In this document: piece by piece, positions 1 to 64,000 of the stretch | Layout of the letters: every line of letters begins with the position of its first letter | Position numbering within the stretch: the first letter of the stretch is position 1 | NCBI GenBank assembly: GCA_021739765.1 | Contig: JAIPBD010000009.1 | Span: 1 to 64,000 of the forward strand | Reading direction: 5' to 3' | DNA from: Melioribacteraceae bacterium | Lineage (GTDB): Bacteria > Bacteroidota > Ignavibacteria > Ignavibacteriales > Melioribacteraceae | Length of the DNA: 64,000 nt | Translations under genes and position numbers: made by a program | Notes under the pieces: model-generated | The model's database searches: none | What the model was told of the DNA's origin: nothing | The model's input: only the letters and a program-made list of their open reading frames with translations

Positions 1-1935
1 GGTGTTAGCTTTTCGCAAGGATTTCTTAAAGTAAATGGTACGGCAATAAGCAATGATGAAGAAAGCAATTACATCCTTAGAGGCATGGGCCTCGGCGGAT
101 GGTTGGTTCAGGAGGGTTATATGCTCCAAACCTCTGCTTTCGCCAATGCTGAACACGAAATTCAAGGGAAAATAATTGACCTCGTAGGATTCGAGAAAGC
201 CGAAGAACTTCATCAAACCTACATGCAAAATTACGTGCAAGAAATTGATATCCGGAAGATGGCAGAATGGGGTTTTAATTCCATCCGTTTGCCAATGCAT
301 TACAATAAACTAATGACAATCATACCACAACAGTCTTTTCTTGAACCGGGATTTGCACAAATTGATTCCCTGCTGGCATGGTGCAAAAAATATGAAATAT
401 ATCTGATCCTTGATCTTCATGCGGCACCTGGCGGACAGAGCGATGAGCCGATAAGTGATTATAATTCGAGTTTCCCTTCATTATGGGAAAGTGAAACAAA
501 TAAAAACGCGACAATCGCATTGTGGAAAGAGATTGCCTCGCGTTATAAAGATGAAGAATGGATTGGAGGTTATGATTTAATCAACGAACCAAAGTGGGAG
601 CTGGGTCCGAATAATGCTGATCTGAGAAAGTTATACATCGATATCACAAACGCCATAAGAACAGTTGACACAAACCATATTGTATATATCGAGGGCAACT
701 GGTTCGCAACAACTTTTGATGGATTAACACCTCCGTGGGATGAAAAAATGGTTTATTCATTTCATAAATATTGGAATCAAACCGACTTGGGTACAATTAA
801 TTATTTATTGAGTTTGAGGCGCGATTCAAATCGACCGCTTTGGCTTGGGGAAACGGGTGAAAACTCAAACGCATGGTTTCAAGAAAATGTTGAATTAATG
901 GAAAGCAATAATATTGGATGGGCTTGGTGGCCGCATAAAAAAATTGACGAAATTGATGGTCCGCTATCCTCGCCAAGAATGGAAAATTATAATACGTTGT
1001 TGGAATACTGGAACGGAAACGGAGGTAAACCAAGTCAAACTTTTGCCTACAATGCCCTTCAGCAGCAATTTGATATGTTGAAATTCGAAAACTGCATATT
1101 TCAACCGGGAATAAACGACGCGCTTTTCCGTCAGCAATTTTCAAGTGAAACAATACCATTTAAGGAGCATAAAATACCGGGCAGAATTTATGGTGTGGAT
1201 TATGACATCGGACGAAGATTGTTCGCCTACAATGATGCAGAATATAAACGAATCAGTAATAACACTAATGGAAATAACGGTTATAGTTATCGTAATGACG
1301 GTGTGGATATTGAACGATGCAGTGATTCGCAAACAAATGGTTACAATATCGGTTGGACGGAAACGGGGGATTGGACTAAATATACGGTAACCGTTCAAGA
1401 ATCCGGCATATACCAAGTAGATTTAAGAATTGCCGGCGCGGAGTCAGGGGGAAAAATTCAAATTGTTATCAATAATGCCGCGGTCGGCGGATTGGTTGAT
1501 ATACCTGTAACCGGAGGTTGGCAAAATTGGAAAACGATTTCAGCGGGAAATATTGAGTTGCCGGCCGGAACAAATGAAATGACTATTAAATTTTTCTTTG
1601 GCGGATTCAATTTCAACTTTGTCCAGTTTACTCAAATTACAACCGGTGTTGAAGAAGAAGAACTTGTTTATGACTTCAAATTAAAAGGGAATTACCCGAA
1701 TCCATTCAATCCTTCGACAACTATATCTTACCAATTGCCGAGGGACATGAACATTTCACTCGAAGTTTTTAATTCGATTGGTGAAAGAATCCAAACCTTA
1801 ACGCAAGGTTTTGGGAAAGCCGGAAATAACGAATTTAAGTGGAATGCAAATGGTATTCCTTCCGGTGTTTATTTAATCAGACTGTCGGGTGAGGATAATT
1901 TAAGTCAAAATCGAAAAGTAGTTTTAATAAAGTAA
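1..1935 (+). CDS. GH5 endo-glucanase with CBM6-like module and T9SS sorting domain (5' partial)
   Basis: The reading frame is open from the first base, so the start and signal peptide lie outside the window. Numbering from the ATG at base 85, a GH5 (beta/alpha)8 domain covers about residues 1-330, with the acid/base Glu in INEPKW (E168) and the nucleophile in LGETGE (E256). Residues 367-525 look like a CBM6-type carbohydrate-binding domain, with the DGVDIE and YNIGWTETGDW patterns. The last ~80 residues are a T9SS type A sorting domain with the NYPNPFNPSTT signature. It probably cuts a beta-glucan (cellulose, mixed-linkage or beta-1,3/1,6 glucan) at the cell surface. The exact substrate cannot be read from sequence; the gene opens the glucan locus. 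Confidence 0.88.
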   Translation, partial: GVSFSQGFLKVNGTAISNDEESNYILRGMGLGGWLVQEGYMLQTSAFANAEHEIQGKIIDLVGFEKAEELHQTYMQNYVQEIDIRKMAEWGFNSIRLPMHYNKLMTIIPQQSFLEPGFAQIDSLLAWCKKYEIYLILDLHAAPGGQSDEPISDYNSSFPSLWESETNKNATIALWKEIASRYKDEEWIGGYDLINEPKWELGPNNADLRKLYIDITNAIRTVDTNHIVYIEGNWFATTFDGLTPPWDEKMVYSFHKYWNQTDLGTINYLLSLRRDSNRPLWLGETGENSNAWFQENVELMESNNIGWAWWPHKKIDEIDGPLSSPRMENYNTLLEYWNGNGGKPSQTFAYNALQQQFDMLKFENCIFQPGINDALFRQQFSSETIPFKEHKIPGRIYGVDYDIGRRLFAYNDAEYKRISNNTNGNNGYSYRNDGVDIERCSDSQTNGYNIGWTETGDWTKYTVTVQESGIYQVDLRIAGAESGGKIQIVINNAAVGGLVDIPVTGGWQNWKTISAGNIELPAGTNEMTIKFFFGGFNFNFVQFTQITTGVEEEELVYDFKLKGNYPNPFNPSTTISYQLPRDMNISLEVFNSIGERIQTLTQGFGKAGNNEFKWNANGIPSGVYLIRLSGEDNLSQNRKVVLIK

Positions 1936-1941
1936 AGTTTT

Positions 1942-1985
1942 GGATAATTAATCCGCTTATCAGATTGATAAGTGGGAAATTATCC
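1942..1985 (+). terminator. Nested hairpin after the GH5 gene
   Basis: Outer arms GGATAATT (1942-1949) and AATTATCC (1978-1985) enclose inner arms CCGCTTATCA (1953-1962) and TGATAAGTGG (1966-1975), which pair with one G:U and a 3-nt loop. It starts seven bases after the GH5 stop codon. No U-tract follows directly, so it may be a Rho-independent-like barrier or a 3' stabiliser of the GH5 message. Confidence 0.55.
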
Positions 1986-2075
1986 GAATGATAAAATTTG
2001 GAGATATAATTTTACGTTTGAGGACATTTTGTTGCATTTTGTTATTAAAACAATGACATATATCTGGCATTGATA

Positions 2076-2093
2076 TTGAGTATGTATACTCAA
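2076..2093 (+). promoter_or_regulatory. Perfect inverted repeat upstream of the symporter
   Basis: TTGAGTAT-GT-ATACTCAA is an 8+8 bp perfect palindrome with a 2-bp centre, ending 16 bases before the TTG start of the symporter. Its size suits a dimeric LacI- or GntR-type repressor. It resembles the TTGGTATACCAA palindrome at 62486 in its outer TTG/CAA and GTAT/ATAC elements but differs in spacing. The regulator is unknown. Confidence 0.4.
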
Positions 2094-2109
2094 ATTACTG
2101 GAAGTTGAT

Positions 2110-3723
2110 TTGCTCGACAATTTATCTACATCCGACAATCTTGTGATCTTTGTGTATTTTGCGATCGTTCTAATCATCGGATTGTTATCTTCCAAGAAAA
2201 GGGATAAGACAAAAGAAGATTATTTCCTTGCAGGAAGAAATTTAGGATGGTTTACGGTTGGAGTTTCATTGTTCGCGACTAATATCTCAAGTGAGCATAT
2301 TATCGGGTTAGCCGGAGCCGGAGCAACAAAGGGATTTGTTGTCGGACAGTTTGAATGGTTTGCCATTTTTATATTAATTGGACTGGGTTGGATTTTTGCA
2401 CCCATGTTTATTAGAGCAAATGTTTTTACGGTTCCTCAACTTCTCGGGATGAAGTTTGGACAAAAATTTAGGAGTTACTTGACCATAATTTCTCTTGTTA
2501 CATATTTTTTCACAAAAATCGCGGTTACGCTTTTAGCTGGAGGATATTTACTTAGAGAAGTACTTAAATGGGATGTTTTTACATCCGCTGTTTTTTTGGT
2601 TTTGTTAACCGGTATATATGTTCTTGTAGGTGGTATGTTAAGCGTTGTAAGAACGCAAATTTTTCAAACGGTTATTTTGATTCTCGGAGCTTCCATTTTG
2701 ACATTTTTCGGAATTAAGGAAATAGGCGGTACGGATGTTCTTGCATCCTCACTTTCAGCCGATTATTTCTCGATTTTCAAACCGTTTAATGATCCGGAAT
2801 TCCCCTGGACAGGGATACTACTGGGTGCGCCGATATTAGGTATATGGTATTGGTGCACCGATCAGTACATTGTGCAGCGAATTCTGAGCGCCAGAAGCAT
2901 AGAAGACGCAAAAAAAGGAACCCTTCTCGCAGCATTTCTTAAATTTATCCCAATATTTTTATTCATTTTACCCGGTATGATTGCCGTTATCCTTTATCCT
3001 TCAGTAAAAGGGGATGAGGCTTTCGGATTTTTACTTTTGGGTGGATTGGTTCCAAGCGGACTTAAAGGATTTGTTATTGCGGGACTTTTTGCCGCATTGA
3101 TGTCGTCACTCGCAAGTGCGTTTAACAGCTCGGCAACATTAATTGCTATTGATCTCTATCAGCCACGAAGACCAAACGCTCAGGATACCGAGATTGTTTT
3201 GATAGGAAGATTGGCTACGACATTAATCGTATTACTTACATTATTGATAATTCCATTAATAAAAATGATGAACGCGCATCTGTATATTTCGCTACAAAGT
3301 GTTCAGGCATTTATAAGCCCCCCTATTGTAGCCGTGTTTTTATTCGGTGTATTTTGGAAGATGTCATCAAAAAGGGCAGCACTGATTACACTTCTCTTAG
3401 GTGGAGCTATCGGTTTGTTAAGAATTATTTTTTCCTTTATGCCAATTCCGGTATTTTTAGATTTCGAGATCATTAACTCTTTTATTCGAATTAATTTTCT
3501 TCATTTCGCTATATTATTATTCTTATTCTCGTCTTCTATCATGATTTTTGTTAGTATATATGATAACAAATATCATAGAGAAAAATCAAAAATAGGATCG
3601 CAGGAATTAAAAAATCTTGAATATCAGTTGGCAGTTCCAAAATTTTATGAAGATAAAAAGAGCTTAAAGGATTTCTCAAATAAGCCTTATTTAACAAAAC
3701 AAACAACATCAACAACCTTATAA
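2110..3723 (+). CDS. SSS-family sodium:solute (sugar-type) symporter
   Basis: This is a 537-residue polytopic inner-membrane protein with about 13-14 hydrophobic segments. It carries the sodium:solute symporter signature near the N-terminus (DYFLAGRNLGW, then SLFATNISSEHIIGLAGAGA), as in SGLT-type sugar carriers. The frame has no in-frame ATG nearby, so a TTG start at 2110 is chosen. It is the first gene of a run: the next gene starts 13 bases after its stop. Its position between a secreted glucanase and a glycan-binding protein suggests Na+-driven uptake of glucose or short glucans from the periplasm. The substrate is inferred from context only. Confidence 0.85.
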   Translation: MLDNLSTSDNLVIFVYFAIVLIIGLLSSKKRDKTKEDYFLAGRNLGWFTVGVSLFATNISSEHIIGLAGAGATKGFVVGQFEWFAIFILIGLGWIFAPMFIRANVFTVPQLLGMKFGQKFRSYLTIISLVTYFFTKIAVTLLAGGYLLREVLKWDVFTSAVFLVLLTGIYVLVGGMLSVVRTQIFQTVILILGASILTFFGIKEIGGTDVLASSLSADYFSIFKPFNDPEFPWTGILLGAPILGIWYWCTDQYIVQRILSARSIEDAKKGTLLAAFLKFIPIFLFILPGMIAVILYPSVKGDEAFGFLLLGGLVPSGLKGFVIAGLFAALMSSLASAFNSSATLIAIDLYQPRRPNAQDTEIVLIGRLATTLIVLLTLLIIPLIKMMNAHLYISLQSVQAFISPPIVAVFLFGVFWKMSSKRAALITLLLGGAIGLLRIIFSFMPIPVFLDFEIINSFIRINFLHFAILLFLFSSSIMIFVSIYDNKYHREKSKIGSQELKNLEYQLAVPKFYEDKKSLKDFSNKPYLTKQTTSTTL

Positions 3724-3736
3724 GGAGGCACACTCT

Positions 3737-6247
3737 ATGAAGAGACTAATCACTATTCTAACTCTCGTATTATTTGCGGGAGTTATCAATGCTCAGGAGC
3801 AGATATTTCAAAGCTTTGACGAAGCTTCTCCTGATACAAACTATTGGGGCTATGCAGAAGTTAGCGGTGCTCATTTTGATCGAAACGCCGGCGCTGCTGA
3901 TTCCCTCGGCTGGATTGAAGTCAGCTATGACAGCACAAACAAAATTGAAGGTGCTGCTTCTATGAGAGTTGACTACAGCACACACAACACGGAAACTTGG
4001 GGTGGTTACACTTCATTATTCCATTGGAATCCTGACTCAACAGGAGTTTATGATTTCGCAGCTTATGATACAATTTCGTTTTCATACCGAAATATTATTC
4101 CCGCTGATTTACCCGGAAGAGTTCACATAAGATTTAATCTTCGTGATGTTTCGGAACATGCGGATGTAGAGTACAAAATGTATGATCAGGCTAATGCAGA
4201 ATACTATTACTCGTTCCATTATGTTCTTGATGATTCCACAAATGAATGGCAGCAAAGAGATATCCCGATGGTTAATAATCTTGATTGGGATGGCAATGGT
4301 TTTAATAGAACCGGATGGGCCGGTGCAACAGGTAATGATGTTCTTGATAAAGGTTTTATCAAATCATATATTATCGAAGTTTCTATGAATGGTGCCGGCG
4401 AAGGCGATTATACTCAAGGTTCATTCCTTATGGATAAAATCTACTTGCACGGTTTAGCTCCAAAACCATGGTTAATTTTTAACGGTAAAACATTAAATTC
4501 TGATTTTGGTCAATTTACTTGGGGTAATTCCTCATTAGAATTGGTAGATGGTGCCGGAGAAGATCCTAAAACTAACGCTTTAGTATTTACTCAAGGTGAC
4601 CAATGGTCAGGTGGCGGTTGGAATGTTGACCCTGCAATGGATTTAGCTGCACGCTGGGATCTTGATTCACTTAGATTTAAAGCAAAAACATCTGATCAAG
4701 TTGGAACAATGAGATTGCAATTCGAATCCAATACCGGCGGTGTTCAAGGAATCTACGGAATAAATTTTGATCCTATTACTGACGGTGAATGGCATTCATA
4801 CGCTTTAGCTTTAAGTGATTTCGCAGTTTGGGATGGAAAAGCAGATTTTGATAAATCGGCGATTACAGTTTTCCAAATGATGGGTGAAGGAAATGGCGTA
4901 AGCGGTAATAAACTTACTTTCGATTTCATTTGGACAGGTGATCCTATAATTGACGTTGCTCCTCCGGAAGCTCCTGGTTTGGTAACCGCTTCTCAGGGAA
5001 CATTCTCGAACTTAGTTACTTGGACTGATGTTGCCGGTGAAACCGGTGAATCTTATTCAGTTTACTACAGCACTGATCCTATTACTGATGTTAATGCCGC
5101 AGGAGTTGGCTCTGTTGCGCTTGGAATCGGTGAAGGTGAACAAGTTGCTGAGCACATTTTAATTGCTCCTAAAGATAACCAACCTGTAACTTACTATTAT
5201 GCGGTTATTTGTACTGATGCTGCCGGTAATGTAAGCCCGGCCGGTGTTTCTGATGCATCTGTAACCAATGATGCTAAAGGCGTTGCTATTATTAATACTT
5301 CTGCTCCTGCCGGATTCGTTGCCGATGGTGATTTAAGCGATTGGGCCGGAATGGAAATGTTTGATATCAATACAACAAAAGGTACCGGTTGGATTCCCGC
5401 AAATCAAGTTATTGACAGTCCTGATGACGCTAGCATGCTTGTTTATTTAGCAGTCGGAACAGATGCATTATACTATGCATTTGATATTACTGATGATGTA
5501 AACAACTTATACCCCGGTTCAGGAAACACATATTCATATGATTCTCCTGATTTGTTCATCGGATTATACAATTCTACCGGTACTGCACATCCCGGATATA
5601 AAAGAGGTGGCGAACCGGATTATCAAATCAGATTTGCGAAAGAAGGCGTTCTTGGTCAAAATCCTGGTGCATTGCAAAAGGATTCTGCAAGTGCTGACTT
5701 TGCATTCGTAGAAAAATTCCCTTCAGGATATAAAGTTGAAGGTAAAATTACTTGGGCGGAATTTGCTGCTGCAGGTGGCGATTCGGTATTCGTTCCTAAA
5801 ACCGGAATGAAATTGCCAATCGATTTTTCATACAATGATGCTGATCTTGACGTACGAGAAGGAATTCTAACTTACTCTCCAAATAACGAAGATCAATCAT
5901 GGAGTTCTCCTGCAAGATGGACATACACATGGATTGGTGATCAAATGACAGTTGGTGTGGAAAAAGATCCTTATGCTCTTCCGACTCAATTTAAATTAGA
6001 GCAAAACTATCCAAATCCATTCAATCCTTCTACTACTATCAATTATAGTATTACAGAACAAACCCAAGTTACGGTGAAAATCTATAACGTATTGGGTCAA
6101 CAAGTAAGAGAGCTTGTAAATGAAGTACAAACTCCTGGTGTTTACAATGTTAGATTTGATGCTTCAGATCTAACTTCAGGATTATACGTTTATCAAATTA
6201 GTGCCGGCAAATTTACCGATACTAAAAAGATGATGCTTCTCAAGTAA
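3737..6247 (+). CDS. Secreted multidomain carbohydrate-binding protein with FN3, CBM9-like and T9SS domains
   Basis: The 836-residue product has a signal peptide (about residues 1-19, ending NAQ). Residues 20-240 and 245-400 look like two beta-sandwich modules rich in aromatic residues. A fibronectin type III-like stretch lies at about 410-505, a CBM9/DOMON-like module at about 525-735 (GDLSDWAGMEMFD), and a C-terminal T9SS sorting domain carries NYPNPFNPSTT. No catalytic motif is recognised. A perfect AAGGAGG ribosome site at 3722-3728 precedes the ATG, suggesting high expression. It is likely a surface glycan-binding protein presenting glucan to the TonB receptor encoded downstream. Domain boundaries are estimates. 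Confidence 0.72.
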   Translation: MKRLITILTLVLFAGVINAQEQIFQSFDEASPDTNYWGYAEVSGAHFDRNAGAADSLGWIEVSYDSTNKIEGAASMRVDYSTHNTETWGGYTSLFHWNPDSTGVYDFAAYDTISFSYRNIIPADLPGRVHIRFNLRDVSEHADVEYKMYDQANAEYYYSFHYVLDDSTNEWQQRDIPMVNNLDWDGNGFNRTGWAGATGNDVLDKGFIKSYIIEVSMNGAGEGDYTQGSFLMDKIYLHGLAPKPWLIFNGKTLNSDFGQFTWGNSSLELVDGAGEDPKTNALVFTQGDQWSGGGWNVDPAMDLAARWDLDSLRFKAKTSDQVGTMRLQFESNTGGVQGIYGINFDPITDGEWHSYALALSDFAVWDGKADFDKSAITVFQMMGEGNGVSGNKLTFDFIWTGDPIIDVAPPEAPGLVTASQGTFSNLVTWTDVAGETGESYSVYYSTDPITDVNAAGVGSVALGIGEGEQVAEHILIAPKDNQPVTYYYAVICTDAAGNVSPAGVSDASVTNDAKGVAIINTSAPAGFVADGDLSDWAGMEMFDINTTKGTGWIPANQVIDSPDDASMLVYLAVGTDALYYAFDITDDVNNLYPGSGNTYSYDSPDLFIGLYNSTGTAHPGYKRGGEPDYQIRFAKEGVLGQNPGALQKDSASADFAFVEKFPSGYKVEGKITWAEFAAAGGDSVFVPKTGMKLPIDFSYNDADLDVREGILTYSPNNEDQSWSSPARWTYTWIGDQMTVGVEKDPYALPTQFKLEQNYPNPFNPSTTINYSITEQTQVTVKIYNVLGQQVRELVNEVQTPGVYNVRFDASDLTSGLYVYQISAGKFTDTKKMMLLK

Positions 6248-6263
6248 TCTGAAACTTTTTTTC

Positions 6264-6287
6264 CCGGGCGTGATTTTTCACGCCCGG
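6264..6287 (+). terminator. GC-rich intercistronic hairpin
   Basis: CCGGGCGTG (6264-6272) and CACGCCCGG (6279-6287) form a perfect 9-bp stem with a 6-nt loop, 16 bases after the binding-protein stop. The T-run lies on the upstream side and only ATAATTTATT follows, so it is not a canonical intrinsic terminator. It could reduce read-through or protect the upstream message, giving more binding protein than receptor. Confidence 0.6.
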
Positions 6288-6321
6288 ATAATTTATTCAA
6301 TATTAAGAGTGTGATGAGAAA

Positions 6322-9012
6322 ATGAATAGAATTATGACATTTAACAGAATCTCACTGATAATGATTCTCCTTGTTGCTTTTTCGCAGAATATTTTTGCCG
6401 GTCAAACCGGTAAAATTGCCGGAAAAGTTTTAGACCGTGAAACGGGTGAAGCAGTTATTGGTGCGAACATAATAGTTGAAGGTACTTATCTCGGTGCCGC
6501 AGCGGATATTGATGGATATTATTACATCAATAATGTACCGCCCGGAACTTACAACGTCGTGATTAGTGCCATTGGATATAGCAAAACGATTGTAACTGAC
6601 GTAAGAATCAAAATTGATCTTACAACAAACATCGACGTAGAATTGGTTTCTGAAGCTATAAGTTTAGGTGATGACATCGTTGTAGTGGCTGATCGCCCGC
6701 TAATTCAAAAAGATTTAACGTCAACGGCTGCAACAGTTTCATCAGATGAAATTGAGATGCTTCCTGTTGATAATGTGCAACAAGTCATCAATCTACAAGC
6801 CGGTGTTGTCGGCGGTCACTTTCGTGGCGGTCGTTCCAACGAAGTAGCTTATTTAATAGATGGTATTCCGGTAACCGATGTTTATAGCGGAACCAGCAGC
6901 GTTCAAGTTGAAAATTCATCTATACGCCAGTTGGAAGTTATAAGCGGAACTTTTAATGCGGAGTACGGCCAAGCACTTTCGGGTGTTGTAAACATCGTTA
7001 CTAAAGAAGGTGCGAGCAATTATGAAGGTTTCGTCGCCGCTTATCTCGGAACCCATTATTCAACTCATACGGATATTTTCCAAAATTTGGATAAAATTAA
7101 TTCCGATGGGCTGATGGATATAAATCTTTCTCTTAGTGGACCTACTAAATTAGTAAACGGACTTAACTTTTTTATTAACGGTAGATTTGTTGATGATGAC
7201 GGTTATTACTATGGGCAACGGATTTATAATGTAACTGATTCTGATCCATTTACTCCAACCGGTGACGGCGAGTTTGTACCGATGAGTACTTATCGTAAAT
7301 TCTCTTTTAACGGTAAATTATCGTACAACCTTCCATCATGGAAATTTGCTTATTCTCTCTTTTGGGATGATAATAAAAACCGTTATTACGATCATGGTTA
7401 TAGATGGACACCCGACGGTATAACTAACCATTTTAGAGATAACATTGTCAATAACGTGCAAATTCAATATGTGCCATCGCAAAGTACTATTACACAACTT
7501 AAGTTTGCGTCCAACCTTTATCGTTATAAAGGGTATTTACACGCGGATCCTTTTGATCCGGCTTATGTAAATCCTTACCAGGGTCAGCCGACTTCTAATT
7601 ATACTTTTCGAAGTGGCGGAAATCAGGTAGATCGATATAATAGGCATACACTAACTTATATTGCTCAATGGTCACTGGAATCTCAGCTATCAAAAGAGCA
7701 TAAAGTTAAGATTGGTGCCGAAGGTCAATTTCACTCCTTATTCAATCATTGGAGAACCATTGTAAACTTGACCGAAGGCCAAATTGATGAAGCCGGAAAT
7801 GAGATTTTTACTCTCGGATACAGAAATGAGGGAACATCTCAGAATACGAAGTACACCAAAAGTCCATGGCAATTATCTGCGTATATCCAGGATAAAATGG
7901 AATATGAAAACATGATTATTAATGCAGGTCTGCGATTTGATTATTTTGAACCAAATCAAACAATGCCTGTAGATTTAAAAAATCCTTACCAAACAATATT
8001 GACAGAAGGGAATACGGTTGTAGGTAATCCAGCTTTCCCGGGTGCGGGTATCACAAGGGATGCCGATGCAAAATATCAAGTCAGTCCTCGAATTGGTGTT
8101 TCATTCCCAATCTCAGATCAAGGAGCAATTTACTTCTCGTACGGTCACTTCTTCCAGATTCCGAACTTCGAGAATCTTTATAGAAATGAATTGTATTTAA
8201 TTGATCAAGGACAAGCACTGAATTCTATTACCGGAAATCCTGACCTAAAAGCTCAGAAGACAGTTAAATATGAACTTGGTCTTCAGCAAGTGGTTTTCCC
8301 TGATGTATCTCTTGATATCACAGTTTATTACAGTGACATCAGAAACTTGTTGGGAACAGAGATTATCAACACTTACGAAGGATTCAAATACGCACGTTTT
8401 ATAAATAAAGATTACGGTAACGTTAAAGGTACTATTCTTACTTTGGATAAAAGATTTACCGGATTTTTTAGTGCAAAAATTGATTATACGTATCAGGTTG
8501 CCGAAGGTAACTCTTCCGATCCACTTTCAGTTTATAATGATAACCAGTCCGATCCACCGGTTGAATCTGAAAAGAAAGTTGTACCTCTTAACTGGGATCA
8601 AAAATCAACTATCAATTTCACCACAACATTTGGTGAACCGGGTAATTGGACAGTAAGTTTATTGATGGGATACGGATCCGGAATGCCTTACACCGAAGAT
8701 GTTTTAATCTCGAATGGTGTTCGTTTCGAAAACGGAGGCCGCCGACCCACTACCTTTAATGTTGATTTGAAAGCCGATAAATTTTTCGATGTTTTCGGAT
8801 TCAAAGTTCATACTTATTTGTTGGTCTATAATGTATTTGATATCAAAAATGAATACGGAGTTTATTCTACTACCGGTAGAGCAACTTACGATCTTAACGT
8901 AAAATTTGCCGGAGAAATAAACGGCTTGAATACTTATGAACAATATATCAATAATCCTCAGATGTACTCGTCACCAAGACAAATACGCTTTGGATTTAGC
9001 TTCGGCTTTTAA
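6322..9012 (+). CDS. TonB-dependent receptor with N-terminal carboxypeptidase-regulatory-like domain
   Basis: The product has 896 residues: signal peptide (about 1-27), a carboxypeptidase-regulatory/CNA-B-like extension (about 30-110, GKIAGKVLDRETGEAVIGAN), a plug domain (about 125-235, with YLIDGIPVTD and NAEYGQALSGVVNIVTKEG) and a beta-barrel to the C-terminus ending in aromatic residues. It should import oligosaccharides across the outer membrane with TonB energy. The architecture resembles SusC, but no SusD follows. The next gene, 28 bases on, encodes a different large secreted protein. Glucan as substrate is inferred from the surrounding hydrolases. Confidence 0.88.
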   Translation: MNRIMTFNRISLIMILLVAFSQNIFAGQTGKIAGKVLDRETGEAVIGANIIVEGTYLGAAADIDGYYYINNVPPGTYNVVISAIGYSKTIVTDVRIKIDLTTNIDVELVSEAISLGDDIVVVADRPLIQKDLTSTAATVSSDEIEMLPVDNVQQVINLQAGVVGGHFRGGRSNEVAYLIDGIPVTDVYSGTSSVQVENSSIRQLEVISGTFNAEYGQALSGVVNIVTKEGASNYEGFVAAYLGTHYSTHTDIFQNLDKINSDGLMDINLSLSGPTKLVNGLNFFINGRFVDDDGYYYGQRIYNVTDSDPFTPTGDGEFVPMSTYRKFSFNGKLSYNLPSWKFAYSLFWDDNKNRYYDHGYRWTPDGITNHFRDNIVNNVQIQYVPSQSTITQLKFASNLYRYKGYLHADPFDPAYVNPYQGQPTSNYTFRSGGNQVDRYNRHTLTYIAQWSLESQLSKEHKVKIGAEGQFHSLFNHWRTIVNLTEGQIDEAGNEIFTLGYRNEGTSQNTKYTKSPWQLSAYIQDKMEYENMIINAGLRFDYFEPNQTMPVDLKNPYQTILTEGNTVVGNPAFPGAGITRDADAKYQVSPRIGVSFPISDQGAIYFSYGHFFQIPNFENLYRNELYLIDQGQALNSITGNPDLKAQKTVKYELGLQQVVFPDVSLDITVYYSDIRNLLGTEIINTYEGFKYARFINKDYGNVKGTILTLDKRFTGFFSAKIDYTYQVAEGNSSDPLSVYNDNQSDPPVESEKKVVPLNWDQKSTINFTTTFGEPGNWTVSLLMGYGSGMPYTEDVLISNGVRFENGGRRPTTFNVDLKADKFFDVFGFKVHTYLLVYNVFDIKNEYGVYSTTGRATYDLNVKFAGEINGLNTYEQYINNPQMYSSPRQIRFGFSFGF

Positions 9013-9040
9013 TGAAAGATTTTGTATAACGGAGGAATAA

Positions 9041-12000
9041 ATGTACCGTAAATTTTTAATAATATTAACCTTTCTCACTATAGCTCCGCTATTGTTTGCT
9101 CAGGATGAAGCTGAAATCATCCGATACCGAAACGATGCTACGGGTGATATTCAGTTCCGTCGTGAAGGTACGATGGACGGAAACCAGGTGAGAACTCTTT
9201 TCTATAATAATGGTGAAGTTGCTCAATGGCCCTTTTCACCATCAGGCGAGTGGCCGAAAGGAACGGGTCAAGGTTATCTTGATGGCGTTACAGTTTTGTT
9301 AGCTAGTGAGAAAAAAGTTGATAATACAGGAACCGCAGATCCGACTGATAGCCTTGTTTTTCACCCTCTCGAAGCTTCATACCGAGAATGGATGGATAGA
9401 GATCCTGTTACAGGACAGATCTGGGGTCTTGAACCTGTTCCCGGATATTTGAATGAATCAAATGAGGATCCTGCAATTAGCTCGAAACCTTTTTCATGGC
9501 CCGATAAATGGCCTATAGCTCTAAATTTACCTGATACTCTCTGGATCAACAAAGCAGAAGTTGAAGGTGATCTTGGCGTTGATGATGATAAAGATGGCAA
9601 TGTAGATAACTACACCTATTGGTTTGGTTACTTTGGTCGCGGCGTTGTGAATTCCGATTTTGAAACATTTTTCGTAATGGACGATTCAAAAGACGGTGAA
9701 TTTGCAAGAAAACCTTGGAATTATTTCCCGATCAATAACGATTCTACTCGAAAAGGATTGGGGCTTAGAATCGAAGTTAGAGGGTTTCAATGGTCACATG
9801 TACTTGCCGAAGATATCATCTTCTGGCATTACGACATCGTAAACATCTCCGACGAAGATCATGGTACGACTTTCTTTGGTTTCTACACTGATACCGGTGT
9901 TGGTGGAACGGGTGATAGCGGTGATGATTATGCATCATTCGACCTTGCAACCGATATGGCTTACGGTTATGATAATGACGGATTCGGTTCGCCCGGAAGA
10001 TGGAAAACCGGTTATTATGGTTACGCATATTTGGAAAGTCCCGGAAATCCGTTCGACGGAATTGATAATGATGATGATTTAATGGTTGATGAAAGACGGG
10101 ATGATGGAATTGATAATGATATGGACTGGGTTGGATATTCAGATCTTAACTCTAACGGTAAATGGGATGCAACTGAAAATGAACCGTTAAATAATGATGT
10201 TGGTACAGACGGTGTTGGTCCTTTTGATCTTCAGTACACCGGTCCTGATCCTGACCTGACCGAAGGTAATGGATTACCCGATTCAGGTGAGCCGAACTTC
10301 GACAAATTGGATAAAGACGAATCTGATCAAATTGGTTTGACGAGTTTATCTATCTACAGATTAGGTGATGGCGGAACCGGCGGCGGTTGGCCGAAAGATG
10401 ATGAAACTATGTGGCTAAAAATGCAAGCGGCTACTTTTGATACTTCGCTTTCAAACGCAAATATTTCAATGGTTTTTGCTTCCGGTGCTTTTCCCCTTAA
10501 AAGAGGTTTAAGAGAAAGATTCTCAATGGCATTGGTATTTGGTTCTGATTCAACTGATTTGTTCTTTAATAAAGAAACAGTTCAGCAGATTTATAACGCA
10601 AATTATAATTTCTCAAAACCACCATTGAAACCGAATGTAACAGCGGTTGCAGGTGATAATCAAGTGTTTTTATTCTGGGACGATTTAGCCGAAGAATCTC
10701 GCGATCCTTTCCTCGGATTCGAAAATGATGATCCGACTCAAGGATTTAAAAAGGATTTCGAGGGTTATTTAATCTACAGAAGTACCGAGGCTGAATTTAA
10801 TGATATAAAACTTGTAACAGACTCAAAGGGTGAACCTAAATTCTGGAGACCTATTGCTCAGTTTGATATCGATAATGGTATTAACGGTCCCGATCCGATC
10901 GGAATTAACGGAGCGCATTTCTGGAGAGGGGAAGACAATGGTCTTCGTCACTCATTTGTTGATAATGACGTTATAAATGGTGTAAAATACTATTATGCCG
11001 TTGTATCATACGATCAGGGCGACCCGACATTCGGAACAGCCGGTCTTGTTCCTTCCGAATGTACGAAAATCATTTCGGAAGATTTTAGCGGTCAATTAAC
11101 ATTCGTTGATATTAACTGCGCTGTAATTACTCCAAACGCTCCCGCAGCCGGTTATATAGCTCCCGAAGTTACCGGAAACTTTAACAAAGTTGAAAGTGGT
11201 GTTGGAACCGGTAGTTTCAGAGTAAACGTACTTAGCGCTTCAGATATAAAAGAGAACGCGACTTATAAATTATTATTCGAAGCATCCGGCGCTTTCCCGA
11301 GCTATGAAACTTCCGCTTACAAAGTTATCAGAACTTTTGATGGAGCAGTTGATACATTATTCACAGTTCCGGGGAACGAAATCGATCCTGCGGTAACTAC
11401 TGATATCTTTGACGGAATGACTGTCTCCGTAACTAACGATACTACAATTTCTGTTGTCGATAGTTCGACCGGTTGGTTAATCGGAAACAGCAACTTGGTT
11501 ATGCCGGTTACACCAGACGCAAGTGCTCCCGCGAGGAATGTAGTTTTCCCTGCGGATTATGAGCTTCGCTGGAAAGAAACTGAAGTCAAGAAAACGCCTT
11601 TCTTCAATTTGCCGATTTTCTTCGAAACAGTAAATATGACAAATGGACAAACGGTTGATTCGGAAATTTTTGACAATGATAACAGTGGTGATTTAACCAT
11701 CGGAGATGAAATTGTAATTATTGAATATGTCGGAACTCAATTTCGTTTAACATGGAATATTGAATATCTACAACCGGCTGGAATTGGTTTCCAACCAAGA
11801 CACCCTGAACCCGGTGACATCTTTAGAATATCTACAACGAAACAATTCGCTGCGGGTGATTATTTCACTTTCAATACAAAAGCAGCTTCTGTTGATAAAA
11901 GTGTAGCTCAAACCGAGCTTAAAGATATTCTTGTTGTTCCCAATCCATATGTTGCTACTGCATCATGGGAAAGACGTAATCTGAATCAAACCGGCAGGGG

Positions 12001-12232
12001 TGAAAGAAGAATTGATTTTATCAACCTGCCTGCGGATTGTACAGTCAGAATTTATACTGTCTCCGGATCACTCGTAAAGACATTGTATAAAGAAAATTCG
12101 CCTCTTGATGGTACAGTATCATGGAACTTGGTGTCTGAAGACGGAATGGATGTGGCTTATGGGCTTTACATCTACCATATCGAGGCCCCCGGAATCGGCG
12201 AACATATTGGCAAATTCGCGTTAATCAAATAA
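9041..12232 (+). CDS. Large secreted protein of unknown function, partner candidate of the TonB receptor
   Basis: This 1063-residue protein has a signal peptide (about 1-20, ending LFAQ). Acidic Asp/Asn/Gly-rich stretches at about residues 170-190 and 330-430 (DDDKDGNVDN, DSNGKWDATE-like) resemble calcium-binding loops. The C-terminal ~90 residues (VVPNPYVATASW to FALIK) look like a divergent FlgD/T9SS-type sorting domain. No enzyme family is recognised. GGAGGA precedes the ATG. It sits between a TonB receptor and a PorV-like barrel, the place SusD would occupy in Bacteroidetes, so a surface binding or docking role is suggested by context only. Confidence 0.6.
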   Translation: MYRKFLIILTFLTIAPLLFAQDEAEIIRYRNDATGDIQFRREGTMDGNQVRTLFYNNGEVAQWPFSPSGEWPKGTGQGYLDGVTVLLASEKKVDNTGTADPTDSLVFHPLEASYREWMDRDPVTGQIWGLEPVPGYLNESNEDPAISSKPFSWPDKWPIALNLPDTLWINKAEVEGDLGVDDDKDGNVDNYTYWFGYFGRGVVNSDFETFFVMDDSKDGEFARKPWNYFPINNDSTRKGLGLRIEVRGFQWSHVLAEDIIFWHYDIVNISDEDHGTTFFGFYTDTGVGGTGDSGDDYASFDLATDMAYGYDNDGFGSPGRWKTGYYGYAYLESPGNPFDGIDNDDDLMVDERRDDGIDNDMDWVGYSDLNSNGKWDATENEPLNNDVGTDGVGPFDLQYTGPDPDLTEGNGLPDSGEPNFDKLDKDESDQIGLTSLSIYRLGDGGTGGGWPKDDETMWLKMQAATFDTSLSNANISMVFASGAFPLKRGLRERFSMALVFGSDSTDLFFNKETVQQIYNANYNFSKPPLKPNVTAVAGDNQVFLFWDDLAEESRDPFLGFENDDPTQGFKKDFEGYLIYRSTEAEFNDIKLVTDSKGEPKFWRPIAQFDIDNGINGPDPIGINGAHFWRGEDNGLRHSFVDNDVINGVKYYYAVVSYDQGDPTFGTAGLVPSECTKIISEDFSGQLTFVDINCAVITPNAPAAGYIAPEVTGNFNKVESGVGTGSFRVNVLSASDIKENATYKLLFEASGAFPSYETSAYKVIRTFDGAVDTLFTVPGNEIDPAVTTDIFDGMTVSVTNDTTISVVDSSTGWLIGNSNLVMPVTPDASAPARNVVFPADYELRWKETEVKKTPFFNLPIFFETVNMTNGQTVDSEIFDNDNSGDLTIGDEIVIIEYVGTQFRLTWNIEYLQPAGIGFQPRHPEPGDIFRISTTKQFAAGDYFTFNTKAASVDKSVAQTELKDILVVPNPYVATASWERRNLNQTGRGERRIDFINLPADCTVRIYTVSGSLVKTLYKENSPLDGTVSWNLVSEDGMDVAYGLYIYHIEAPGIGEHIGKFALIK

Positions 12233-12244
12233 GGGTTAGTAAAA

Positions 12245-13279
12245 ATGAAGACAATATTCAGAGTTTTATCAATAATAATAATAACTGCAATTGTGATAAA
12301 CGCGCAGCAAACTAATTTTGTTTCAAATGTTTCGAAAAGAGGAACAACAGCGGCACCTTTCTTGAACATTGCTCAAGGTGCTCGCGCGACAGCGATGGGA
12401 AGCGCATTTGTTTCAATCGCTGACGATCCTTCCGCAATTTTTTGGAATGTTGCCGGTTTGGCTCGTTTAGGGCAAAATGGTGTGATTTTCGATCATACCA
12501 GTTGGATTGCGGATCTTAAATATAATTTTGTGGCGGGTAATTTAGATCTCGGCGATTTCGGAGCAGTTGGATTTAGTTTTATCCAATCCGATTATGGTGA
12601 GATGAAAGTTACCACAATTGCGGAACCAAATGGAACCGGTGAATTTTTCTCGGTAAGCGATATTGCGGTTAGTGTCGCTTGGGCTTTCAATATCACCGAT
12701 AATTTCTCAATTGGTTTCAATCCTAAAGTTATTTATCAAGGAATTTGGAATACATCCGGAACAGCTTTTGCCATCGATATGGGTGTTCTTTACGATACAC
12801 CTTTTGATGGATTCACATTGGGAATGTCAATTACTAACTTCGGTACGAAGATGGGAATTGAAGGAACAACAGCTGTTGTTTTGCATGATCCTGATGATGC
12901 TACAACCGGAAATAACGGAAGAATTCCCGCAGAGCTTTCAACAGATAATTGGGATCTCCCACTAGGATTCAAAGTTGGCCTTTCTTATACGGCTAATCTT
13001 GGAGAAGTTCACGATTTGGTTCTTGCGGCAGATGCCTCACATCCAAACAATGATTATGAGAGCGTGAATGTTGGTGGCGAGTATGTTTTTGATAATATGT
13101 TTTTCGTCCGTGGTGGATACAAATCTCTTTTCCTAGATGATTCGGAAGAATCATTTACTCTCGGAGCAGGTATTCAGCAGTATTTAATGGGAAACATTAG
13201 TGTTCGATTCGACTATGCGTATTCTGATTTCGGTCGTTTCTCGGATATTCAAAAATTCTCGGTCTCGATTAATTTCTAA
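12245..13279 (+). CDS. PorV/PorQ-family outer-membrane beta-barrel protein
   Basis: The 344-residue product has a signal peptide (about 1-21, ending INAQ) and the conserved PorV/PorQ N-terminal pattern (GARATAMGSAFVSIADDPSAIFWNVAGLA), followed by alternating beta-strands ending in an aromatic C-terminus (FSVSINF). PorV proteins hold T9SS cargo at the outer membrane. It starts 12 bases after the preceding gene, so it is co-transcribed with the TonB receptor and the 1063-residue protein. It may be a locus-specific paralogue that docks the co-encoded surface proteins; that role is inference. Confidence 0.8.
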   Translation: MKTIFRVLSIIIITAIVINAQQTNFVSNVSKRGTTAAPFLNIAQGARATAMGSAFVSIADDPSAIFWNVAGLARLGQNGVIFDHTSWIADLKYNFVAGNLDLGDFGAVGFSFIQSDYGEMKVTTIAEPNGTGEFFSVSDIAVSVAWAFNITDNFSIGFNPKVIYQGIWNTSGTAFAIDMGVLYDTPFDGFTLGMSITNFGTKMGIEGTTAVVLHDPDDATTGNNGRIPAELSTDNWDLPLGFKVGLSYTANLGEVHDLVLAADASHPNNDYESVNVGGEYVFDNMFFVRGGYKSLFLDDSEESFTLGAGIQQYLMGNISVRFDYAYSDFGRFSDIQKFSVSINF

Positions 13280-13285
13280 AGTATT

Positions 13286-13417
13286 AAAGGGGTTGTCTCA
13301 TATATCTGAATCTGTTGCTTTGAATTCGTTTCAACATCTTAATTCAGATTTTATTAATGGTTTTCGATTCCAGGTTTTTGACCGGAGTTACATTGATGAG
13401 ACAACCCCTTTTTTTTG
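13286..13417 (+). other. Structured inverted-repeat element (terminator-like RNA or MITE)
   Basis: A perfect 16-bp inverted repeat, AAAGGGGTTGTCTCAT (13286-13301) and its complement (13396-13411), bounds a 94-nt interior and is followed by a T-run to 13416. Inside lies a second stem, ATCTGAAT (13304-13311) with ATTCAGAT (13342-13349), and within that TGTTG (13313-13317) with CAACA (13332-13336). It begins 7 bases after the PorV-like stop. It could be a large branched terminator or RNA at the operon end, or a miniature transposable element with 16-bp terminal repeats. No clear target-site duplication was found. Confidence 0.6.
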
Positions 13418-13519
13418 TTTTATACCATCGATAGAAAATTAAACTTCGCTCAAGATATACCTCACTTCAGTTTTTGTATTTTCCTTGTGGGCAATTTAAT
13501 TAAGAAAGGAAGTTAAGTT

Positions 13520-15322
13520 ATGATTAAAAAAACTACAATTATTTTAATACTTCTCATTGCTGTACCGCTGCTTGCAAAGAAATACAAAGGAGCTGAATAC
13601 CGGTCGCTCGATTATTACAAATATGGAAAGTTTGAAGTCCGCTATAAACCGGTTGATAGACTCGCAATCGTTTCATCCTTTTTTACCTACAGTGACAGCG
13701 TTTCCCAAACCGGGGATTGGAATGAAATTGATATAGAAATTATCGCAAAGTACGAACAATCCGTTCAATTTAATATTATTGATCCTGTTCCGGGTTATGA
13801 GATCAGACACAATCACGTCCAATTTAATCCTTATGATGATTATCATGTGTACGGATTTGAGTGGACACCGGATTATGTTGCTTGGTTTATAGACAGTGTT
13901 GAAGTTTACCGAATCAGCGGTAGAAATGTTTCAACTCTAAACCACGGTCAGAAAATTATGATGAATATTTGGAATCCGGAATTTATTGATTGGGTCGGGA
14001 AATGGGATGATACTTTTATGCCCGCCTTTACATATTACGATTGGATCAGCTACTCGTCATTTACTCCGGGATCGGGAAATTATGGAACAGATAATAATTT
14101 TACGTTTGAATGGAAAGACGATCTCGATTCTATGGATACAAATAGATGGGAAACGGCTACACATACATTTGCCGGAAATAAGAGCGATTTTTTGCCCGAG
14201 AATGTGATATTTCAAGATGGAAAAATGATTTTGGCTTTAACATATCAAGATGCTGTAGGATTTACGGATAATAATCCTCCCGCATTTATGTGGGCAAGCG
14301 CAAACTACAATTCCGATATAACAATAAAATATTCTGAGGAAATGGACGCAAATGTAATGGAGAATGTCTCAAATTACATTTTGCCGGGCGCGCAAGTTTT
14401 ATCGGCAAATCTCGCTCCAAATCAAACTGTTATTACATTAAAAACTAACAATTACGATCCGTTCACGGCTAGTAGCGTAATCATTAAAAGTGCCGTAGAT
14501 GATTGGGAAGTTCCAAACTCTGTTGGCCTGAAATCCTACGTAGTTTTTCCAATTGAAAAATTAACCTTTCCGTTAAAACTAAATATGGGAGGTGAAGCAT
14601 TTGGAGAATTCATACCCGATCTTTTGTGGACAGCGGAAACAACACATGGGTATCCACAGGGAAATCCTAAAAAGTGGAAACCGGATATTCAAAACACCGA
14701 ATTGGATCAGCTTTACCAAGAAGAGAGAATAGGGATTCCATACTACCTCATTAAACTCGATAATGGAATTTATAATATCAAACTACATTTTGCCGAGAAC
14801 AAATTTGATGCAGCTGGAAAAAGAATGTTTGATATTATCGTTGAAAATGAAGAATATTTTAGTGATCTGGACATTTACGCTGAAGCGGGTAAAAACAGTG
14901 CGCTCATAAAAGAAATAAATAATGTTACGGTTGATGATTACCGTTTGGATATTTATTTCCAGGAGGAATTAGATAGTGCCGTAGTAGCAGGAATTGAAAT
15001 TGAACAAATCGCTACCGGTGTTGGTGAGTCACAAAGCGTCCCGGAAGAAATTAAACTCTATCAAAACTATCCCAATCCGTTTAATGGAACTACAAAGATC
15101 AGATACAGCTTAAATAAACCTCAAGAAGTAACGATCAAATTCTTCGATATCAAAGGTGAATTAGTATACAAAAAAGAGCTGACCAACAACTCAAAAGGCA
15201 TTAACGAATTTAGCTGGAGACCAACTACAAATAGAAATCAATCACTCAATTCCGGTGTATACTTTTATAGAGTTGAAGGTGAAAATATTTCAAATACGAA
15301 TAAAATTGTATATCTAAAATAA
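13520..15322 (+). CDS. GH16 beta-glucanase-like protein with malectin-like domain and T9SS sorting domain
   Basis: The product has 600 residues. After a signal peptide (about 1-19) a lichenase/XET-like GH16 domain runs to about residue 240. It has YKYGKFEVRYKP at 33-44 and the catalytic EIDIE (E69, D71, E73), the form without the beta-bulge residue. A linker with a Big-like stretch follows. Residues about 350-500 resemble a malectin carbohydrate-binding domain (LKLNMGG, IKLHFAENKFDAAGKRMFDI). The end is a T9SS domain with NYPNPFNGTT. It likely cleaves beta-1,3-1,4 or beta-1,3 glucan outside the cell. The GH3 gene follows after 21 bases. Confidence 0.82.
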   Translation: MIKKTTIILILLIAVPLLAKKYKGAEYRSLDYYKYGKFEVRYKPVDRLAIVSSFFTYSDSVSQTGDWNEIDIEIIAKYEQSVQFNIIDPVPGYEIRHNHVQFNPYDDYHVYGFEWTPDYVAWFIDSVEVYRISGRNVSTLNHGQKIMMNIWNPEFIDWVGKWDDTFMPAFTYYDWISYSSFTPGSGNYGTDNNFTFEWKDDLDSMDTNRWETATHTFAGNKSDFLPENVIFQDGKMILALTYQDAVGFTDNNPPAFMWASANYNSDITIKYSEEMDANVMENVSNYILPGAQVLSANLAPNQTVITLKTNNYDPFTASSVIIKSAVDDWEVPNSVGLKSYVVFPIEKLTFPLKLNMGGEAFGEFIPDLLWTAETTHGYPQGNPKKWKPDIQNTELDQLYQEERIGIPYYLIKLDNGIYNIKLHFAENKFDAAGKRMFDIIVENEEYFSDLDIYAEAGKNSALIKEINNVTVDDYRLDIYFQEELDSAVVAGIEIEQIATGVGESQSVPEEIKLYQNYPNPFNGTTKIRYSLNKPQEVTIKFFDIKGELVYKKELTNNSKGINEFSWRPTTNRNQSLNSGVYFYRVEGENISNTNKIVYLK

Positions 15323-15343
15323 ATTAAATAAGGTCTAATTCTG

Positions 15344-17581
15344 ATGAAGAAAATCCTAGCTTTCTCCATTTTAGCAATAACAATTATACTTACATTACCC
15401 GTCAATGCTCAAGATTCTTCACGGGATGATGTTGAGAGCAAAATTACACAATTGCTTTCCGAGATGACGATAGAAGAAAAAGTCGGGCAAATGACTCAAA
15501 TTACTCTTGGAATGCCGACTCGAAAAGATAAGGACGGTGTGCTCGAGTTTGAGATGGATTCTTTACGAATTGCGCTCTTAGATTATCATGTCGGCTCGAT
15601 ACTAAATACGGCCGGTGTGGCTCACAGTTTAGAAAAATGGCATGAAATTATTACAACAATTCAGGATGTTTCTTTAAAAGAATCGAGAATGAAAATACCG
15701 GTTATTTACGGAATTGATGCAATTCACGGAGCCGGATATACTCTCGGAGCAACTCTTTTCCCCCAGTCGATTGCAATGGCAGCAACACGTAATTTAGAAT
15801 TGATGGAGAAAGGGGCGGAAATTACCGCTTATGAAACAAGAGCTTCGGGAATCCCATGGAATTTTAATCCCGTTTTGGGTATGGGTCGAGAACCACTTTG
15901 GCCAAGGCATTGGGAAACATTCGGAGAAGATGTTTATTTGACAACTCAAATGGGAGCCGCTTATGTTAGAGGCCAACAAGGTGGAAATATCGGCGATCCG
16001 ACGAGAGTTGCCGCTTGCTTAAAACACTATCTCGGATATTCGATACCAACAAGCGGAAGGGATAGAACTCCCGCATTAATCCCGGAAAGAACATTGCGGG
16101 AAATATTACTTCCTCCATTTCAAAAAGGAATCGAGGAAGGTTGTTTAACCGTGATGGTAAATTCCGGTGAAATTAATGGAATTCCAACTCATTCCGACAG
16201 TTATGTACTGAATGATATATTAAAAGGTGAGTTAAATTTCCAGGGCTTTGTGGTTTCGGATTGGGCAGATATTCGCAGATTACATTCTCGCGATCGAGTC
16301 GCTGATTCACCGAAAGAAGCGGTTAGAATGGCAGTTATGGCCGGTGTTGATATGAGTATGGTCCCCACAGACTTCTCCTTCCCGATTTTATTGGCTGAAT
16401 TAGTGAAAGATGGAGATGTACCTGAATCACGAATTGATGATGCGGTTCGCAGAATTTTGAGGGTTAAATTCAAACTTGGGCTTTTCGAAAATCCATATCC
16501 GAATAAATCGCTGAGTGAAAATTTCGCGTCTGAAGAATCGAATTCGGCAAATTATAAAGCCGCGTCCGAAGTTATTACTTTGCTCGAAAACGAGGATAAT
16601 ACTTTGCCGCTCAGTAAAAATGCAAAAGTGTTGGTTACGGGTCCTTCGGCCAACAAACTTTCGCTGCTAAACGGCGGTTGGACGATTACCTGGCAGGGAA
16701 ATGTCGAAAGATTATATCCGCAAGATGAGTTGACAATTCTGGAAGCGGTTCAGGAAAAGATTGGAAAAGAAAATGTAACGTATGTTGAAGGAGTGGATTT
16801 TGAAAAAGATATTAACTCAGCAGATGCGATAAAAGCGGCTGAAAATGTAGATGCTGTAATTCTGTGTTTGGGAGAACCGACTTATTGCGAAACTCCGGGT
16901 AATATAGATAATTTAGGGATGAGTGAGAGTCAGATAAATTTTGCACTCGAGATCGCGAAAACCGGAAAACCCGTAATTTTGGTTCTGGTTGAAGGTCGAC
17001 CCCGCGTAATAAGTAAAATCGTTCCCCACATGGAAGCCATAATTATGGCATATTTACCGGGAATGAAAGGCGGTGAAGTTATCTCCGATGTTTTATTCGG
17101 CGATACTAATCCTAGCGGAAAATTACCGTTTACGTATCCGAACGGCGTAAATGGTTATACAACTTATGATTACAAACCCGTGTTGAATCATCGGGATATT
17201 GGTTTTTCAGCTCAGTGGGAATTCGGACACGGATTATCATACACAACTTTTAATTATTCGAACTTATCTTTGGATAAAGGGGAATATTTAATGGATGATA
17301 CCATTCAGATCAGTGTTGATGTTAAAAATACCGGCACGGTTAATGGCAAAGAATCAGTAGAACTATATGTTACAGATTTATTTGGATCTGTGTCGCGCCC
17401 GGTCAAACAACTAAAAAGATTTGAGAAAATAGAATTGAAACCGGGTGAATTAAAAACCGTTCAGTTCGAGATCGATAAAAACGACCTTTCCTTTTTTGGT
17501 CGGGAAAACAAAAGAATAACCGAATCCGGTGAATTTATCGTAGCTCTGGGCGATCAAAAAGCTAATTTTTTTATTAAATAA
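15344..17581 (+). CDS. bglX: GH3 beta-glucosidase
   Basis: A 745-residue glycoside hydrolase family 3 enzyme. A signal peptide (about 1-22, ending VNAQ) places it in the periplasm. The N-terminal TIM-barrel carries the nucleophile Asp in VVSDW (D306) and the substrate-binding patterns IDAIHG and CLKHYLGY. The C-terminal alpha/beta sandwich and a fibronectin type III-like end (from about residue 640) complete a BglX-like architecture of normal length. It would release glucose from the ends of imported beta-glucan oligosaccharides. It is in tandem with the GH16-malectin gene. Linkage preference is not determined. Confidence 0.9.
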   Translation: MKKILAFSILAITIILTLPVNAQDSSRDDVESKITQLLSEMTIEEKVGQMTQITLGMPTRKDKDGVLEFEMDSLRIALLDYHVGSILNTAGVAHSLEKWHEIITTIQDVSLKESRMKIPVIYGIDAIHGAGYTLGATLFPQSIAMAATRNLELMEKGAEITAYETRASGIPWNFNPVLGMGREPLWPRHWETFGEDVYLTTQMGAAYVRGQQGGNIGDPTRVAACLKHYLGYSIPTSGRDRTPALIPERTLREILLPPFQKGIEEGCLTVMVNSGEINGIPTHSDSYVLNDILKGELNFQGFVVSDWADIRRLHSRDRVADSPKEAVRMAVMAGVDMSMVPTDFSFPILLAELVKDGDVPESRIDDAVRRILRVKFKLGLFENPYPNKSLSENFASEESNSANYKAASEVITLLENEDNTLPLSKNAKVLVTGPSANKLSLLNGGWTITWQGNVERLYPQDELTILEAVQEKIGKENVTYVEGVDFEKDINSADAIKAAENVDAVILCLGEPTYCETPGNIDNLGMSESQINFALEIAKTGKPVILVLVEGRPRVISKIVPHMEAIIMAYLPGMKGGEVISDVLFGDTNPSGKLPFTYPNGVNGYTTYDYKPVLNHRDIGFSAQWEFGHGLSYTTFNYSNLSLDKGEYLMDDTIQISVDVKNTGTVNGKESVELYVTDLFGSVSRPVKQLKRFEKIELKPGELKTVQFEIDKNDLSFFGRENKRITESGEFIVALGDQKANFFIK

Positions 17582-17653
17582 AGATTAATCATATATTTGT
17601 CGAAACTCGAATTTAAGATGGGCATTTCCCGAACCGTTTATTTTTATCTGTCG

Positions 17654-17669
17654 CTTATTTCAAAATAAG
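17654..17669 (+). promoter_or_regulatory. Inverted repeat upstream of the phosphorylase pair
   Basis: CTTATTT-CA-AAATAAG is a perfect 7+7 bp palindrome ending 17 bases before the phosphorylase ATG, in the 105-base gap after the GH3 gene. It could be an operator or a leader hairpin. Being A/T-rich, a chance match is possible. Confidence 0.3.
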
Positions 17670-17686
17670 TTTAGAGAGAAAGATTT

Positions 17687-20600
17687 ATGCAAAAAAAATA
17701 TGTAATTGAAGATTTTCACAAAAATTCAAATTTCGCAAGCTTTCTACCAGGTGTTGCAGGATTAAAGGGAATTCCAATGTGGGTATTCTACGTTAATCGG
17801 GGGCAGGCAATTGCCAGTTTTGGTATAGAAAGTAAGGATAACTCCATTATGGAGTTTTTTCCCGCGAATAAATCTTACCAGCAAGTCTCATCCGTAGGTT
17901 TCAGAACTTTCGTAAAAAAAACTACCGGCTCAAAGAATGAAATAGTTGAACCATTTTCTCAAAACTCCCTTCGTAATTCAGCTACTTCCATGTCGATTGG
18001 AATGAATGAATTGGTTATCAGGGAAGTTAATCCCGTAAATGGAATTCAAACAACGATTACATATTTCACGATTCCAAATGATAACATCGCGGCTCTTGCT
18101 CGTCGCGTTTCCCTTAAAAATATCTCCCCCGATAAAATAGTGGGCGAATATTTAGATGGAATGCCTGTGGTTATCCCATTCGGTGTAAATAATTTTTTTA
18201 TGAAAGAAATGGCGAATACAGCGGTTGCTTGGATGGGAGTTACAAATTACGAAAACAAGATTCCTTATTACAAAATTCATTCATCAATTGAGGATAAACC
18301 CGAAGTTGAAGAATTTGAGGCCGGAAACTTTTACCTGACAACAGAACACCGGCAGGGGAATGATATTTTATTATCCGCTATCATCGATCCGAAAATTATT
18401 TTTGAATATGATAATTCTTTTACTTTTCCGTACGGTTTGGATAATCATAATTTGTCGGACTTATTCGAAAGAAAACAAAATTCACTCGGGCAATTACCTT
18501 GTGGCTTTTTTGGAAATAAATTTAACCTCGAACCGGGTGAAACTCTTAATTATTCCTCAATTATTGGAAATATTGATGATGTTAAATTTCTAAATATGAG
18601 GCAAGACGAATTAAAAAGTGATTCGTATTTTACTCAAAAACACGCAGAAGCCATTCGATTGACGGATGCTCTCACTTCAACGATGGAAACTAAAACATCG
18701 GATGAAAATTTTAATCTTTACTGCAGACAAAATTATTTGGATAACCTTTTGCGAGGCGGCAAGCCGATTATTTTCAATGGTAAAGAAAGGGATATTGTTT
18801 ATTACATCTATTCCAGAAAGCATGGTGACCTTGAAAGAGATTATAATTTTTTCAAATTGGCGGCAGAGTACTATTCGCAAGGAAACGGAAATTTTCGTGA
18901 TGTTAACCAAAATCGAAGGTCAGACTTACTCTTAAATCCATCCGTCGGTGACTATCTGATAAGAACTTTTATGAATTTTATTCAGATTGACGGTAATAAT
19001 CCGTTGGTGATAAAAGGCGCGACTCTTTCGATTGCAGAAATAAACGATCTCGAATCCATTTTGAATGAAGTGTCCGAGCAGGAAAACAAGGAAAAGTTAA
19101 AAGAGCTGCTGAGTGATGATTTTACTCTGGGGAAATTATTGAAGCTAATTGAAAATTATTCAATCAGTCTCAATTCCGATGTTGATGAGTTTATCAGTTT
19201 AGTTCTGTCCAAATCTGTTCAAAATTCTGATGCGGATTTTGGAGAAGGTTATTGGATTGATCATTGGACATACAATTTAGATTTGATGGACAAGTACTTG
19301 ACGATTTTCCCGGATAAAGTTGAAGAATTGTTCTATTCGACGAAGGATTATACATTTTTTGATAATTATGCTTTTGTTGAACCGCGCTCAGAACGGTATG
19401 TAATGGTTCAAGGGAAAATCAGACAATTACACTCAATTCATGAAGACGAAAAGAAAAAGGAATTGATTGATTCGAGAAAATCAAACAAAAATTTGCTTCA
19501 TACAAATGATCGCACAATCTATAAAACAGATTTATTCTCGAAGTTGATCCATCTTTCGGTTCTGAAATTTTGCACCATCGATTCTTTTGGGATGGGCATC
19601 GAAATGGAATCCGAAAAACCGGGATGGTACGACGCGCTGAACGGTTTACCCGGAATGTTTGGTTCAAGCATGTCTGAAACTGTAGAATTGCAACGCTTAC
19701 TCAAATTAATTTTGAGTATAAACGGGAAGTATAAAAGAAACGCAAAACTACCCACAGAATTCTATGAATTATTCAAATCAGTTCAAGATACGCTCTCGAA
19801 CGAAGTTTCAGCTTTTGAACGATGGGATTTACTGAACTCAGCGAAGGAAAAATTTCGCTCTAAAGTAACATATAGTATCCAAGGTGATGAAAAAGAATTG
19901 AGTGCCGATGATGTCAACAATATGGCTGAAAAAATGCTTGCCGTTGTTGCCGAAGGAATCAAAAATGCTGAAGCGGTTAACAACAATATTCTTCCTACAT
20001 ATTTTTATTATGATGCTGAGAATTATGAAATTCAAACCAATTCGGCAGGCGAAGAACTGGTAAATGAGAAAAGACAGAAAAAAGTTAAAATAAATAAGTT
20101 CAAGCAAACTCCATTGCCTTTGTTTTTAGAAGGCGTGGTAAAATCCTTAAAGTCTAAAAATGTTGAAGACGCCAAAGTTCTTCTTACTAAAGTTAAAACC
20201 ACCGGTCTATACGACAAAAAATTAAAAATGTATAAGGTTAATGCAAGCCTACTTTCAATGCCGCATTCTATCGGCAGAACCAGGGCATTTACTCCGGGTT
20301 GGTTGGAGAATGAATCGATCTTCCTGCATATGCATTATAAATTTGTACTCGCGATGTTGAAAAGTGGATTGTACACTGATTTTCTAAACGAGATGAGAGA
20401 TGTTCTTGTTCCATTTTTCAAAAGAGAAGTTTACGGAAGAAGCATTCTGGAAAACAGTTCGTTTATTGCAAGCAGTGTTCACCCTGATGAATCAATCCAC
20501 GGGAAAGGATTTGTAGCGCGGCTCTCCGGCTCCACCGCGGAGTTTATCGAAATTTGGTTTCTTATGTTTGTCGGCAAATCGCCGTTCAGTCTGGACGAAT

Positions 20601-20875
20601 CCGGCAATTTGCAATTTAAACTCTCACCAACTCTTCCTTTTTGGTTATTTAATGGAAATAGTGGTGTATCTTTTCGTTTATTTGATAATATTGAAGTGAT
20701 CTATAAAAATAATACAGGAAAAGATGTTTTCCCCGGAAGCGGTTCGAAAATAGCTAAATATGAAATTTACAACGGGGAATCTGTCGAAGAAATAGATTCC
20801 GATTATGTGGATCAAAACTTCGCAATTCAAATCAGAGACCGAAAGGTTGATAAAATTATAGCAACTATTGAATAA
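17687..20875 (+). CDS. Large GH-Q-clan beta-glucan phosphorylase (GH149/GH161-like)
   Basis: A 1062-residue protein without signal peptide, so cytoplasmic. It has the long N-terminal beta-sandwich plus (alpha/alpha)6-barrel layout of inverting glycoside phosphorylases. Motifs include YSRKHGDLERDYNFF and YYSQGNGNFRDVNQNRR in the middle and GWYDALNGLPGMFGSS around D649, the likely general acid. The length and these motifs fit the beta-1,3-oligoglucan phosphorylase families GH149/GH161 better than classical ~800-residue GH94. It would split beta-glucan oligosaccharides with phosphate to glucose 1-phosphate. The next gene, 8 bases on, is a second, distinct phosphorylase. The family split is from memory and not certain. 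Confidence 0.75.
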   Translation: MQKKYVIEDFHKNSNFASFLPGVAGLKGIPMWVFYVNRGQAIASFGIESKDNSIMEFFPANKSYQQVSSVGFRTFVKKTTGSKNEIVEPFSQNSLRNSATSMSIGMNELVIREVNPVNGIQTTITYFTIPNDNIAALARRVSLKNISPDKIVGEYLDGMPVVIPFGVNNFFMKEMANTAVAWMGVTNYENKIPYYKIHSSIEDKPEVEEFEAGNFYLTTEHRQGNDILLSAIIDPKIIFEYDNSFTFPYGLDNHNLSDLFERKQNSLGQLPCGFFGNKFNLEPGETLNYSSIIGNIDDVKFLNMRQDELKSDSYFTQKHAEAIRLTDALTSTMETKTSDENFNLYCRQNYLDNLLRGGKPIIFNGKERDIVYYIYSRKHGDLERDYNFFKLAAEYYSQGNGNFRDVNQNRRSDLLLNPSVGDYLIRTFMNFIQIDGNNPLVIKGATLSIAEINDLESILNEVSEQENKEKLKELLSDDFTLGKLLKLIENYSISLNSDVDEFISLVLSKSVQNSDADFGEGYWIDHWTYNLDLMDKYLTIFPDKVEELFYSTKDYTFFDNYAFVEPRSERYVMVQGKIRQLHSIHEDEKKKELIDSRKSNKNLLHTNDRTIYKTDLFSKLIHLSVLKFCTIDSFGMGIEMESEKPGWYDALNGLPGMFGSSMSETVELQRLLKLILSINGKYKRNAKLPTEFYELFKSVQDTLSNEVSAFERWDLLNSAKEKFRSKVTYSIQGDEKELSADDVNNMAEKMLAVVAEGIKNAEAVNNNILPTYFYYDAENYEIQTNSAGEELVNEKRQKKVKINKFKQTPLPLFLEGVVKSLKSKNVEDAKVLLTKVKTTGLYDKKLKMYKVNASLLSMPHSIGRTRAFTPGWLENESIFLHMHYKFVLAMLKSGLYTDFLNEMRDVLVPFFKREVYGRSILENSSFIASSVHPDESIHGKGFVARLSGSTAEFIEIWFLMFVGKSPFSLDESGNLQFKLSPTLPFWLFNGNSGVSFRLFDNIEVIYKNNTGKDVFPGSGSKIAKYEIYNGESVEEIDSDYVDQNFAIQIRDRKVDKIIATIE

Positions 20876-20883
20876 GTAAAACT

Positions 20884-23607
20884 ATGAATAAAACTACAGA
20901 TACAAAATGGGAGTTTCTTGATGATGAAGGAACTTATAGAGTCTCAAATTCAGATAAATATAGTTACCTGTACTTTCCTTTAGTAAACGAAAATGGATTT
21001 AATTCTTCAATAACGCCCGAACTTAGAGGAGATATAAAAAAAGATTTAAATTCATACTTAATGGTTCCCGCGATTGTTGAGGATATACAAAATTCAATGT
21101 ATGGCAGAAATTTTTGGTTGAAGATTAACCAAAAAACGATTTGGTCAGCAGTTGGAAATTCTGCCAAGCAAATCCAAAAGAAGAACGGAAAGAGTAAGGA
21201 TTCTGTTGTTACACAATTAGGGTTTTTATATCATAAACTGATAAGAACAAACTCTAAATATGGACTAGAATCAGAGATAACTTCATTTATTCCCGCAGAA
21301 AAGATAAACGCGGAATTGACAGAAATAAAATTGACCAACAGATCGGAGCTTCCGATAGAGATCGAACTAACTTCAGCTATTCCAATTTATGCCCGCTCTG
21401 CCGACACGGTAAGAGATCATCGACACGTAACCAGTTTATTAAATGTAATTGAAACTGTTGCGAGTGGTGTGAAGGTAAAACCAACTTTATCCTTTGATGA
21501 AAGAGGACACACAATAAATGAATTGATTTATTCGGTATTAGGTTATGATGAAAAAGGGAATGTTCCCGTTGGGTTTTATCCGGTTGCCGAAGATTTTGTG
21601 GGTGAAGGAGGTTCTTTTTATTCTCCTCATGCTTTAAAATTGAATGATGATTCTCTTGTAAAATCCGGTAAAACTATTAGCGGATATGAAGCCTTGGGCG
21701 GATTAAAATTTTCTAAAGTTACAATTAAGCCTAACTCAAGTTTTAGTTACTATTTCAGTTTTGGAATTGATAATTCGCAATCGGAAGTTGATTATAAAAC
21801 CATCCTTAATAAAAAAACATTTCAACTTCTATTCGATGAAACAAAGGAAAAATGGAACACGAAACTTCAAAATATAAAATTAAATACTGCTGATAAAAAT
21901 TTTGATAATTGGTTCAAATGGGTTTCACTTCAACCAACTTTTCGCAGAATAATGGGTAATTCCTATTTGCCTTATCATGATTATGGCAGAGGCGGAAGAG
22001 GTTGGAGAGATTTATGGCAGGACTTACTATCGATGCTTTTGATGGATGCCGCCGATGTTTCATCTCTTCTTCTTAATAATTTTGGCGGAATTAGAATTGA
22101 TGGAACAAACGCTACAATTATCGGCAGGCAACCCGGTGAATTTAAAGCGGACCGAAATAACATTCCTAGAGTTTGGATGGATCACGCGGCCTGGCCGCTT
22201 TACACGGTTGACCTCTATTTGAATCAAACAGGCGATTTGAAATTATTGTTTGAAGAAGCAACGTATTTTAAAGATCAATATGAACAACGATGCAAGAAAA
22301 TAACTACGGAATGGGATCCGAAGGATACACGGCAGAAAACCAGATCCGGTGAACTTTATTTTGGAACAGTGTTGGAACATTTGTTATTGCAGAATTTGAC
22401 TTCATTTTTCAATGTCGGCGCCAACAACAATCTTTTGTTGGAAGGTGCAGATTGGAATGATGGTTTGGATATGGGTACCGAAAAAGGTGAAAGTGTCGCT
22501 TTTACAGCATTTTATGCCGGTAATCTTGCCAAATTAGCTGAAATACTGAAGAACATCAAAAAAAGATCTGATAAAAATGAAGTAAAGTTGCTTTCGGAAA
22601 TGAAATTGTTGCTCAACACCGTAAATGAAATTGGCAAATATTCTGAGCCGGTATTTAAACAATCGATAATTAAAAAGTTTAATGAGAATGTATCAAATAA
22701 TTTTTCCGGTGAAAAATCTAATTTTCTTATCGATGATTTATGTGCTGATCTCGAAGCAAAATCCAAACACATCATTGATCATATCAGGGCAAATGAATGG
22801 ATTGAAAAGGATTCCGAAACCGGTTGGTTTAATGGCTATTACGATAACTTCGGCGATCCGCTTGAAGGATTCGTGAATGATAAAGTTAAAATGACACTTA
22901 CGGGACAAGTGTTTAATATAATGTTTGGTATCTCTACCCCGCAGCAAACCAAAAAAATAATTAATGCTGTTAATAAATACTTGTGGAGCGATGAAGTAGC
23001 CGGTTGCAAATTAAATACCGATTTCGAAAGCGTTCTTCTAAGCATGGGTCGTTCATTTGGATTCGCATACGGTCATAAAGAAAATGGCGCGATGTTTAGT
23101 CACATGAGTGTAATGTACGCCGCGGCATTACTAAAAAGAGGATTTGCGGAAGAAGGTCACAAAATCCTATTAACTATTTACAAACATTGTATTGATATTA
23201 ACAAATCAAAAATATATCCCGGCATTCCGGAATATATCGAACCCAAAGGGCGCGGGATGTATACCTATCTTACCGGATCGGCAAGTTGGTATTTTCTTGC
23301 CATTCTTACTCAGGTTTTTGGAGTGAAAGGTCATTATGGCGATCTTGCCATCGAACCAAACATCCCTGAGGAATTTTGGAATAATGACGAAGTAAGTATT
23401 CAAACCTCTTTTGCAAAACGAAAATTGAATATTCAATTCAAACGAGTTTATAATGCAAAGCATAAGTTCACGTTGTCAGTAAACAAAAAGAAGATCGGAA
23501 CCGATTCCAAACAAAATTATGTTCTAATTCAAAGAGCAATAATAGAGGAAATGGATTCGCAAAAAAATAACCACATTGAGTTGTGGATAAATAATACCGC
23601 TGAATAA
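20884..23607 (+). CDS. GH94-family disaccharide/oligoglucan phosphorylase (laminaribiose or cellobiose phosphorylase candidate)
   Basis: A 907-residue cytoplasmic protein with the GH94 layout: N-terminal beta-sandwich (with YLYFPLVNENG and ADTVRDHRHVTSLLN), helical linker and (alpha/alpha)6 barrel with YHDYGRGGRGWRDLWQD and the catalytic EGADWNDGLDMG, where D526 is the general acid. The C-terminal part has SGSASWY-type phosphate-site residues (YLTGSASWYF). Its length matches described laminaribiose phosphorylases rather than the ~810-residue cellobiose type. It is translationally adjacent to the preceding larger phosphorylase, so the pair likely handles long and short oligosaccharides. Substrate linkage is inferred from the GH16-rich context. 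Confidence 0.85.
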   Translation: MNKTTDTKWEFLDDEGTYRVSNSDKYSYLYFPLVNENGFNSSITPELRGDIKKDLNSYLMVPAIVEDIQNSMYGRNFWLKINQKTIWSAVGNSAKQIQKKNGKSKDSVVTQLGFLYHKLIRTNSKYGLESEITSFIPAEKINAELTEIKLTNRSELPIEIELTSAIPIYARSADTVRDHRHVTSLLNVIETVASGVKVKPTLSFDERGHTINELIYSVLGYDEKGNVPVGFYPVAEDFVGEGGSFYSPHALKLNDDSLVKSGKTISGYEALGGLKFSKVTIKPNSSFSYYFSFGIDNSQSEVDYKTILNKKTFQLLFDETKEKWNTKLQNIKLNTADKNFDNWFKWVSLQPTFRRIMGNSYLPYHDYGRGGRGWRDLWQDLLSMLLMDAADVSSLLLNNFGGIRIDGTNATIIGRQPGEFKADRNNIPRVWMDHAAWPLYTVDLYLNQTGDLKLLFEEATYFKDQYEQRCKKITTEWDPKDTRQKTRSGELYFGTVLEHLLLQNLTSFFNVGANNNLLLEGADWNDGLDMGTEKGESVAFTAFYAGNLAKLAEILKNIKKRSDKNEVKLLSEMKLLLNTVNEIGKYSEPVFKQSIIKKFNENVSNNFSGEKSNFLIDDLCADLEAKSKHIIDHIRANEWIEKDSETGWFNGYYDNFGDPLEGFVNDKVKMTLTGQVFNIMFGISTPQQTKKIINAVNKYLWSDEVAGCKLNTDFESVLLSMGRSFGFAYGHKENGAMFSHMSVMYAAALLKRGFAEEGHKILLTIYKHCIDINKSKIYPGIPEYIEPKGRGMYTYLTGSASWYFLAILTQVFGVKGHYGDLAIEPNIPEEFWNNDEVSIQTSFAKRKLNIQFKRVYNAKHKFTLSVNKKKIGTDSKQNYVLIQRAIIEEMDSQKNNHIELWINNTAE

Positions 23608-23688
23608 TTATAAAAATTTCAAACTATTTATAACGGCAGTTTTGAAAAGCGGACTGTTGAACTAAATAAGAAAAGTAAAAAGGGTGAT

Positions 23689-25527
23689 ATGAAGATTAAA
23701 TTGATTTTATTCGTTTTGATAGCAATTTCAAGAACGTTAGTCGCGCAAGACTGGCAGTTAGTCTGGTCTGATGAATTTGACGGGAATTCCATAAATGCTG
23801 ATAATTGGACTCACGAAATCGGAGGCAGCGGATGGGGAAATGAAGAGTTGCAGCATTATACCGATCGTTCAACAAATTCATATGTTGAAAATGGTAAATT
23901 ATACATTGTTGCTCAAAAAGAAAATTATAATGGTAACCAATACACTTCAGCTCGATTGATTACAAAAGGGAAGAAGTCTTTTAAGTATGGGAAAATAGAA
24001 GCTCTTATTAAAGTTCCTTATGGTAAGGGTATTTGGCCTGCATTTTGGACTCTAGGTACAAATATCTCATCAGTAGGTTGGCCGAAATGCGGTGAAATTG
24101 ACATTCTGGAAATGATTGGGGGCGGAACTAATGATAACACCGCTCATGCAAATCTACACTGGGATAATAATGGGCACGCGAGTTATGGCGGTTCGAAAGT
24201 GATGAGCACAAAACTTCATTATGTTAATCACAAATATTCTATTATCTGGGATGAATCAGAAATCAGATGGTATCTGAACGATGTGTTGTATCATTCCGCC
24301 GATATCAAACCAGAACATACAAGCGAATTCCACGAACCTCATTTTATAATTCTAAATGTAGCGGTTGGCGGAGTATGGCCTGGTTCTCCTGATGCAACTA
24401 CCGAATTTCCTCAACAAATGGAAGTTGATTGGGTTCGTGTTTATTCTGATGTATCAAAACTTCCATCGGTAAGTCTCCAAGATGCCGGGACGCCAAAATT
24501 GGTGGATGCATTTGGAACAGCCTCGTTTACAGCAGATGCATCGGATCCCGACGGAACTATCAGAAAAGTTGAATTATTTCATGAATCAGCCAATCTAGGA
24601 AAGTTCGAAGGGAGTGGTCCATACACATTTAACTGGGAAGACTTATATCCCGGTTGTTACAATGTTTTTGCTCGAGTTACGGATAGCGACGGGAATTCTG
24701 TTGATTCGGAACCGATCGAAGTAAAAGTTGGTAATTCTTGTGGACAGGCGCCATACTTCGGAACGGCCTGGTTTGGTTTGGATACGATCCAAGCGGAGAA
24801 TTATGACATAGGTGGAAACGGAGTCTCATATTTTGATCAAGATGATAATACGAATATTGGAGAAGTTTACAGGAAATCTGAAGGAGTGGATATAGAAGCC
24901 AATCTGGGCGGTTACAATATCGGATGGATTGATGATGGAGAATGGTTGGAGTATACCATCGAAATTAAAGACCGTGGGAATTACTCTTTTTTAGGAACGG
25001 TTGCTGCCCTGAACTCCGGTTCATCATTTACCGTTTCTATTGATGGTGGTTCAAACACAGACCCGATTGATATTGCCGCGACAAATAGTTGGACTACTTA
25101 TCGGACGGTTTTTGCTTCCGGGCTTTTTCTGATGGAAGGTTATCATGTTATTCGGGTTACGGCTGTTAAAGGGAATTTCAATTTTGATTATTTCAGATTG
25201 AAGTTAGATTTTGCCACCGGAGTTGAAAATGTCGGAGAGATAAATGAAATTCGTTTGCGCCAAAACTATCCCAATCCGTTTAATCCTAAAACAACAATCA
25301 GTTATGAAATACCTGCTGATCTAAACTCTCCCGCCAACAACAAATCGGTTAGTCTCAAAGTATATGATATGCTGGGAAATGTAGTCGCCACTCTTGTTGA
25401 TGAAGAAAAATCGCAAGGAATTTATCAGGTTGATTTTGACGCATCGTCAATTTCGAGTGGTATATATTACTACACTCTTAGAGTAGGCGAGTTTGCAGAG
25501 AGTAAAAAGATGATATTACTTAAATAG
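23689..25527 (+). CDS. GH16 laminarinase-like endo-beta-1,3-glucanase with Ig-like, CBM6 and T9SS domains
   Basis: The 612-residue product has a signal peptide (about 1-20). The GH16 domain spans residues 21-260 and has the laminarinase-type catalytic motif EIDILE, with nucleophile E136, D138 and acid/base E141, plus GKGIWPAFWTLG. An Ig-like/PKD-like module follows (about 262-350), then a CBM6-like module (about 362-510, DGEWLEYTIEI) and a T9SS sorting domain with NYPNPFNPKTT. It should cut beta-1,3-glucan (laminarin type) outside the cell. The next GH5 gene starts 9 bases on, so they form an operon. Confidence 0.9.
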   Translation: MKIKLILFVLIAISRTLVAQDWQLVWSDEFDGNSINADNWTHEIGGSGWGNEELQHYTDRSTNSYVENGKLYIVAQKENYNGNQYTSARLITKGKKSFKYGKIEALIKVPYGKGIWPAFWTLGTNISSVGWPKCGEIDILEMIGGGTNDNTAHANLHWDNNGHASYGGSKVMSTKLHYVNHKYSIIWDESEIRWYLNDVLYHSADIKPEHTSEFHEPHFIILNVAVGGVWPGSPDATTEFPQQMEVDWVRVYSDVSKLPSVSLQDAGTPKLVDAFGTASFTADASDPDGTIRKVELFHESANLGKFEGSGPYTFNWEDLYPGCYNVFARVTDSDGNSVDSEPIEVKVGNSCGQAPYFGTAWFGLDTIQAENYDIGGNGVSYFDQDDNTNIGEVYRKSEGVDIEANLGGYNIGWIDDGEWLEYTIEIKDRGNYSFLGTVAALNSGSSFTVSIDGGSNTDPIDIAATNSWTTYRTVFASGLFLMEGYHVIRVTAVKGNFNFDYFRLKLDFATGVENVGEINEIRLRQNYPNPFNPKTTISYEIPADLNSPANNKSVSLKVYDMLGNVVATLVDEEKSQGIYQVDFDASSISSGIYYYTLRVGEFAESKKMILLK

Positions 25528-25536
25528 GAATACATA

Positions 25537-26565
25537 ATGAAATCAATTTTATCAATTCTTGTAGCTCTGATTCTATTCTCCGCACATGTAAGTTGCGAAG
25601 ATTCTCCTTCCTCCGCTGAAGAACCCGAAGTTTCGAATGCGGAAACAATTGTTGGGCTGTATGGCGCATTAGCTGTTAGTGGAAAAAACATCGTGAATCA
25701 ATCGGGCGAGATAGTGGAACTTCGTGGTATGAGTCTGTTTTGGAGTCAGTGGGGTGGGAATTATTACACACGAGAAACAGTAAAATGGCTAAGAGATGAT
25801 TGGAATTGCACCATCGTAAGAGCCGCAATTGGCGTGGAAGGCGGCGGATATCTTGAAAATAAAACTGCCGAGCTGCAAAAGTTGTACACCGTTATTGATG
25901 CTTGCATAGAATTTGGTATCTACGTTATCGTTGATTGGCATGATCATCATGGAGAATCTCATCTATCAGAAGCTAAAGAATTTTTTGGAACCATCTCCCA
26001 AAAGTACGGGGCTCAACCAAATATTATATATGAAATTTACAATGAACCTCTAAATGTATCTTGGGTAAATGTGCTGAAGCCTTACTCTGAAGCGGTTATA
26101 ACTGAAATCAGAAAAAACGATCCTGATAATCTTATCATAGTCGGAACTCCGAATTGGTCGCAAGATGTTGAATCGGTTATAGGAAATAGATTGGAGGATC
26201 CTAACGTTCTTTATAGTTTTCATTTCTATTCAAGCACTCACACAGATGCGCTTAGGAATAAAGCGAGATTAGCCTTTGCGGCAAATATACCTTTGTTTGT
26301 CAGTGAATGGGGTTTGAGCGAAGCAAGCGGAACGGGCGAAATAAAAATCACCGAATCAAATGAATGGGTTGAATTTCTTGAGGAAAACAGACTTAGCTGG
26401 TGCAATTGGTCTATTATTAATAAAGATGAAACATCTGCATCGCTAAAACCGTCTACCGATTCAGTTTCCGAATGGGCTGTGGAGGAATTATCACAGTCGG
26501 GAAATATGATTCGTGATTATCTGATTCTCAAGAATGGTCCGGTTTTTGAAAATCTAAAAAACTAA
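25537..26565 (+). CDS. GH5 cellulase/endo-glucanase, predicted lipoprotein
   Basis: A compact 342-residue GH5 enzyme. The N-terminus ends in AHVSC with Cys20 as a probable lipidation site, followed by a Ser/Glu-rich linker. Catalytic residues are visible: the acid/base Glu in IYNEPL (E170) and the nucleophile in FVSEWG (E257). GMSLFWSQWG and DWHDHHGE match bacterial endo-beta-1,4-glucanases of the subfamily 2 type. Being membrane-anchored, without CBM or T9SS tail, it probably works on fragments made by the secreted enzymes. It ends 29 bases before the convergent efflux operon. Confidence 0.87.
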   Translation: MKSILSILVALILFSAHVSCEDSPSSAEEPEVSNAETIVGLYGALAVSGKNIVNQSGEIVELRGMSLFWSQWGGNYYTRETVKWLRDDWNCTIVRAAIGVEGGGYLENKTAELQKLYTVIDACIEFGIYVIVDWHDHHGESHLSEAKEFFGTISQKYGAQPNIIYEIYNEPLNVSWVNVLKPYSEAVITEIRKNDPDNLIIVGTPNWSQDVESVIGNRLEDPNVLYSFHFYSSTHTDALRNKARLAFAANIPLFVSEWGLSEASGTGEIKITESNEWVEFLEENRLSWCNWSIINKDETSASLKPSTDSVSEWAVEELSQSGNMIRDYLILKNGPVFENLKN

Positions 26566-26594
26566 TCGCTTAGAAAAATTCAAAAACTATTCAA

Positions 26595-27902
26595 TTATTG
26601 GATTACGATTTCTCCGGCTAACTGCTGGATTTCTAATATTGAAATTTTTGCTTGAAATTTAGCCGTAATCAAATTGGTCTCGGCTTGCGCTAAATTTACT
26701 TGCGCGTCACGGAATTCCAAAGAATTAATTGCGCCCGAATTGAACTTATCCATCTGTAATTGAAGATTTCTTTTCGCGGCTTTTAAGTTTGTACTTTGTA
26801 ATTGAACCGTCTCCATTCTAATTTTATAAGTCGCAAACTTTTCAATCAAATTTCCAATTAATTCATTTTCAACTTTCTTCAAGGCGAGAGATTGGATATC
26901 CAGATCAATCATTTTGCTCTGGATATCTATATCATTTCTCAATCCGTTAAAAAGATTAAATGAAAGTGTGAGACCGAGAGAACCATCAGTACTTTTTGTT
27001 GTAACATCACCGGCAAATCTCGGGCTGTCACTCGAAGTTGTTTGATCCCGGTAACCGTAACTTCCATTTAACAATAATTTTGGGTAATAATTTGATTTAC
27101 TCGATTCTACAAGATGGCTCGCCACCATTTTGTTTTGTCTCGCTATTAGCAGCAGTGAATTACGATCTTTAGCTTTTTGTTTAATTTCATCGATGTTTAA
27201 TTCAGCATTATCGAATGAAATCTCATTTTTTACATCTATGAAATTGTCTGCCGATAAACCTAGCGCAAGATTTAAGTTTTTGATAGCGAGTTCGTAATTC
27301 AGTTTCTGGTTCAACAAATTCGAAAGATCATTATTAAGAGAAACCTCAGAGTTCAGAACATCGCTTGAAGAAGCACCTCCGATTTCATTTTTCATCTTAA
27401 CTTTCTCGAAACGTATTCTTGATATTTCAACAGTTGATTTTAGTACATCAAGAAGCAACTCTTGTTGAACGGCATTATAATACATCTTTGCAATATTTAC
27501 GACATTGGCCTCAATAATTGATTTGGATTGATACTCTCCTAATTTTGTAAGTTCTTCATACCGTCTGTTATCCACAAACATTTTAAATCCATCGAAGAGT
27601 GTCCAATTTAGCGCAATTTGAGCACCGTATGAATTTGTAACCGAATTACCAAAACTGAAAGGCGAGTTAGTTTCTTGATTTGATTTTGAAGTGCCCAAAT
27701 TTCCCGATGCATCCAGGGTGGGAAGAAACCCCGACGTACCCAGCCTTGCGTTATTTTTCGAGTTTTCAAAATTTAGACGGGAAATCTGAATATCAAAATT
27801 GTTTTTTAGACCAATGCTGATTGCATCCTCTATTGATAATTCATTTTGTGCAAATAAATTAAAAATCGGGAAACTTATTAAAAGAATAACTTTTTTAATC
27901 AT
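26595..27902 (-). CDS. TolC-family outer-membrane efflux channel
   Basis: A 435-residue protein with a signal peptide (about 1-18, ending LFAQ) and two long alpha-helical hairpin repeats typical of the outer-membrane efflux protein family (LSIEDAISIGLKNNFDIQ start; second repeat begins near residue 220). It is the outer-membrane channel of the tripartite RND system and the last gene of that operon, 33 bases after the pump gene. Confidence 0.9.
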   Translation of the reverse strand: MIKKVILLISFPIFNLFAQNELSIEDAISIGLKNNFDIQISRLNFENSKNNARLGTSGFLPTLDASGNLGTSKSNQETNSPFSFGNSVTNSYGAQIALNWTLFDGFKMFVDNRRYEELTKLGEYQSKSIIEANVVNIAKMYYNAVQQELLLDVLKSTVEISRIRFEKVKMKNEIGGASSSDVLNSEVSLNNDLSNLLNQKLNYELAIKNLNLALGLSADNFIDVKNEISFDNAELNIDEIKQKAKDRNSLLLIARQNKMVASHLVESSKSNYYPKLLLNGSYGYRDQTTSSDSPRFAGDVTTKSTDGSLGLTLSFNLFNGLRNDIDIQSKMIDLDIQSLALKKVENELIGNLIEKFATYKIRMETVQLQSTNLKAAKRNLQLQMDKFNSGAINSLEFRDAQVNLAQAETNLITAKFQAKISILEIQQLAGEIVIQ

Positions 27903-27935
27903 GACTTTTACTCAAACAAAAAATATTATTGGAAA

Positions 27936-30900
27936 TCAAAATTTGTGATCTAATTCTTTAACATGAGGCTCAACACTTTCGTAAGTCCCATCTTTTTTCA
28001 AAAGTATAACTTCGTAAAAATACCGCATCTTATTTAGCACCAGAAATCCGGAAGGGAGGACAAATAAGATCACGAAAGTACCGAACAGCAATCCATAAGC
28101 AACGGAAATCGCCATCGGAATTAAAAATTGAGCTTGACGGCTTGTTTCAAAAATTAAGGGTGCCAAACCAACAGTAGTTGTTAATGTAGTTAATATAATT
28201 GGTCTCAGACGCGTTAGACCCGCATCATAAACCGAATCAATAATATTCATGCCGTTTTTTAAGTTCCGGTTAATTTTATCTACAAAAACGATGCTGTCAT
28301 TTATTACAATTCCCGCTAATGCGATTACGCCATAAATCGATAACGTATTTAGCTGAATTCCTTGAATTCCATGTCCCCAAATTGCTCCGATTACAGCTAA
28401 AGGAATTAGCGAAAAAATCAACGATGCCTGTATGTAAGAACGGAAAACCAAGATCACAAGAATGAACATCGCTCCAATCGCAATCGGAAAAGCTTGCTGC
28501 ATTGATTTTGCAATTTTTTCTTGCGCACGCGATTGGCCCTCAAAAGAGACTTGAACACCTTGTACTTGAGCTAAAACCCGTGGCACAACGGTTTCCCGAA
28601 TTTCCTCCAAAATTGGGGGAACATCCAACTCTTCGCTGGCGAGATTAGCATCAACCCTAACTTCACGTCTGTTGTTTAACCTACCGATATTGATTATACC
28701 TCTATCAATCGTGTAATCGGCTAATTCGAGGAATGGATATTCCGAGCCTGAAGCGGTTCGAATTCGAAGCTGGTTTAGCGCGCCGAGTTGAGCGCGATCT
28801 TCTTCCTTGTATCTGACCCAAACTTTTATTTCGTCTCGTCCTCTCTGAATTCTCTGTACTTCATCACCGAAAAACCCTTGTCGTAATTGCCGAGCAACTT
28901 CGCGTAAATTAAGTCCGAGAGCATAAGCCTTTGGTTTTAATTGAATAGATAATTCCCGCGGGCCTTCTTCACTTGAAATAGTAACATCTTTGAGAGTACT
29001 AAAATTATCAAGTTCTTTGAACAGCAATTCTTTGGCGCGATCAAGTTGGGTGAGATTATTGCCGAGCAATGAGACTGAAATTGGTTTGCCAAAAAGACTA
29101 GTTCTGCCGTATGTAATATTTTGAACCCGGGGAATAGGACCGATTTTATCTCTTATTCGGTTCGCGATTAAATAAGAATCCATGTTTCGCTCTTCGCCGG
29201 AAAGCAACTCAAGAGTAATTCTGCCCGTGTGACTGCCTGATTCACCAAGATCATTAACGCCGATGTCACGTTTAATATCAAGAACTACATCCTTCCCATC
29301 AACTCTTTCTTCTTTAATTTCTTCGTTTACTTCCCACGATGCTTTTTCAATTTGTTTTAAAATCTCTTCTGTCTCGAATTCTTGTTTCCCCGCAGTCAAC
29401 GAAATATTAACGGGTAAAGTGTCACCATCGATAAATGGAAAAAAAGTAACACCGATTATCCCTCCTTTAATCAATCCGATTGTCACCATTACAAACGAAA
29501 TAGGAATTACTAGTGTGATCCATTTGTGCCTCATCGCATATCGAAGCGAAGGCGCGTATAAGGAATTGGTAATCCAATCAATAAATCCCTCGATGCGTTT
29601 CCTGAATTTAGAATCTTCCTTGTGCGGGTGTAATCCCTTTGAGTGAGCAAGATGACCGGGAAGTATTAAAAATGCTTCGGCGAGTGAAAATAATAGAGTG
29701 GCTATAACAACCAAAGCCATATGCCAAATAAACTTCCCTAAAAAACCATCCAAAAAGAAAAATGGCATAAACGCAATAACTGTCGTAAAAATTGAAGTAA
29801 AAACCGGACCAACCATCTCCTTCGTACCATTCAGAGCGGCAAGCATCGGGGGTTCACCGTTTTCGTAATGCGCATAGATATTTTCACCAACCACGATCGC
29901 ATCATCCACCAATATTCCGACTACGATAATCATTCCGAACAAGGAGATTACATTAATTGTAATACCAGATAAAAACGCGACTATAAACATTCCGGCGAAA
30001 GAGAAGGGGATACCGAGCGAGACCCAGAATGATAACCGAAGATTAAGGAAAAATCCTAAGGTTAATAAAACTAAAACTAATCCGAATAATCCATTTTTTA
30101 CTAATAGTTCTATTCTTTCGGAGAGAGAAATCGTTGAGTCATTTATAACAATGGCCTGAACCGTACTATTTGTTTGATTGAATTCATCAATCAAGTTTTT
30201 AGTGACCTCGGCAACCGCGAGAATATCTTCTTCCTCGGTTTTCTCAACTTCCAGAACTGCTGCGGTCCTTCCGTTGAAATAAGATTTGTTGGGAACATCT
30301 TCCCATTGTTCAGTTATCGTTGCAATATCACTTAGGAAAATTTTCTCACCATTTGGCAACGCTCTTATTACGATTCCAACCAATTCATCCGCAAAATATT
30401 TTCGACCATTTGCGCGTATCAGAATTTCTTCGTCCAGAGTCTCAAATTTCCCACCTGAAATATTCACATTCGCCGAAGCAACCGCTCTTGATACTTCATC
30501 AAAAGTGAGATTGTACTTGCGTAAATCCTGCTCCGAAATTTCAATTGAAAATTCAAGATTTGGGATACCTTGAATTGTGACTTGTGAGATTTCATCGGTA
30601 AGAAGTAAATTATCTCTAAACTGTTCGGCGATGTATTTAATATTGTAGAGGTTCGCGTCTCCGTATAGAACGATAGAAAGCGCACGTGTTCTAAATTTCT
30701 GTTCAAAAATTACCGGTTTTTCCATTCCCTGAGGAAACGAATTTATTCTATCAATCGAGTTTTTAACATCGGTAAGAACCTCATCCATATTCGCTTCTTT
30801 GAATTTTTCAACGTTTACCACTCCAAAATTTTCGCGCGAGGAGGATGTAACTCTTTCTATGCCTTCCAACCCATCTAAAGCTTCCTCGATTTTTAAAACC

Positions 30901-31091
30901 ACACCTTCTTCTACTTCTTCAGGTGCCGCACCTGGATAAACAACCTGGATATTTAAAATATCGGGTGGGATTTCTGGGAAGAACGAGTATTTCATCAATG
31001 AAAACATTAAAAAGCCGAAAGCAAAGATCGAAAACAATAAAACATTGTTCCAAACCCTGTAACGAATAAAAAAGGCAATTAATTTTTCCAT
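27936..31091 (-). CDS. RND-family (AcrB/MdtB-like) inner-membrane efflux pump
   Basis: A 1051-residue pump of standard RND length with two repeats of six transmembrane helices and two large periplasmic loops. It has N-terminal FFIRYRVWNNVLLF, GMIIVVGILVDDAIVV in the TM4 region, where the adjacent Asp residues form the proton relay, and ALAGIVINDSIVF in the second half. It exports drugs, metabolites or lipids with proton motive force. Its start codon shares one base with the adaptor stop (TAATG), so the two are translationally coupled. Substrate unknown. Confidence 0.93.
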   Translation of the reverse strand: MEKLIAFFIRYRVWNNVLLFSIFAFGFLMFSLMKYSFFPEIPPDILNIQVVYPGAAPEEVEEGVVLKIEEALDGLEGIERVTSSSRENFGVVNVEKFKEANMDEVLTDVKNSIDRINSFPQGMEKPVIFEQKFRTRALSIVLYGDANLYNIKYIAEQFRDNLLLTDEISQVTIQGIPNLEFSIEISEQDLRKYNLTFDEVSRAVASANVNISGGKFETLDEEILIRANGRKYFADELVGIVIRALPNGEKIFLSDIATITEQWEDVPNKSYFNGRTAAVLEVEKTEEEDILAVAEVTKNLIDEFNQTNSTVQAIVINDSTISLSERIELLVKNGLFGLVLVLLTLGFFLNLRLSFWVSLGIPFSFAGMFIVAFLSGITINVISLFGMIIVVGILVDDAIVVGENIYAHYENGEPPMLAALNGTKEMVGPVFTSIFTTVIAFMPFFFLDGFLGKFIWHMALVVIATLLFSLAEAFLILPGHLAHSKGLHPHKEDSKFRKRIEGFIDWITNSLYAPSLRYAMRHKWITLVIPISFVMVTIGLIKGGIIGVTFFPFIDGDTLPVNISLTAGKQEFETEEILKQIEKASWEVNEEIKEERVDGKDVVLDIKRDIGVNDLGESGSHTGRITLELLSGEERNMDSYLIANRIRDKIGPIPRVQNITYGRTSLFGKPISVSLLGNNLTQLDRAKELLFKELDNFSTLKDVTISSEEGPRELSIQLKPKAYALGLNLREVARQLRQGFFGDEVQRIQRGRDEIKVWVRYKEEDRAQLGALNQLRIRTASGSEYPFLELADYTIDRGIINIGRLNNRREVRVDANLASEELDVPPILEEIRETVVPRVLAQVQGVQVSFEGQSRAQEKIAKSMQQAFPIAIGAMFILVILVFRSYIQASLIFSLIPLAVIGAIWGHGIQGIQLNTLSIYGVIALAGIVINDSIVFVDKINRNLKNGMNIIDSVYDAGLTRLRPIILTTLTTTVGLAPLIFETSRQAQFLIPMAISVAYGLLFGTFVILFVLPSGFLVLNKMRYFYEVILLKKDGTYESVEPHVKELDHKF

Positions 31092-32242
31092 TAATTTGCC
31101 TCGAGAGGATTTTCATCAATAATTGCTTTTGCGGCCATGCCTGGCGCAATTCCTTGCATCACATCAATTGCCAGTGTATCACCATTATTTAAACCTGAGT
31201 TTACAATAACATAGCTATTCTGTGCCCGAGCGATATTTACTTTAACGTATTCGAGTTTACCCTTATTTATTAAGTAAACATTAGATTCTTCATACAGCGA
31301 TTTTCTGGGAATTTTAATCGCATCGGAAATTATCGTTCCCGTTAATTCGGCGGTTAAAAATACGCCTTCATACAACTTGTCAGTTGGTCCGGCTGTAATT
31401 TCTATAAACGCCTCTAAGGTTTGAGTCTGCTGATTCAAGTTCTCGGAGATCCTTTTAATTTTACCGCTCCAAACGTACGGCATTTCGTTTGAGTAGATTT
31501 TTACGGTTTGTGTTTTATTAATCCACTGCAAATCTTTGCTTGGTAAGGGAACTTTCAGTTCGGCATTTGAAAGTCCGATAATTGAGCCAAGTTTAGTCCC
31601 GCTCCTCGCAGTAGATCCGATTTTCAAATCGGTCTCTGTTATTGAGCCATTAAAAGGTGCATGGAAAAAATGCTTCTCCAATCGTATTTCTAAATTTTGC
31701 ACAGTAAAGTAAAGTTTGAAAATATTAAATCGCGCTAAAAATAATTTTAACTTGGAATCTTTTATGGCGGGAAGTGAGCTAATTTTTGAATCGAATGAAA
31801 TTGAATTAAAAAACGATTGCCATTCGGGATATTCATCCTCAAAATCAATACGTAATTCCGGCAAAACATTTGAGAGCGCAGTTAAAAGATCACTTTTCGC
31901 GCTCTTGAGATCCAGGGCGGTTTGGCGTTCGTCAACTTTTACTATGAGATCACCTTTTTTGAAAGATTGACCGGTAAGAAATGGAACATCGCCTTGTTGA
32001 ATAATCCCGGCAACCTCGCTGGTAAGTACGATATTTTGAGTCGCTTGCAATCGACCATAAGCTTTCACTTCGGATGTTACGTCTCCCAATTTAATAACCT
32101 CGCCCTGCACAATTTTCACTCTTGGAATTGGCGTTTTTTTCTCCGGTTCTTCACTCATTGTAAAAAGTAATTGCATTAAAAAATATCCAACTATTAAAAT
32201 TATAACTGGAATGACGTACACAGGTTTGAATTTTAGCTTCAT
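31091..32242 (-). CDS. RND periplasmic adaptor (membrane fusion protein)
   Basis: A 383-residue HlyD/AcrA-type adaptor: N-terminal membrane anchor (about 8-27), barrel-sandwich/lipoyl halves around an interrupted helical hairpin (about 75-200), and a beta-barrel domain (about 215-300). It connects the RND pump and the TolC channel. It is first in the operon and divergent from the HlyD-like gene of the next operon across a 661-base gap. Confidence 0.9.
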   Translation of the reverse strand: MKLKFKPVYVIPVIILIVGYFLMQLLFTMSEEPEKKTPIPRVKIVQGEVIKLGDVTSEVKAYGRLQATQNIVLTSEVAGIIQQGDVPFLTGQSFKKGDLIVKVDERQTALDLKSAKSDLLTALSNVLPELRIDFEDEYPEWQSFFNSISFDSKISSLPAIKDSKLKLFLARFNIFKLYFTVQNLEIRLEKHFFHAPFNGSITETDLKIGSTARSGTKLGSIIGLSNAELKVPLPSKDLQWINKTQTVKIYSNEMPYVWSGKIKRISENLNQQTQTLEAFIEITAGPTDKLYEGVFLTAELTGTIISDAIKIPRKSLYEESNVYLINKGKLEYVKVNIARAQNSYVIVNSGLNNGDTLAIDVMQGIAPGMAAKAIIDENPLEAN

Positions 32243-32903
32243 TTAGAACTCACTTTAAATACTCTGGATGATCTATTTGGGAATAACATTTAATTAAATG
32301 CAAAAGTGCAATAAACAACATTTTTTTATTGCTGTATGTCTGAACCAAACATAATTGGATGCAATAACCGAAATATCGGTTCCTAATATATAGAAAGATG
32401 ATCAGATTAATGAAGATTTGCTCCACTATTTATGGTAATCAAAAGTGTTCGATTTTTATATCCAAACATGATCAGAACTAAGTTTGCGTAAAAAAAGTTT
32501 AGACGGATTTTTTAATAGGTTTTAATAACTATGAACATTTTATATTATTTAAATTACTTTTCTAAGTAATTAATTTATTACGATGATACTTTAAAATTAG
32601 GCTAACGTTTGCCTCATTACTGTGCACCGAAAATGAGAAGGAGCGTAAGCGTAAAGATTTGTCAAACTGGTTTGGAATGATTGCCTATTGGTTAAATATT
32701 CATTTTATATTTTTAACAAAAACTCGATTGAGCAGAGACTCTTGATTGCAATTCGATCAGTTTTTAAAAGGATAAAAAGCAGAACTATTTTTATCATGCC
32801 GACCAAAAATAGTTTACGTATAAAGACGTTTTTATCTTAGATAATATCCAATTTTTACTTACTTTACGGGCTTAATTTATTTTCACAGTTCAACGTTCTT
32901 ATA
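32243..32903 (+). other. 661-base divergent intergenic region without recognisable genes
   Basis: A long AT-rich gap between the leftward efflux operon and the rightward CotH/VTC operon. No convincing ORF or RNA gene is seen. It contains a perfect hairpin AATTACTT/AAGTAATT (32552-32571, 4-nt loop), the operator-like palindrome at 32366, and a more GC-balanced patch at about 32600-32700 with the near-palindrome GGCTAACGTTTGCC and a CTCATT/AATGAG stem. That patch may be a remnant of a dispersed repeat. It should hold both divergent promoters. Confidence 0.5.
32366..32381. promoter_or_regulatory. Operator-like palindrome in the divergent gap
   Basis: AACCGA-AATA-TCGGTT is a 6+6 bp perfect inverted repeat with a 4-bp centre, about 125 bases upstream of the efflux adaptor start. 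This spacing suits a TetR/MarR-like repressor dimer, but no local regulator gene of those families is present, so the role is speculative. Confidence 0.25.
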
Positions 32904-33950
32904 ATGGTTTACTTAAATACAAAAACGAAATACGCCCTCCTTATTTTTATTATTTCGATAATTATTGTAATCATTTTGATAAATCCCTCGTTTGATAATA
33001 CCTACGCTACGCGTGGTAAAATACTTGCAAAGAATACTTTTATTATCAGAACAAATACCTCGGGCGGAGTAGAAACCTTCTCGATTGATAATGCCTCCGG
33101 TCAGGTGGAGAAATATTCGATATACAGTTTCCAGCGTGGAGATGTAGTCGATTATAGGTTGATCAATAAAAGTGGTTCAATATTTGAAGGAGATACTCTT
33201 GCGGTATTTGCATCCAACAGATTTTTTGAAACAGAAAACGAAATCGCTTTGACGATTTCCGAACTGGAAGGAACACTTACAATTTTAACAACCGGCGAAA
33301 AAGAAGAAATTTTAAATGAAATGAGATCAAGAGTTTCATTCGCGGAGAAACAGCTCGAGACTCAAAATAAATTGTATGAACGATCAAAATTACTGTTAGA
33401 GAAAAATATTATTTCGCAGCAAGAGTTTGATATAGTGGAAGGACAATTAGAGCTTTATAAAATTGATCTGTCTATTAAAAAACAAATGTTGGCCGATGCT
33501 GAAACCGGAAGTAAACCGGAAGCTGTATTCGCGCTAAGGCAGCAAATCGAAGCCGCGCGAAATTTGGGCGAAGCGCTTAAAAATCGGATAGAGAGGTTAA
33601 AAGTCATTGCACCATTCACCGGAAAAATTCAAACGTATGAAAACAATGATACTTTGTTGATTGTAAATTCAATTTCAAATACGGTTGTGAAGTTTGCTAT
33701 TCCTGTAGCTAAGTTAAATCAAATTAATATTGGTAATGAGATATTAATTCAAACTTTATCCGATCCAATACTTACGGAAATAGAATCAATTGATGAGAAT
33801 ACATTTTTTTATGCCGGAGAACCTTATCTAAAAGTGACATCAAAACCGTTTATTTTCTCAGACAAACTCGCGCTTAACAGCGTTGTAAACTGCAATCTTT
33901 CAATTGGATCAATAACCCTTATCGATTATATTATCGAAAATGTGAATTAG
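32904..33950 (+). CDS. HlyD-like membrane-anchored periplasmic adaptor, first gene of the VTC-CotH operon
   Basis: A 348-residue protein with one N-terminal transmembrane helix (about residues 10-28), a split barrel-sandwich domain, a helical coiled-coil hairpin (about 110-215, with LLEKNIISQQEFDIVEGQLE) and a C-terminal beta-domain (VIAPFTGKIQTYEN). This is the HlyD/membrane fusion fold, but no ABC, RND or MFS pump gene accompanies it. Its stop overlaps the next gene region (TAGTGATG), so it is coupled to the VTC-domain gene. It may link the operon's membrane proteins to the outer layers; the function is not known. Confidence 0.72.
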   Translation: MVYLNTKTKYALLIFIISIIIVIILINPSFDNTYATRGKILAKNTFIIRTNTSGGVETFSIDNASGQVEKYSIYSFQRGDVVDYRLINKSGSIFEGDTLAVFASNRFFETENEIALTISELEGTLTILTTGEKEEILNEMRSRVSFAEKQLETQNKLYERSKLLLEKNIISQQEFDIVEGQLELYKIDLSIKKQMLADAETGSKPEAVFALRQQIEAARNLGEALKNRIERLKVIAPFTGKIQTYENNDTLLIVNSISNTVVKFAIPVAKLNQINIGNEILIQTLSDPILTEIESIDENTFFYAGEPYLKVTSKPFIFSDKLALNSVVNCNLSIGSITLIDYIIENVN

Positions 33951-33952
33951 TG

Positions 33953-34720
33953 ATGAAAGCAGCTTATCGGAAAGAGTTCAAATACTATCTCCCTTTAGAC
34001 CAAGTTGAGGATTTCAAAAAAGCAATTTTGCCTCGTGTTAGCATTGATGATTATGCGCGAGGAAGGAAAGGGAACTATTACACCGTTCGCAGCATTTATT
34101 ATGATTCCTTAAATTTAAAATATTATCATGAAAAACTCGAAGGAATAAGTAATAGAAAAAAAATAAGAATTCGTGTTTACAACAATGAAATTCCTGAATC
34201 GGTAACTTTTCTCGAAATCAAGCGAAAATATGAAAATTCCCAAATTAAGAATCGCGCGAAGCTTAAATATGAAAATCTAGAAAAACTTATGGTTGAACAT
34301 GACATTAATAAATATGTAATAAACGATTTCGATTATCATGAGGCAGCTAACAGATTTTTATATCATATAAACCGTTTTTCACTTGTTCCCCAAACACTTG
34401 TAGTTTATGATCGAGAACCTTTCCTCTCTCGATTTGATTCCACAACGAGGATTACGATTGATCATGATTTGAGGAAAGCGGATAAACCCAGATTGGAAGA
34501 TATTTACAGAGATGATATTTTAAATCCAATTATGCAAGATGTTACCATACTTGAAATTAAATTTTATAAAGGTTATTCTGAGTGGATTCAAAGAATTGTT
34601 GAGGATTTCGGATTAGTGCGACAAGCTATTTCTAAATATACTCATTGTTTGGACGGCACCAGAATTCGAAGAGTAAATAAAGCCCGTCACAGGGTTTACC
34701 GAAATCAATTAGTCTATTAA
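33953..34720 (+). CDS. VTC-domain protein (polyphosphate polymerase-like)
   Basis: About 255 residues covering essentially one VTC domain, the catalytic fold of eukaryotic vacuolar polyphosphate polymerase. Visible features are the opening YRKEFKYYL, the basic tunnel-type strands KIRIRVY and FLEIKRKY, RAKLKY, VVYDREP, RITIDHDL and the acidic metal-site strand ILEIKF. ATG at 33953 is chosen over the GTG at 33950. Known members use ATP to make polyphosphate, and bacterial ones are largely uncharacterised. It lies 6 bases before the DUF4956 gene. Polyphosphate synthesis is inferred from the fold. Confidence 0.82.
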   Translation: MKAAYRKEFKYYLPLDQVEDFKKAILPRVSIDDYARGRKGNYYTVRSIYYDSLNLKYYHEKLEGISNRKKIRIRVYNNEIPESVTFLEIKRKYENSQIKNRAKLKYENLEKLMVEHDINKYVINDFDYHEAANRFLYHINRFSLVPQTLVVYDREPFLSRFDSTTRITIDHDLRKADKPRLEDIYRDDILNPIMQDVTILEIKFYKGYSEWIQRIVEDFGLVRQAISKYTHCLDGTRIRRVNKARHRVYRNQLVY

Positions 34721-34726
34721 AATACT

Positions 34727-35404
34727 ATGCCACAAGAATTTAAAGAAATATTTCAGTATTCACTTACCCTTGAGGAAGCATTTACAAATCTCGGAATTGC
34801 TTTCATTTGCGGTTTGATTATCTCATATTTTTATCGCAAAAGTTATAATGGTGGTGGATACACAAAATCATTTGTGAACTCACTCATTGTTTTGGCTATG
34901 ATTACAGCCGTTGTAATTATGGTAATCGGAAATAACTTAGCCAGGGCTTTTGGGTTAGTCGGAGCAATGTCGATTATTCGTTTCAGAACCGCAGTTAAAG
35001 AAACTCTGGACATTATTTTTATATTTTTCGCCTTATCGATTGGAATGGCAGCCGGCGTCGGATTTCATCAGCTGGCAATTTTGGCAACGATTACAATTGG
35101 TGGAGTTCTCGTAATTCTATCCAGAACTAATTTAATCTCACCAATAAAAAAAGAACAATTGCTTCAGTTTAATTTTAATACGAAATCTCCCGTAAGCGAA
35201 AAGGAATACATAAAAATAATCAACAGTTATGCTTCTAAATATAAATTGATTAATGCAAAATCATTAGGCGACACCGATCTTATCGAGATTTCGTACTTCA
35301 TACAATTAAGGAAAGAGAAAATAGAAGAAGGGCTAATAACGGAACTCAAGAATTTAGAAGGTGTATCAGGGATAAATATATTCTTTGACGAAGAGTATTT
35401 CTAA
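34727..35404 (+). CDS. DUF4956 membrane protein
   Basis: A 225-residue protein. Four or so transmembrane helices occupy about residues 20-140, including the conserved loop AFGLVGAMSIIRFRTAVKET, followed by a soluble ~80-residue C-terminal domain. This matches the DUF4956 family, often found beside VTC-domain genes in bacteria. The stop overlaps the next start by one base (TAATG). It could be the membrane channel or scaffold for the product of the VTC protein, comparable to the transmembrane part of the yeast VTC complex, but that is inference. Confidence 0.8.
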   Translation: MPQEFKEIFQYSLTLEEAFTNLGIAFICGLIISYFYRKSYNGGGYTKSFVNSLIVLAMITAVVIMVIGNNLARAFGLVGAMSIIRFRTAVKETLDIIFIFFALSIGMAAGVGFHQLAILATITIGGVLVILSRTNLISPIKKEQLLQFNFNTKSPVSEKEYIKIINSYASKYKLINAKSLGDTDLIEISYFIQLRKEKIEEGLITELKNLEGVSGINIFFDEEYF

Positions 35405-38400
35405 TGAAATTGGTTTTAGGGAAAATGCGAACGTATTTTCTGATCGGTTATTTCGCGGTATTCTCATTGGCTTCTGCCCAATCGATAATTATAAATGAAG
35501 TCTCGAGTTCGAATGCTGACTTAATTAACGATGAGGATGGTGATGACCCTGACTGGATTGAAATTTACAACTCCTCAACAAACCCGATTGATGTTTCCAA
35601 CTATTTCCTGTCCGATTCCAAAACGAAGATTGATAAATGGCAGTTTCCCTCATTAATTCTTAATCCGCATGAATATCGTATTGTATTTGCTTCCGGAAAA
35701 TCAACCAATAACTCCGTTGTTCATTGGGAAACAATTATTGATGAAGGAGAGAATTGGAGTTATTTAATACCGACAAGCGAACCTCCGACAAACTGGAATA
35801 ATCTGGGTTTTAATGATGCAGCGTGGAGTTCCGGACCAACCGGGATCGGATACGGCGACAATGACGACAATACCGTCATCCGAAGTGCGCTCTCAGTTTT
35901 CGGAAGGAAAGCATTTACGATCGAAGACACTTCGGATATTGGTCGAATATTATTTCACATAGATTTTGACGATGCTTTTGTTGCATATCTAAACGGAATT
36001 GAAATTGGAAGGGCAAATCTTGGTCTGCCTGGAAGTCCGGTTGCTTATAATAGAATTCCAAGTTCTGATCGAGAAGCACAGCTTTATAACGGTGGAAAAG
36101 CTAATGTTTATGAAGTTCCAAAGGAATTATTGTACGTTGGGAATAATGTGTTGGCTGTCCAAGTCCACAATATTAGTATGAATTCTTCTGATTTATCAAT
36201 GATTCCATTTCTGACTCTTGGTCTGACTGAAAAACCGGCTGATGGAAAAGGAAGTTCAAGCAAACTCGATTTGTTATCTGATCAACTGCACACAAATTTC
36301 AAATTAAAAGCTGAAGGGGATGATTTATATTTGAGTAGAGGCTCCCAAATTATTGATTCGATGATTCTTCCAAATTTACCGGTTAACGTTTCGTTCGGAC
36401 GGCATGTGAATAATAGTGATTCGTTGGTGATATTTTCAAACCCAACTCCCGGAGCACAAAATTCCGGTGACTCTTTTCCGGCGATATCACCAAATGTTGA
36501 ATTTAGCTCACCTGGTGGAGTTTATATCAATTCGATATCAATAACACTTTCAACAAATTCTGCTGCAGATATTTACATTACATCGGATGGATCTGAACCG
36601 ACGAAAAATTCTCAGAAGTATAGTCACCCTTTAAATATTTCATCTACGGTTGTTGTAAAAGCTAAAGCTTTCACAGATGGATTTATGCCCGGCGCAACTA
36701 CTGTAAATACATATGTTTTGAATCAAAACCATAAATTACCGATTGTTTCTATTACGACTGAACCTTCCAATTTGTGGGATTACAACTCGGGAATATATGT
36801 GCTCGGACCAAACGCGGAGAGCAAGGATCCAAATTTTGGTGCAAATTTTTGGCAAGATTGGGAGAAACCGGCAAATATTGAGTTTTTTCATAATGGCAAC
36901 CAAGAATTTTCTGTTGGCTGCGGATTAAAAATATTTGGTGCCTGGAGTCGTGCAAACGCACAAAAATCTTTAGCCTTACATTTCAGAAATGAATACGGAA
37001 CATCTACTTTGGAATATCAAATGTTTCCTGATTTACCGATAAATAAATTTGAATCTTTAGTTTTAAGAAATTCGGGAAACGATTGGTTGGAAACGATGCT
37101 TCGTGATGGATTGATGCAAAATATTTCAAAAGGAACCGGCGTTGACGCTATGGCATTCCGGCCCGCCGTTTTGTATTTAAATGGAGAATATTGGGGAATT
37201 CAAAATATCCGTGAAAAAATTAATGAAGATTTCCTCGCGAGCCATCATGATATCGATCCACAAAGAGTGGATATCCTTGAATTTCAATCTGACGTAGTTG
37301 AAGGATTCTCCGACGAATATAATCAGCTCTATAACTATATTTCCTCAAATTCAATGTCCGTTTCATCAAATTATGAATATGTAAAATCTCAAATTGATAT
37401 TGAGAACTTCATCTCTTATCAACTATTGAACATATACTATGACAATACCGATTGGCCCGGAAACAACATCAAATTTTGGAAAGCGTGGGATGGTGATTCA
37501 AGATGGCGTTGGATACTTTTTGACCTAGATTTCGGATTCGGACTATTTAACTCCGGCAGATATACAAATAATACTCTTGAATTCGCGACGGAAGCAAATG
37601 GTCCCGGTTGGCCTAATCCACCCTGGTCTACGCTTCTTCTCCGGAAATTATTAGAAAATTCCGAGTTTAAGAATCAGTTCATCCTCAGAGCAGCGGACTT
37701 GGCTAATACAAATTTAAGCAGCGAAAGAGCAACGGATATTCTGGATTCGCTGGCGGGTTTGGTCAGACCGGAAATTTCGAATCACGCAAACAGATGGGGA
37801 ATGTTTTCGAAAGCAAACTGGGAAACAAGAATAAATCAATTAAGGAATTTTGCGCAAAACCGTACGATTTATTTCAGAATATTTTTCCAGAATTATTTTG
37901 GAATCAGCGGAACTTCGCCTGTCAATTTCAAAAATAACAATATTGAAGGCGGCGTTATAAAGGCTAATTCTCTTTTAATTACAGAGGAAGATTGGAACGG
38001 ACTCTTTTTTAACAATATAGAACTTCCAATAAAAGCAGTCGCAAAACCTGGATATAGTTTTATCGGCTGGAGTGGAATCTCAACCAAATCAGAAACAATC
38101 GTAATTAATCCGGCAACTACAAATTCGGTTACCGCAAACTTCAGGAAATGGGATGGCGAAAATGAGACTATTGTGATTAATGAAATTAATTACAATTCGA
38201 GTGCAGATTTTAACACAGAAGATTGGATCGAATTATATAACAACAGTAATTCCGATATTGATCTTTCCGAATGGGTGATTAAAGATTCACAAGAACATGA
38301 ATTTATAATTCCCACAAATTCGGTAATGAAACCTGATGAATATTTAGTATTGGTCGAAGATCAGATTTTATTCGAATCTAAATTTACTTCCGTCAAAAAT

Positions 38401-38931
38401 ATTATTGGGAATATACAATTCGGTTTCAGTGGTGGTGGAGAAACGATTTACCTTATAAACGATATCGGGTTAGTTATCGATTCGGTTGAATATGATGATG
38501 TGAATCCTTGGCCAAATGAAGCCGACGGATACGGGGCAACCCTCGAATTGATTCATCCGGATCTTGATAATAATTTGCCGGTCAGTTGGGAAAGATCAAA
38601 CGAGAACGGATCGCCCGGTGAAAGAAACGGAGTATATTCTTCGGTATCGAATAATCAAAGTGTAACTCTTATAGATAATTTATATCCCAACTATCCAAAT
38701 CCATTTAATCCGACTACAAAATTCAGATATTCTTTGGCAGAACGCGGTAATGTGATCCTGGAGTTATATGATTTGTTAGGGCGAAAAGTAAAAACTATCC
38801 TAAATGAAGAATTAGACGCCGGAATTCACACCGGCACAATAGATATGACAAACAATTCAAGTGGTGTATATTTCTTATTTTTCAAAACTCCAAAAACACA
38901 ACAACTGAATAAATTATTACTCCTCAAGTAA
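35404..38931 (+). CDS. T9SS-exported CotH kinase-family protein with lamin-tail domains
   Basis: A 1175-residue secreted protein: signal peptide (about 8-25), lamin-tail domain (about 26-110, INEVSSSNADLINDEDGDDPDWIEIYN), a beta-rich region, a chitobiase C-terminal-like module (about 360-445, SDGSEPT), a CotH kinase domain (about 450-800) with YWGIQNIREKINEDF and the metal-site motif ILFDLDFGFG, an InlB-like repeat (about 845-910, GYSFIGWSG), a second lamin-tail domain (about 918-1070) and a T9SS tail (NYPNPFNPTT). CotH proteins of spore formers are protein kinases; here an extracellular or surface kinase is predicted. It is last in the HlyD-VTC-DUF4956 operon. Confidence 0.87.
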   Translation: MKLVLGKMRTYFLIGYFAVFSLASAQSIIINEVSSSNADLINDEDGDDPDWIEIYNSSTNPIDVSNYFLSDSKTKIDKWQFPSLILNPHEYRIVFASGKSTNNSVVHWETIIDEGENWSYLIPTSEPPTNWNNLGFNDAAWSSGPTGIGYGDNDDNTVIRSALSVFGRKAFTIEDTSDIGRILFHIDFDDAFVAYLNGIEIGRANLGLPGSPVAYNRIPSSDREAQLYNGGKANVYEVPKELLYVGNNVLAVQVHNISMNSSDLSMIPFLTLGLTEKPADGKGSSSKLDLLSDQLHTNFKLKAEGDDLYLSRGSQIIDSMILPNLPVNVSFGRHVNNSDSLVIFSNPTPGAQNSGDSFPAISPNVEFSSPGGVYINSISITLSTNSAADIYITSDGSEPTKNSQKYSHPLNISSTVVVKAKAFTDGFMPGATTVNTYVLNQNHKLPIVSITTEPSNLWDYNSGIYVLGPNAESKDPNFGANFWQDWEKPANIEFFHNGNQEFSVGCGLKIFGAWSRANAQKSLALHFRNEYGTSTLEYQMFPDLPINKFESLVLRNSGNDWLETMLRDGLMQNISKGTGVDAMAFRPAVLYLNGEYWGIQNIREKINEDFLASHHDIDPQRVDILEFQSDVVEGFSDEYNQLYNYISSNSMSVSSNYEYVKSQIDIENFISYQLLNIYYDNTDWPGNNIKFWKAWDGDSRWRWILFDLDFGFGLFNSGRYTNNTLEFATEANGPGWPNPPWSTLLLRKLLENSEFKNQFILRAADLANTNLSSERATDILDSLAGLVRPEISNHANRWGMFSKANWETRINQLRNFAQNRTIYFRIFFQNYFGISGTSPVNFKNNNIEGGVIKANSLLITEEDWNGLFFNNIELPIKAVAKPGYSFIGWSGISTKSETIVINPATTNSVTANFRKWDGENETIVINEINYNSSADFNTEDWIELYNNSNSDIDLSEWVIKDSQEHEFIIPTNSVMKPDEYLVLVEDQILFESKFTSVKNIIGNIQFGFSGGGETIYLINDIGLVIDSVEYDDVNPWPNEADGYGATLELIHPDLDNNLPVSWERSNENGSPGERNGVYSSVSNNQSVTLIDNLYPNYPNPFNPTTKFRYSLAERGNVILELYDLLGRKVKTILNEELDAGIHTGTIDMTNNSSGVYFLFFKTPKTQQLNKLLLLK

Positions 38932-38940
38932 ATAGATTCA

Positions 38941-38961
38941 GCTTCATCTAAGCGCTTTTTT
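38941..38961 (+). terminator. Weak intrinsic-terminator candidate after the CotH gene
   Basis: GCTT (38941-38944) can pair with AAGC (38950-38953) over a 5-nt loop, followed by GC and six T residues to 38961, nine bases after the CotH stop. The stem is short, so this is only a plausible end of the operon. Confidence 0.3.
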
Positions 38962-39047
38962 CAATCCTCAAAAAAAATAGAAATAGTATTGAATATAAAC
39001 GGAGTTTATTGTATTATTTTAGTGCCTAAAATAATTGATGATTTTTT

Positions 39048-39389
39048 ATGCACGAAATGGCAATAGCCCAAAACATAATCGAGATTGCGGAAGAATATGC
39101 AGTTAAGTCTGCGGCTCTAAAAGTTAATGAAATAGAGTTGGACATTGGGAAACTTGCAGGTATTGAATTGGAATCACTATTATTCGCTATTGATGTAATT
39201 AAAGAGGGTACAATTTGTAATTCCGCGAAAATGATAATCAACCACGTGGAAGCTCAATTTAATTGCACGGAATGTTTAAGTACGTTTAATACAGAAAATT
39301 ATTACGCAAAATGTCCGGTCTGTAATTCCCATAAGGTCGAAATTATTGCCGGTCGCGAAATGAGGGTAAAATCAATTGACATAAATTAA
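39048..39389 (+). CDS. hypA: HypA nickel metallochaperone for hydrogenase
   Basis: A 113-residue HypA of normal length. The N-terminal MHE motif (His2, Glu3) binds nickel, and the zinc site is formed by C73-x2-C76 and C89-x2-C92. It hands nickel to the hydrogenase large subunit together with HypB. It starts the hyp operon, about 116 bases after the CotH gene; hypB follows after 10 bases. Confidence 0.95.
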   Translation: MHEMAIAQNIIEIAEEYAVKSAALKVNEIELDIGKLAGIELESLLFAIDVIKEGTICNSAKMIINHVEAQFNCTECLSTFNTENYYAKCPVCNSHKVEIIAGREMRVKSIDIN

Positions 39390-39399
39390 GAGGTTATTT

Positions 39400-40203
39400 A
39401 TGTGCGATACATGCGGGTGCACACAACCGGATGAAGCGGTTACACTAAGGAAACCCGGGAAAATAGATTCACATCAACATATTTCTTCTAATCATCAAAA
39501 TCATTCACATTCGCATAGCGAACATCACTCACACAATCACCACGAACATACTCATTCAAAAAAAATATCAATCGAAACGGATATTCTACATAAAAATGAT
39601 TTAATCGCCGAACGGAATCGTGGATATTTCGAAGCAAAAAATATTAGAACAATAAACCTTGTCAGCTCACCCGGGTCCGGAAAAACAAGTCTGCTCGAAA
39701 AAACATTAACCGACCTTAAAGATCAACAGGGGTTTTATGTCATCGAAGGTGATCAACAAACGATGAACGATGCCAATCGTATCGATTCGGTTGGTGTTCC
39801 GGTGATTCAAGTTAATACCGGGAATGGTTGTCATCTTGATTCAAATATGGTGAGCGCCGCCATTAAGGAACTAAATCCTGAGAATAATTCGATTCTAATG
39901 ATTGAAAATGTAGGGAATTTAGTCTGCCCTTCACTTTTTGATCTCGGGGAAACGAAACGAGTGGTGATAATTTCTGTTACGGAAGGTGAAGATAAACCAA
40001 TCAAATATCCGAATATGTTCCAATCATCAGATCTTTGTATAATTAATAAAATAGATTTATTACCATATCTGGATTTTGATTTAGAAAAAATGAAAAATTA
40101 CGCAGTTCAAGTAAATCATCACCTCCAATTTATTGAGTTATCGGTTAAAAGTGGTGAAGGACTTAACGCATGGTATGATTGGCTAAAAAATTTAAAAAAC
40201 TAG
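39400..40203 (+). CDS. hypB: HypB GTPase, nickel insertion and storage
   Basis: A 267-residue protein with the high-affinity nickel motif CDTCGC at the extreme N-terminus, a His-rich segment (about residues 28-54) that can store nickel, and a G domain with P-loop SSPGSGKTS, EGDQQT and the NKIDLL specificity motif. It drives GTP-dependent nickel insertion with HypA. Its 3' end either overlaps the TTG start proposed for hypF at 40179 or precedes the later TTG at 40215. Confidence 0.95.
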   Translation: MCDTCGCTQPDEAVTLRKPGKIDSHQHISSNHQNHSHSHSEHHSHNHHEHTHSKKISIETDILHKNDLIAERNRGYFEAKNIRTINLVSSPGSGKTSLLEKTLTDLKDQQGFYVIEGDQQTMNDANRIDSVGVPVIQVNTGNGCHLDSNMVSAAIKELNPENNSILMIENVGNLVCPSLFDLGETKRVVIISVTEGEDKPIKYPNMFQSSDLCIINKIDLLPYLDFDLEKMKNYAVQVNHHLQFIELSVKSGEGLNAWYDWLKNLKN

Positions 40204-42527
40204 CAAAGGACAAATTGGATACTAATACCCTCACAAGATGTGAAGTGAAGGTAAACGGAATTGTACAGGGGGTTGGGTTCCGGCCTTTTATATATAGATT
40301 AGCACACAATTTTAATCTGACCGGATTTGTTTCAAATACAAATGACGGCGTAATTATTGAAGTGCAAGGCGAGGACAATTCCGTTCGGGATTTTATTATG
40401 GCTATCAATAATGAATCACCACCACTTTCTTCAATCTCGACTTTATCCACAAAAACTCTCGAACTAAATAGTTTGGATGAAAAATTCCTGATTATTAAAT
40501 CCTCCGAGACTTTAGGCAATAAAACTTTAATTTCCCCCGATGTAGCAATCTGTAACGATTGTATTTCAGACATTTCTGATAAAAACAACCGAAGATTTCA
40601 TTATGCCTTCACCAACTGTACGAATTGTGGCCCGAGATTTACAATTATTGAGAAAATTCCATACGATCGTAAATACACTACGATGGAAAAGTTTGAGATG
40701 TGTCCGGAATGTAAATCTGAATTTGAAGATCCTATAAATCGTAGGTTCCATGCTCAGCCCAATGCTTGTCCGGTTTGCGGTCCGAAAGTTTGGTTGGCAA
40801 ATAATAAAAATGAAACAGAAAAGGGTGAAAACCCTTTGGAGCATGCCGCGAATCTGCTTTTGAAGGGGAAAATTTTGGCAATTAAAGGACTTGGAGGATT
40901 TCATTTAGCGTGCGATGCAAATAATAACTCGGTTGTAAATGAATTAAGAAAAAGAAAAAATCGAGAAGCAAAACCACTTGCGGTTATGTGTCGCGATTTT
41001 GAATCCGTTCGTTCAATAGCAAAATTAAATGATTCAGAGATGGAAATATTGGAATCGCCTGAGCATCCGATTGTATTATTAGAAAAGTCAGATTCGTATA
41101 ATTTATCAGATTCCATATCGCCTGATAATGGAAGAATTGGAGTAATGCTGCCTTACACACCATTGCATTGTGTTTTGTTCGAACATTTGAAAAAGTTTTC
41201 TAAAGTTGAATCGCCGATTTTGGTTATGACAAGCGCAAACATTTCCGATGAACCGATTGCAATCAAAAACGATGAAGCTTTTCACCGGCTCGCGGATATA
41301 GCCGATTATTTTGTATTTCATGATCGCGAAATTTTAATCCGTTCAGATGACTCAATTGTTTTGCATGATGAAGATACATTCACATATCGCAGAAGCAGGG
41401 GATTTGTGCCGAAACATATTCCTTTATCCGGAAAATTTCCTTCCATTCTTGCTGTTGGCGCGGAATTGAAAAATTCAATTTGTCTATCAAAAGATGATAA
41501 AGCTTTCCCAAGTCAATACATCGGTGATTTAACAAATTTGCCCGCAATAAATTTCTTCGAGGAAACCACCAAACATATGCAACAAATTCTCGATACCAAT
41601 TTCGAATTTATAGCGCGGGATTATCATCCGAACTATTTATCGTCACAATGGGCGGATAAACAAACCAATAAATCGATATTTAAAATCCAGCATCATCACG
41701 CCCACATGGCATCTTGTATGTTGGAAAATAAAATTGACGAAGATGTAATCGGAGTTATTTGCGACGGAACAGGGCTCGGATATGACAATGCGATTTGGGG
41801 TGGTGAAATATTTATCGGCAGTTATACCAAATTTGAAAGATTTGCACATAACGAATATATCCAATTACCCGGCGGTGACGCTGCATCAAAAGAATGTTGG
41901 CGTTCGGCGGTAAGTTATTTGTATAAATCTTTTGATGGCGAAATTCCCTTGCTTCCGCATTTTCAAGATCTTCCCGTTGATCAAATTCAAATGATTTTGG
42001 AGAAAAACTTGAATTCGCCGCTTACCAGTAGTACAGGAAGACTTTTTGACGCGGTGGCGGCTATTGCGGGCGGACCCAAAATCAACCGGTTTGAAGCTGA
42101 AGCCGCTATACATTTTATGCATTCCGTAAACGATTTTAATGCGAAAGCTTACGAAATTAAAGGCGATTCTGATTTCCCGGAATTGGAATTCAAGGATATC
42201 ATCAAATCTGTTTATTTTGATTTTCTTGAAGGTGAATCATATTCAACGATTGCTTCCAGATTCCATAGATCGTTGAGTTTGCGTTTGCGCGACGCGGTTA
42301 TTCGTGCATATAATTATTCCGGAATAAACAAAGTCGTTTTAAGCGGCGGTGTATTTCAAAATACGGTTTTGTTAAAAATGCTCGTAAATGATTTACAAAA
42401 CGAAAAATTTAATGTTTTTACACAAAAGAAAATACCATGCAATGACGGAGGAATCTCCCTCGGTCAAGTCGCAATAGTCACAAAACTTTTAGCAGAAAAT
42501 CTATCTGAACCAATTTATAACAATTGA
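40179..42527 (+). CDS. hypF: HypF carbamoyltransferase (cyanide-ligand synthesis)
   Basis: HypF makes the thiocarboxamide precursor of the CN ligands of the [NiFe] site from carbamoyl phosphate. The 782-residue protein has an acylphosphatase domain (about 15-105, VQGVGFRPFIYRLA), two zinc fingers (CNDCISD and CGPRFTI patterns; CPECKSE, CPVCGP), a YrdC-like domain (about 210-395) and a Kae1-like domain with the HHHAHMASCMLE metal motif. TTG at 40179 gives a 25-base overlap with hypB. An in-frame TTG at 40215, preceded by AAAGGA, would remove the overlap and keep every domain, and may be the true start. Confidence 0.94.
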   Translation: MAKKFKKLAKDKLDTNTLTRCEVKVNGIVQGVGFRPFIYRLAHNFNLTGFVSNTNDGVIIEVQGEDNSVRDFIMAINNESPPLSSISTLSTKTLELNSLDEKFLIIKSSETLGNKTLISPDVAICNDCISDISDKNNRRFHYAFTNCTNCGPRFTIIEKIPYDRKYTTMEKFEMCPECKSEFEDPINRRFHAQPNACPVCGPKVWLANNKNETEKGENPLEHAANLLLKGKILAIKGLGGFHLACDANNNSVVNELRKRKNREAKPLAVMCRDFESVRSIAKLNDSEMEILESPEHPIVLLEKSDSYNLSDSISPDNGRIGVMLPYTPLHCVLFEHLKKFSKVESPILVMTSANISDEPIAIKNDEAFHRLADIADYFVFHDREILIRSDDSIVLHDEDTFTYRRSRGFVPKHIPLSGKFPSILAVGAELKNSICLSKDDKAFPSQYIGDLTNLPAINFFEETTKHMQQILDTNFEFIARDYHPNYLSSQWADKQTNKSIFKIQHHHAHMASCMLENKIDEDVIGVICDGTGLGYDNAIWGGEIFIGSYTKFERFAHNEYIQLPGGDAASKECWRSAVSYLYKSFDGEIPLLPHFQDLPVDQIQMILEKNLNSPLTSSTGRLFDAVAAIAGGPKINRFEAEAAIHFMHSVNDFNAKAYEIKGDSDFPELEFKDIIKSVYFDFLEGESYSTIASRFHRSLSLRLRDAVIRAYNYSGINKVVLSGGVFQNTVLLKMLVNDLQNEKFNVFTQKKIPCNDGGISLGQVAIVTKLLAENLSEPIYNN

Positions 42528-42535
42528 GGTGAAAA

Positions 42536-42826
42536 ATGTGTTTGGGAATCCCCGGAAAAGTGATTGATATAATAGATGAAGACGGGCTTTTAATGGGCAA
42601 AATCGATTTTGCCGGAAGTGTAAGCAAAGCGTGTTTATCCTATTGCGAAAATGTCGAAGTTGGTCAATATGTTGTGGTGCATGCCGGATTCGCAATCTCT
42701 GTTCTTGATGAAGCTGACGCGGAAGAAACTTTGCAATACTTTAAACAAATGACAGAAGAAGCCGCGAAGGACGGCAGAGACATCTACGATAATCCATTAG
42801 AAAGGGAGAAAGATGAAATATCTTGA
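42536..42826 (+). CDS. hypC: HypC/HybG hydrogenase assembly chaperone
   Basis: A 96-residue OB-fold chaperone beginning MCLGIPGKV, where the essential Cys2 carries the Fe(CN)2CO intermediate with HypD and docks on the large subunit precursor. It starts 8 bases after hypF and overlaps hypD by 14 bases, implying translational coupling with its partner. Confidence 0.95.
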
Positions 42827-43916
42827 TGAATTTCGAGACCCGAAACTAGCCAAATATTTGATTGAAAAAATTAATAAGATCGCGTCAAAAAAATGGGCGA
42901 TTATGGAATTATGCGGAGGCCAGACTCATACGATAATTCAATATGGAATTGATCAACTACTCAGCGAAAATATTGAAATGATCCACGGTCCCGGCTGTCC
43001 GGTGTGTGTAACTCCACTCGAAGTTATCGATAGAGCAATCGAAATCGCAAAAAGAAAGAATGTTATTTTTACGTCATTTGGCGATATGCTCAGAGTTCCG
43101 GGTTCAAATGAGGATTTGTTAAAAGCAAAATCTCTCGGGGCAGATGTTAGAATCGTATACTCACCGCTCGAAGCCGTAAAAATTGCAAAGGCGAATCCGC
43201 AAAAGGAAGTCGTGTTTTTTGCAGTTGGATTCGAAACAACGGCACCGGCTAATGCAATGGCAATAAAACACGCCTCAGATTTAGGCGTTACAAACTTTTC
43301 AGAAATAGTAAGCCAAGTTTTGGTGCCTCCGGCGATGGAAGCGATTTTAAATTCTCCGCTAAACCGAGTAAACGGATTTCTTGCCGCGGGTCATGTTTGC
43401 ACCGTGATGGGATATTGGGAATATGAACCGATTGCGGAAAAATATTCTGTTCCAATCGTTCCAACTGGATTTGAGCCGGTGGATATGCTCGAAGGAATTT
43501 ACCTTGCAGTAAAACAATTGGAAGAGGGAATTGCGTTTGTTGAAAATCAATACTCCCGTTCGATCAAAAGAGAAGGAAATGAAGCCGCTCAAAATATTTT
43601 GAAAGAAGTTTTTCAAATCGAGGATAAAAAGTGGAGGGGAATTGGAGAAATTCCTCAAAGCGGATTAGGAATCAATAAAAAATATGAAAACTATGACGCG
43701 GCATTAAAGTTTGATGTCACTTCCATTAAAACCGAAGAATCAAAACTATGCATAAGTGGAGAAATCTTGCAAGGCAACAAAAAACCATTTGAATGCCCGG
43801 CATTTGGTAAAGAATGCAGTCCGGTAAATCCGCTTGGTGCTACTATGGTTTCTAACGAAGGGGCTTGTGCGGCCTATTACAAATATAATCGTTATAAATA
43901 CTTGGTGAACCAATGA
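42813..43916 (+). CDS. hypD: HypD iron-sulfur scaffold for Fe(CN)2CO assembly
   Basis: A 367-residue HypD with the conserved motifs MELCGGQTH (about 32-40) and [10 protein letters not shown] (about 61-70), the GFETTAP region, and the C-terminal cysteine set [13 protein letters not shown] for the [4Fe-4S] cluster. It assembles the iron-diatomic ligand group with HypC and HypE. It overlaps hypE by 4 bases. Confidence 0.95.
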
Positions 43917-44971
43917 GAAATATCACTCTTGAAAATGGGTTCAATTGTCCGCTGCCGATAAACAATTATGATACCATTCAACTTGCACATGGTTCTGGAG
44001 GCAGATTAACTTCAGAATTGATTGATGAGATGTTTGTTAAAACTTTCGGAAACGAAGTACTTAACAAAATGGAAGACCAGGCTTCACTAAAATTAAACGG
44101 CAACGAAATAGTTTTTACAACCGATTCTTTTGTTGTCGATCCGATTTTTTTCCCGGGTGGAAATATTGGCGAACTTGCGATCAACGGAACTGTGAACGAT
44201 TTATGCATGAATGGCGCTACGCCGCTTTACCTCAGCGTTGCGTTTATACTTGAAGAAGGGCTGAAGATTTCAGATCTTTTTTCGATCGTCCTCAGCATGA
44301 AAAAAGCAGCGGATGAAGCCGGAGTTAAAATCGTTACCGGAGACACTAAAGTAGTGAACAAAGGTCAATGCGACAAAATATACATTAATACTTCCGGTAT
44401 CGGAGTAAGAAATTCCGAAGTTGATATCAGTGCTTCGAATCTAAAGGTCGGGGATAAAATTATTGTTTCAGGCACAATAGCGGATCATGGAATGTCGATT
44501 ATGACAAGTCGTGAAGGGCTCTCATTTCAGAATGACATTATGAGCGACACGGTATCATTAAATGATTTGGTTAAATCAATGATTGAAACAACCAAAAATA
44601 TACACGCGATGAGAGACCCGACAAGAAGCGGAGTTGCCGCGACATTGAACGAATTTGCGAAACAATCTGATGTCGGCATAAATATCAATGCCGAGAAAAT
44701 TCCGATTAAACCAAATGTAAAAGGAGCTTGTGAGATTCTTGGAATTGATCCTTTGTTTGTTGCCAATGAAGGCAAATTGATCGCAGTGGTAGCAGCGGAA
44801 CACGCGGAAAATTTATTGCAAATTATGCGTGCACATCGTTGTGGCAAGGATTCTGAAATAATAGGTGAAGTTGTGAATGAACATCGAGGCGTAGTTGTTA
44901 AAAAAACAATTCTTGGTGTGGAACAAATTGTTGATCTGCCGCTTGGCGAACAACTCCCTAGAATCTGTTAG
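43913..44971 (+). CDS. hypE: HypE carbamoyl dehydratase
   Basis: A 352-residue PurM/ThiL-type ATPase that dehydrates the thiocarboxamide on its C-terminal cysteine to thiocyanate, giving cyanide to iron. The protein ends in the required PRIC tail (Cys352). N-terminal LAHGSGGRL and the ATP-site DQASL and TTDSFVVDP patterns are present. It overlaps hypD by 4 bases, completing hypA-B-F-C-D-E. Confidence 0.95.
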
Positions 44972-44982
44972 GAGTAATTAAA

Positions 44983-45351
44983 ATGAAATTTATTTTTATA
45001 ATGTTTCTTTTGTTTGTAGTCTCTTGCGGTGGAAAAACTGAAAATGTAAGTTTCTCTAATGACATTAAACCAATTTTGGATGAAAATTGCACCATCTGTC
45101 ATAATTCCGAGGACGATCAGAAAAATTTGAATTTTGAGAGTTATGAATCACTTATGAATTCAAGGTATTTAAATAGAAACCAGGCGCTTATTATTCCCGG
45201 AGACTCAGAAGTAAGCAGAATTTATCTGGTTACACATTCTAATAAATCAGCGATCAGAATGCCTCCGGAAAGTTTTGGATTCGATAAACTCAGTGAGAGT
45301 CAGATTCAAAAAATTAAAGTTTGGATTGATGAAGGCGCGAAAAATAATTAG
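44983..45351 (+). CDS. Lipoprotein c-type cytochrome in the hyp operon
   Basis: A 122-residue protein with a lipoprotein signal ending VVSC (Cys15), one haem-binding motif CTICH (C36, C39, H40) and a probable distal Met ligand in IRMPPE (M93). It resembles small planctomycete-type cytochrome c domains. It lies 11 bases after hypE and 8 bases before the sigma-54 activator, so it belongs to the same transcript. It may be an electron carrier for the periplasmic hydrogenase or a redox input; neither is shown. Confidence 0.8.
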   Translation: MKFIFIMFLLFVVSCGGKTENVSFSNDIKPILDENCTICHNSEDDQKNLNFESYESLMNSRYLNRNQALIIPGDSEVSRIYLVTHSNKSAIRMPPESFGFDKLSESQIQKIKVWIDEGAKNN

Positions 45352-45359
45352 GAGAATCA

Positions 45360-46358
45360 TTGAGAAACGAATCAAATAGTTCGAAACGGAAACCGGTAAA
45401 TCTTATTACGCACAACGAAAATGTTCAAAAAATGATAGATAGAATTGATCGTGTTGTGAGTTCAAACAGTTCTATTTTATTGGTTGGGGAGACAGGTGTC
45501 GGGAAAGAAATATTTGCCGAATATGTCCACTATAATAGTCTCCGGTACGATAAACCTTTCGTAAAAGTGAGCCTCTCAGCGTTATCCTCAGATTTGCTCG
45601 AAAGCGAATTATTTGGACATGAAAAAGGATCTTTTACTTCCGCCCACACCGAAAAAAAAGGTTTATTTGAAATCGCGGATACAGGAAGCATATTTTTGGA
45701 TGATATTGATGATGTTCCATTGGAAATTCAAACCAAATTACTTAGAGTTTTAGAATCGCACGAATTAATGAGAATCGGCGGCACAAAGCCAATTCCAATT
45801 GATGTTAGGGTAATAACAGCATCAAAAGTTGATCTAAAACTTCTGATCGAAAAAGGTCGATTTAGATCTGATCTGTTTTACCGAATTAATGTTGTTCCTG
45901 TTCAAATTCCTCCGCTTCGTGAAAGAAGGGAAGATATCCGACCACTCGTAAATTATTTTTTCGGTTACTATGCGCCTGAAGAAGAATTTGAATTGAGCGA
46001 TGATGCGCTTCGTGCTATCGAATCTTATTCATGGCCGGGAAATGTTCGGGAGCTTCGTAATGTAATCCAAAGATTAACCTTGCTGACCGAAGGATCTATC
46101 GATACTCACGATCTGCCGATTGAGATAAAAAACGAAGATCCTCAAGAAATAATTTTGAAAGCATGTGATCGTTGCTTCGTAGATAATAAGATGAGTTTCG
46201 AATCCGTTGTAAATTGCCTGGAAGTGAACCTTTTACGCCAGGCTTTATCACGGGCCGAATGCAATCAAACCCAAGCCGCAAAAATGCTCAATATGAGTCT
46301 TTCCACCTTCCGTGATAAAATCAAAAAATACAATGTTGATTGCTCCACCAATCATTAA
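45360..46358 (+). CDS. Sigma-54-dependent activator lacking a receiver domain
   Basis: A 332-residue bacterial enhancer-binding protein. The AAA+ domain starts almost at the N-terminus (about 15-240), with Walker A GETGVGKE (43-50), Walker B IFLDDIDD and an arginine-finger region (FRSDLFYRINV). The sigma-54 contact loop reads GSFTSA (90-95) instead of GAFTGA. A Fis-type helix-turn-helix (NQTQAAKMLNMSLSTFRDKI) ends the protein. Five cysteines lie in the last ~75 residues, starting with a CDRC pair. TTG at 45360 follows an AGGAG site. With no sensory domain, activity may be set by partners or by the cysteines. Likely target is the hydrogenase promoter just downstream. Confidence 0.85.
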   Translation: MRNESNSSKRKPVNLITHNENVQKMIDRIDRVVSSNSSILLVGETGVGKEIFAEYVHYNSLRYDKPFVKVSLSALSSDLLESELFGHEKGSFTSAHTEKKGLFEIADTGSIFLDDIDDVPLEIQTKLLRVLESHELMRIGGTKPIPIDVRVITASKVDLKLLIEKGRFRSDLFYRINVVPVQIPPLRERREDIRPLVNYFFGYYAPEEEFELSDDALRAIESYSWPGNVRELRNVIQRLTLLTEGSIDTHDLPIEIKNEDPQEIILKACDRCFVDNKMSFESVVNCLEVNLLRQALSRAECNQTQAAKMLNMSLSTFRDKIKKYNVDCSTNH

Positions 46359-46371
46359 AATTTTCTGAATT

Positions 46372-46406
46372 TGCGGAATTCCGTAATTCTACCTGCGGAT
46401 TTCCGC
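46372..46406 (+). promoter_or_regulatory. Tandem palindromic upstream activating sites
   Basis: TGCGGAATTCCG (46372-46383) and TGCGGATTTCCG (46394-46405) differ at one base and are spaced 22 bp, about two DNA turns. Each is a palindrome (CGGAATTCCG; GCGGA-TT-TCCGC). They lie just after the activator stop and about 85-105 bases upstream of the expected hydrogenase transcription start, the usual place for enhancer sites of sigma-54 activators. Confidence 0.7.
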
Positions 46407-46458
46407 TAATTTTTATAGGATAATAGTACAAAACAGTCCTTTTCTCTCGATTATGATT

Positions 46459-46474
46459 CGGCATACTAATTGCG
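46459..46474 (+). promoter_or_regulatory. Sigma-54 (-24/-12) promoter of the hydrogenase structural operon
   Basis: CGGCATACTAATTGCG has GG at 46460-46461 and GC at 46472-46473 separated by exactly 10 bases, matching the TGGCAC-N5-TTGC rule with CGGCAT and TTGC. The predicted start is near 46484, 23 bases before the ATG of the 79-residue gene. An activator gene and tandem palindromes immediately upstream support it. Confidence 0.7.
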
Positions 46475-46506
46475 ATACTATTACCGTCGATAATTAAGGA
46501 CTGGTC

Positions 46507-46746
46507 ATGACTAAAATTCAAGCCGCTCAAAAAGTCGAATTGAACGGAAAAGTAATTGAGATTTATCAAAGGGAATCTGAGAAATTGATGACAATCCAAC
46601 TTGAACCATCCTTTTTAAGTTTTCGATGCATATTAGAAGAGAATTTTCACCTTGGAGACGAAATTTTAATCAAGGGGAACTTAACAATTGAAAATCTATC
46701 GGAAAAAATTTCTGACGATCTAAACAACAAACAATCTCAAAATTAA
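46507..46746 (+). CDS. Small beta-rich protein of unknown function, first gene of the hydrogenase operon
   Basis: A 79-residue protein, no signal peptide or membrane segment. Predicted beta-strands (KVELNGKVIEIYQR, KLMTIQLEP, FRCILEE, DEILIKGNLTIENL) followed by a charged tail suggest a small barrel or OB-like fold similar in size to HypC, but the essential MCxGxP start of HypC is missing. It is the first gene after the sigma-54 promoter, and the large-subunit gene starts 12 bases after its stop. A hydrogenase-specific chaperone is possible; no family is recognised. Confidence 0.65.
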   Translation: MTKIQAAQKVELNGKVIEIYQRESEKLMTIQLEPSFLSFRCILEENFHLGDEILIKGNLTIENLSEKISDDLNNKQSQN

Positions 46747-46758
46747 CCGGGAGGATAA

Positions 46759-48318
46759 ATGGCTAAAATTGTAATTGATCCGCTAAACCGTGTAGAGGGT
46801 CATCTAAAAATTGAAGCCGTTGTTGAAAATGGAGTCGTTACCGAAGCAAGAAGTGCCGGTACCCTTTGGAGGGGAATCGAAAATATTCTTGAAGGACGTA
46901 ACCCACTCGACGCACAAAGGATAACTCAACGTATTTGCGGAGTTTGTCCCACAGCTCATTCAACAGCGTCAACTCTAAATCTTGATTCCGCTTTTGGAAT
47001 TGCCGGGAAAATTCCCGACAACGGACGCATCATGCGAAATCTTATTTTTGGAAGCAATTATCTACAATCACACATTCTGCATTTTTATCACTTGACCGCA
47101 CTCGATTATGTCGATGTTGCGGCGGTAGCCGATTATAAAGGCAAAGATCCCGAACTCGTACAAGTGAAACAATTTATCGATCGAGGTTCGTTAGCGCCTT
47201 TCTTTCCAAGATATGAAGGTGATTACAGGCTCAAAAAAGAAGAAAATGTTGCAGCAGTTAAACACTATGTACAAGCTCTGAAGATGAGAACAATCACTCA
47301 TGAATTGCTCGGTATTTTTGGTGGAAAAATGCCGCATAATATGGCAATGGTTCCCGGAGGATGTTCTGAAAGACCAACTGTTGATAAAATAGCCGATTTT
47401 CGATGGAGATTGGAAAAAGTTCGATCATTTATCAATGACGTTTATATTCCCGATGTTTTAATGGTCGCCTCCAGATACCCGGATTACTTCTCGATTGGTT
47501 CCGGCGTGGGTAAATATATGTCCTACGGTGGATTTGAATTAGACTCAAATCCTGATCTCACAAAAAGAAAAAGACTTTTCCCAAGAGGAAGAGTTTCAAT
47601 CAAAGATCTAAAATTGTTGGATTTTGATCCTGAACAAATTACTGAAGATATTAAATATAGTTGGTATAAGTCCGGGTCGGGTTTAAAACCTGCTGTTGGT
47701 GAAACGGTTGCCGACCGCAAAAAGAGCGGCGCTTATTCATGGTTAAAAGCTCCGAGATACAACGGTGAAGTTCATGAAGTAGGTCCGGTTGGAAGACAAT
47801 TGATTGCGTATTTGAATGGTTTTGAACCTACCGTCAAGTTAGTCGATTATGTGCTCGGTTACTTTAAAGCGCCACCATCCGTTTTAGATTCTACACTTGG
47901 TCGGCACGCGGCCAGAGCAATCGAAGCAAAAATTATTTCTGATTATATGGCTGAATGGGTTCTTGAATTAAAACCAGGCGAACCGGTTCACACACCTTTT
48001 GAAATACCCGAATCCGCAGAAGGAATGGGAATCACCGAAGCTCCTCGCGGTTCTTTGGGTCACTGGATTACTATCAAAGATCATAAAATTTCAAATTATC
48101 AGGCTGTTGTACCGACAACTTGGAACGGTGGACCGAGAGATGATAAAGGTCAACCCGGACCATTCGAACAAGCTCTTGAGGGTACGAAAGTAAAAGATCC
48201 TAACAATCCTTTCGAGCTGGTAAGAATCGTTCGTGCGTTTGATCCTTGCTTGGCTTGCGCGATTCATGTGGTAACACCGAAAGGAAAAGAACTTTCAAAA
48301 TTCATAATTGAAGCATGA
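46759..48318 (+). CDS. [NiFe]-hydrogenase large subunit (group 1, uptake type)
   Basis: The 519-residue catalytic subunit binds the NiFe(CN)2CO centre. Nickel ligands are in RICGVC (C60, C63) and DPCLAC (C497, C500). Sixteen residues follow His503 (VVTPKG onward), the C-terminal extension removed by the maturation protease. The N-terminal DPLNRVEGHL and RGIENIL motifs are those of membrane-linked group 1 enzymes related to HybC. GGGAGGA precedes the ATG. The protease gene overlaps the stop by 4 bases. The usual order, small before large, is reversed here. Confidence 0.96.
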   Translation: MAKIVIDPLNRVEGHLKIEAVVENGVVTEARSAGTLWRGIENILEGRNPLDAQRITQRICGVCPTAHSTASTLNLDSAFGIAGKIPDNGRIMRNLIFGSNYLQSHILHFYHLTALDYVDVAAVADYKGKDPELVQVKQFIDRGSLAPFFPRYEGDYRLKKEENVAAVKHYVQALKMRTITHELLGIFGGKMPHNMAMVPGGCSERPTVDKIADFRWRLEKVRSFINDVYIPDVLMVASRYPDYFSIGSGVGKYMSYGGFELDSNPDLTKRKRLFPRGRVSIKDLKLLDFDPEQITEDIKYSWYKSGSGLKPAVGETVADRKKSGAYSWLKAPRYNGEVHEVGPVGRQLIAYLNGFEPTVKLVDYVLGYFKAPPSVLDSTLGRHAARAIEAKIISDYMAEWVLELKPGEPVHTPFEIPESAEGMGITEAPRGSLGHWITIKDHKISNYQAVVPTTWNGGPRDDKGQPGPFEQALEGTKVKDPNNPFELVRIVRAFDPCLACAIHVVTPKGKELSKFIIEA

Positions 48319-48821
48319 TAACTAATAAGAAAATATTGATCGTTGGGGTTGGGAATTCGATTCAAATGGATGATGGTGTCGGAATCCATACTATCAATGA
48401 ACTGAAAAAATATGATTTGCCAAGGAACGTAAAATTGTTTGATGGCGGAACACTCGGAGTTGATCTGATGCCCTGGCTTGAGGGAAATGATCATGTGATT
48501 TTTATTGATTCTGTTGACGCGAATGAAAATCCGGGGACGATATTTAAATTCAAACCGGATGATATCAATTATGAATCTGCTCCGAAAACATCAGTTCATC
48601 AGATCGGATTGATAGAAGCGATTCAGATGATAAAACTTATCGGAAAAGCTCCCTCAGAAATTACAATATTCGGAATCCAACCAAAAACTATCGATTGGGG
48701 AGAGAATTTAACCGAACCGGTTGAAAATTCGATCCCAAAAGTTATCAAACATGTTTTAGCGGAAATTGAAAATTCATTAAAAGAATTAAATAATCCATTA
48801 ATGGAGGAAGAAAATGGGTGA
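48315..48821 (+). CDS. Hydrogenase maturation endopeptidase (HyaD/HybD type)
   Basis: A 168-residue nickel-sensing protease of the HybD family. The N-terminus has GVGNSIQMDDGVGIHTI, with the acidic nickel ligand in the D-D-G-V-G motif. DGGTLGVDLMPWLEG and the later SVHQIGL-like segment provide the other ligands (for example His in TSVHQIG). It removes the tail of the large subunit after nickel insertion. It is wedged between large and small subunit genes, overlapping both (4 and 8 bases). Confidence 0.93.
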   Translation: MITNKKILIVGVGNSIQMDDGVGIHTINELKKYDLPRNVKLFDGGTLGVDLMPWLEGNDHVIFIDSVDANENPGTIFKFKPDDINYESAPKTSVHQIGLIEAIQMIKLIGKAPSEITIFGIQPKTIDWGENLTEPVENSIPKVIKHVLAEIENSLKELNNPLMEEENG

Positions 48822-49929
48822 AAATAAAGAATGGACAAGGCGTGAATTTATAAACCTCTTCGGTAAAGGCACCGGTTTGGTGATGGGAGCAAGTCTGTTC
48901 GGAATACCCGGTTTTAATAAAGTTTTTGCTCAAGCTGTCGCTGAAGTACCTGTTTTATGGCTTCAAGCCGGCTGCTGTACCGGATGTTCTGTTTCAGTAC
49001 TCAATTCCAAAAGTCCAGAAATTCAGGATGTTTTGCTCGGCGAAGTCGTTCCCGGAAAACATCTTAGCATGTTGTGGCATCCAAATGTTTCTGCTACACA
49101 GGGGCATGATGCCGTAAAAATAATTCAAGATTTAAAGAAAAAACCAAAGGGAAGTTTCGTACTTGTAATCGAAGGTGCTATATCTACCAAAGATGATGGA
49201 ATTTATTGCGAAGTAGGTGAAGAAGATGGGCATGGAATTACATCTCTGCAACACCTAAAAGAGCTTGCTCCCAAAGCAATGGCAATAATTTCAATGGGAA
49301 CATGCGCCGCCTTTGGCGGAATTCCTGCTGCTGATCCGAATCCAACGGGGAGCAAACCTGTTGATCAAGTTTTGGAAGAAGAAGGAATTGATACCCCGAT
49401 TATTAATATTTCCGGTTGCCCGCCCCATCCCGATTGGTTTATTGGAACCGTAGCTACAGTTTTGATTGGCGGATTGGAAGCTATAAAAGTTGATGAACAC
49501 AAAAGACCGGTAGCATTTTATGGTAAAATTATTCATGATAATTGCCCAAGAAGGGGACAATTTGATCAGGGTAATTTTGCGAAAGATTTCGGCGATGACG
49601 GTTGTCTTTACGCGCTTGGCTGCAAAGGTCCGGTAACTCATTCGGATTGCCCGAACAGAAAATGGAACAGCGGTGTTAATTGGCCAATCGGAAGTGGTCA
49701 TCCATGTATTGGTTGTACTGAGCCAAAATTCCCGTGGGGAAAGGATATGTATCAACAAGTGGATGTACATTTCGCAACTGCTCCGAGTACTTATCCCGGA
49801 ATTATTAACCAAAAAGATTCTACATACGATCCACTTGTAACAGGATTGGTAGGAGCAGCCGCGGGAGCAGCGGGAGCAGCAATGGTTATGAAGAAAAAGA
49901 AAGAGCAAAAAGAATCCGGGGAGGCATAA
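48814..49929 (+). CDS. [NiFe]-hydrogenase small subunit with Tat signal
   Basis: A 371-residue electron-transfer subunit. It has a twin-arginine signal (TRREFINLFGKGTG, then a hydrophobic run) that exports the folded dimer. Proximal cluster motifs are CCTGCS, GTCAAFGG and GCPPHPDW. Distal and medial clusters are in HDNCPRRGQFDQG, CLYALGCKGP, DCPNRKWN and HPCIGCTEPKFPW. A Gly/Ala-rich hydrophobic tail (about 340-360) ends in lysines and anchors it to the membrane. The ferredoxin gene starts one base after its stop. Confidence 0.96.
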   Translation: MGENKEWTRREFINLFGKGTGLVMGASLFGIPGFNKVFAQAVAEVPVLWLQAGCCTGCSVSVLNSKSPEIQDVLLGEVVPGKHLSMLWHPNVSATQGHDAVKIIQDLKKKPKGSFVLVIEGAISTKDDGIYCEVGEEDGHGITSLQHLKELAPKAMAIISMGTCAAFGGIPAADPNPTGSKPVDQVLEEEGIDTPIINISGCPPHPDWFIGTVATVLIGGLEAIKVDEHKRPVAFYGKIIHDNCPRRGQFDQGNFAKDFGDDGCLYALGCKGPVTHSDCPNRKWNSGVNWPIGSGHPCIGCTEPKFPWGKDMYQQVDVHFATAPSTYPGIINQKDSTYDPLVTGLVGAAAGAAGAAMVMKKKKEQKESGEA

Positions 49930-49930
49930 A

Positions 49931-50833
49931 ATGGCTGTAGACCGAAGATCTTTTTTGAAATTTGGTGCAGCGACTGTTGGTGTTAGTTTGCTTGGGTTTA
50001 ATGAAACAAACGCGGAAGCAAATGATGAATTTGCCGATAATTACGCGATGTTAAACGATTCCACACTTTGCATCGGTTGTCGGGGATGTCAATCCGCTTG
50101 CAAAGAAGCACACGAACTACCACATACAGGGCACGATAAAAGATATGAAATGCCAACAGATCTTAATGCACAAAATCTTACTTTAATTCAGCTCCAAAGG
50201 AAGTCGGAGGACGAATATACTTTTATTCGCAGATCATGTTTACACTGCAATGTTCCGTCTTGTGTTTCAGTTTGTCCGGTTGCCGCATTTACAAAACGAG
50301 CCGATGGTGTTGTAGCTTACGATAAGGATAAATGTATCGGTTGCCGATATTGCCAAGTTGCTTGTCCATTTGACGCTCCAACATTTGAATACAACAGCGC
50401 GACTCCGGTTGTCGTAAAATGTGATTTTTGTAAAGACCTTCGTCTCAAGAATAATGAGACTCCGGTCTGTGCATCAATCTGTCCGCGAAAGGCTATTAAA
50501 TTCGGAACAAGGAAAGAACTTCTCAGGGAAGCTCATAAAAGAATCAAAGATAATCCGGGCAGATACAATACACATGTATACGGCGAAACAGAGATCGGTG
50601 GAACATCGGTGATGTTCCTCGCTCCCGCAGGATTTACGTTCGAAGAACTCGGATACAGAAAATGGGGCGAAACTCCACCCGGACAAATGCAAGAAGAAAT
50701 TCAGCATGGAATATTCAAATATTGGATTCCGCCGGTTGCGCTTTACGGAGCATTAGGTTTAGCCGCTTATACACTCGGAAAAAAGAATTCAAATAAATCT
50801 GATGATTCAGGGGAGGTTAAAAATGAAAGTTAA
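49931..50833 (+). CDS. HybA-like periplasmic 4Fe-4S ferredoxin subunit
   Basis: A 300-residue protein with a Tat signal (DRRSFLKFGAATVG) and four [4Fe-4S] cluster motifs: CIGCRGCQSAC, CLHCNVPSCVSVCP, CIGCRYCQVACP and CDFC...CASICP. A C-terminal transmembrane helix (about 256-276) anchors it. It moves electrons from the hydrogenase small subunit to the NrfD-type membrane subunit, as HybA does in E. coli hydrogenase 2. Its end overlaps the next gene by 11 bases. Confidence 0.93.
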   Translation: MAVDRRSFLKFGAATVGVSLLGFNETNAEANDEFADNYAMLNDSTLCIGCRGCQSACKEAHELPHTGHDKRYEMPTDLNAQNLTLIQLQRKSEDEYTFIRRSCLHCNVPSCVSVCPVAAFTKRADGVVAYDKDKCIGCRYCQVACPFDAPTFEYNSATPVVVKCDFCKDLRLKNNETPVCASICPRKAIKFGTRKELLREAHKRIKDNPGRYNTHVYGETEIGGTSVMFLAPAGFTFEELGYRKWGETPPGQMQEEIQHGIFKYWIPPVALYGALGLAAYTLGKKNSNKSDDSGEVKNES

Positions 50834-51977
50834 CGCCGCACCGATGAATCAAAATTTATGGACAAAAGGATTTACAACCGGTGTAACTATTATTGCGCTC
50901 GGAATATTGGTTGTGATTTACAGATTTATTTTTGGACTTGGGGCAGTTACGAATTTAAGTGACGGGGTTCCTTGGGGACTTTGGATCGCTTTCGATGTTG
51001 TAACGGGTATCGCGCTTGCCGCAGGCGGATTTACAACTGCCGCCCTCGTTTATGTTTTTAACAAAGGTGAATATTCCCCTTTGGTTAGACCGGCTTTATT
51101 GACCGCTCTGTTAGGTTACGGAATCGCCGGTTTTTCCATTATTCTTGATGTGGGGAGATGGTGGCAGATATATAATCCGATTTGGTCCTGGCAAGGGAGT
51201 TCACCACTTTTTGAAGTCTCGATTTGTGTAATGTCATATTTGACTGTTTTATTCTTGGAATTTGTTCCGATCATGGCAGAAAAATTCGATCAAAATCCTG
51301 ATTCATTACTTGCCAAAATAATAGTAAAGATTGCTCCGGTGGTCAATAGATTTTTGATCGCACTGATCATTTTGGGAATCGTAATTTCTACTTTACATCA
51401 ATCCTCATTGGGTTCAGTAATGATGATAGCCGTGGCGCGGATTCATCCTCTCTGGCACTCAGCTTGGATGCCTTTGTTATTCTTAATTTCAGCCATTGCG
51501 ATCGGATTTCCTGTGCTTGTAATCGAATCTTACTATTCGGCGAAAGCTTTCGGACGTAAATTTGAGCAAGGAATTCTGTCCCAATTATTAAAACTTACTC
51601 CATGGATATTGGGTCTTTACGTGGTAGTAAGATTTGCGGATATTATCGTTACCGGAGAGCTTAATTTACTTGTTGCGGATATTTGGGGCATTGTTTTCGT
51701 TGTGGAGATGTGTTTGATCGCAATAATCCCTACTGTGCTTTTACTAAATAAAAAATACCGCGAAAGCGATTCCGGCATCTTGACGATTTCATGGATGATG
51801 ATTCTCGGATTGGTGATGAATCGTTTCAACACATACTTAATTACTTATCAACCGAGACCCGGTTGGGATTATTTCCCATCGCTGGGAGAAATAATTGTAT
51901 CTGCGATGCTTGTATCTCTTTTATTTGTGGGATATAAACTTCTCGCTAATTATTTTCCGGTATTAAGTAAAGAATAA
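50823..51977 (+). CDS. HybB/NrfD-family quinone-interacting membrane subunit
   Basis: About 384 residues with 9-10 transmembrane helices, the NrfD/PsrC family (GVPWGLWIAFDVVTGIALAAGG near the start, LHQSSLGS in the middle). It passes electrons from the ferredoxin subunit to menaquinone. ATG at 50823 with GGGGAGG at 50813-50819 is preferred over an upstream in-frame start at 50802. With the Tat-exported dimer this completes a HybOABC-like quinone-linked hydrogenase. Confidence 0.93.
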   Translation: MKVNAAPMNQNLWTKGFTTGVTIIALGILVVIYRFIFGLGAVTNLSDGVPWGLWIAFDVVTGIALAAGGFTTAALVYVFNKGEYSPLVRPALLTALLGYGIAGFSIILDVGRWWQIYNPIWSWQGSSPLFEVSICVMSYLTVLFLEFVPIMAEKFDQNPDSLLAKIIVKIAPVVNRFLIALIILGIVISTLHQSSLGSVMMIAVARIHPLWHSAWMPLLFLISAIAIGFPVLVIESYYSAKAFGRKFEQGILSQLLKLTPWILGLYVVVRFADIIVTGELNLLVADIWGIVFVVEMCLIAIIPTVLLLNKKYRESDSGILTISWMMILGLVMNRFNTYLITYQPRPGWDYFPSLGEIIVSAMLVSLLFVGYKLLANYFPVLSKE

Positions 51978-51997
51978 TTCTATTTAAGGAAAAACTA

Positions 51998-52711
51998 ATG
52001 GATCAAAGCCTCGGCATACTACTTCTAACCGCATTATCGATTGGATTTATTCATACGATTCTCGGTCCGGATCATTACATCCCTTTTATTGCAATGGCAA
52101 AAGCAGGTGAGTGGTCTAAAATTAAAACCGTTATTGTTACGGTTCTCGCCGGCATCGGACACGTGATGAGCTCAATTCTACTAGGTTTTATCGGAATTGC
52201 GTTAGGTCTTGCACTAAATATTTTGGAAGATATTGAATCGATGCGAGGCGATTTTGCAGGCTGGGCTTTGATTACATTTGGTTTGATTTATTTTATTTGG
52301 GGTTTGCGAAGAGCATTTAAAAACAAAAAACATTCACATTGGCATAAACATCCTGAAGGAGTTGTTCATGATCATGAGCATAGTCATAAATCGGAACACG
52401 CGCATGTTCACGAAGAATCAGCTTCATCAAAAATTACACCCTGGGTATTATTTACAATTTTTGTTTTTGGTCCTTGTGAAGCATTAATTCCACTTTTAAT
52501 GTATCCCGCCGCAAACTCCGGTATTTTTGAAGTTGTTCTCGTTTCTACAGTATTTGGTGTGTCAACAATTTTAACAATGCTCACAATTGTTATGGTTGCG
52601 CTGTACGGATTTCAGTTCGTACCTATCGAAAAATTTAACAAATACTCTCATGCCGCTGCGGGATTGCTTATTCTGATAAGCGGACTTTCGGTTCAGGTTT
52701 TAGGCTTGTAG
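51998..52711 (+). CDS. Nickel/cobalt permease candidate with His-rich loop
   Basis: A 237-residue membrane protein with about six helices. TM1 contains H19-x5-D25-H26 (HTILGPDH), close to the HX4DH nickel-binding signature of NiCoT/UreH/RcnA proteins. A cytoplasmic loop (about 112-143) carries some ten histidines (HSHWHKH, HDHEHSHKSEHAHVH). It is 20 bases after the hydrogenase membrane subunit, so nickel supply for the enzyme is the natural role. Direction of transport (uptake or export) cannot be read. Confidence 0.78.
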   Translation: MDQSLGILLLTALSIGFIHTILGPDHYIPFIAMAKAGEWSKIKTVIVTVLAGIGHVMSSILLGFIGIALGLALNILEDIESMRGDFAGWALITFGLIYFIWGLRRAFKNKKHSHWHKHPEGVVHDHEHSHKSEHAHVHEESASSKITPWVLFTIFVFGPCEALIPLLMYPAANSGIFEVVLVSTVFGVSTILTMLTIVMVALYGFQFVPIEKFNKYSHAAAGLLILISGLSVQVLGL

Positions 52712-52727
52712 ATGTTTTGTACATATT

Positions 52728-53120
52728 ATGGGTAACCTAAAAAAGAATGCAAAAATATATTTCCTTTTGATTGCGATCCACTCTTTAGGTGTTGGGTTCG
52801 CTCTAATTATTCTCCCTTCTGATTTTTTAATGCAATTCGGATATCATCAAATCACCGAGCCATTTTTTAAGGTTCAGGGTGGTGTATTCCATATTGTGAT
52901 GGCAATAGTTTACTACTTTGTATTTATCGATCCGATTCGAAACATAAATTTGATTAAAGTTACATTTATCGCGAAATTTATCGCCACTCTGTTCCTCATT
53001 TCCTTTTTCGTTTTTTATGATCCGATTTTGGTTGTTCTACTCTCCGGTTTGGGAGATTTTCTCATGGGATTTGTCGCATTTTATTTCTATAAAAAGTTAA
53101 GTCCAAGTATTCATGAGTAA
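52728..53120 (+). CDS. Small four-helix membrane protein of unknown function
   Basis: A 130-residue protein with four predicted transmembrane helices (about 10-30, 50-68, 77-97 and 101-122). No catalytic or metal-binding motif is visible and the family is not recognised; it may belong to a DUF of small four-helix proteins. It lies 16 bases after the nickel permease and overlaps the SDR gene by 8 bases, so it rides on the hydrogenase transcript. Confidence 0.6.
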   Translation: MGNLKKNAKIYFLLIAIHSLGVGFALIILPSDFLMQFGYHQITEPFFKVQGGVFHIVMAIVYYFVFIDPIRNINLIKVTFIAKFIATLFLISFFVFYDPILVVLLSGLGDFLMGFVAFYFYKKLSPSIHE

Positions 53121-54645
53121 ATCCAAAGAATTAGAAACTTCGATTTTAGTGACTGGGGCATCCGGTTTTATCGGACAGTATTTTCTCGAACGAATTAAAA
53201 ATCATTTTAAGGTTTTCGCTCTCGCACGCCGGCTTCCTCAAAATTCGAGTATTGTTGATCACCCGAATATTACGTGGATTCAAGCTGATATTAGCAGTGA
53301 CAAAGCTGTCAGAAAAGCCGCAAAAATTATCAATGATAATGGAGGCATAAAATTCATTTTGCATCTTGCCGGTTATTACGATTTTAATTACGACAAAAAC
53401 CCGGAGTATTACAGAACGAATGTGCTTGGAACCCGCAACGTTCTGGAAATGGCAAAAAATCTTAATATCGAAAGATTTATGTTCGCGAGTTCAATTGCCG
53501 CATGTGAATTTCCGCTAAAAGGAGAAAAAATAAATGAAAAAACTCCACCTGACGCGAACTTCGAATATGCCGTAACTAAAAAAGCAGGTGAGGAATTATC
53601 AAAGGAATATTCAAAATATTTCAAAACGAGTATTTTACGATTTGCCGCGGCCTTCAGCGATTGGGGTGAATATGGACCTCTTTATATATTTTTGAAAACT
53701 TGGTTATCGAAAAGTTGGAAATCAACAATTCTCGGTGGAAAGGGCGAAGCTGCGATTACCTACATCCATGTAAATTGTTTGATTGATTTAATCCTTAAAA
53801 TCATCAGAAATTCGGATGAATTACTGCAACATGATACTTATGTTGTGAGCCCGAACAGACCTGTAAGTCATAATGAACTTCTAGCAACAGCAACAAGATA
53901 TTTTTTTGGGAAACCGAAAAAACCATTCCACATGCCTAAAACTATTTCGTATGTGGGAGTCGTTGTGATGAATATATTGGGGAGATTAATCGGGAAAGCG
54001 CCTTTTGAAAAACCTTGGATGATGCAGTATATCGACAAAGAATTAAATGTTGATAATACATATACGCGCGAAACGCTAAAATGGGAGCCATCTCAAAGAT
54101 ATAAGATTCAAAGAAGATTACTTTACATGATTGAACACATGAAAAGTTATCCTTACGAATGGCAAAAAAGAAATTTGAAAATGTCCAAATACTTATCGCT
54201 ATCTCCCAATTACAAAATTTATGAAAAGTTAGAAAATTTACGTGATTCCGTAATCGAGCAAATACTCGAGGAATTATTAAAAGAAGAGAATAGACCAAAT
54301 TGTCCCGGTTATCACAGTATCGATATCTCGGCATTGAGGAAAGATACTATTACGATTTATCAATTTTTATCCGTTTCGGTTCGTACTCGAGATAGAGTTT
54401 CGCCACTTGCCTATGCGAGACAAATCGCATTTGTAAGATCGGATCAAAACTTCAAACCGGATGAGGTTCTATTTGCCATTAAAGTAATCGGTGAGATAGT
54501 TACAAATAATTTGCTCAGACAGCCGGAACTAAAAGGAATGGGACAAGCAATTCACGACGATATCACACTCACAATTCAGTTGATGGCTGATGAAATCGAA
54601 AGTACATTTGAGCTCATCGCGAGGGAAAACCAGCCGATTATTTGA
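53113..54645 (+). CDS. NAD-dependent epimerase/dehydratase (extended SDR) with extra C-terminal helical domain
   Basis: A 510-residue protein. Residues about 10-335 are an extended SDR with GASGFIG (15-21), SSIAA and the catalytic Y152-x3-K156. The remaining ~150 residues (about 360-510) are helical, with SVSVRTRDRVSPLAYARQIAFVRS and FAIKVIGEIVTNNLLR, reminiscent of RsbR N-terminal/stressosome-type sensor domains. This fusion is unusual. The gene overlaps the upstream membrane protein and ends the hydrogenase-linked run. The substrate is unknown; a regulatory or lipid/sugar-modifying role is possible. Confidence 0.7.
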   Translation: MSKSKELETSILVTGASGFIGQYFLERIKNHFKVFALARRLPQNSSIVDHPNITWIQADISSDKAVRKAAKIINDNGGIKFILHLAGYYDFNYDKNPEYYRTNVLGTRNVLEMAKNLNIERFMFASSIAACEFPLKGEKINEKTPPDANFEYAVTKKAGEELSKEYSKYFKTSILRFAAAFSDWGEYGPLYIFLKTWLSKSWKSTILGGKGEAAITYIHVNCLIDLILKIIRNSDELLQHDTYVVSPNRPVSHNELLATATRYFFGKPKKPFHMPKTISYVGVVVMNILGRLIGKAPFEKPWMMQYIDKELNVDNTYTRETLKWEPSQRYKIQRRLLYMIEHMKSYPYEWQKRNLKMSKYLSLSPNYKIYEKLENLRDSVIEQILEELLKEENRPNCPGYHSIDISALRKDTITIYQFLSVSVRTRDRVSPLAYARQIAFVRSDQNFKPDEVLFAIKVIGEIVTNNLLRQPELKGMGQAIHDDITLTIQLMADEIESTFELIARENQPII

Positions 54646-54726
54646 TGATTCGACAGTCCTACTTATCATTTTATCCAAACTTTATTCTATCTTAAAAACC
54701 TAATTAAAAACTTTCTGAGAATTTGT

Positions 54727-55707
54727 ATGAATGAAATCCGTTGGGGAATAATTGGATGCGGTGACGTTACAGAAGTTAAAAGCGGACCCGCGTTTAACAG
54801 AATCGAGAATTCAAAGTTGATTGGTGTAATGCGGAGAAATTATGATCTTGCGAAAGATTACGCTCAAAGACATAGAGTGCCAAAGTACTATTCAAACGCT
54901 GATGATTTGATAAACGATAACGAGATTAATGCTATTTATATCGCAACTCCACCGTCGAGTCATAAAGAATATACAATCAAATCTGCGGAGGCCGGAAAAC
55001 CCGTTTATGTTGAAAAACCCATGGCTGCATCTTACAATGAATGCATTGAGATGTCAGAATATTGCGCGGAGAAAAATGTTCCGTTATTTGTCGCCTATTA
55101 TCGAAGGGAACTTCCGTTATTCAAAAAAGTGAAAGAATTGATTGATTCGGGACGAATTGGTGAGGTTCATTTCGTGAATCTAAAACTCCATTTACCGCCA
55201 AATAGAGCCGACTTCGACAAGAATAATCTACCCTGGCGTGTTTTGCCTGAAATCGCCGGGGCGGGATATTTTTATGATTTAGCTTCGCACCAACTGAATT
55301 TTTTGGATTATTATTTCGGAGACATAATTGATGCATCCGGGTATACTGCAAATTTCGCTCAATTATACGAAGTTGAAGATGCAATTCAAGCATGTTTCAA
55401 ATTCAAATGCGGTGTTATCGGAACAGGAAGCTGGAGTTTTGTCGTTGATGAAAATATGAAAGCAGATTCGGTTGAAATTATCGGAGAAAATGGGAAAATT
55501 GAATTCTCCTCTTTTGAGAAAGAACCGATTTTAGTAAAAACCAAAAGCGGTGTCGAAAAAATTGAAATGCAGTGGCCGGCTCATGTTCATGAGCCTTTAG
55601 TTCGAACAGTAGTTGATGAATTGTTGGGACGAGGAAAGTGCGTTAGCAAAGCTGATTCAGGAGTAAGAACTAATTGGGCCATGGATAAAATTTTAGATCG
55701 ATTATGA
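54727..55707 (+). CDS. Gfo/Idh/MocA-family oxidoreductase
   Basis: A 326-residue NAD(P)-dependent oxidoreductase with an N-terminal Rossmann fold (WGIIGCGDVTEVKSG), the signature YVEKPMAAS with the conserved catalytic Lys, and a C-terminal alpha/beta domain with AGAGYFYDLASHQLNFLDYYFG. Such enzymes oxidise or reduce sugars, inositols or related compounds. It overlaps the following methyltransferase gene by 4 bases but shares no evident pathway with it. Confidence 0.88.
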   Translation: MNEIRWGIIGCGDVTEVKSGPAFNRIENSKLIGVMRRNYDLAKDYAQRHRVPKYYSNADDLINDNEINAIYIATPPSSHKEYTIKSAEAGKPVYVEKPMAASYNECIEMSEYCAEKNVPLFVAYYRRELPLFKKVKELIDSGRIGEVHFVNLKLHLPPNRADFDKNNLPWRVLPEIAGAGYFYDLASHQLNFLDYYFGDIIDASGYTANFAQLYEVEDAIQACFKFKCGVIGTGSWSFVVDENMKADSVEIIGENGKIEFSSFEKEPILVKTKSGVEKIEMQWPAHVHEPLVRTVVDELLGRGKCVSKADSGVRTNWAMDKILDRL

Positions 55708-56879
55708 AAACATTTTCGGAAGTTAAGTTCGATATTATTATTAAAACGGTTTTTGGTTTAGAAGAAGTCTTGATCGGCGAATTAAAATCATTGGGGATTG
55801 AAAAAGCAGAAATCTTAAACCGTGCCGTTCAATTTAGGGGAAATTGGAGGGATGTTTACAATTGCAATTTTAATTTAAGAACTGCCTTAAGAGTATTGAT
55901 TCCAATAGAGAATTTTTATGCGCGTGAACCCGAGCGGATTTATAAAGTTGCTTCAAAAATCGATTGGTCTGAATTCATGGATTTATCGCAGACCTTCGCA
56001 ATTGATTCGTTCGCTCACTCAAAATATTTCACCCATGCGAAATATGCCTCACTTGTAGTTAAAGATGCTATCTCCGATCAATTTACAAACCGATTCGGGA
56101 AAAGACCTTCCGTTGATACCGATAATCCGGATGTGAGAATAAATCTGCATATCAGTCATGATCAATGTTCACTAGCTCTCGATTCTTCCGGCGATTCCCT
56201 CCATAAACGCGGATATCGATTAGAAAAAAACGAAGCTCCGTTAAATGAAGTACTCGCCGCCGGAATGTTGATTCTATCAGGTTGGGATAAAAAAATACCA
56301 TTTTTAGATCCTATGTGTGGTTCGGGTACAATTCCGATTGAAGCCGCTTTGCTCGCTAAAAATTACGCGCCGGGTTTATTAAAGCAGAATTACGGCTTTT
56401 CCAATTGGAAAAACTTCGATCAAGAATTGTTTTCGACGATTAAAGAAAAAGCCATTGCTGAGATTAATTTGAAAGTACCGGAAATTTACGGCAGCGATTT
56501 GGATTCCGAGTCTATTGATATATCAGTTTCAAACTCGAAAAGAGCTGAATTAAACGATTTAATTCAGTACGAGGTGAAAGATTTTTTCACCGGTGAGAGT
56601 GGTGATAAAAAATTTCATATTGTTACTAATCCTCCGTACGGAATGAGATTACAAAAAGATGATATCATAAAGTTTTATAAAGGGATCGGAGATACGTTGA
56701 AATTTAATTATCCCGGATCAATTGCTTGGGTTTTAAGCGGTAACAAAGAAGCATTTAAATTTGTAGGATTACGACCATCCAAAAAAATGAAACTTTTTAA
56801 TGGTCCATTAGAATGTGGATTTAACCAATATCAACTATATCAGGGAAGCAGAAAGCATTCCCCGGATATTCAGGATTAG
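55704..56879 (+). CDS. THUMP-domain class I RNA methyltransferase (RlmL/YpsC type)
   Basis: A 391-residue SAM-dependent methyltransferase: N-terminal ferredoxin-like/THUMP region (about 10-150) and a Rossmann methyltransferase domain with DPMCGSGTIPIEAALLAKN (SAM binding) and the catalytic NPPYGMRL, typical of N2-guanine methylation of rRNA. It is likely the 23S rRNA m2G2445-type enzyme of the YpsC group; the exact site is not certain. Confidence 0.9.
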   Translation: MKTFSEVKFDIIIKTVFGLEEVLIGELKSLGIEKAEILNRAVQFRGNWRDVYNCNFNLRTALRVLIPIENFYAREPERIYKVASKIDWSEFMDLSQTFAIDSFAHSKYFTHAKYASLVVKDAISDQFTNRFGKRPSVDTDNPDVRINLHISHDQCSLALDSSGDSLHKRGYRLEKNEAPLNEVLAAGMLILSGWDKKIPFLDPMCGSGTIPIEAALLAKNYAPGLLKQNYGFSNWKNFDQELFSTIKEKAIAEINLKVPEIYGSDLDSESIDISVSNSKRAELNDLIQYEVKDFFTGESGDKKFHIVTNPPYGMRLQKDDIIKFYKGIGDTLKFNYPGSIAWVLSGNKEAFKFVGLRPSKKMKLFNGPLECGFNQYQLYQGSRKHSPDIQD

Positions 56880-56915
56880 TTGGTGTAAATAAGATATATT
56901 CGCTCTAAAAAAGAG

Positions 56916-57254
56916 GTGAAAATGAATTTTTCAGTTATCGAACACAATAATGTTTACGTGATTAAAATGAAGGGTAATATTATTGGCGGACCCGATTCAG
57001 ATCAATTCCATAATTTTATTCGAAAGGGATTACTTCATGATATAAATAATTTTGTAATTGATTTATCAGGAGTTAGATTTGTCAGCAGCACGGGAATTGG
57101 TGTTTTGATAAGAGGATTTACAAATCTCAAAGCAGCGGGCGGGGAAATGAAACTCGCCAAATTACCGGACAAAGTGAAAGGAATTTTATCAATAACCAAA
57201 TTGACTACAATTTTTGATATTCATGCTGATGTTAAACAGGATTCAACAAAATGA
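56916..57254 (+). CDS. STAS-domain anti-sigma factor antagonist
   Basis: A 112-residue single STAS domain like SpoIIAA/RsbV. The phospho-site motif FVSSTGIG places the regulatory serine at about Ser56. Such proteins bind a serine kinase/anti-sigma factor and release a sigma factor or another partner when dephosphorylated. No kinase or sigma gene is nearby. It starts a chain of genes each overlapping by 4 bases (STAS, DUF3124, HAMP protein, TrkH). Confidence 0.88.
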   Translation: MKMNFSVIEHNNVYVIKMKGNIIGGPDSDQFHNFIRKGLLHDINNFVIDLSGVRFVSSTGIGVLIRGFTNLKAAGGEMKLAKLPDKVKGILSITKLTTIFDIHADVKQDSTK

Positions 57255-57784
57255 AAAATACCTTAATGATTCTTGGAATACTTATTTTGTTTGTTGTTTC
57301 ATCATGCGGTGAAATCAGTCAGAATAAAAATACTCAAGGACAAAATATTTTGGAAATTCATAATACCAATGACAAAATCATGGAATCATTTTTTTGCGAT
57401 ACGGTTTATGTTCCGATTTATTCAGAAATTTACAGCGAAACAAAGGATACCAAATTCAGATTGACAGCAACATTGAGTATTCGAAATACAAGTATGCACG
57501 ATAGTATTTACATTAGTACAATTGATTACTACAATACTACAGGCAAACTTGTAAGAAAATATCTGAACAGCAACATTAGTCTTAAACCCCTGGAAACAAT
57601 TGATTATGTGATTGAAGAAAAAGACAATACGGGTGGAACAGGTGCAAATTTTGTAATAATTTGGTCGGCAGAAGCAACCGATTTGAAACCTATTTTTCAG
57701 GGTGTTATGATTTCAACACACGGGCAACAAGGAGTTTCCTATATAACAAACGGAATATCAATTAATAAAAATCATAAAAAATGA
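57251..57784 (+). CDS. DUF3124 lipoprotein
   Basis: A 177-residue lipoprotein with a signal ending VVSSC (Cys19). The mature part matches DUF3124, with the characteristic SIRNTS, DYYNTTGKLVRKYL, GGTGANFVIIW and HGQQGVSYITNG motifs. The fold is probably an all-beta sandwich; the function is unknown. It overlaps the STAS gene before it and the HAMP gene after it by 4 bases each. Confidence 0.85.
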   Translation: MKNTLMILGILILFVVSSCGEISQNKNTQGQNILEIHNTNDKIMESFFCDTVYVPIYSEIYSETKDTKFRLTATLSIRNTSMHDSIYISTIDYYNTTGKLVRKYLNSNISLKPLETIDYVIEEKDNTGGTGANFVIIWSAEATDLKPIFQGVMISTHGQQGVSYITNGISINKNHKK

Positions 57785-58557
57785 AAAAAACATTAAAATT
57801 AAAGATTTTTGCAAGTTTTATGCTACTCATTGCAATGCTTGCCGTGGCAGGAACAATATCAATTGTTGAGTTCCGGTGGTTGAGCAAATCAGTTCATGGA
57901 TTGATACAAGATAATTACAAATCTATTGAAGCCTCAAAAACGATGATTGAAGCACTAGAACGAGAAGACAGCGGAATCTTATTGTTGTTGTTAGGCGAAT
58001 GGGAAGAAGGTCGGGAAATATTAAATTCAGCAGACAGTCTGTTTTTGTCGGCTTTTGAAACCGCCAACAATAATTTAACGGAAAAAAACGAAGTAGATTA
58101 TATCAAAAAAATTGAATCGGCTTATCAAACATACAAATCGAGTTGGGAACGTCCGATAGTTGACACCGATAAGCAGGGAAATATTTCTTGGTACAAAGAT
58201 GATATTCACAAAAAATTTGCTGAGACTAAATTTGTAGTAAATGAATTGATGTCATTAAATCAATCAAGTATGTACCAAGAAACATCAGATTTAAAAGATA
58301 GATCAAAACGAGCCATCATGCCTGGAATAGTTTCCATAATAGCGGCTTTGGTGTTTTCGTTAATATTGAACTTTTTCATCACTAGATATTTTGTAAATCC
58401 AATCTCAGAATTAGCCGAAGCAGTTAATAATTATAGGGACGGTGATAACAAATTGCGAAGCAATATCACATCGGATGATGAAATTAAGAAGTTAGAACTG
58501 GCAATTAGTGGTTTATTGCAACGAATCGATAATAATAACAATACAATCCGAAAATGA
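57781..58557 (+). CDS. Membrane sensor-like protein ending after its HAMP domain
   Basis: A 258-residue protein with TM1 (about 10-30), a ~145-residue periplasmic four-helix-bundle-like region, TM2 (about 180-202) and a HAMP domain (about 203-252, VNPISELAEAVNNYRDGD). It stops there: no kinase, cyclase or methyl-accepting output domain follows, and the stop overlaps the trkH start by 4 bases. It may signal by direct contact with a partner such as TrkH or the STAS protein. No frameshift remnant of an output domain is seen. Confidence 0.78.
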   Translation: MKKTLKLKIFASFMLLIAMLAVAGTISIVEFRWLSKSVHGLIQDNYKSIEASKTMIEALEREDSGILLLLLGEWEEGREILNSADSLFLSAFETANNNLTEKNEVDYIKKIESAYQTYKSSWERPIVDTDKQGNISWYKDDIHKKFAETKFVVNELMSLNQSSMYQETSDLKDRSKRAIMPGIVSIIAALVFSLILNFFITRYFVNPISELAEAVNNYRDGDNKLRSNITSDDEIKKLELAISGLLQRIDNNNNTIRK

Positions 58558-59987
58558 AAAAAGAAATTGTGATCAAACATTTAGGGTTTGTACTTTTATT
58601 AAACGGTGTGTTTTTGTTTATATCGTTTCTGATTTCCTTTTTTTTGCAAGAAACATCGACACTAGCACTACTGTTTAGTTCTTTAATCTGTGGAATTTTC
58701 GGAATCTTTCCACTTATATTTGTTGAACGAACCGAGCATATTAGCTTTAGCGAGGGATTAACAATTGTAGTTTTCGGTTGGATCGTTACTTGTATTGTTG
58801 GGATGCTGCCTTATTTGATGTGGGGTGGCGAATTTACTTTAGCCAATGCTTGGTTTGAAAGTGTTTCGGGATTTACAACAACTGGATCAACAATTCTTAA
58901 TGAAATTGAAAGTTTGCCTAAAGGATTACTTTTTTGGCGTTCTGCAACACATTGGATTGGTGGGATTGGCATTATTTTATTCGTTTTACTTATCCTTCCG
59001 CAATCTAAAGGTCAACGAATAACCATCTATAATACAGAAATTTCGAGTTTGTCAAAAATGAATTTTCGGTTCAAAGCACGGAAAATAGTACAAATTCTTG
59101 CGATTGTATATATCAGTTTAACCTTACTTGAAACAATATCTTTGATGCTTTTGGGAATGAGTTTTTTCGATGCGATTAACCACTCTTTCGCGACAATAGC
59201 AACAGGTGGATTCTCAACTAAAAATCTAAGCATTGCATCATTTAACAATATCGGTATAGAAATAATTATAATGATATTTATGATATTAAGCGGTATTCAT
59301 TTTGGTTTGATATACGGAACAATTATGCTGAAAAAGGAAAATTTGTTTCGGTCTTCGCTAGCAAAAACATTCGTTTTTGTAATGTTTCTTGGAATTGTAC
59401 TTGTGAGTCTTAAATTATATTTATCAGGTAATTACGATTTTTGGACTTCAGTACGTTACGCTTCTTTTCAAGTAATTTCGTTAGGCACTACCACAGGCTT
59501 CGCAACGGAAGATACAGCTCATTGGCCAATTTTCACACAAATAATTTTAATTTATTTTACCATTCAGTGTGCGATGACAGGTTCAACATCTGGCGGATTA
59601 AAATTTGACCGTGTGTATATTTTCTTCAAACTCATTGGAAAGCAAATAAAATTATTAAAACACCCACGAGGTGTTTTTGTAGTAAAATTTGACGAAAACA
59701 AAATTGATGAAAAATTAGAGCAGCAAACATTGGTTTTTATTGTACTTTATATTACCGTATTTTTTATAACTACCATGATTTTAACTTCAATGAATATTGA
59801 CGGGATGACAGCATTTTCGGCTTCAATAGCTACAATAGGAAATGTCGGGCCCGGATTTGAGAAAGTGAGTTCGTTAGGCAACTTTGCATTAATTCCCGAT
59901 TTGGGAAAATATGTTCTATCAGTAAATATGCTTTTAGGACGACTGGAAATATTTAATATTTTGGCTTTAATAATGATTAAGAAATAA
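58554..59987 (+). CDS. trkH: TrkH-family potassium uptake protein
   Basis: A 477-residue polytopic membrane protein with the four selectivity-filter regions of the Trk/Ktr/HKT superfamily visible as VSGFTTTGSTIL, IATGGFSTKN, LGTTTGFATED and IATIGNVGPGF, and the helix-breaking CAMTGSTSGGLKFDR loop. It imports K+ across the inner membrane. No trkA gene, the usual NAD-binding regulatory subunit, is adjacent. Instead it is the last member of the STAS-DUF3124-HAMP overlapping cassette. Confidence 0.92.
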   Translation: MKKEIVIKHLGFVLLLNGVFLFISFLISFFLQETSTLALLFSSLICGIFGIFPLIFVERTEHISFSEGLTIVVFGWIVTCIVGMLPYLMWGGEFTLANAWFESVSGFTTTGSTILNEIESLPKGLLFWRSATHWIGGIGIILFVLLILPQSKGQRITIYNTEISSLSKMNFRFKARKIVQILAIVYISLTLLETISLMLLGMSFFDAINHSFATIATGGFSTKNLSIASFNNIGIEIIIMIFMILSGIHFGLIYGTIMLKKENLFRSSLAKTFVFVMFLGIVLVSLKLYLSGNYDFWTSVRYASFQVISLGTTTGFATEDTAHWPIFTQIILIYFTIQCAMTGSTSGGLKFDRVYIFFKLIGKQIKLLKHPRGVFVVKFDENKIDEKLEQQTLVFIVLYITVFFITTMILTSMNIDGMTAFSASIATIGNVGPGFEKVSSLGNFALIPDLGKYVLSVNMLLGRLEIFNILALIMIKK

Positions 59988-60167
59988 AAACCGGTCGGAT
60001 ATTTTGGATAAGTAATGGAGTTTGATGAGGTAAAAAATATCAAAGGTATGCAGATCCTTCAAACTGTGGAGCGATTTTAGGGTAAATTACTTTGCAACAA
60101 GCCGCAACGAATTCAATTTATCGTTAATTCCGCAATTTTAAGTTTTTAGTAATTTTTTAAAATTAAA

Positions 60168-61367
60168 ATGATGATAAAAAAGAGACCGTATAAACTTTTC
60201 AATAAAATTCAAAATTACGCTTGGGGTACTAAAAACGACTCTGCTTTTATTCCACAATTTTTGGGAATGGAATTTGAGCCGGGTTTACCTTACGCAGAAC
60301 TTTGGATTGGTGCACATCCGAAGTCGCCCTCAGAAATAATAATTGATGGTCAAAAGATTAAATTAAATGAACTTATCGATAAATTTCCGAAGCAATTGTT
60401 GGGTGTTTATATCTCGGAGAAATTTAATAATGAACTTCCTTTTTTATTGAAGGTCTTATCAGCGGGGACGGCACTATCAATTCAGGCGCACCCTGATAAA
60501 AAACTTGCTAAAGTCCTTCATCAAAAAGATCCCAAAAACTATCCGGATGAAAATCATAAACCCGAAATCGCGATTACTTTGGATACTCTCTCTGCGGTTG
60601 TCGGTTTTCGTCCCTTCGAAGAAATCGAAAAAGTCCTGTCGGATTACCAAATTCTGAAAGAGTTAATTGAACCGGATATTCTAAACAAAGAATCGAATAG
60701 TGAATCTGATCGCGAGGCTTTTGTTAAAATGGTTTACGAATCGATAATGAAAGCAGATCAAAATAAAATCGAAATTATAATCGAAGAGATTCGCCGAACA
60801 ATCCTTAAAAGGCATTCACCCGATAATAATGAACAACAATTTTTACTTCAGTATGAAAACTACGGTTGTGATATCGGGCTGATTTCTATTTTACTTTTCA
60901 ATCTGATTGAGCTTTCGGAAAATGATGCAATTTTTACGGGTGCAGGAATTCCGCACGCATATATCAAGGGAAATATTGTAGAATGTATGGCAAATTCGGA
61001 TAATGTGATAAGAGCCGGATTAACGCCTAAATTTAAGGACATCGATACACTCGTGGAAATGCTCGATTACAAACTTGCAGTTCCTCCCATTACGCAAAGA
61101 AACTCAGATGTTTGTTTCGAATACACGACATCAGCGGAGGAATTTCAGGTTAAGAGTTTTCAATTTAGACCCGGTGACTCTCTCAACTTCGAATCGAAAA
61201 ACCGAATCTCAATCATATTGATTACCGAAGGGGAAGTAGAATTTAAAACGGAAATTGATAGTCAAAATTTCCGGAAAGGTGAGAGTATTTTAATTCCGGC
61301 AATTTTGGAAAATTTTAAAATAACATCGATTAGCAGAAGTCATTTGTTTGAAATAAGTGTGCCTTAA
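60168..61367 (+). CDS. manA: Class I mannose-6-phosphate isomerase
   Basis: A 399-residue type I PMI interconverting fructose 6-phosphate and mannose 6-phosphate. Zinc ligands are visible: Q106 and H108 in IQAHPDK, E133 in HKPEIAI and H263 in IPHAYIKG. NYAWGTKN starts the cupin fold. It is 19 bases upstream of galE, so the pair may serve nucleotide-sugar and polysaccharide synthesis. Confidence 0.92.
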   Translation: MMIKKRPYKLFNKIQNYAWGTKNDSAFIPQFLGMEFEPGLPYAELWIGAHPKSPSEIIIDGQKIKLNELIDKFPKQLLGVYISEKFNNELPFLLKVLSAGTALSIQAHPDKKLAKVLHQKDPKNYPDENHKPEIAITLDTLSAVVGFRPFEEIEKVLSDYQILKELIEPDILNKESNSESDREAFVKMVYESIMKADQNKIEIIIEEIRRTILKRHSPDNNEQQFLLQYENYGCDIGLISILLFNLIELSENDAIFTGAGIPHAYIKGNIVECMANSDNVIRAGLTPKFKDIDTLVEMLDYKLAVPPITQRNSDVCFEYTTSAEEFQVKSFQFRPGDSLNFESKNRISIILITEGEVEFKTEIDSQNFRKGESILIPAILENFKITSISRSHLFEISVP

Positions 61368-61386
61368 AATTAAATAGGAACTCAAA

Positions 61387-62361
61387 TTGAAAAAATTAAA
61401 TATTTTAGTAACCGGCGGCGCCGGCTATATTGGCAGTCACATTTGCCACGACCTTATTGAATTGGGCCACAATGTAATTATCCTTGATAATTTATCCACC
61501 GGATTAGAGGAAAATCTTCATCCGGATTCAGTTTTTATTCAGGGTGATGTCAGATCAAAATTTGATCTTTCAAAAGCATTTGATAAAAAAGTGGATGTAG
61601 TTTTTCACTTTGCGGCTTGGAAAGCGGCTGGTGAATCTATGTTTGAACCTTTTAAATACTTCGAAAACAATATCTTCGGTACAATGAATTTGTTGGAAGA
61701 AATGATATTGAATAATTGCAAAAATTTCGTTTTTTCTTCCTCCGCCGCCGTTTATGGTTCTCCGGAATATTTGCCTATCGATGAAAAACACCCGAAGAAA
61801 CCGCTTAATTATTATGGGTATACCAAACTTGCGATCGAGGATAATCTGGAATGGATGAGCAGTTTGAAAGGAATTAATTACGCGGCGCTGCGATATTTTA
61901 ACGCTACGGGTTATGACGTAAAAGGAAGAGTTACAGGAAAAGAGAAAAACCCGGCAAATCTTTCTCCGATTGTTATGGAAGTTGCTGTGGGAGTTCGCGA
62001 AGGTATGCAAGTTTTTGGCGATGATTACGATACCAAAGACGGAACTTGCTTCAGGGATTATATCCACGTTAATGATCTCGCCTCCGCTCATATTCTCGCA
62101 ATGAATTATCTGCTCGAGAAAAAAAGCAACCTGGGCGTAAATCTGGGAACCGGAACGGGTTGGACAGTTTTGGACGTTATTAAAGAAGTCGAAAAAGTTA
62201 CCGGGCGAAATGTGAAGTTTGATGTTGTAGGAAGGAGGGAGGGAGACCCGGCAGGTCTTATCGCAAGCGCAAACCTGGCTTATGAGAAACTGGGCTGGTC
62301 AGCTAAACACTCTGATCTAAATACAATATTTAGTTCGATGAAGGGAGTTTATTTACCTTAA
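61387..62361 (+). CDS. galE: UDP-glucose 4-epimerase
   Basis: A 324-residue extended SDR with the NAD motif GGAGYIGSH (10-18), the Ser of SSSAAVYG and the catalytic Y143-x3-K147 (YYGYTK), normal for GalE. It interconverts UDP-glucose and UDP-galactose. The frame starts with TTG at 61387, 19 bases after manA; no ATG in frame is nearby. Confidence 0.92.
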   Translation: MKKLNILVTGGAGYIGSHICHDLIELGHNVIILDNLSTGLEENLHPDSVFIQGDVRSKFDLSKAFDKKVDVVFHFAAWKAAGESMFEPFKYFENNIFGTMNLLEEMILNNCKNFVFSSSAAVYGSPEYLPIDEKHPKKPLNYYGYTKLAIEDNLEWMSSLKGINYAALRYFNATGYDVKGRVTGKEKNPANLSPIVMEVAVGVREGMQVFGDDYDTKDGTCFRDYIHVNDLASAHILAMNYLLEKKSNLGVNLGTGTGWTVLDVIKEVEKVTGRNVKFDVVGRREGDPAGLIASANLAYEKLGWSAKHSDLNTIFSSMKGVYLP

Positions 62362-62425
62362 TTCAATTTTTTAAGATCTTTTTCAGCATTACGTTATTTC
62401 CAAGATTTCACTGACGTTGCTAAAA

Positions 62426-62442
62426 TCAATTTATAAAATTGA
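62426..62442 (+). terminator. Hairpin between galE and the regulator gene
   Basis: TCAATTT-ATA-AAATTGA is a perfect 7-bp stem with a 3-nt loop, 64 bases after the galE stop. No U-tract follows, so termination is uncertain; it may simply be an A/T-rich palindrome. Confidence 0.3.
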
Positions 62443-62480
62443 CTTGCAAAGCAAATTATAACGCATTATCTTTGATCTAG

Positions 62481-62497
62481 TATAATTGGTATACCAA
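62481..62497 (+). promoter_or_regulatory. TATAAT element fused to a perfect palindromic operator
   Basis: TATAAT at 62481-62486 is followed immediately by the 12-bp perfect palindrome TTGGTATACCAA (62486-62497), 11 bases before the regulator ATG. The layout suggests autorepression: the regulator bound here would block RNA polymerase. No good -35 hexamer is seen at 16-18 bp. Confidence 0.55.
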
Positions 62498-62508
62498 CTC
62501 AAAGAATA

Positions 62509-63657
62509 ATGAAAAGCAAATTCGATCATAAAGACCCCACACCACTCTACATTCAGATTGAGAATGATATAAAGGGTAGAATCGATTCAAATGATTTACG
62601 ACCCGGCGATCAGATTGGTTCTCAAAGCGAATTATCTTCAGAATACAATGTAAGCGCGATCACGGTTAAAAAAGCAATCTCAAATTTGATTTCAGAAGGT
62701 ATTCTTTATTCGAGAATCGGGAAAGGTACTTTTGTCGCTCAGATAAAGGAAGAGCCTAAACTCGTTCGAAATAAAACTATCGGGCTGGTTCTCCACGATC
62801 TGAAACATCCTTTCTTTTCATTAATTCTTTCGGCGATTGAAGAAGAGGTCTACAACCTTGGCTATAATCTTTTACTTTCAAGCTCCACAAAAAAGATTGA
62901 ACGTGAAGAAGTCCATATCAATCATTTTCTCGAAATTGGAGTGGACGCATTAATAATTGCGTCACTTTCGTTAGAATATAAAGCGACTCCGATTATTCAA
63001 AAACTGCATGATGAAAACTTCCCCTATATAATGGTTTCGTATATGCACGATCCACAATATTGGTTTGTAGGTTCTGATCATGAATTCGGAGGATTTCTCG
63101 CAACGGAACATTTGATTAATTCGGGATATCGTAATGTGGGTTATGTTCATGTCGGGCAAGATAATCTGCTAAGTCAAGTCAGAAAAAACGGCTACACCCG
63201 AGCGCTTAATGAATATAAAATCGATTACAATTCAAATCTAATCTATTCGATGGGAAAAGAGGATTATGATTCGGGTGCGGACAGAAGAGAATTGGGCTAC
63301 AATTTCGCAAAAAAGTTTTTAAAGATGAAAGAAAGAGCTGACGCCTTGTTTTTTTATAATGATAATTCCGCGTTCGGATTCATGCAAAAAATTCAGGAAG
63401 AAGGAATCTCAATTCCGGAAGAAATCGCAATTGTGGGTTATGACGATGTTGAATTTACAAGATATTCTTCAATACCTCTTTCAACAATCAGGCAGCCTGT
63501 CGAAAAGATCGGCTCCTCCGCTGTTCAAATAATTGATAAAAGAATCAACAGACGCGATGTGATGAATCGTATGATATTTAAACCCGAATTAATTGTTCGT
63601 CAATCAACCGTTCAAAATGTTGAATTAAAGGGAAGGGTAAAGAAAAAATTAGCATGA
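62509..63657 (+). CDS. GntR/LacI hybrid sugar-responsive transcriptional regulator
   Basis: A 382-residue regulator with an N-terminal GntR-type winged helix-turn-helix (about 8-78, TPLYIQIENDIKGRI, YNVSAITVKKAISNLISEG) fused to a LacI/periplasmic-binding-protein-like sugar domain (about 85-370, IGLVLHDLKHPFFSLILSAIEE and VGYDDVEFTRY). This AraR-like architecture normally represses sugar genes until a sugar binds. It overlaps the TRAP binding-protein gene by 4 bases, so the transported compound or a derivative is the likely effector. Confidence 0.9.
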   Translation: MKSKFDHKDPTPLYIQIENDIKGRIDSNDLRPGDQIGSQSELSSEYNVSAITVKKAISNLISEGILYSRIGKGTFVAQIKEEPKLVRNKTIGLVLHDLKHPFFSLILSAIEEEVYNLGYNLLLSSSTKKIEREEVHINHFLEIGVDALIIASLSLEYKATPIIQKLHDENFPYIMVSYMHDPQYWFVGSDHEFGGFLATEHLINSGYRNVGYVHVGQDNLLSQVRKNGYTRALNEYKIDYNSNLIYSMGKEDYDSGADRRELGYNFAKKFLKMKERADALFFYNDNSAFGFMQKIQEEGISIPEEIAIVGYDDVEFTRYSSIPLSTIRQPVEKIGSSAVQIIDKRINRRDVMNRMIFKPELIVRQSTVQNVELKGRVKKKLA

Positions 63658-64000
63658 AAAAACTATCAAGAAAATTAGGTTTCGCAATACTTTTATTAGC
63701 CACAATAACAATTGCGGCAGGCTGTTCCCAAAAAAGTTCGGTTCGAAAATTAAAAATCGGGCATGGTTTAGATCAAACACACCCCGTCCATAAAGCAATG
63801 ATGTTTCTCGCCGAAAGAACGGCTGAAAAATCAAACGGACAAATTCAGATAACTGTTTATCCGAGTCAACAACTCGGAACAGAAAGGGAATGTCTTGAAC
63901 TACTGCAAATCGGAAGTTTGGGAATGACGAAAGTTTCAAGTTCAGTACTGGAAGGATTTGCTCCGAGTTTTAAGGTTTTTTCACTCCCATATATTTTTCG
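63654..64000 (+). CDS. TRAP transporter DctP-family substrate-binding lipoprotein (3' partial)
   Basis: The frame opens with ATG at 63654, sharing ATGA with the regulator stop, and runs off the window after about 115 codons. A lipoprotein signal ends AAGC. The mature part (LKIGHGLDQTHPVHKAM, VYPSQQLGTERECLELLQIG, FKVFSLPYIF) matches DctP-type solute receptors of TRAP transporters, which bind sugar acids or dicarboxylates. DctQ/DctM genes should follow outside the window. Confidence 0.88.
   Translation, partial: MKKLSRKLGFAILLLATITIAAGCSQKSSVRKLKIGHGLDQTHPVHKAMMFLAERTAEKSNGQIQITVYPSQQLGTERECLELLQIGSLGMTKVSSSVLEGFAPSFKVFSLPYIF

Follow-up and report, generated by a model that had tools for sequence, protein, structure and literature searches.

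Tandem palindromes and a -24/-12 element mark a putative sigma-54 switch in front of an orf79-[NiFe]-hydrogenase operon

The window, by which we mean the whole stretch of 64,000 nt of DNA from a Melioribacteraceae bacterium that was analysed (GCA_021739765.1, contig JAIPBD010000009.1, positions 1 to 64,000, forward strand), carries on its + strand a block of hyp maturation genes (39048 to 44971), the gene for a sigma-54 activator and, behind a short gap, the genes for a [NiFe]-hydrogenase (Table 1). The gap under study, 46359-46506, lies between the stop codon of the activator gene and a small open reading frame, orf79. The neighbouring activator on which the initial annotation of this DNA relied is real, as judged by its domain matches. 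The annotation had also placed a hydrogenase operon directly behind the gap; the large subunit gene is indeed there, but the promoter-proximal gene is orf79, which does not encode a hydrogenase subunit. The large subunit is the only one of its type (PF00374) encoded in the genome, and its best matches among solved structures are [NiFeSe] and [NiFe] hydrogenases. Homologues of the short cytochrome-like gene are found at the same place in locus L021 and downstream of the activator in L034 and L036, and homologues of the DsbD_2-like gene lie near hydrogenase or hyp genes in relatives, for example in L033, L039 and L056.

Table 1. Genes and sequence elements around the gap, with the matches or remarks on which each naming is based.
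Feature	Position	Strand	Basis or remark
hypA	39048-39389	+	HypA over NCBIfam cut-off
hypB-like	39400-40203	+	named from ORF sequence
hypF	40179-42527	+	HypF over NCBIfam cut-off
hypC	42536-42826	+	HypC over NCBIfam cut-off
hypD	42813-43916	+	named from ORF sequence
hypE	43913-44971	+	named from ORF sequence
short c-type cytochrome-like gene, hypE-activator interval	44983-45351	+	PSCyt1 Pfam 3.7e-7
sigma-54 activator, 332 aa, TTG start	45360-46358	+	PF00158 1.6e-62, AAA_lid_14, HTH_8 3.5e-9
upstream site 1, palindrome TGCGGAATTCCGTA	46372-46385	+	TGCGGAATTCCG at 46372-46383; conserved in relatives
upstream site 2, TGCGGATTTCCGCT	46394-46407	+	TGCGGATTTCCG at 46394-46405; conserved in relatives
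-24/-12 sigma-54 element CGGCATACTAATTGCG	46459-46474	+	GG 64 nt from second core start
orf79, 79 codons, first gene of presumed operon	46507-46746	+	52-member alignment A1
[NiFe]-hydrogenase large subunit	46759-48318	+	PF00374 3.2e-157; NF033181 over cut-off
hydrogenase maturation protease	48315-48821	+	HycI 1.3e-30
hydrogenase small subunit	48814-49929	+	NiFe_hyd_SSU_C; TIGR00391 over cut-off
4Fe-4S ferredoxin-type subunit	49931-50833	+	Fer4_11 1.1e-18
NrfD-type membrane subunit	50802-51977	+	NrfD 3.1e-20
DsbD_2-like membrane protein, possible operon member	51998-52711	+	DsbD_2 6.8e-9

Two tandem palindromes spaced 22 bp apart had been claimed for the gap, and both are present. They are the only matches to TGCGGAWTTCCG in the 64 kb window (0.04 expected; two matches were seen in 1 of 100 shuffles), and the arrangement CGGANNTCCG-N12-CGGANNTCCG matches the window once when up to 3 mismatches are allowed, this one match having 0 mismatches (0.12 expected). 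The perfect pair is likewise unique in the 4.54 Mb assembly, where the runner-up has 2 mismatches. A second pair before hypA is ruled out at up to 3 mismatches, as the window holds one pair only. That the palindromes arose by chance was rejected in view of their uniqueness in window and genome and their conservation measured against shuffles, which is described below; the consensus of the site is about TRCGGAWWTCCGYA.

The annotated GG-N10-GC element also proved exact, with GG at 46460-46461, ten bases, and GC at 46472-46473. Scored against the -24/-12 consensus TGGCAC-N5-TTGC, CGGCATACTAATTGCG agrees in 8 of 10 letters, the deviations being C for T before the GG and T for C at the sixth position of the -24 element. 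Such a match is not significant alone, with 44 window matches at two mismatches or fewer as against 47.8 expected; its weight derives from its position relative to the palindromes, which is fixed in relatives. The genome has an rpoN gene, on whose presence the initial annotation had made its proposal depend, with one match (PF04552, 1.1e-58). A sigma-70 promoter within the gap was rejected after a simple scan of 46330-46800, which gave two matches, both outside the gap, and an RNA element after an Rfam search of 38000-56000, which gave nothing at the gathering score. No terminator was found by a simple scan of 46330-46800, and read-through from the hyp block may therefore also transcribe the hydrogenase operon.

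To follow the elements through relatives, the best 80 of 197 candidate loci were combined with activators from relatives' genomes, giving 100 distinct activators: 72 at 50% identity or more, 26 at 40-50%, which served as a distant control set (flanks partly only about 1.5 kb), and 2 below. A pair was scored when two CGGANNTCCG sites stood 21-23 bp apart with at least 13 of 16 letters matching in the first 300 nt after the activator gene, and 70 of the 72 loci, having at least 100 nt of downstream sequence, qualified for the count; 200 shuffles served as the null. It can be seen that both sites and their spacing are kept together with the activator in relatives, the conservation that the annotation had asked about. 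The pair stands downstream of the activator in 40 of the 70 loci (shuffles: mean 0.165, maximum 1), the remaining 30 having no pair in the gap at the threshold used, and none of the 26 distant activators has one. Behind the pair, a sigma-54 site scoring at least 8/10 is present in 32 of the 40 loci (shuffles 0.89, maximum 4), and the best sigma-54 site lies 61-67 nt from the second core start in 25 of the 40 (shuffles 0.04, maximum 1). A second spacing class, with the sigma-54 site 122-133 nt past the second core start, comprises L064, L065, L069, L075, L076 and L078, mostly Bacteroidota loci. A scan of 58 genomes from the family to which the window belongs gave 4 pairs with one mismatch or fewer, all 4 directly at the activator gene, and 26 pairs with two mismatches, 2 of them at an activator. 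Within the set of loci, the pair was found upstream of 41 of 55 orf79-family genes as against 0 of 31 hypC genes, and 32 of these 41 orf79-family promoters show the 61-67 nt spacing.

The composite of palindrome pair and sigma-54 site is not confined to the position directly behind the activator gene. In L027, L028, L029 and L037 it is found before the hydrogenase or its orf79 and not directly behind the activator; in L041, L048, L052 and L057 one composite behind the activator is joined by a second right before the hydrogenase (with a spacing of 85 nt in the second composite of L041); and in L029 and L054 it is placed before the small-subunit gene, level with the end of orf79 or behind it. 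The placement before the hydrogenase in several loci indicates that the element follows its target. Of the 48 loci in which a hydrogenase lies downstream on the same strand, 38 have the composite no more than 1300 nt ahead of the first hydrogenase gene, among them L027, L029, L037 and L054 with a composite not directly behind the activator; the other 10 have none at the threshold used, and some loci scored negative contain degraded copies by eye. Hydrogenase or hyp/protease genes accompany 64 of the 72 activators compared with 1 of the 26 distant ones, the flanks of which are partly shorter. Two types of hydrogenase stand behind the switch, a window-like one in 3 of 43 loci and, in the other 40, one whose small-subunit gene comes first, a count that left out five loci with short upstream flanks. 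In 30 of 67 loci the activator gene follows a hyp gene of the same strand that ends no more than 400 nt before it, and thus often closes a maturation block.

The activator itself has an AAA+ domain from residue 15 and a Fis-type HTH at the C-terminus, and no receiver or other N-terminal sensor domain was detected by Pfam search. The upstream open frame has a median length of 10 codons in the group as against 146.5 in the distant set, and the three long frames of the group contain no further Pfam domain. That the activator itself senses a signal was discounted, as there is no domain for it; control would most likely act through the level of the activator, by cotranscription with the hyp genes, and/or through a partner in trans. 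Compared with the model for PspF proper (TIGR02974) the protein scores 270.2 bits, below the NCBIfam cut-off of 443.55. PspF keeps the GAFTGA motif; the activator here has no literal GAFTGA and reads GSFTSA. At the fifth residue of this motif the 72 activators have Ser (47), Asn (9), Thr (1) or Gly (14), with 1 unreadable, and all 26 distant ones have Gly. The state of the loop needs 5 changes on the activator tree, and a single origin of the altered loop is therefore not established. With GAFTSA as a search word, no paper was found in the open-licence literature.

The orf79 protein of the window has no Pfam or NCBIfam match, and its structure model is a small OB-type barrel (mean pLDDT 82). 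Among the 52 family members, HypC/HupF Pfam matches were obtained for 2, both weak (best E 0.022), and TOBE matches for 3 (best E 0.1); Mop/TOBE molybdate-tungstate binding proteins show no significant sequence match to the family. When aligned with HypC, none of the 52 has Cys at the Cys2 position and 1 has His at the His position. The family resembles the HypC/HybG/HupF chaperones in its profile and in the predicted small barrel, and differs from them, as they are described in an excerpt of PMC9002611, in having neither Cys2 nor His and in its shorter C-terminus. We regard orf79 as probably a HypC relative that lacks both ligand-site residues. Paralogues of HypC lacking Cys2 also occur at L174:1403-1588 and L175:1182-1382 (61 and 66 aa), directly before the true hypC and over the Pfam HupF_HypC cut-off.

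The distribution of orf79 follows that of the activator. Of 59 relatives' genomes, 10 contain the activator clade (best E<=1e-110), and the 9 with an orf79 match (E<=1e-10) all belong to these 10; each of the 7 genomes with PF00374 at E<=1e-40 has both activator and orf79. Likewise, a sample of 296 phylum genomes contains the activator (E<=1e-95) in 11 and orf79 (E<=1e-10) in 6, all within those 11, and in every case the distance between the activator match and the orf79 start is 152-180 nt; the remaining 5 gave no orf79 match at this threshold. PF00374 is over its cut-off in 10 of the 11. The exception, G038, is rated 100% complete and has no PF00374 match at E<=0.01, yet activator, pair, sigma-54 site and orf79 are all retained there, and the element therefore cannot be called a hydrogenase switch in the strict sense. 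The G038 gap, on contig C44, reads like that of L031, which has the same four parts at 5980-7339; the upstream neighbours, from ORF reading, are putative 2-oxoacid oxidoreductase and acyl-CoA synthetase genes.

We consider it likely, with a probability of roughly 0.86 on the strength of the sequence comparisons, that the gap is a dedicated sigma-54 switch through which the activator, bound at both sites, turns on the orf79-hydrogenase operon. Dimers of the activator, the gene for which ends the hyp maturation block, would bind the two palindromes, some two helical turns apart on one face of the helix. Assembled there, presumably as a hexamer, the activator would contact RNA polymerase-sigma54, bound to the -24/-12 element some six turns downstream, and open the promoter, which would drive orf79 and then the large subunit, protease, small subunit, Fe-S and NrfD genes. 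Cotranscription of the activator with the hyp genes would impose the order 'maturation first, enzyme second'. Feedback by the HypC-like orf79 protein is possible. As the partner of such an activator orf79 is a natural candidate, in the manner of PspA or HrpV, but a role as a dedicated assembly factor is just as possible. In a more specific form, which we regard as rather unlikely, orf79 would be a former HypC that lost its iron-ligand residues and turned regulator; it would sense assembly by binding HypD or the immature large subunit, and would restrain or free the activator in trans, as PspA does with PspF. The retention of activator, sites and orf79 without a [NiFe]-hydrogenase match would fit a regulator-partner pair. 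The loop of the activator resembles that of the NorR G266 escape mutants, in which the second Gly is likewise replaced by Ser or Asn, and this would fit an activator that is no longer held by a cis domain; the substitution is natural here, many sequences also having Tyr for Phe, and those of NorR, in the excerpt of PMC2941729, were made in the laboratory in a GAF-controlled protein. Were orf79 to hold the activator, hydrogenase transcription would be tied to maturation capacity.

A different reading of the same parts is that the element is primarily the promoter of orf79, so that activator, sites and orf79 form a unit with the hydrogenase as one of several cargos. The confinement of orf79 to activator genomes, its position adjoining the activator in all 6 phylum cases, the persistence of the unit in G038 and the two types of hydrogenase found behind the element all agree with this. 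However, the second composites directly before the hydrogenase in four loci, those at or behind the end of orf79 in L029 and L054, and the presence of PF00374 in 10 of the 11 phylum activator genomes speak against it, and we think this reading doubtful, if worth keeping in view.

Two further alternatives concern the activator. The palindromes might bind another regulator, such as a repressor, with the promoter served by a different sigma-54 activator; the genome has 14 strong Sigma54_activat matches from which to draw, and binding of the pair by the neighbouring activator is itself deduced. Since the genome has no second perfect pair, and since the pair tracks this activator subfamily and is absent from the distant set, we judge this very improbable. 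A shade less credible still is that the activator, owing to GSFTSA, has ceased to activate sigma-54 and works in another way, for example by repressing transcription as TyrR and HgtR can. The second Gly is replaced in 57 of the 71 readable sequences of the group, and GAFTGA is termed invariant in an excerpt of PMC12316311. Against this, the sigma-54 site is conserved at a fixed spacing, and in NorR, according to an excerpt of PMC2941729, Asp and Asn at the same loop position are fully constitutive, Ser is among other residues giving activity without signal, and Phe to Tyr allows partial escape.

The dedicated sigma-54 switch that we favour has known counterparts. HoxA and HupR are NtrC-type sigma-54 activators that use upstream sites and control [NiFe] hydrogenase operons; the system described here differs in that the activator has no N-terminal receiver domain, the spacing is fixed and orf79 comes first in the operon, and the HoxA/HupR palindrome is a different one. 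PspF and HrpR/HrpS are, like the activator here, sigma-54 activators without a cis regulatory domain, PspF being held by PspA and HrpS by HrpV, and their targets differ (PMC7057263, excerpt). That sigma-54 activators occur close to [NiFe] hydrogenases has been described (cluster 17; PMC12727194, excerpt), and sigma-54 control of hydrogenases is known in Proteobacteria (PMC12316311, excerpt). No description of a sensorless activator with an altered loop, combined with this site code and followed by a HypC-like gene at the head of the operon, was found in the open-licence literature. Two palindromes, a fixed spacing and a -24/-12 element would provide a readable regulatory code for hydrogenases of Ignavibacteriota, Bacteroidota, Calditrichota and their neighbours. 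A census by GAFTGA only, as in the excerpted part of PMC12316311, would discard such activators, and the HypC-like first gene makes a coupling of maturation and transcription directly testable.

One further member of the same activator clade, at L167 (G006:C1:1208000-1226000), reads GAFTGS and stands without orf79; its neighbours, from ORF reading, are genes for a putative Mvh/Hdr-type hydrogenase together with hyp genes.
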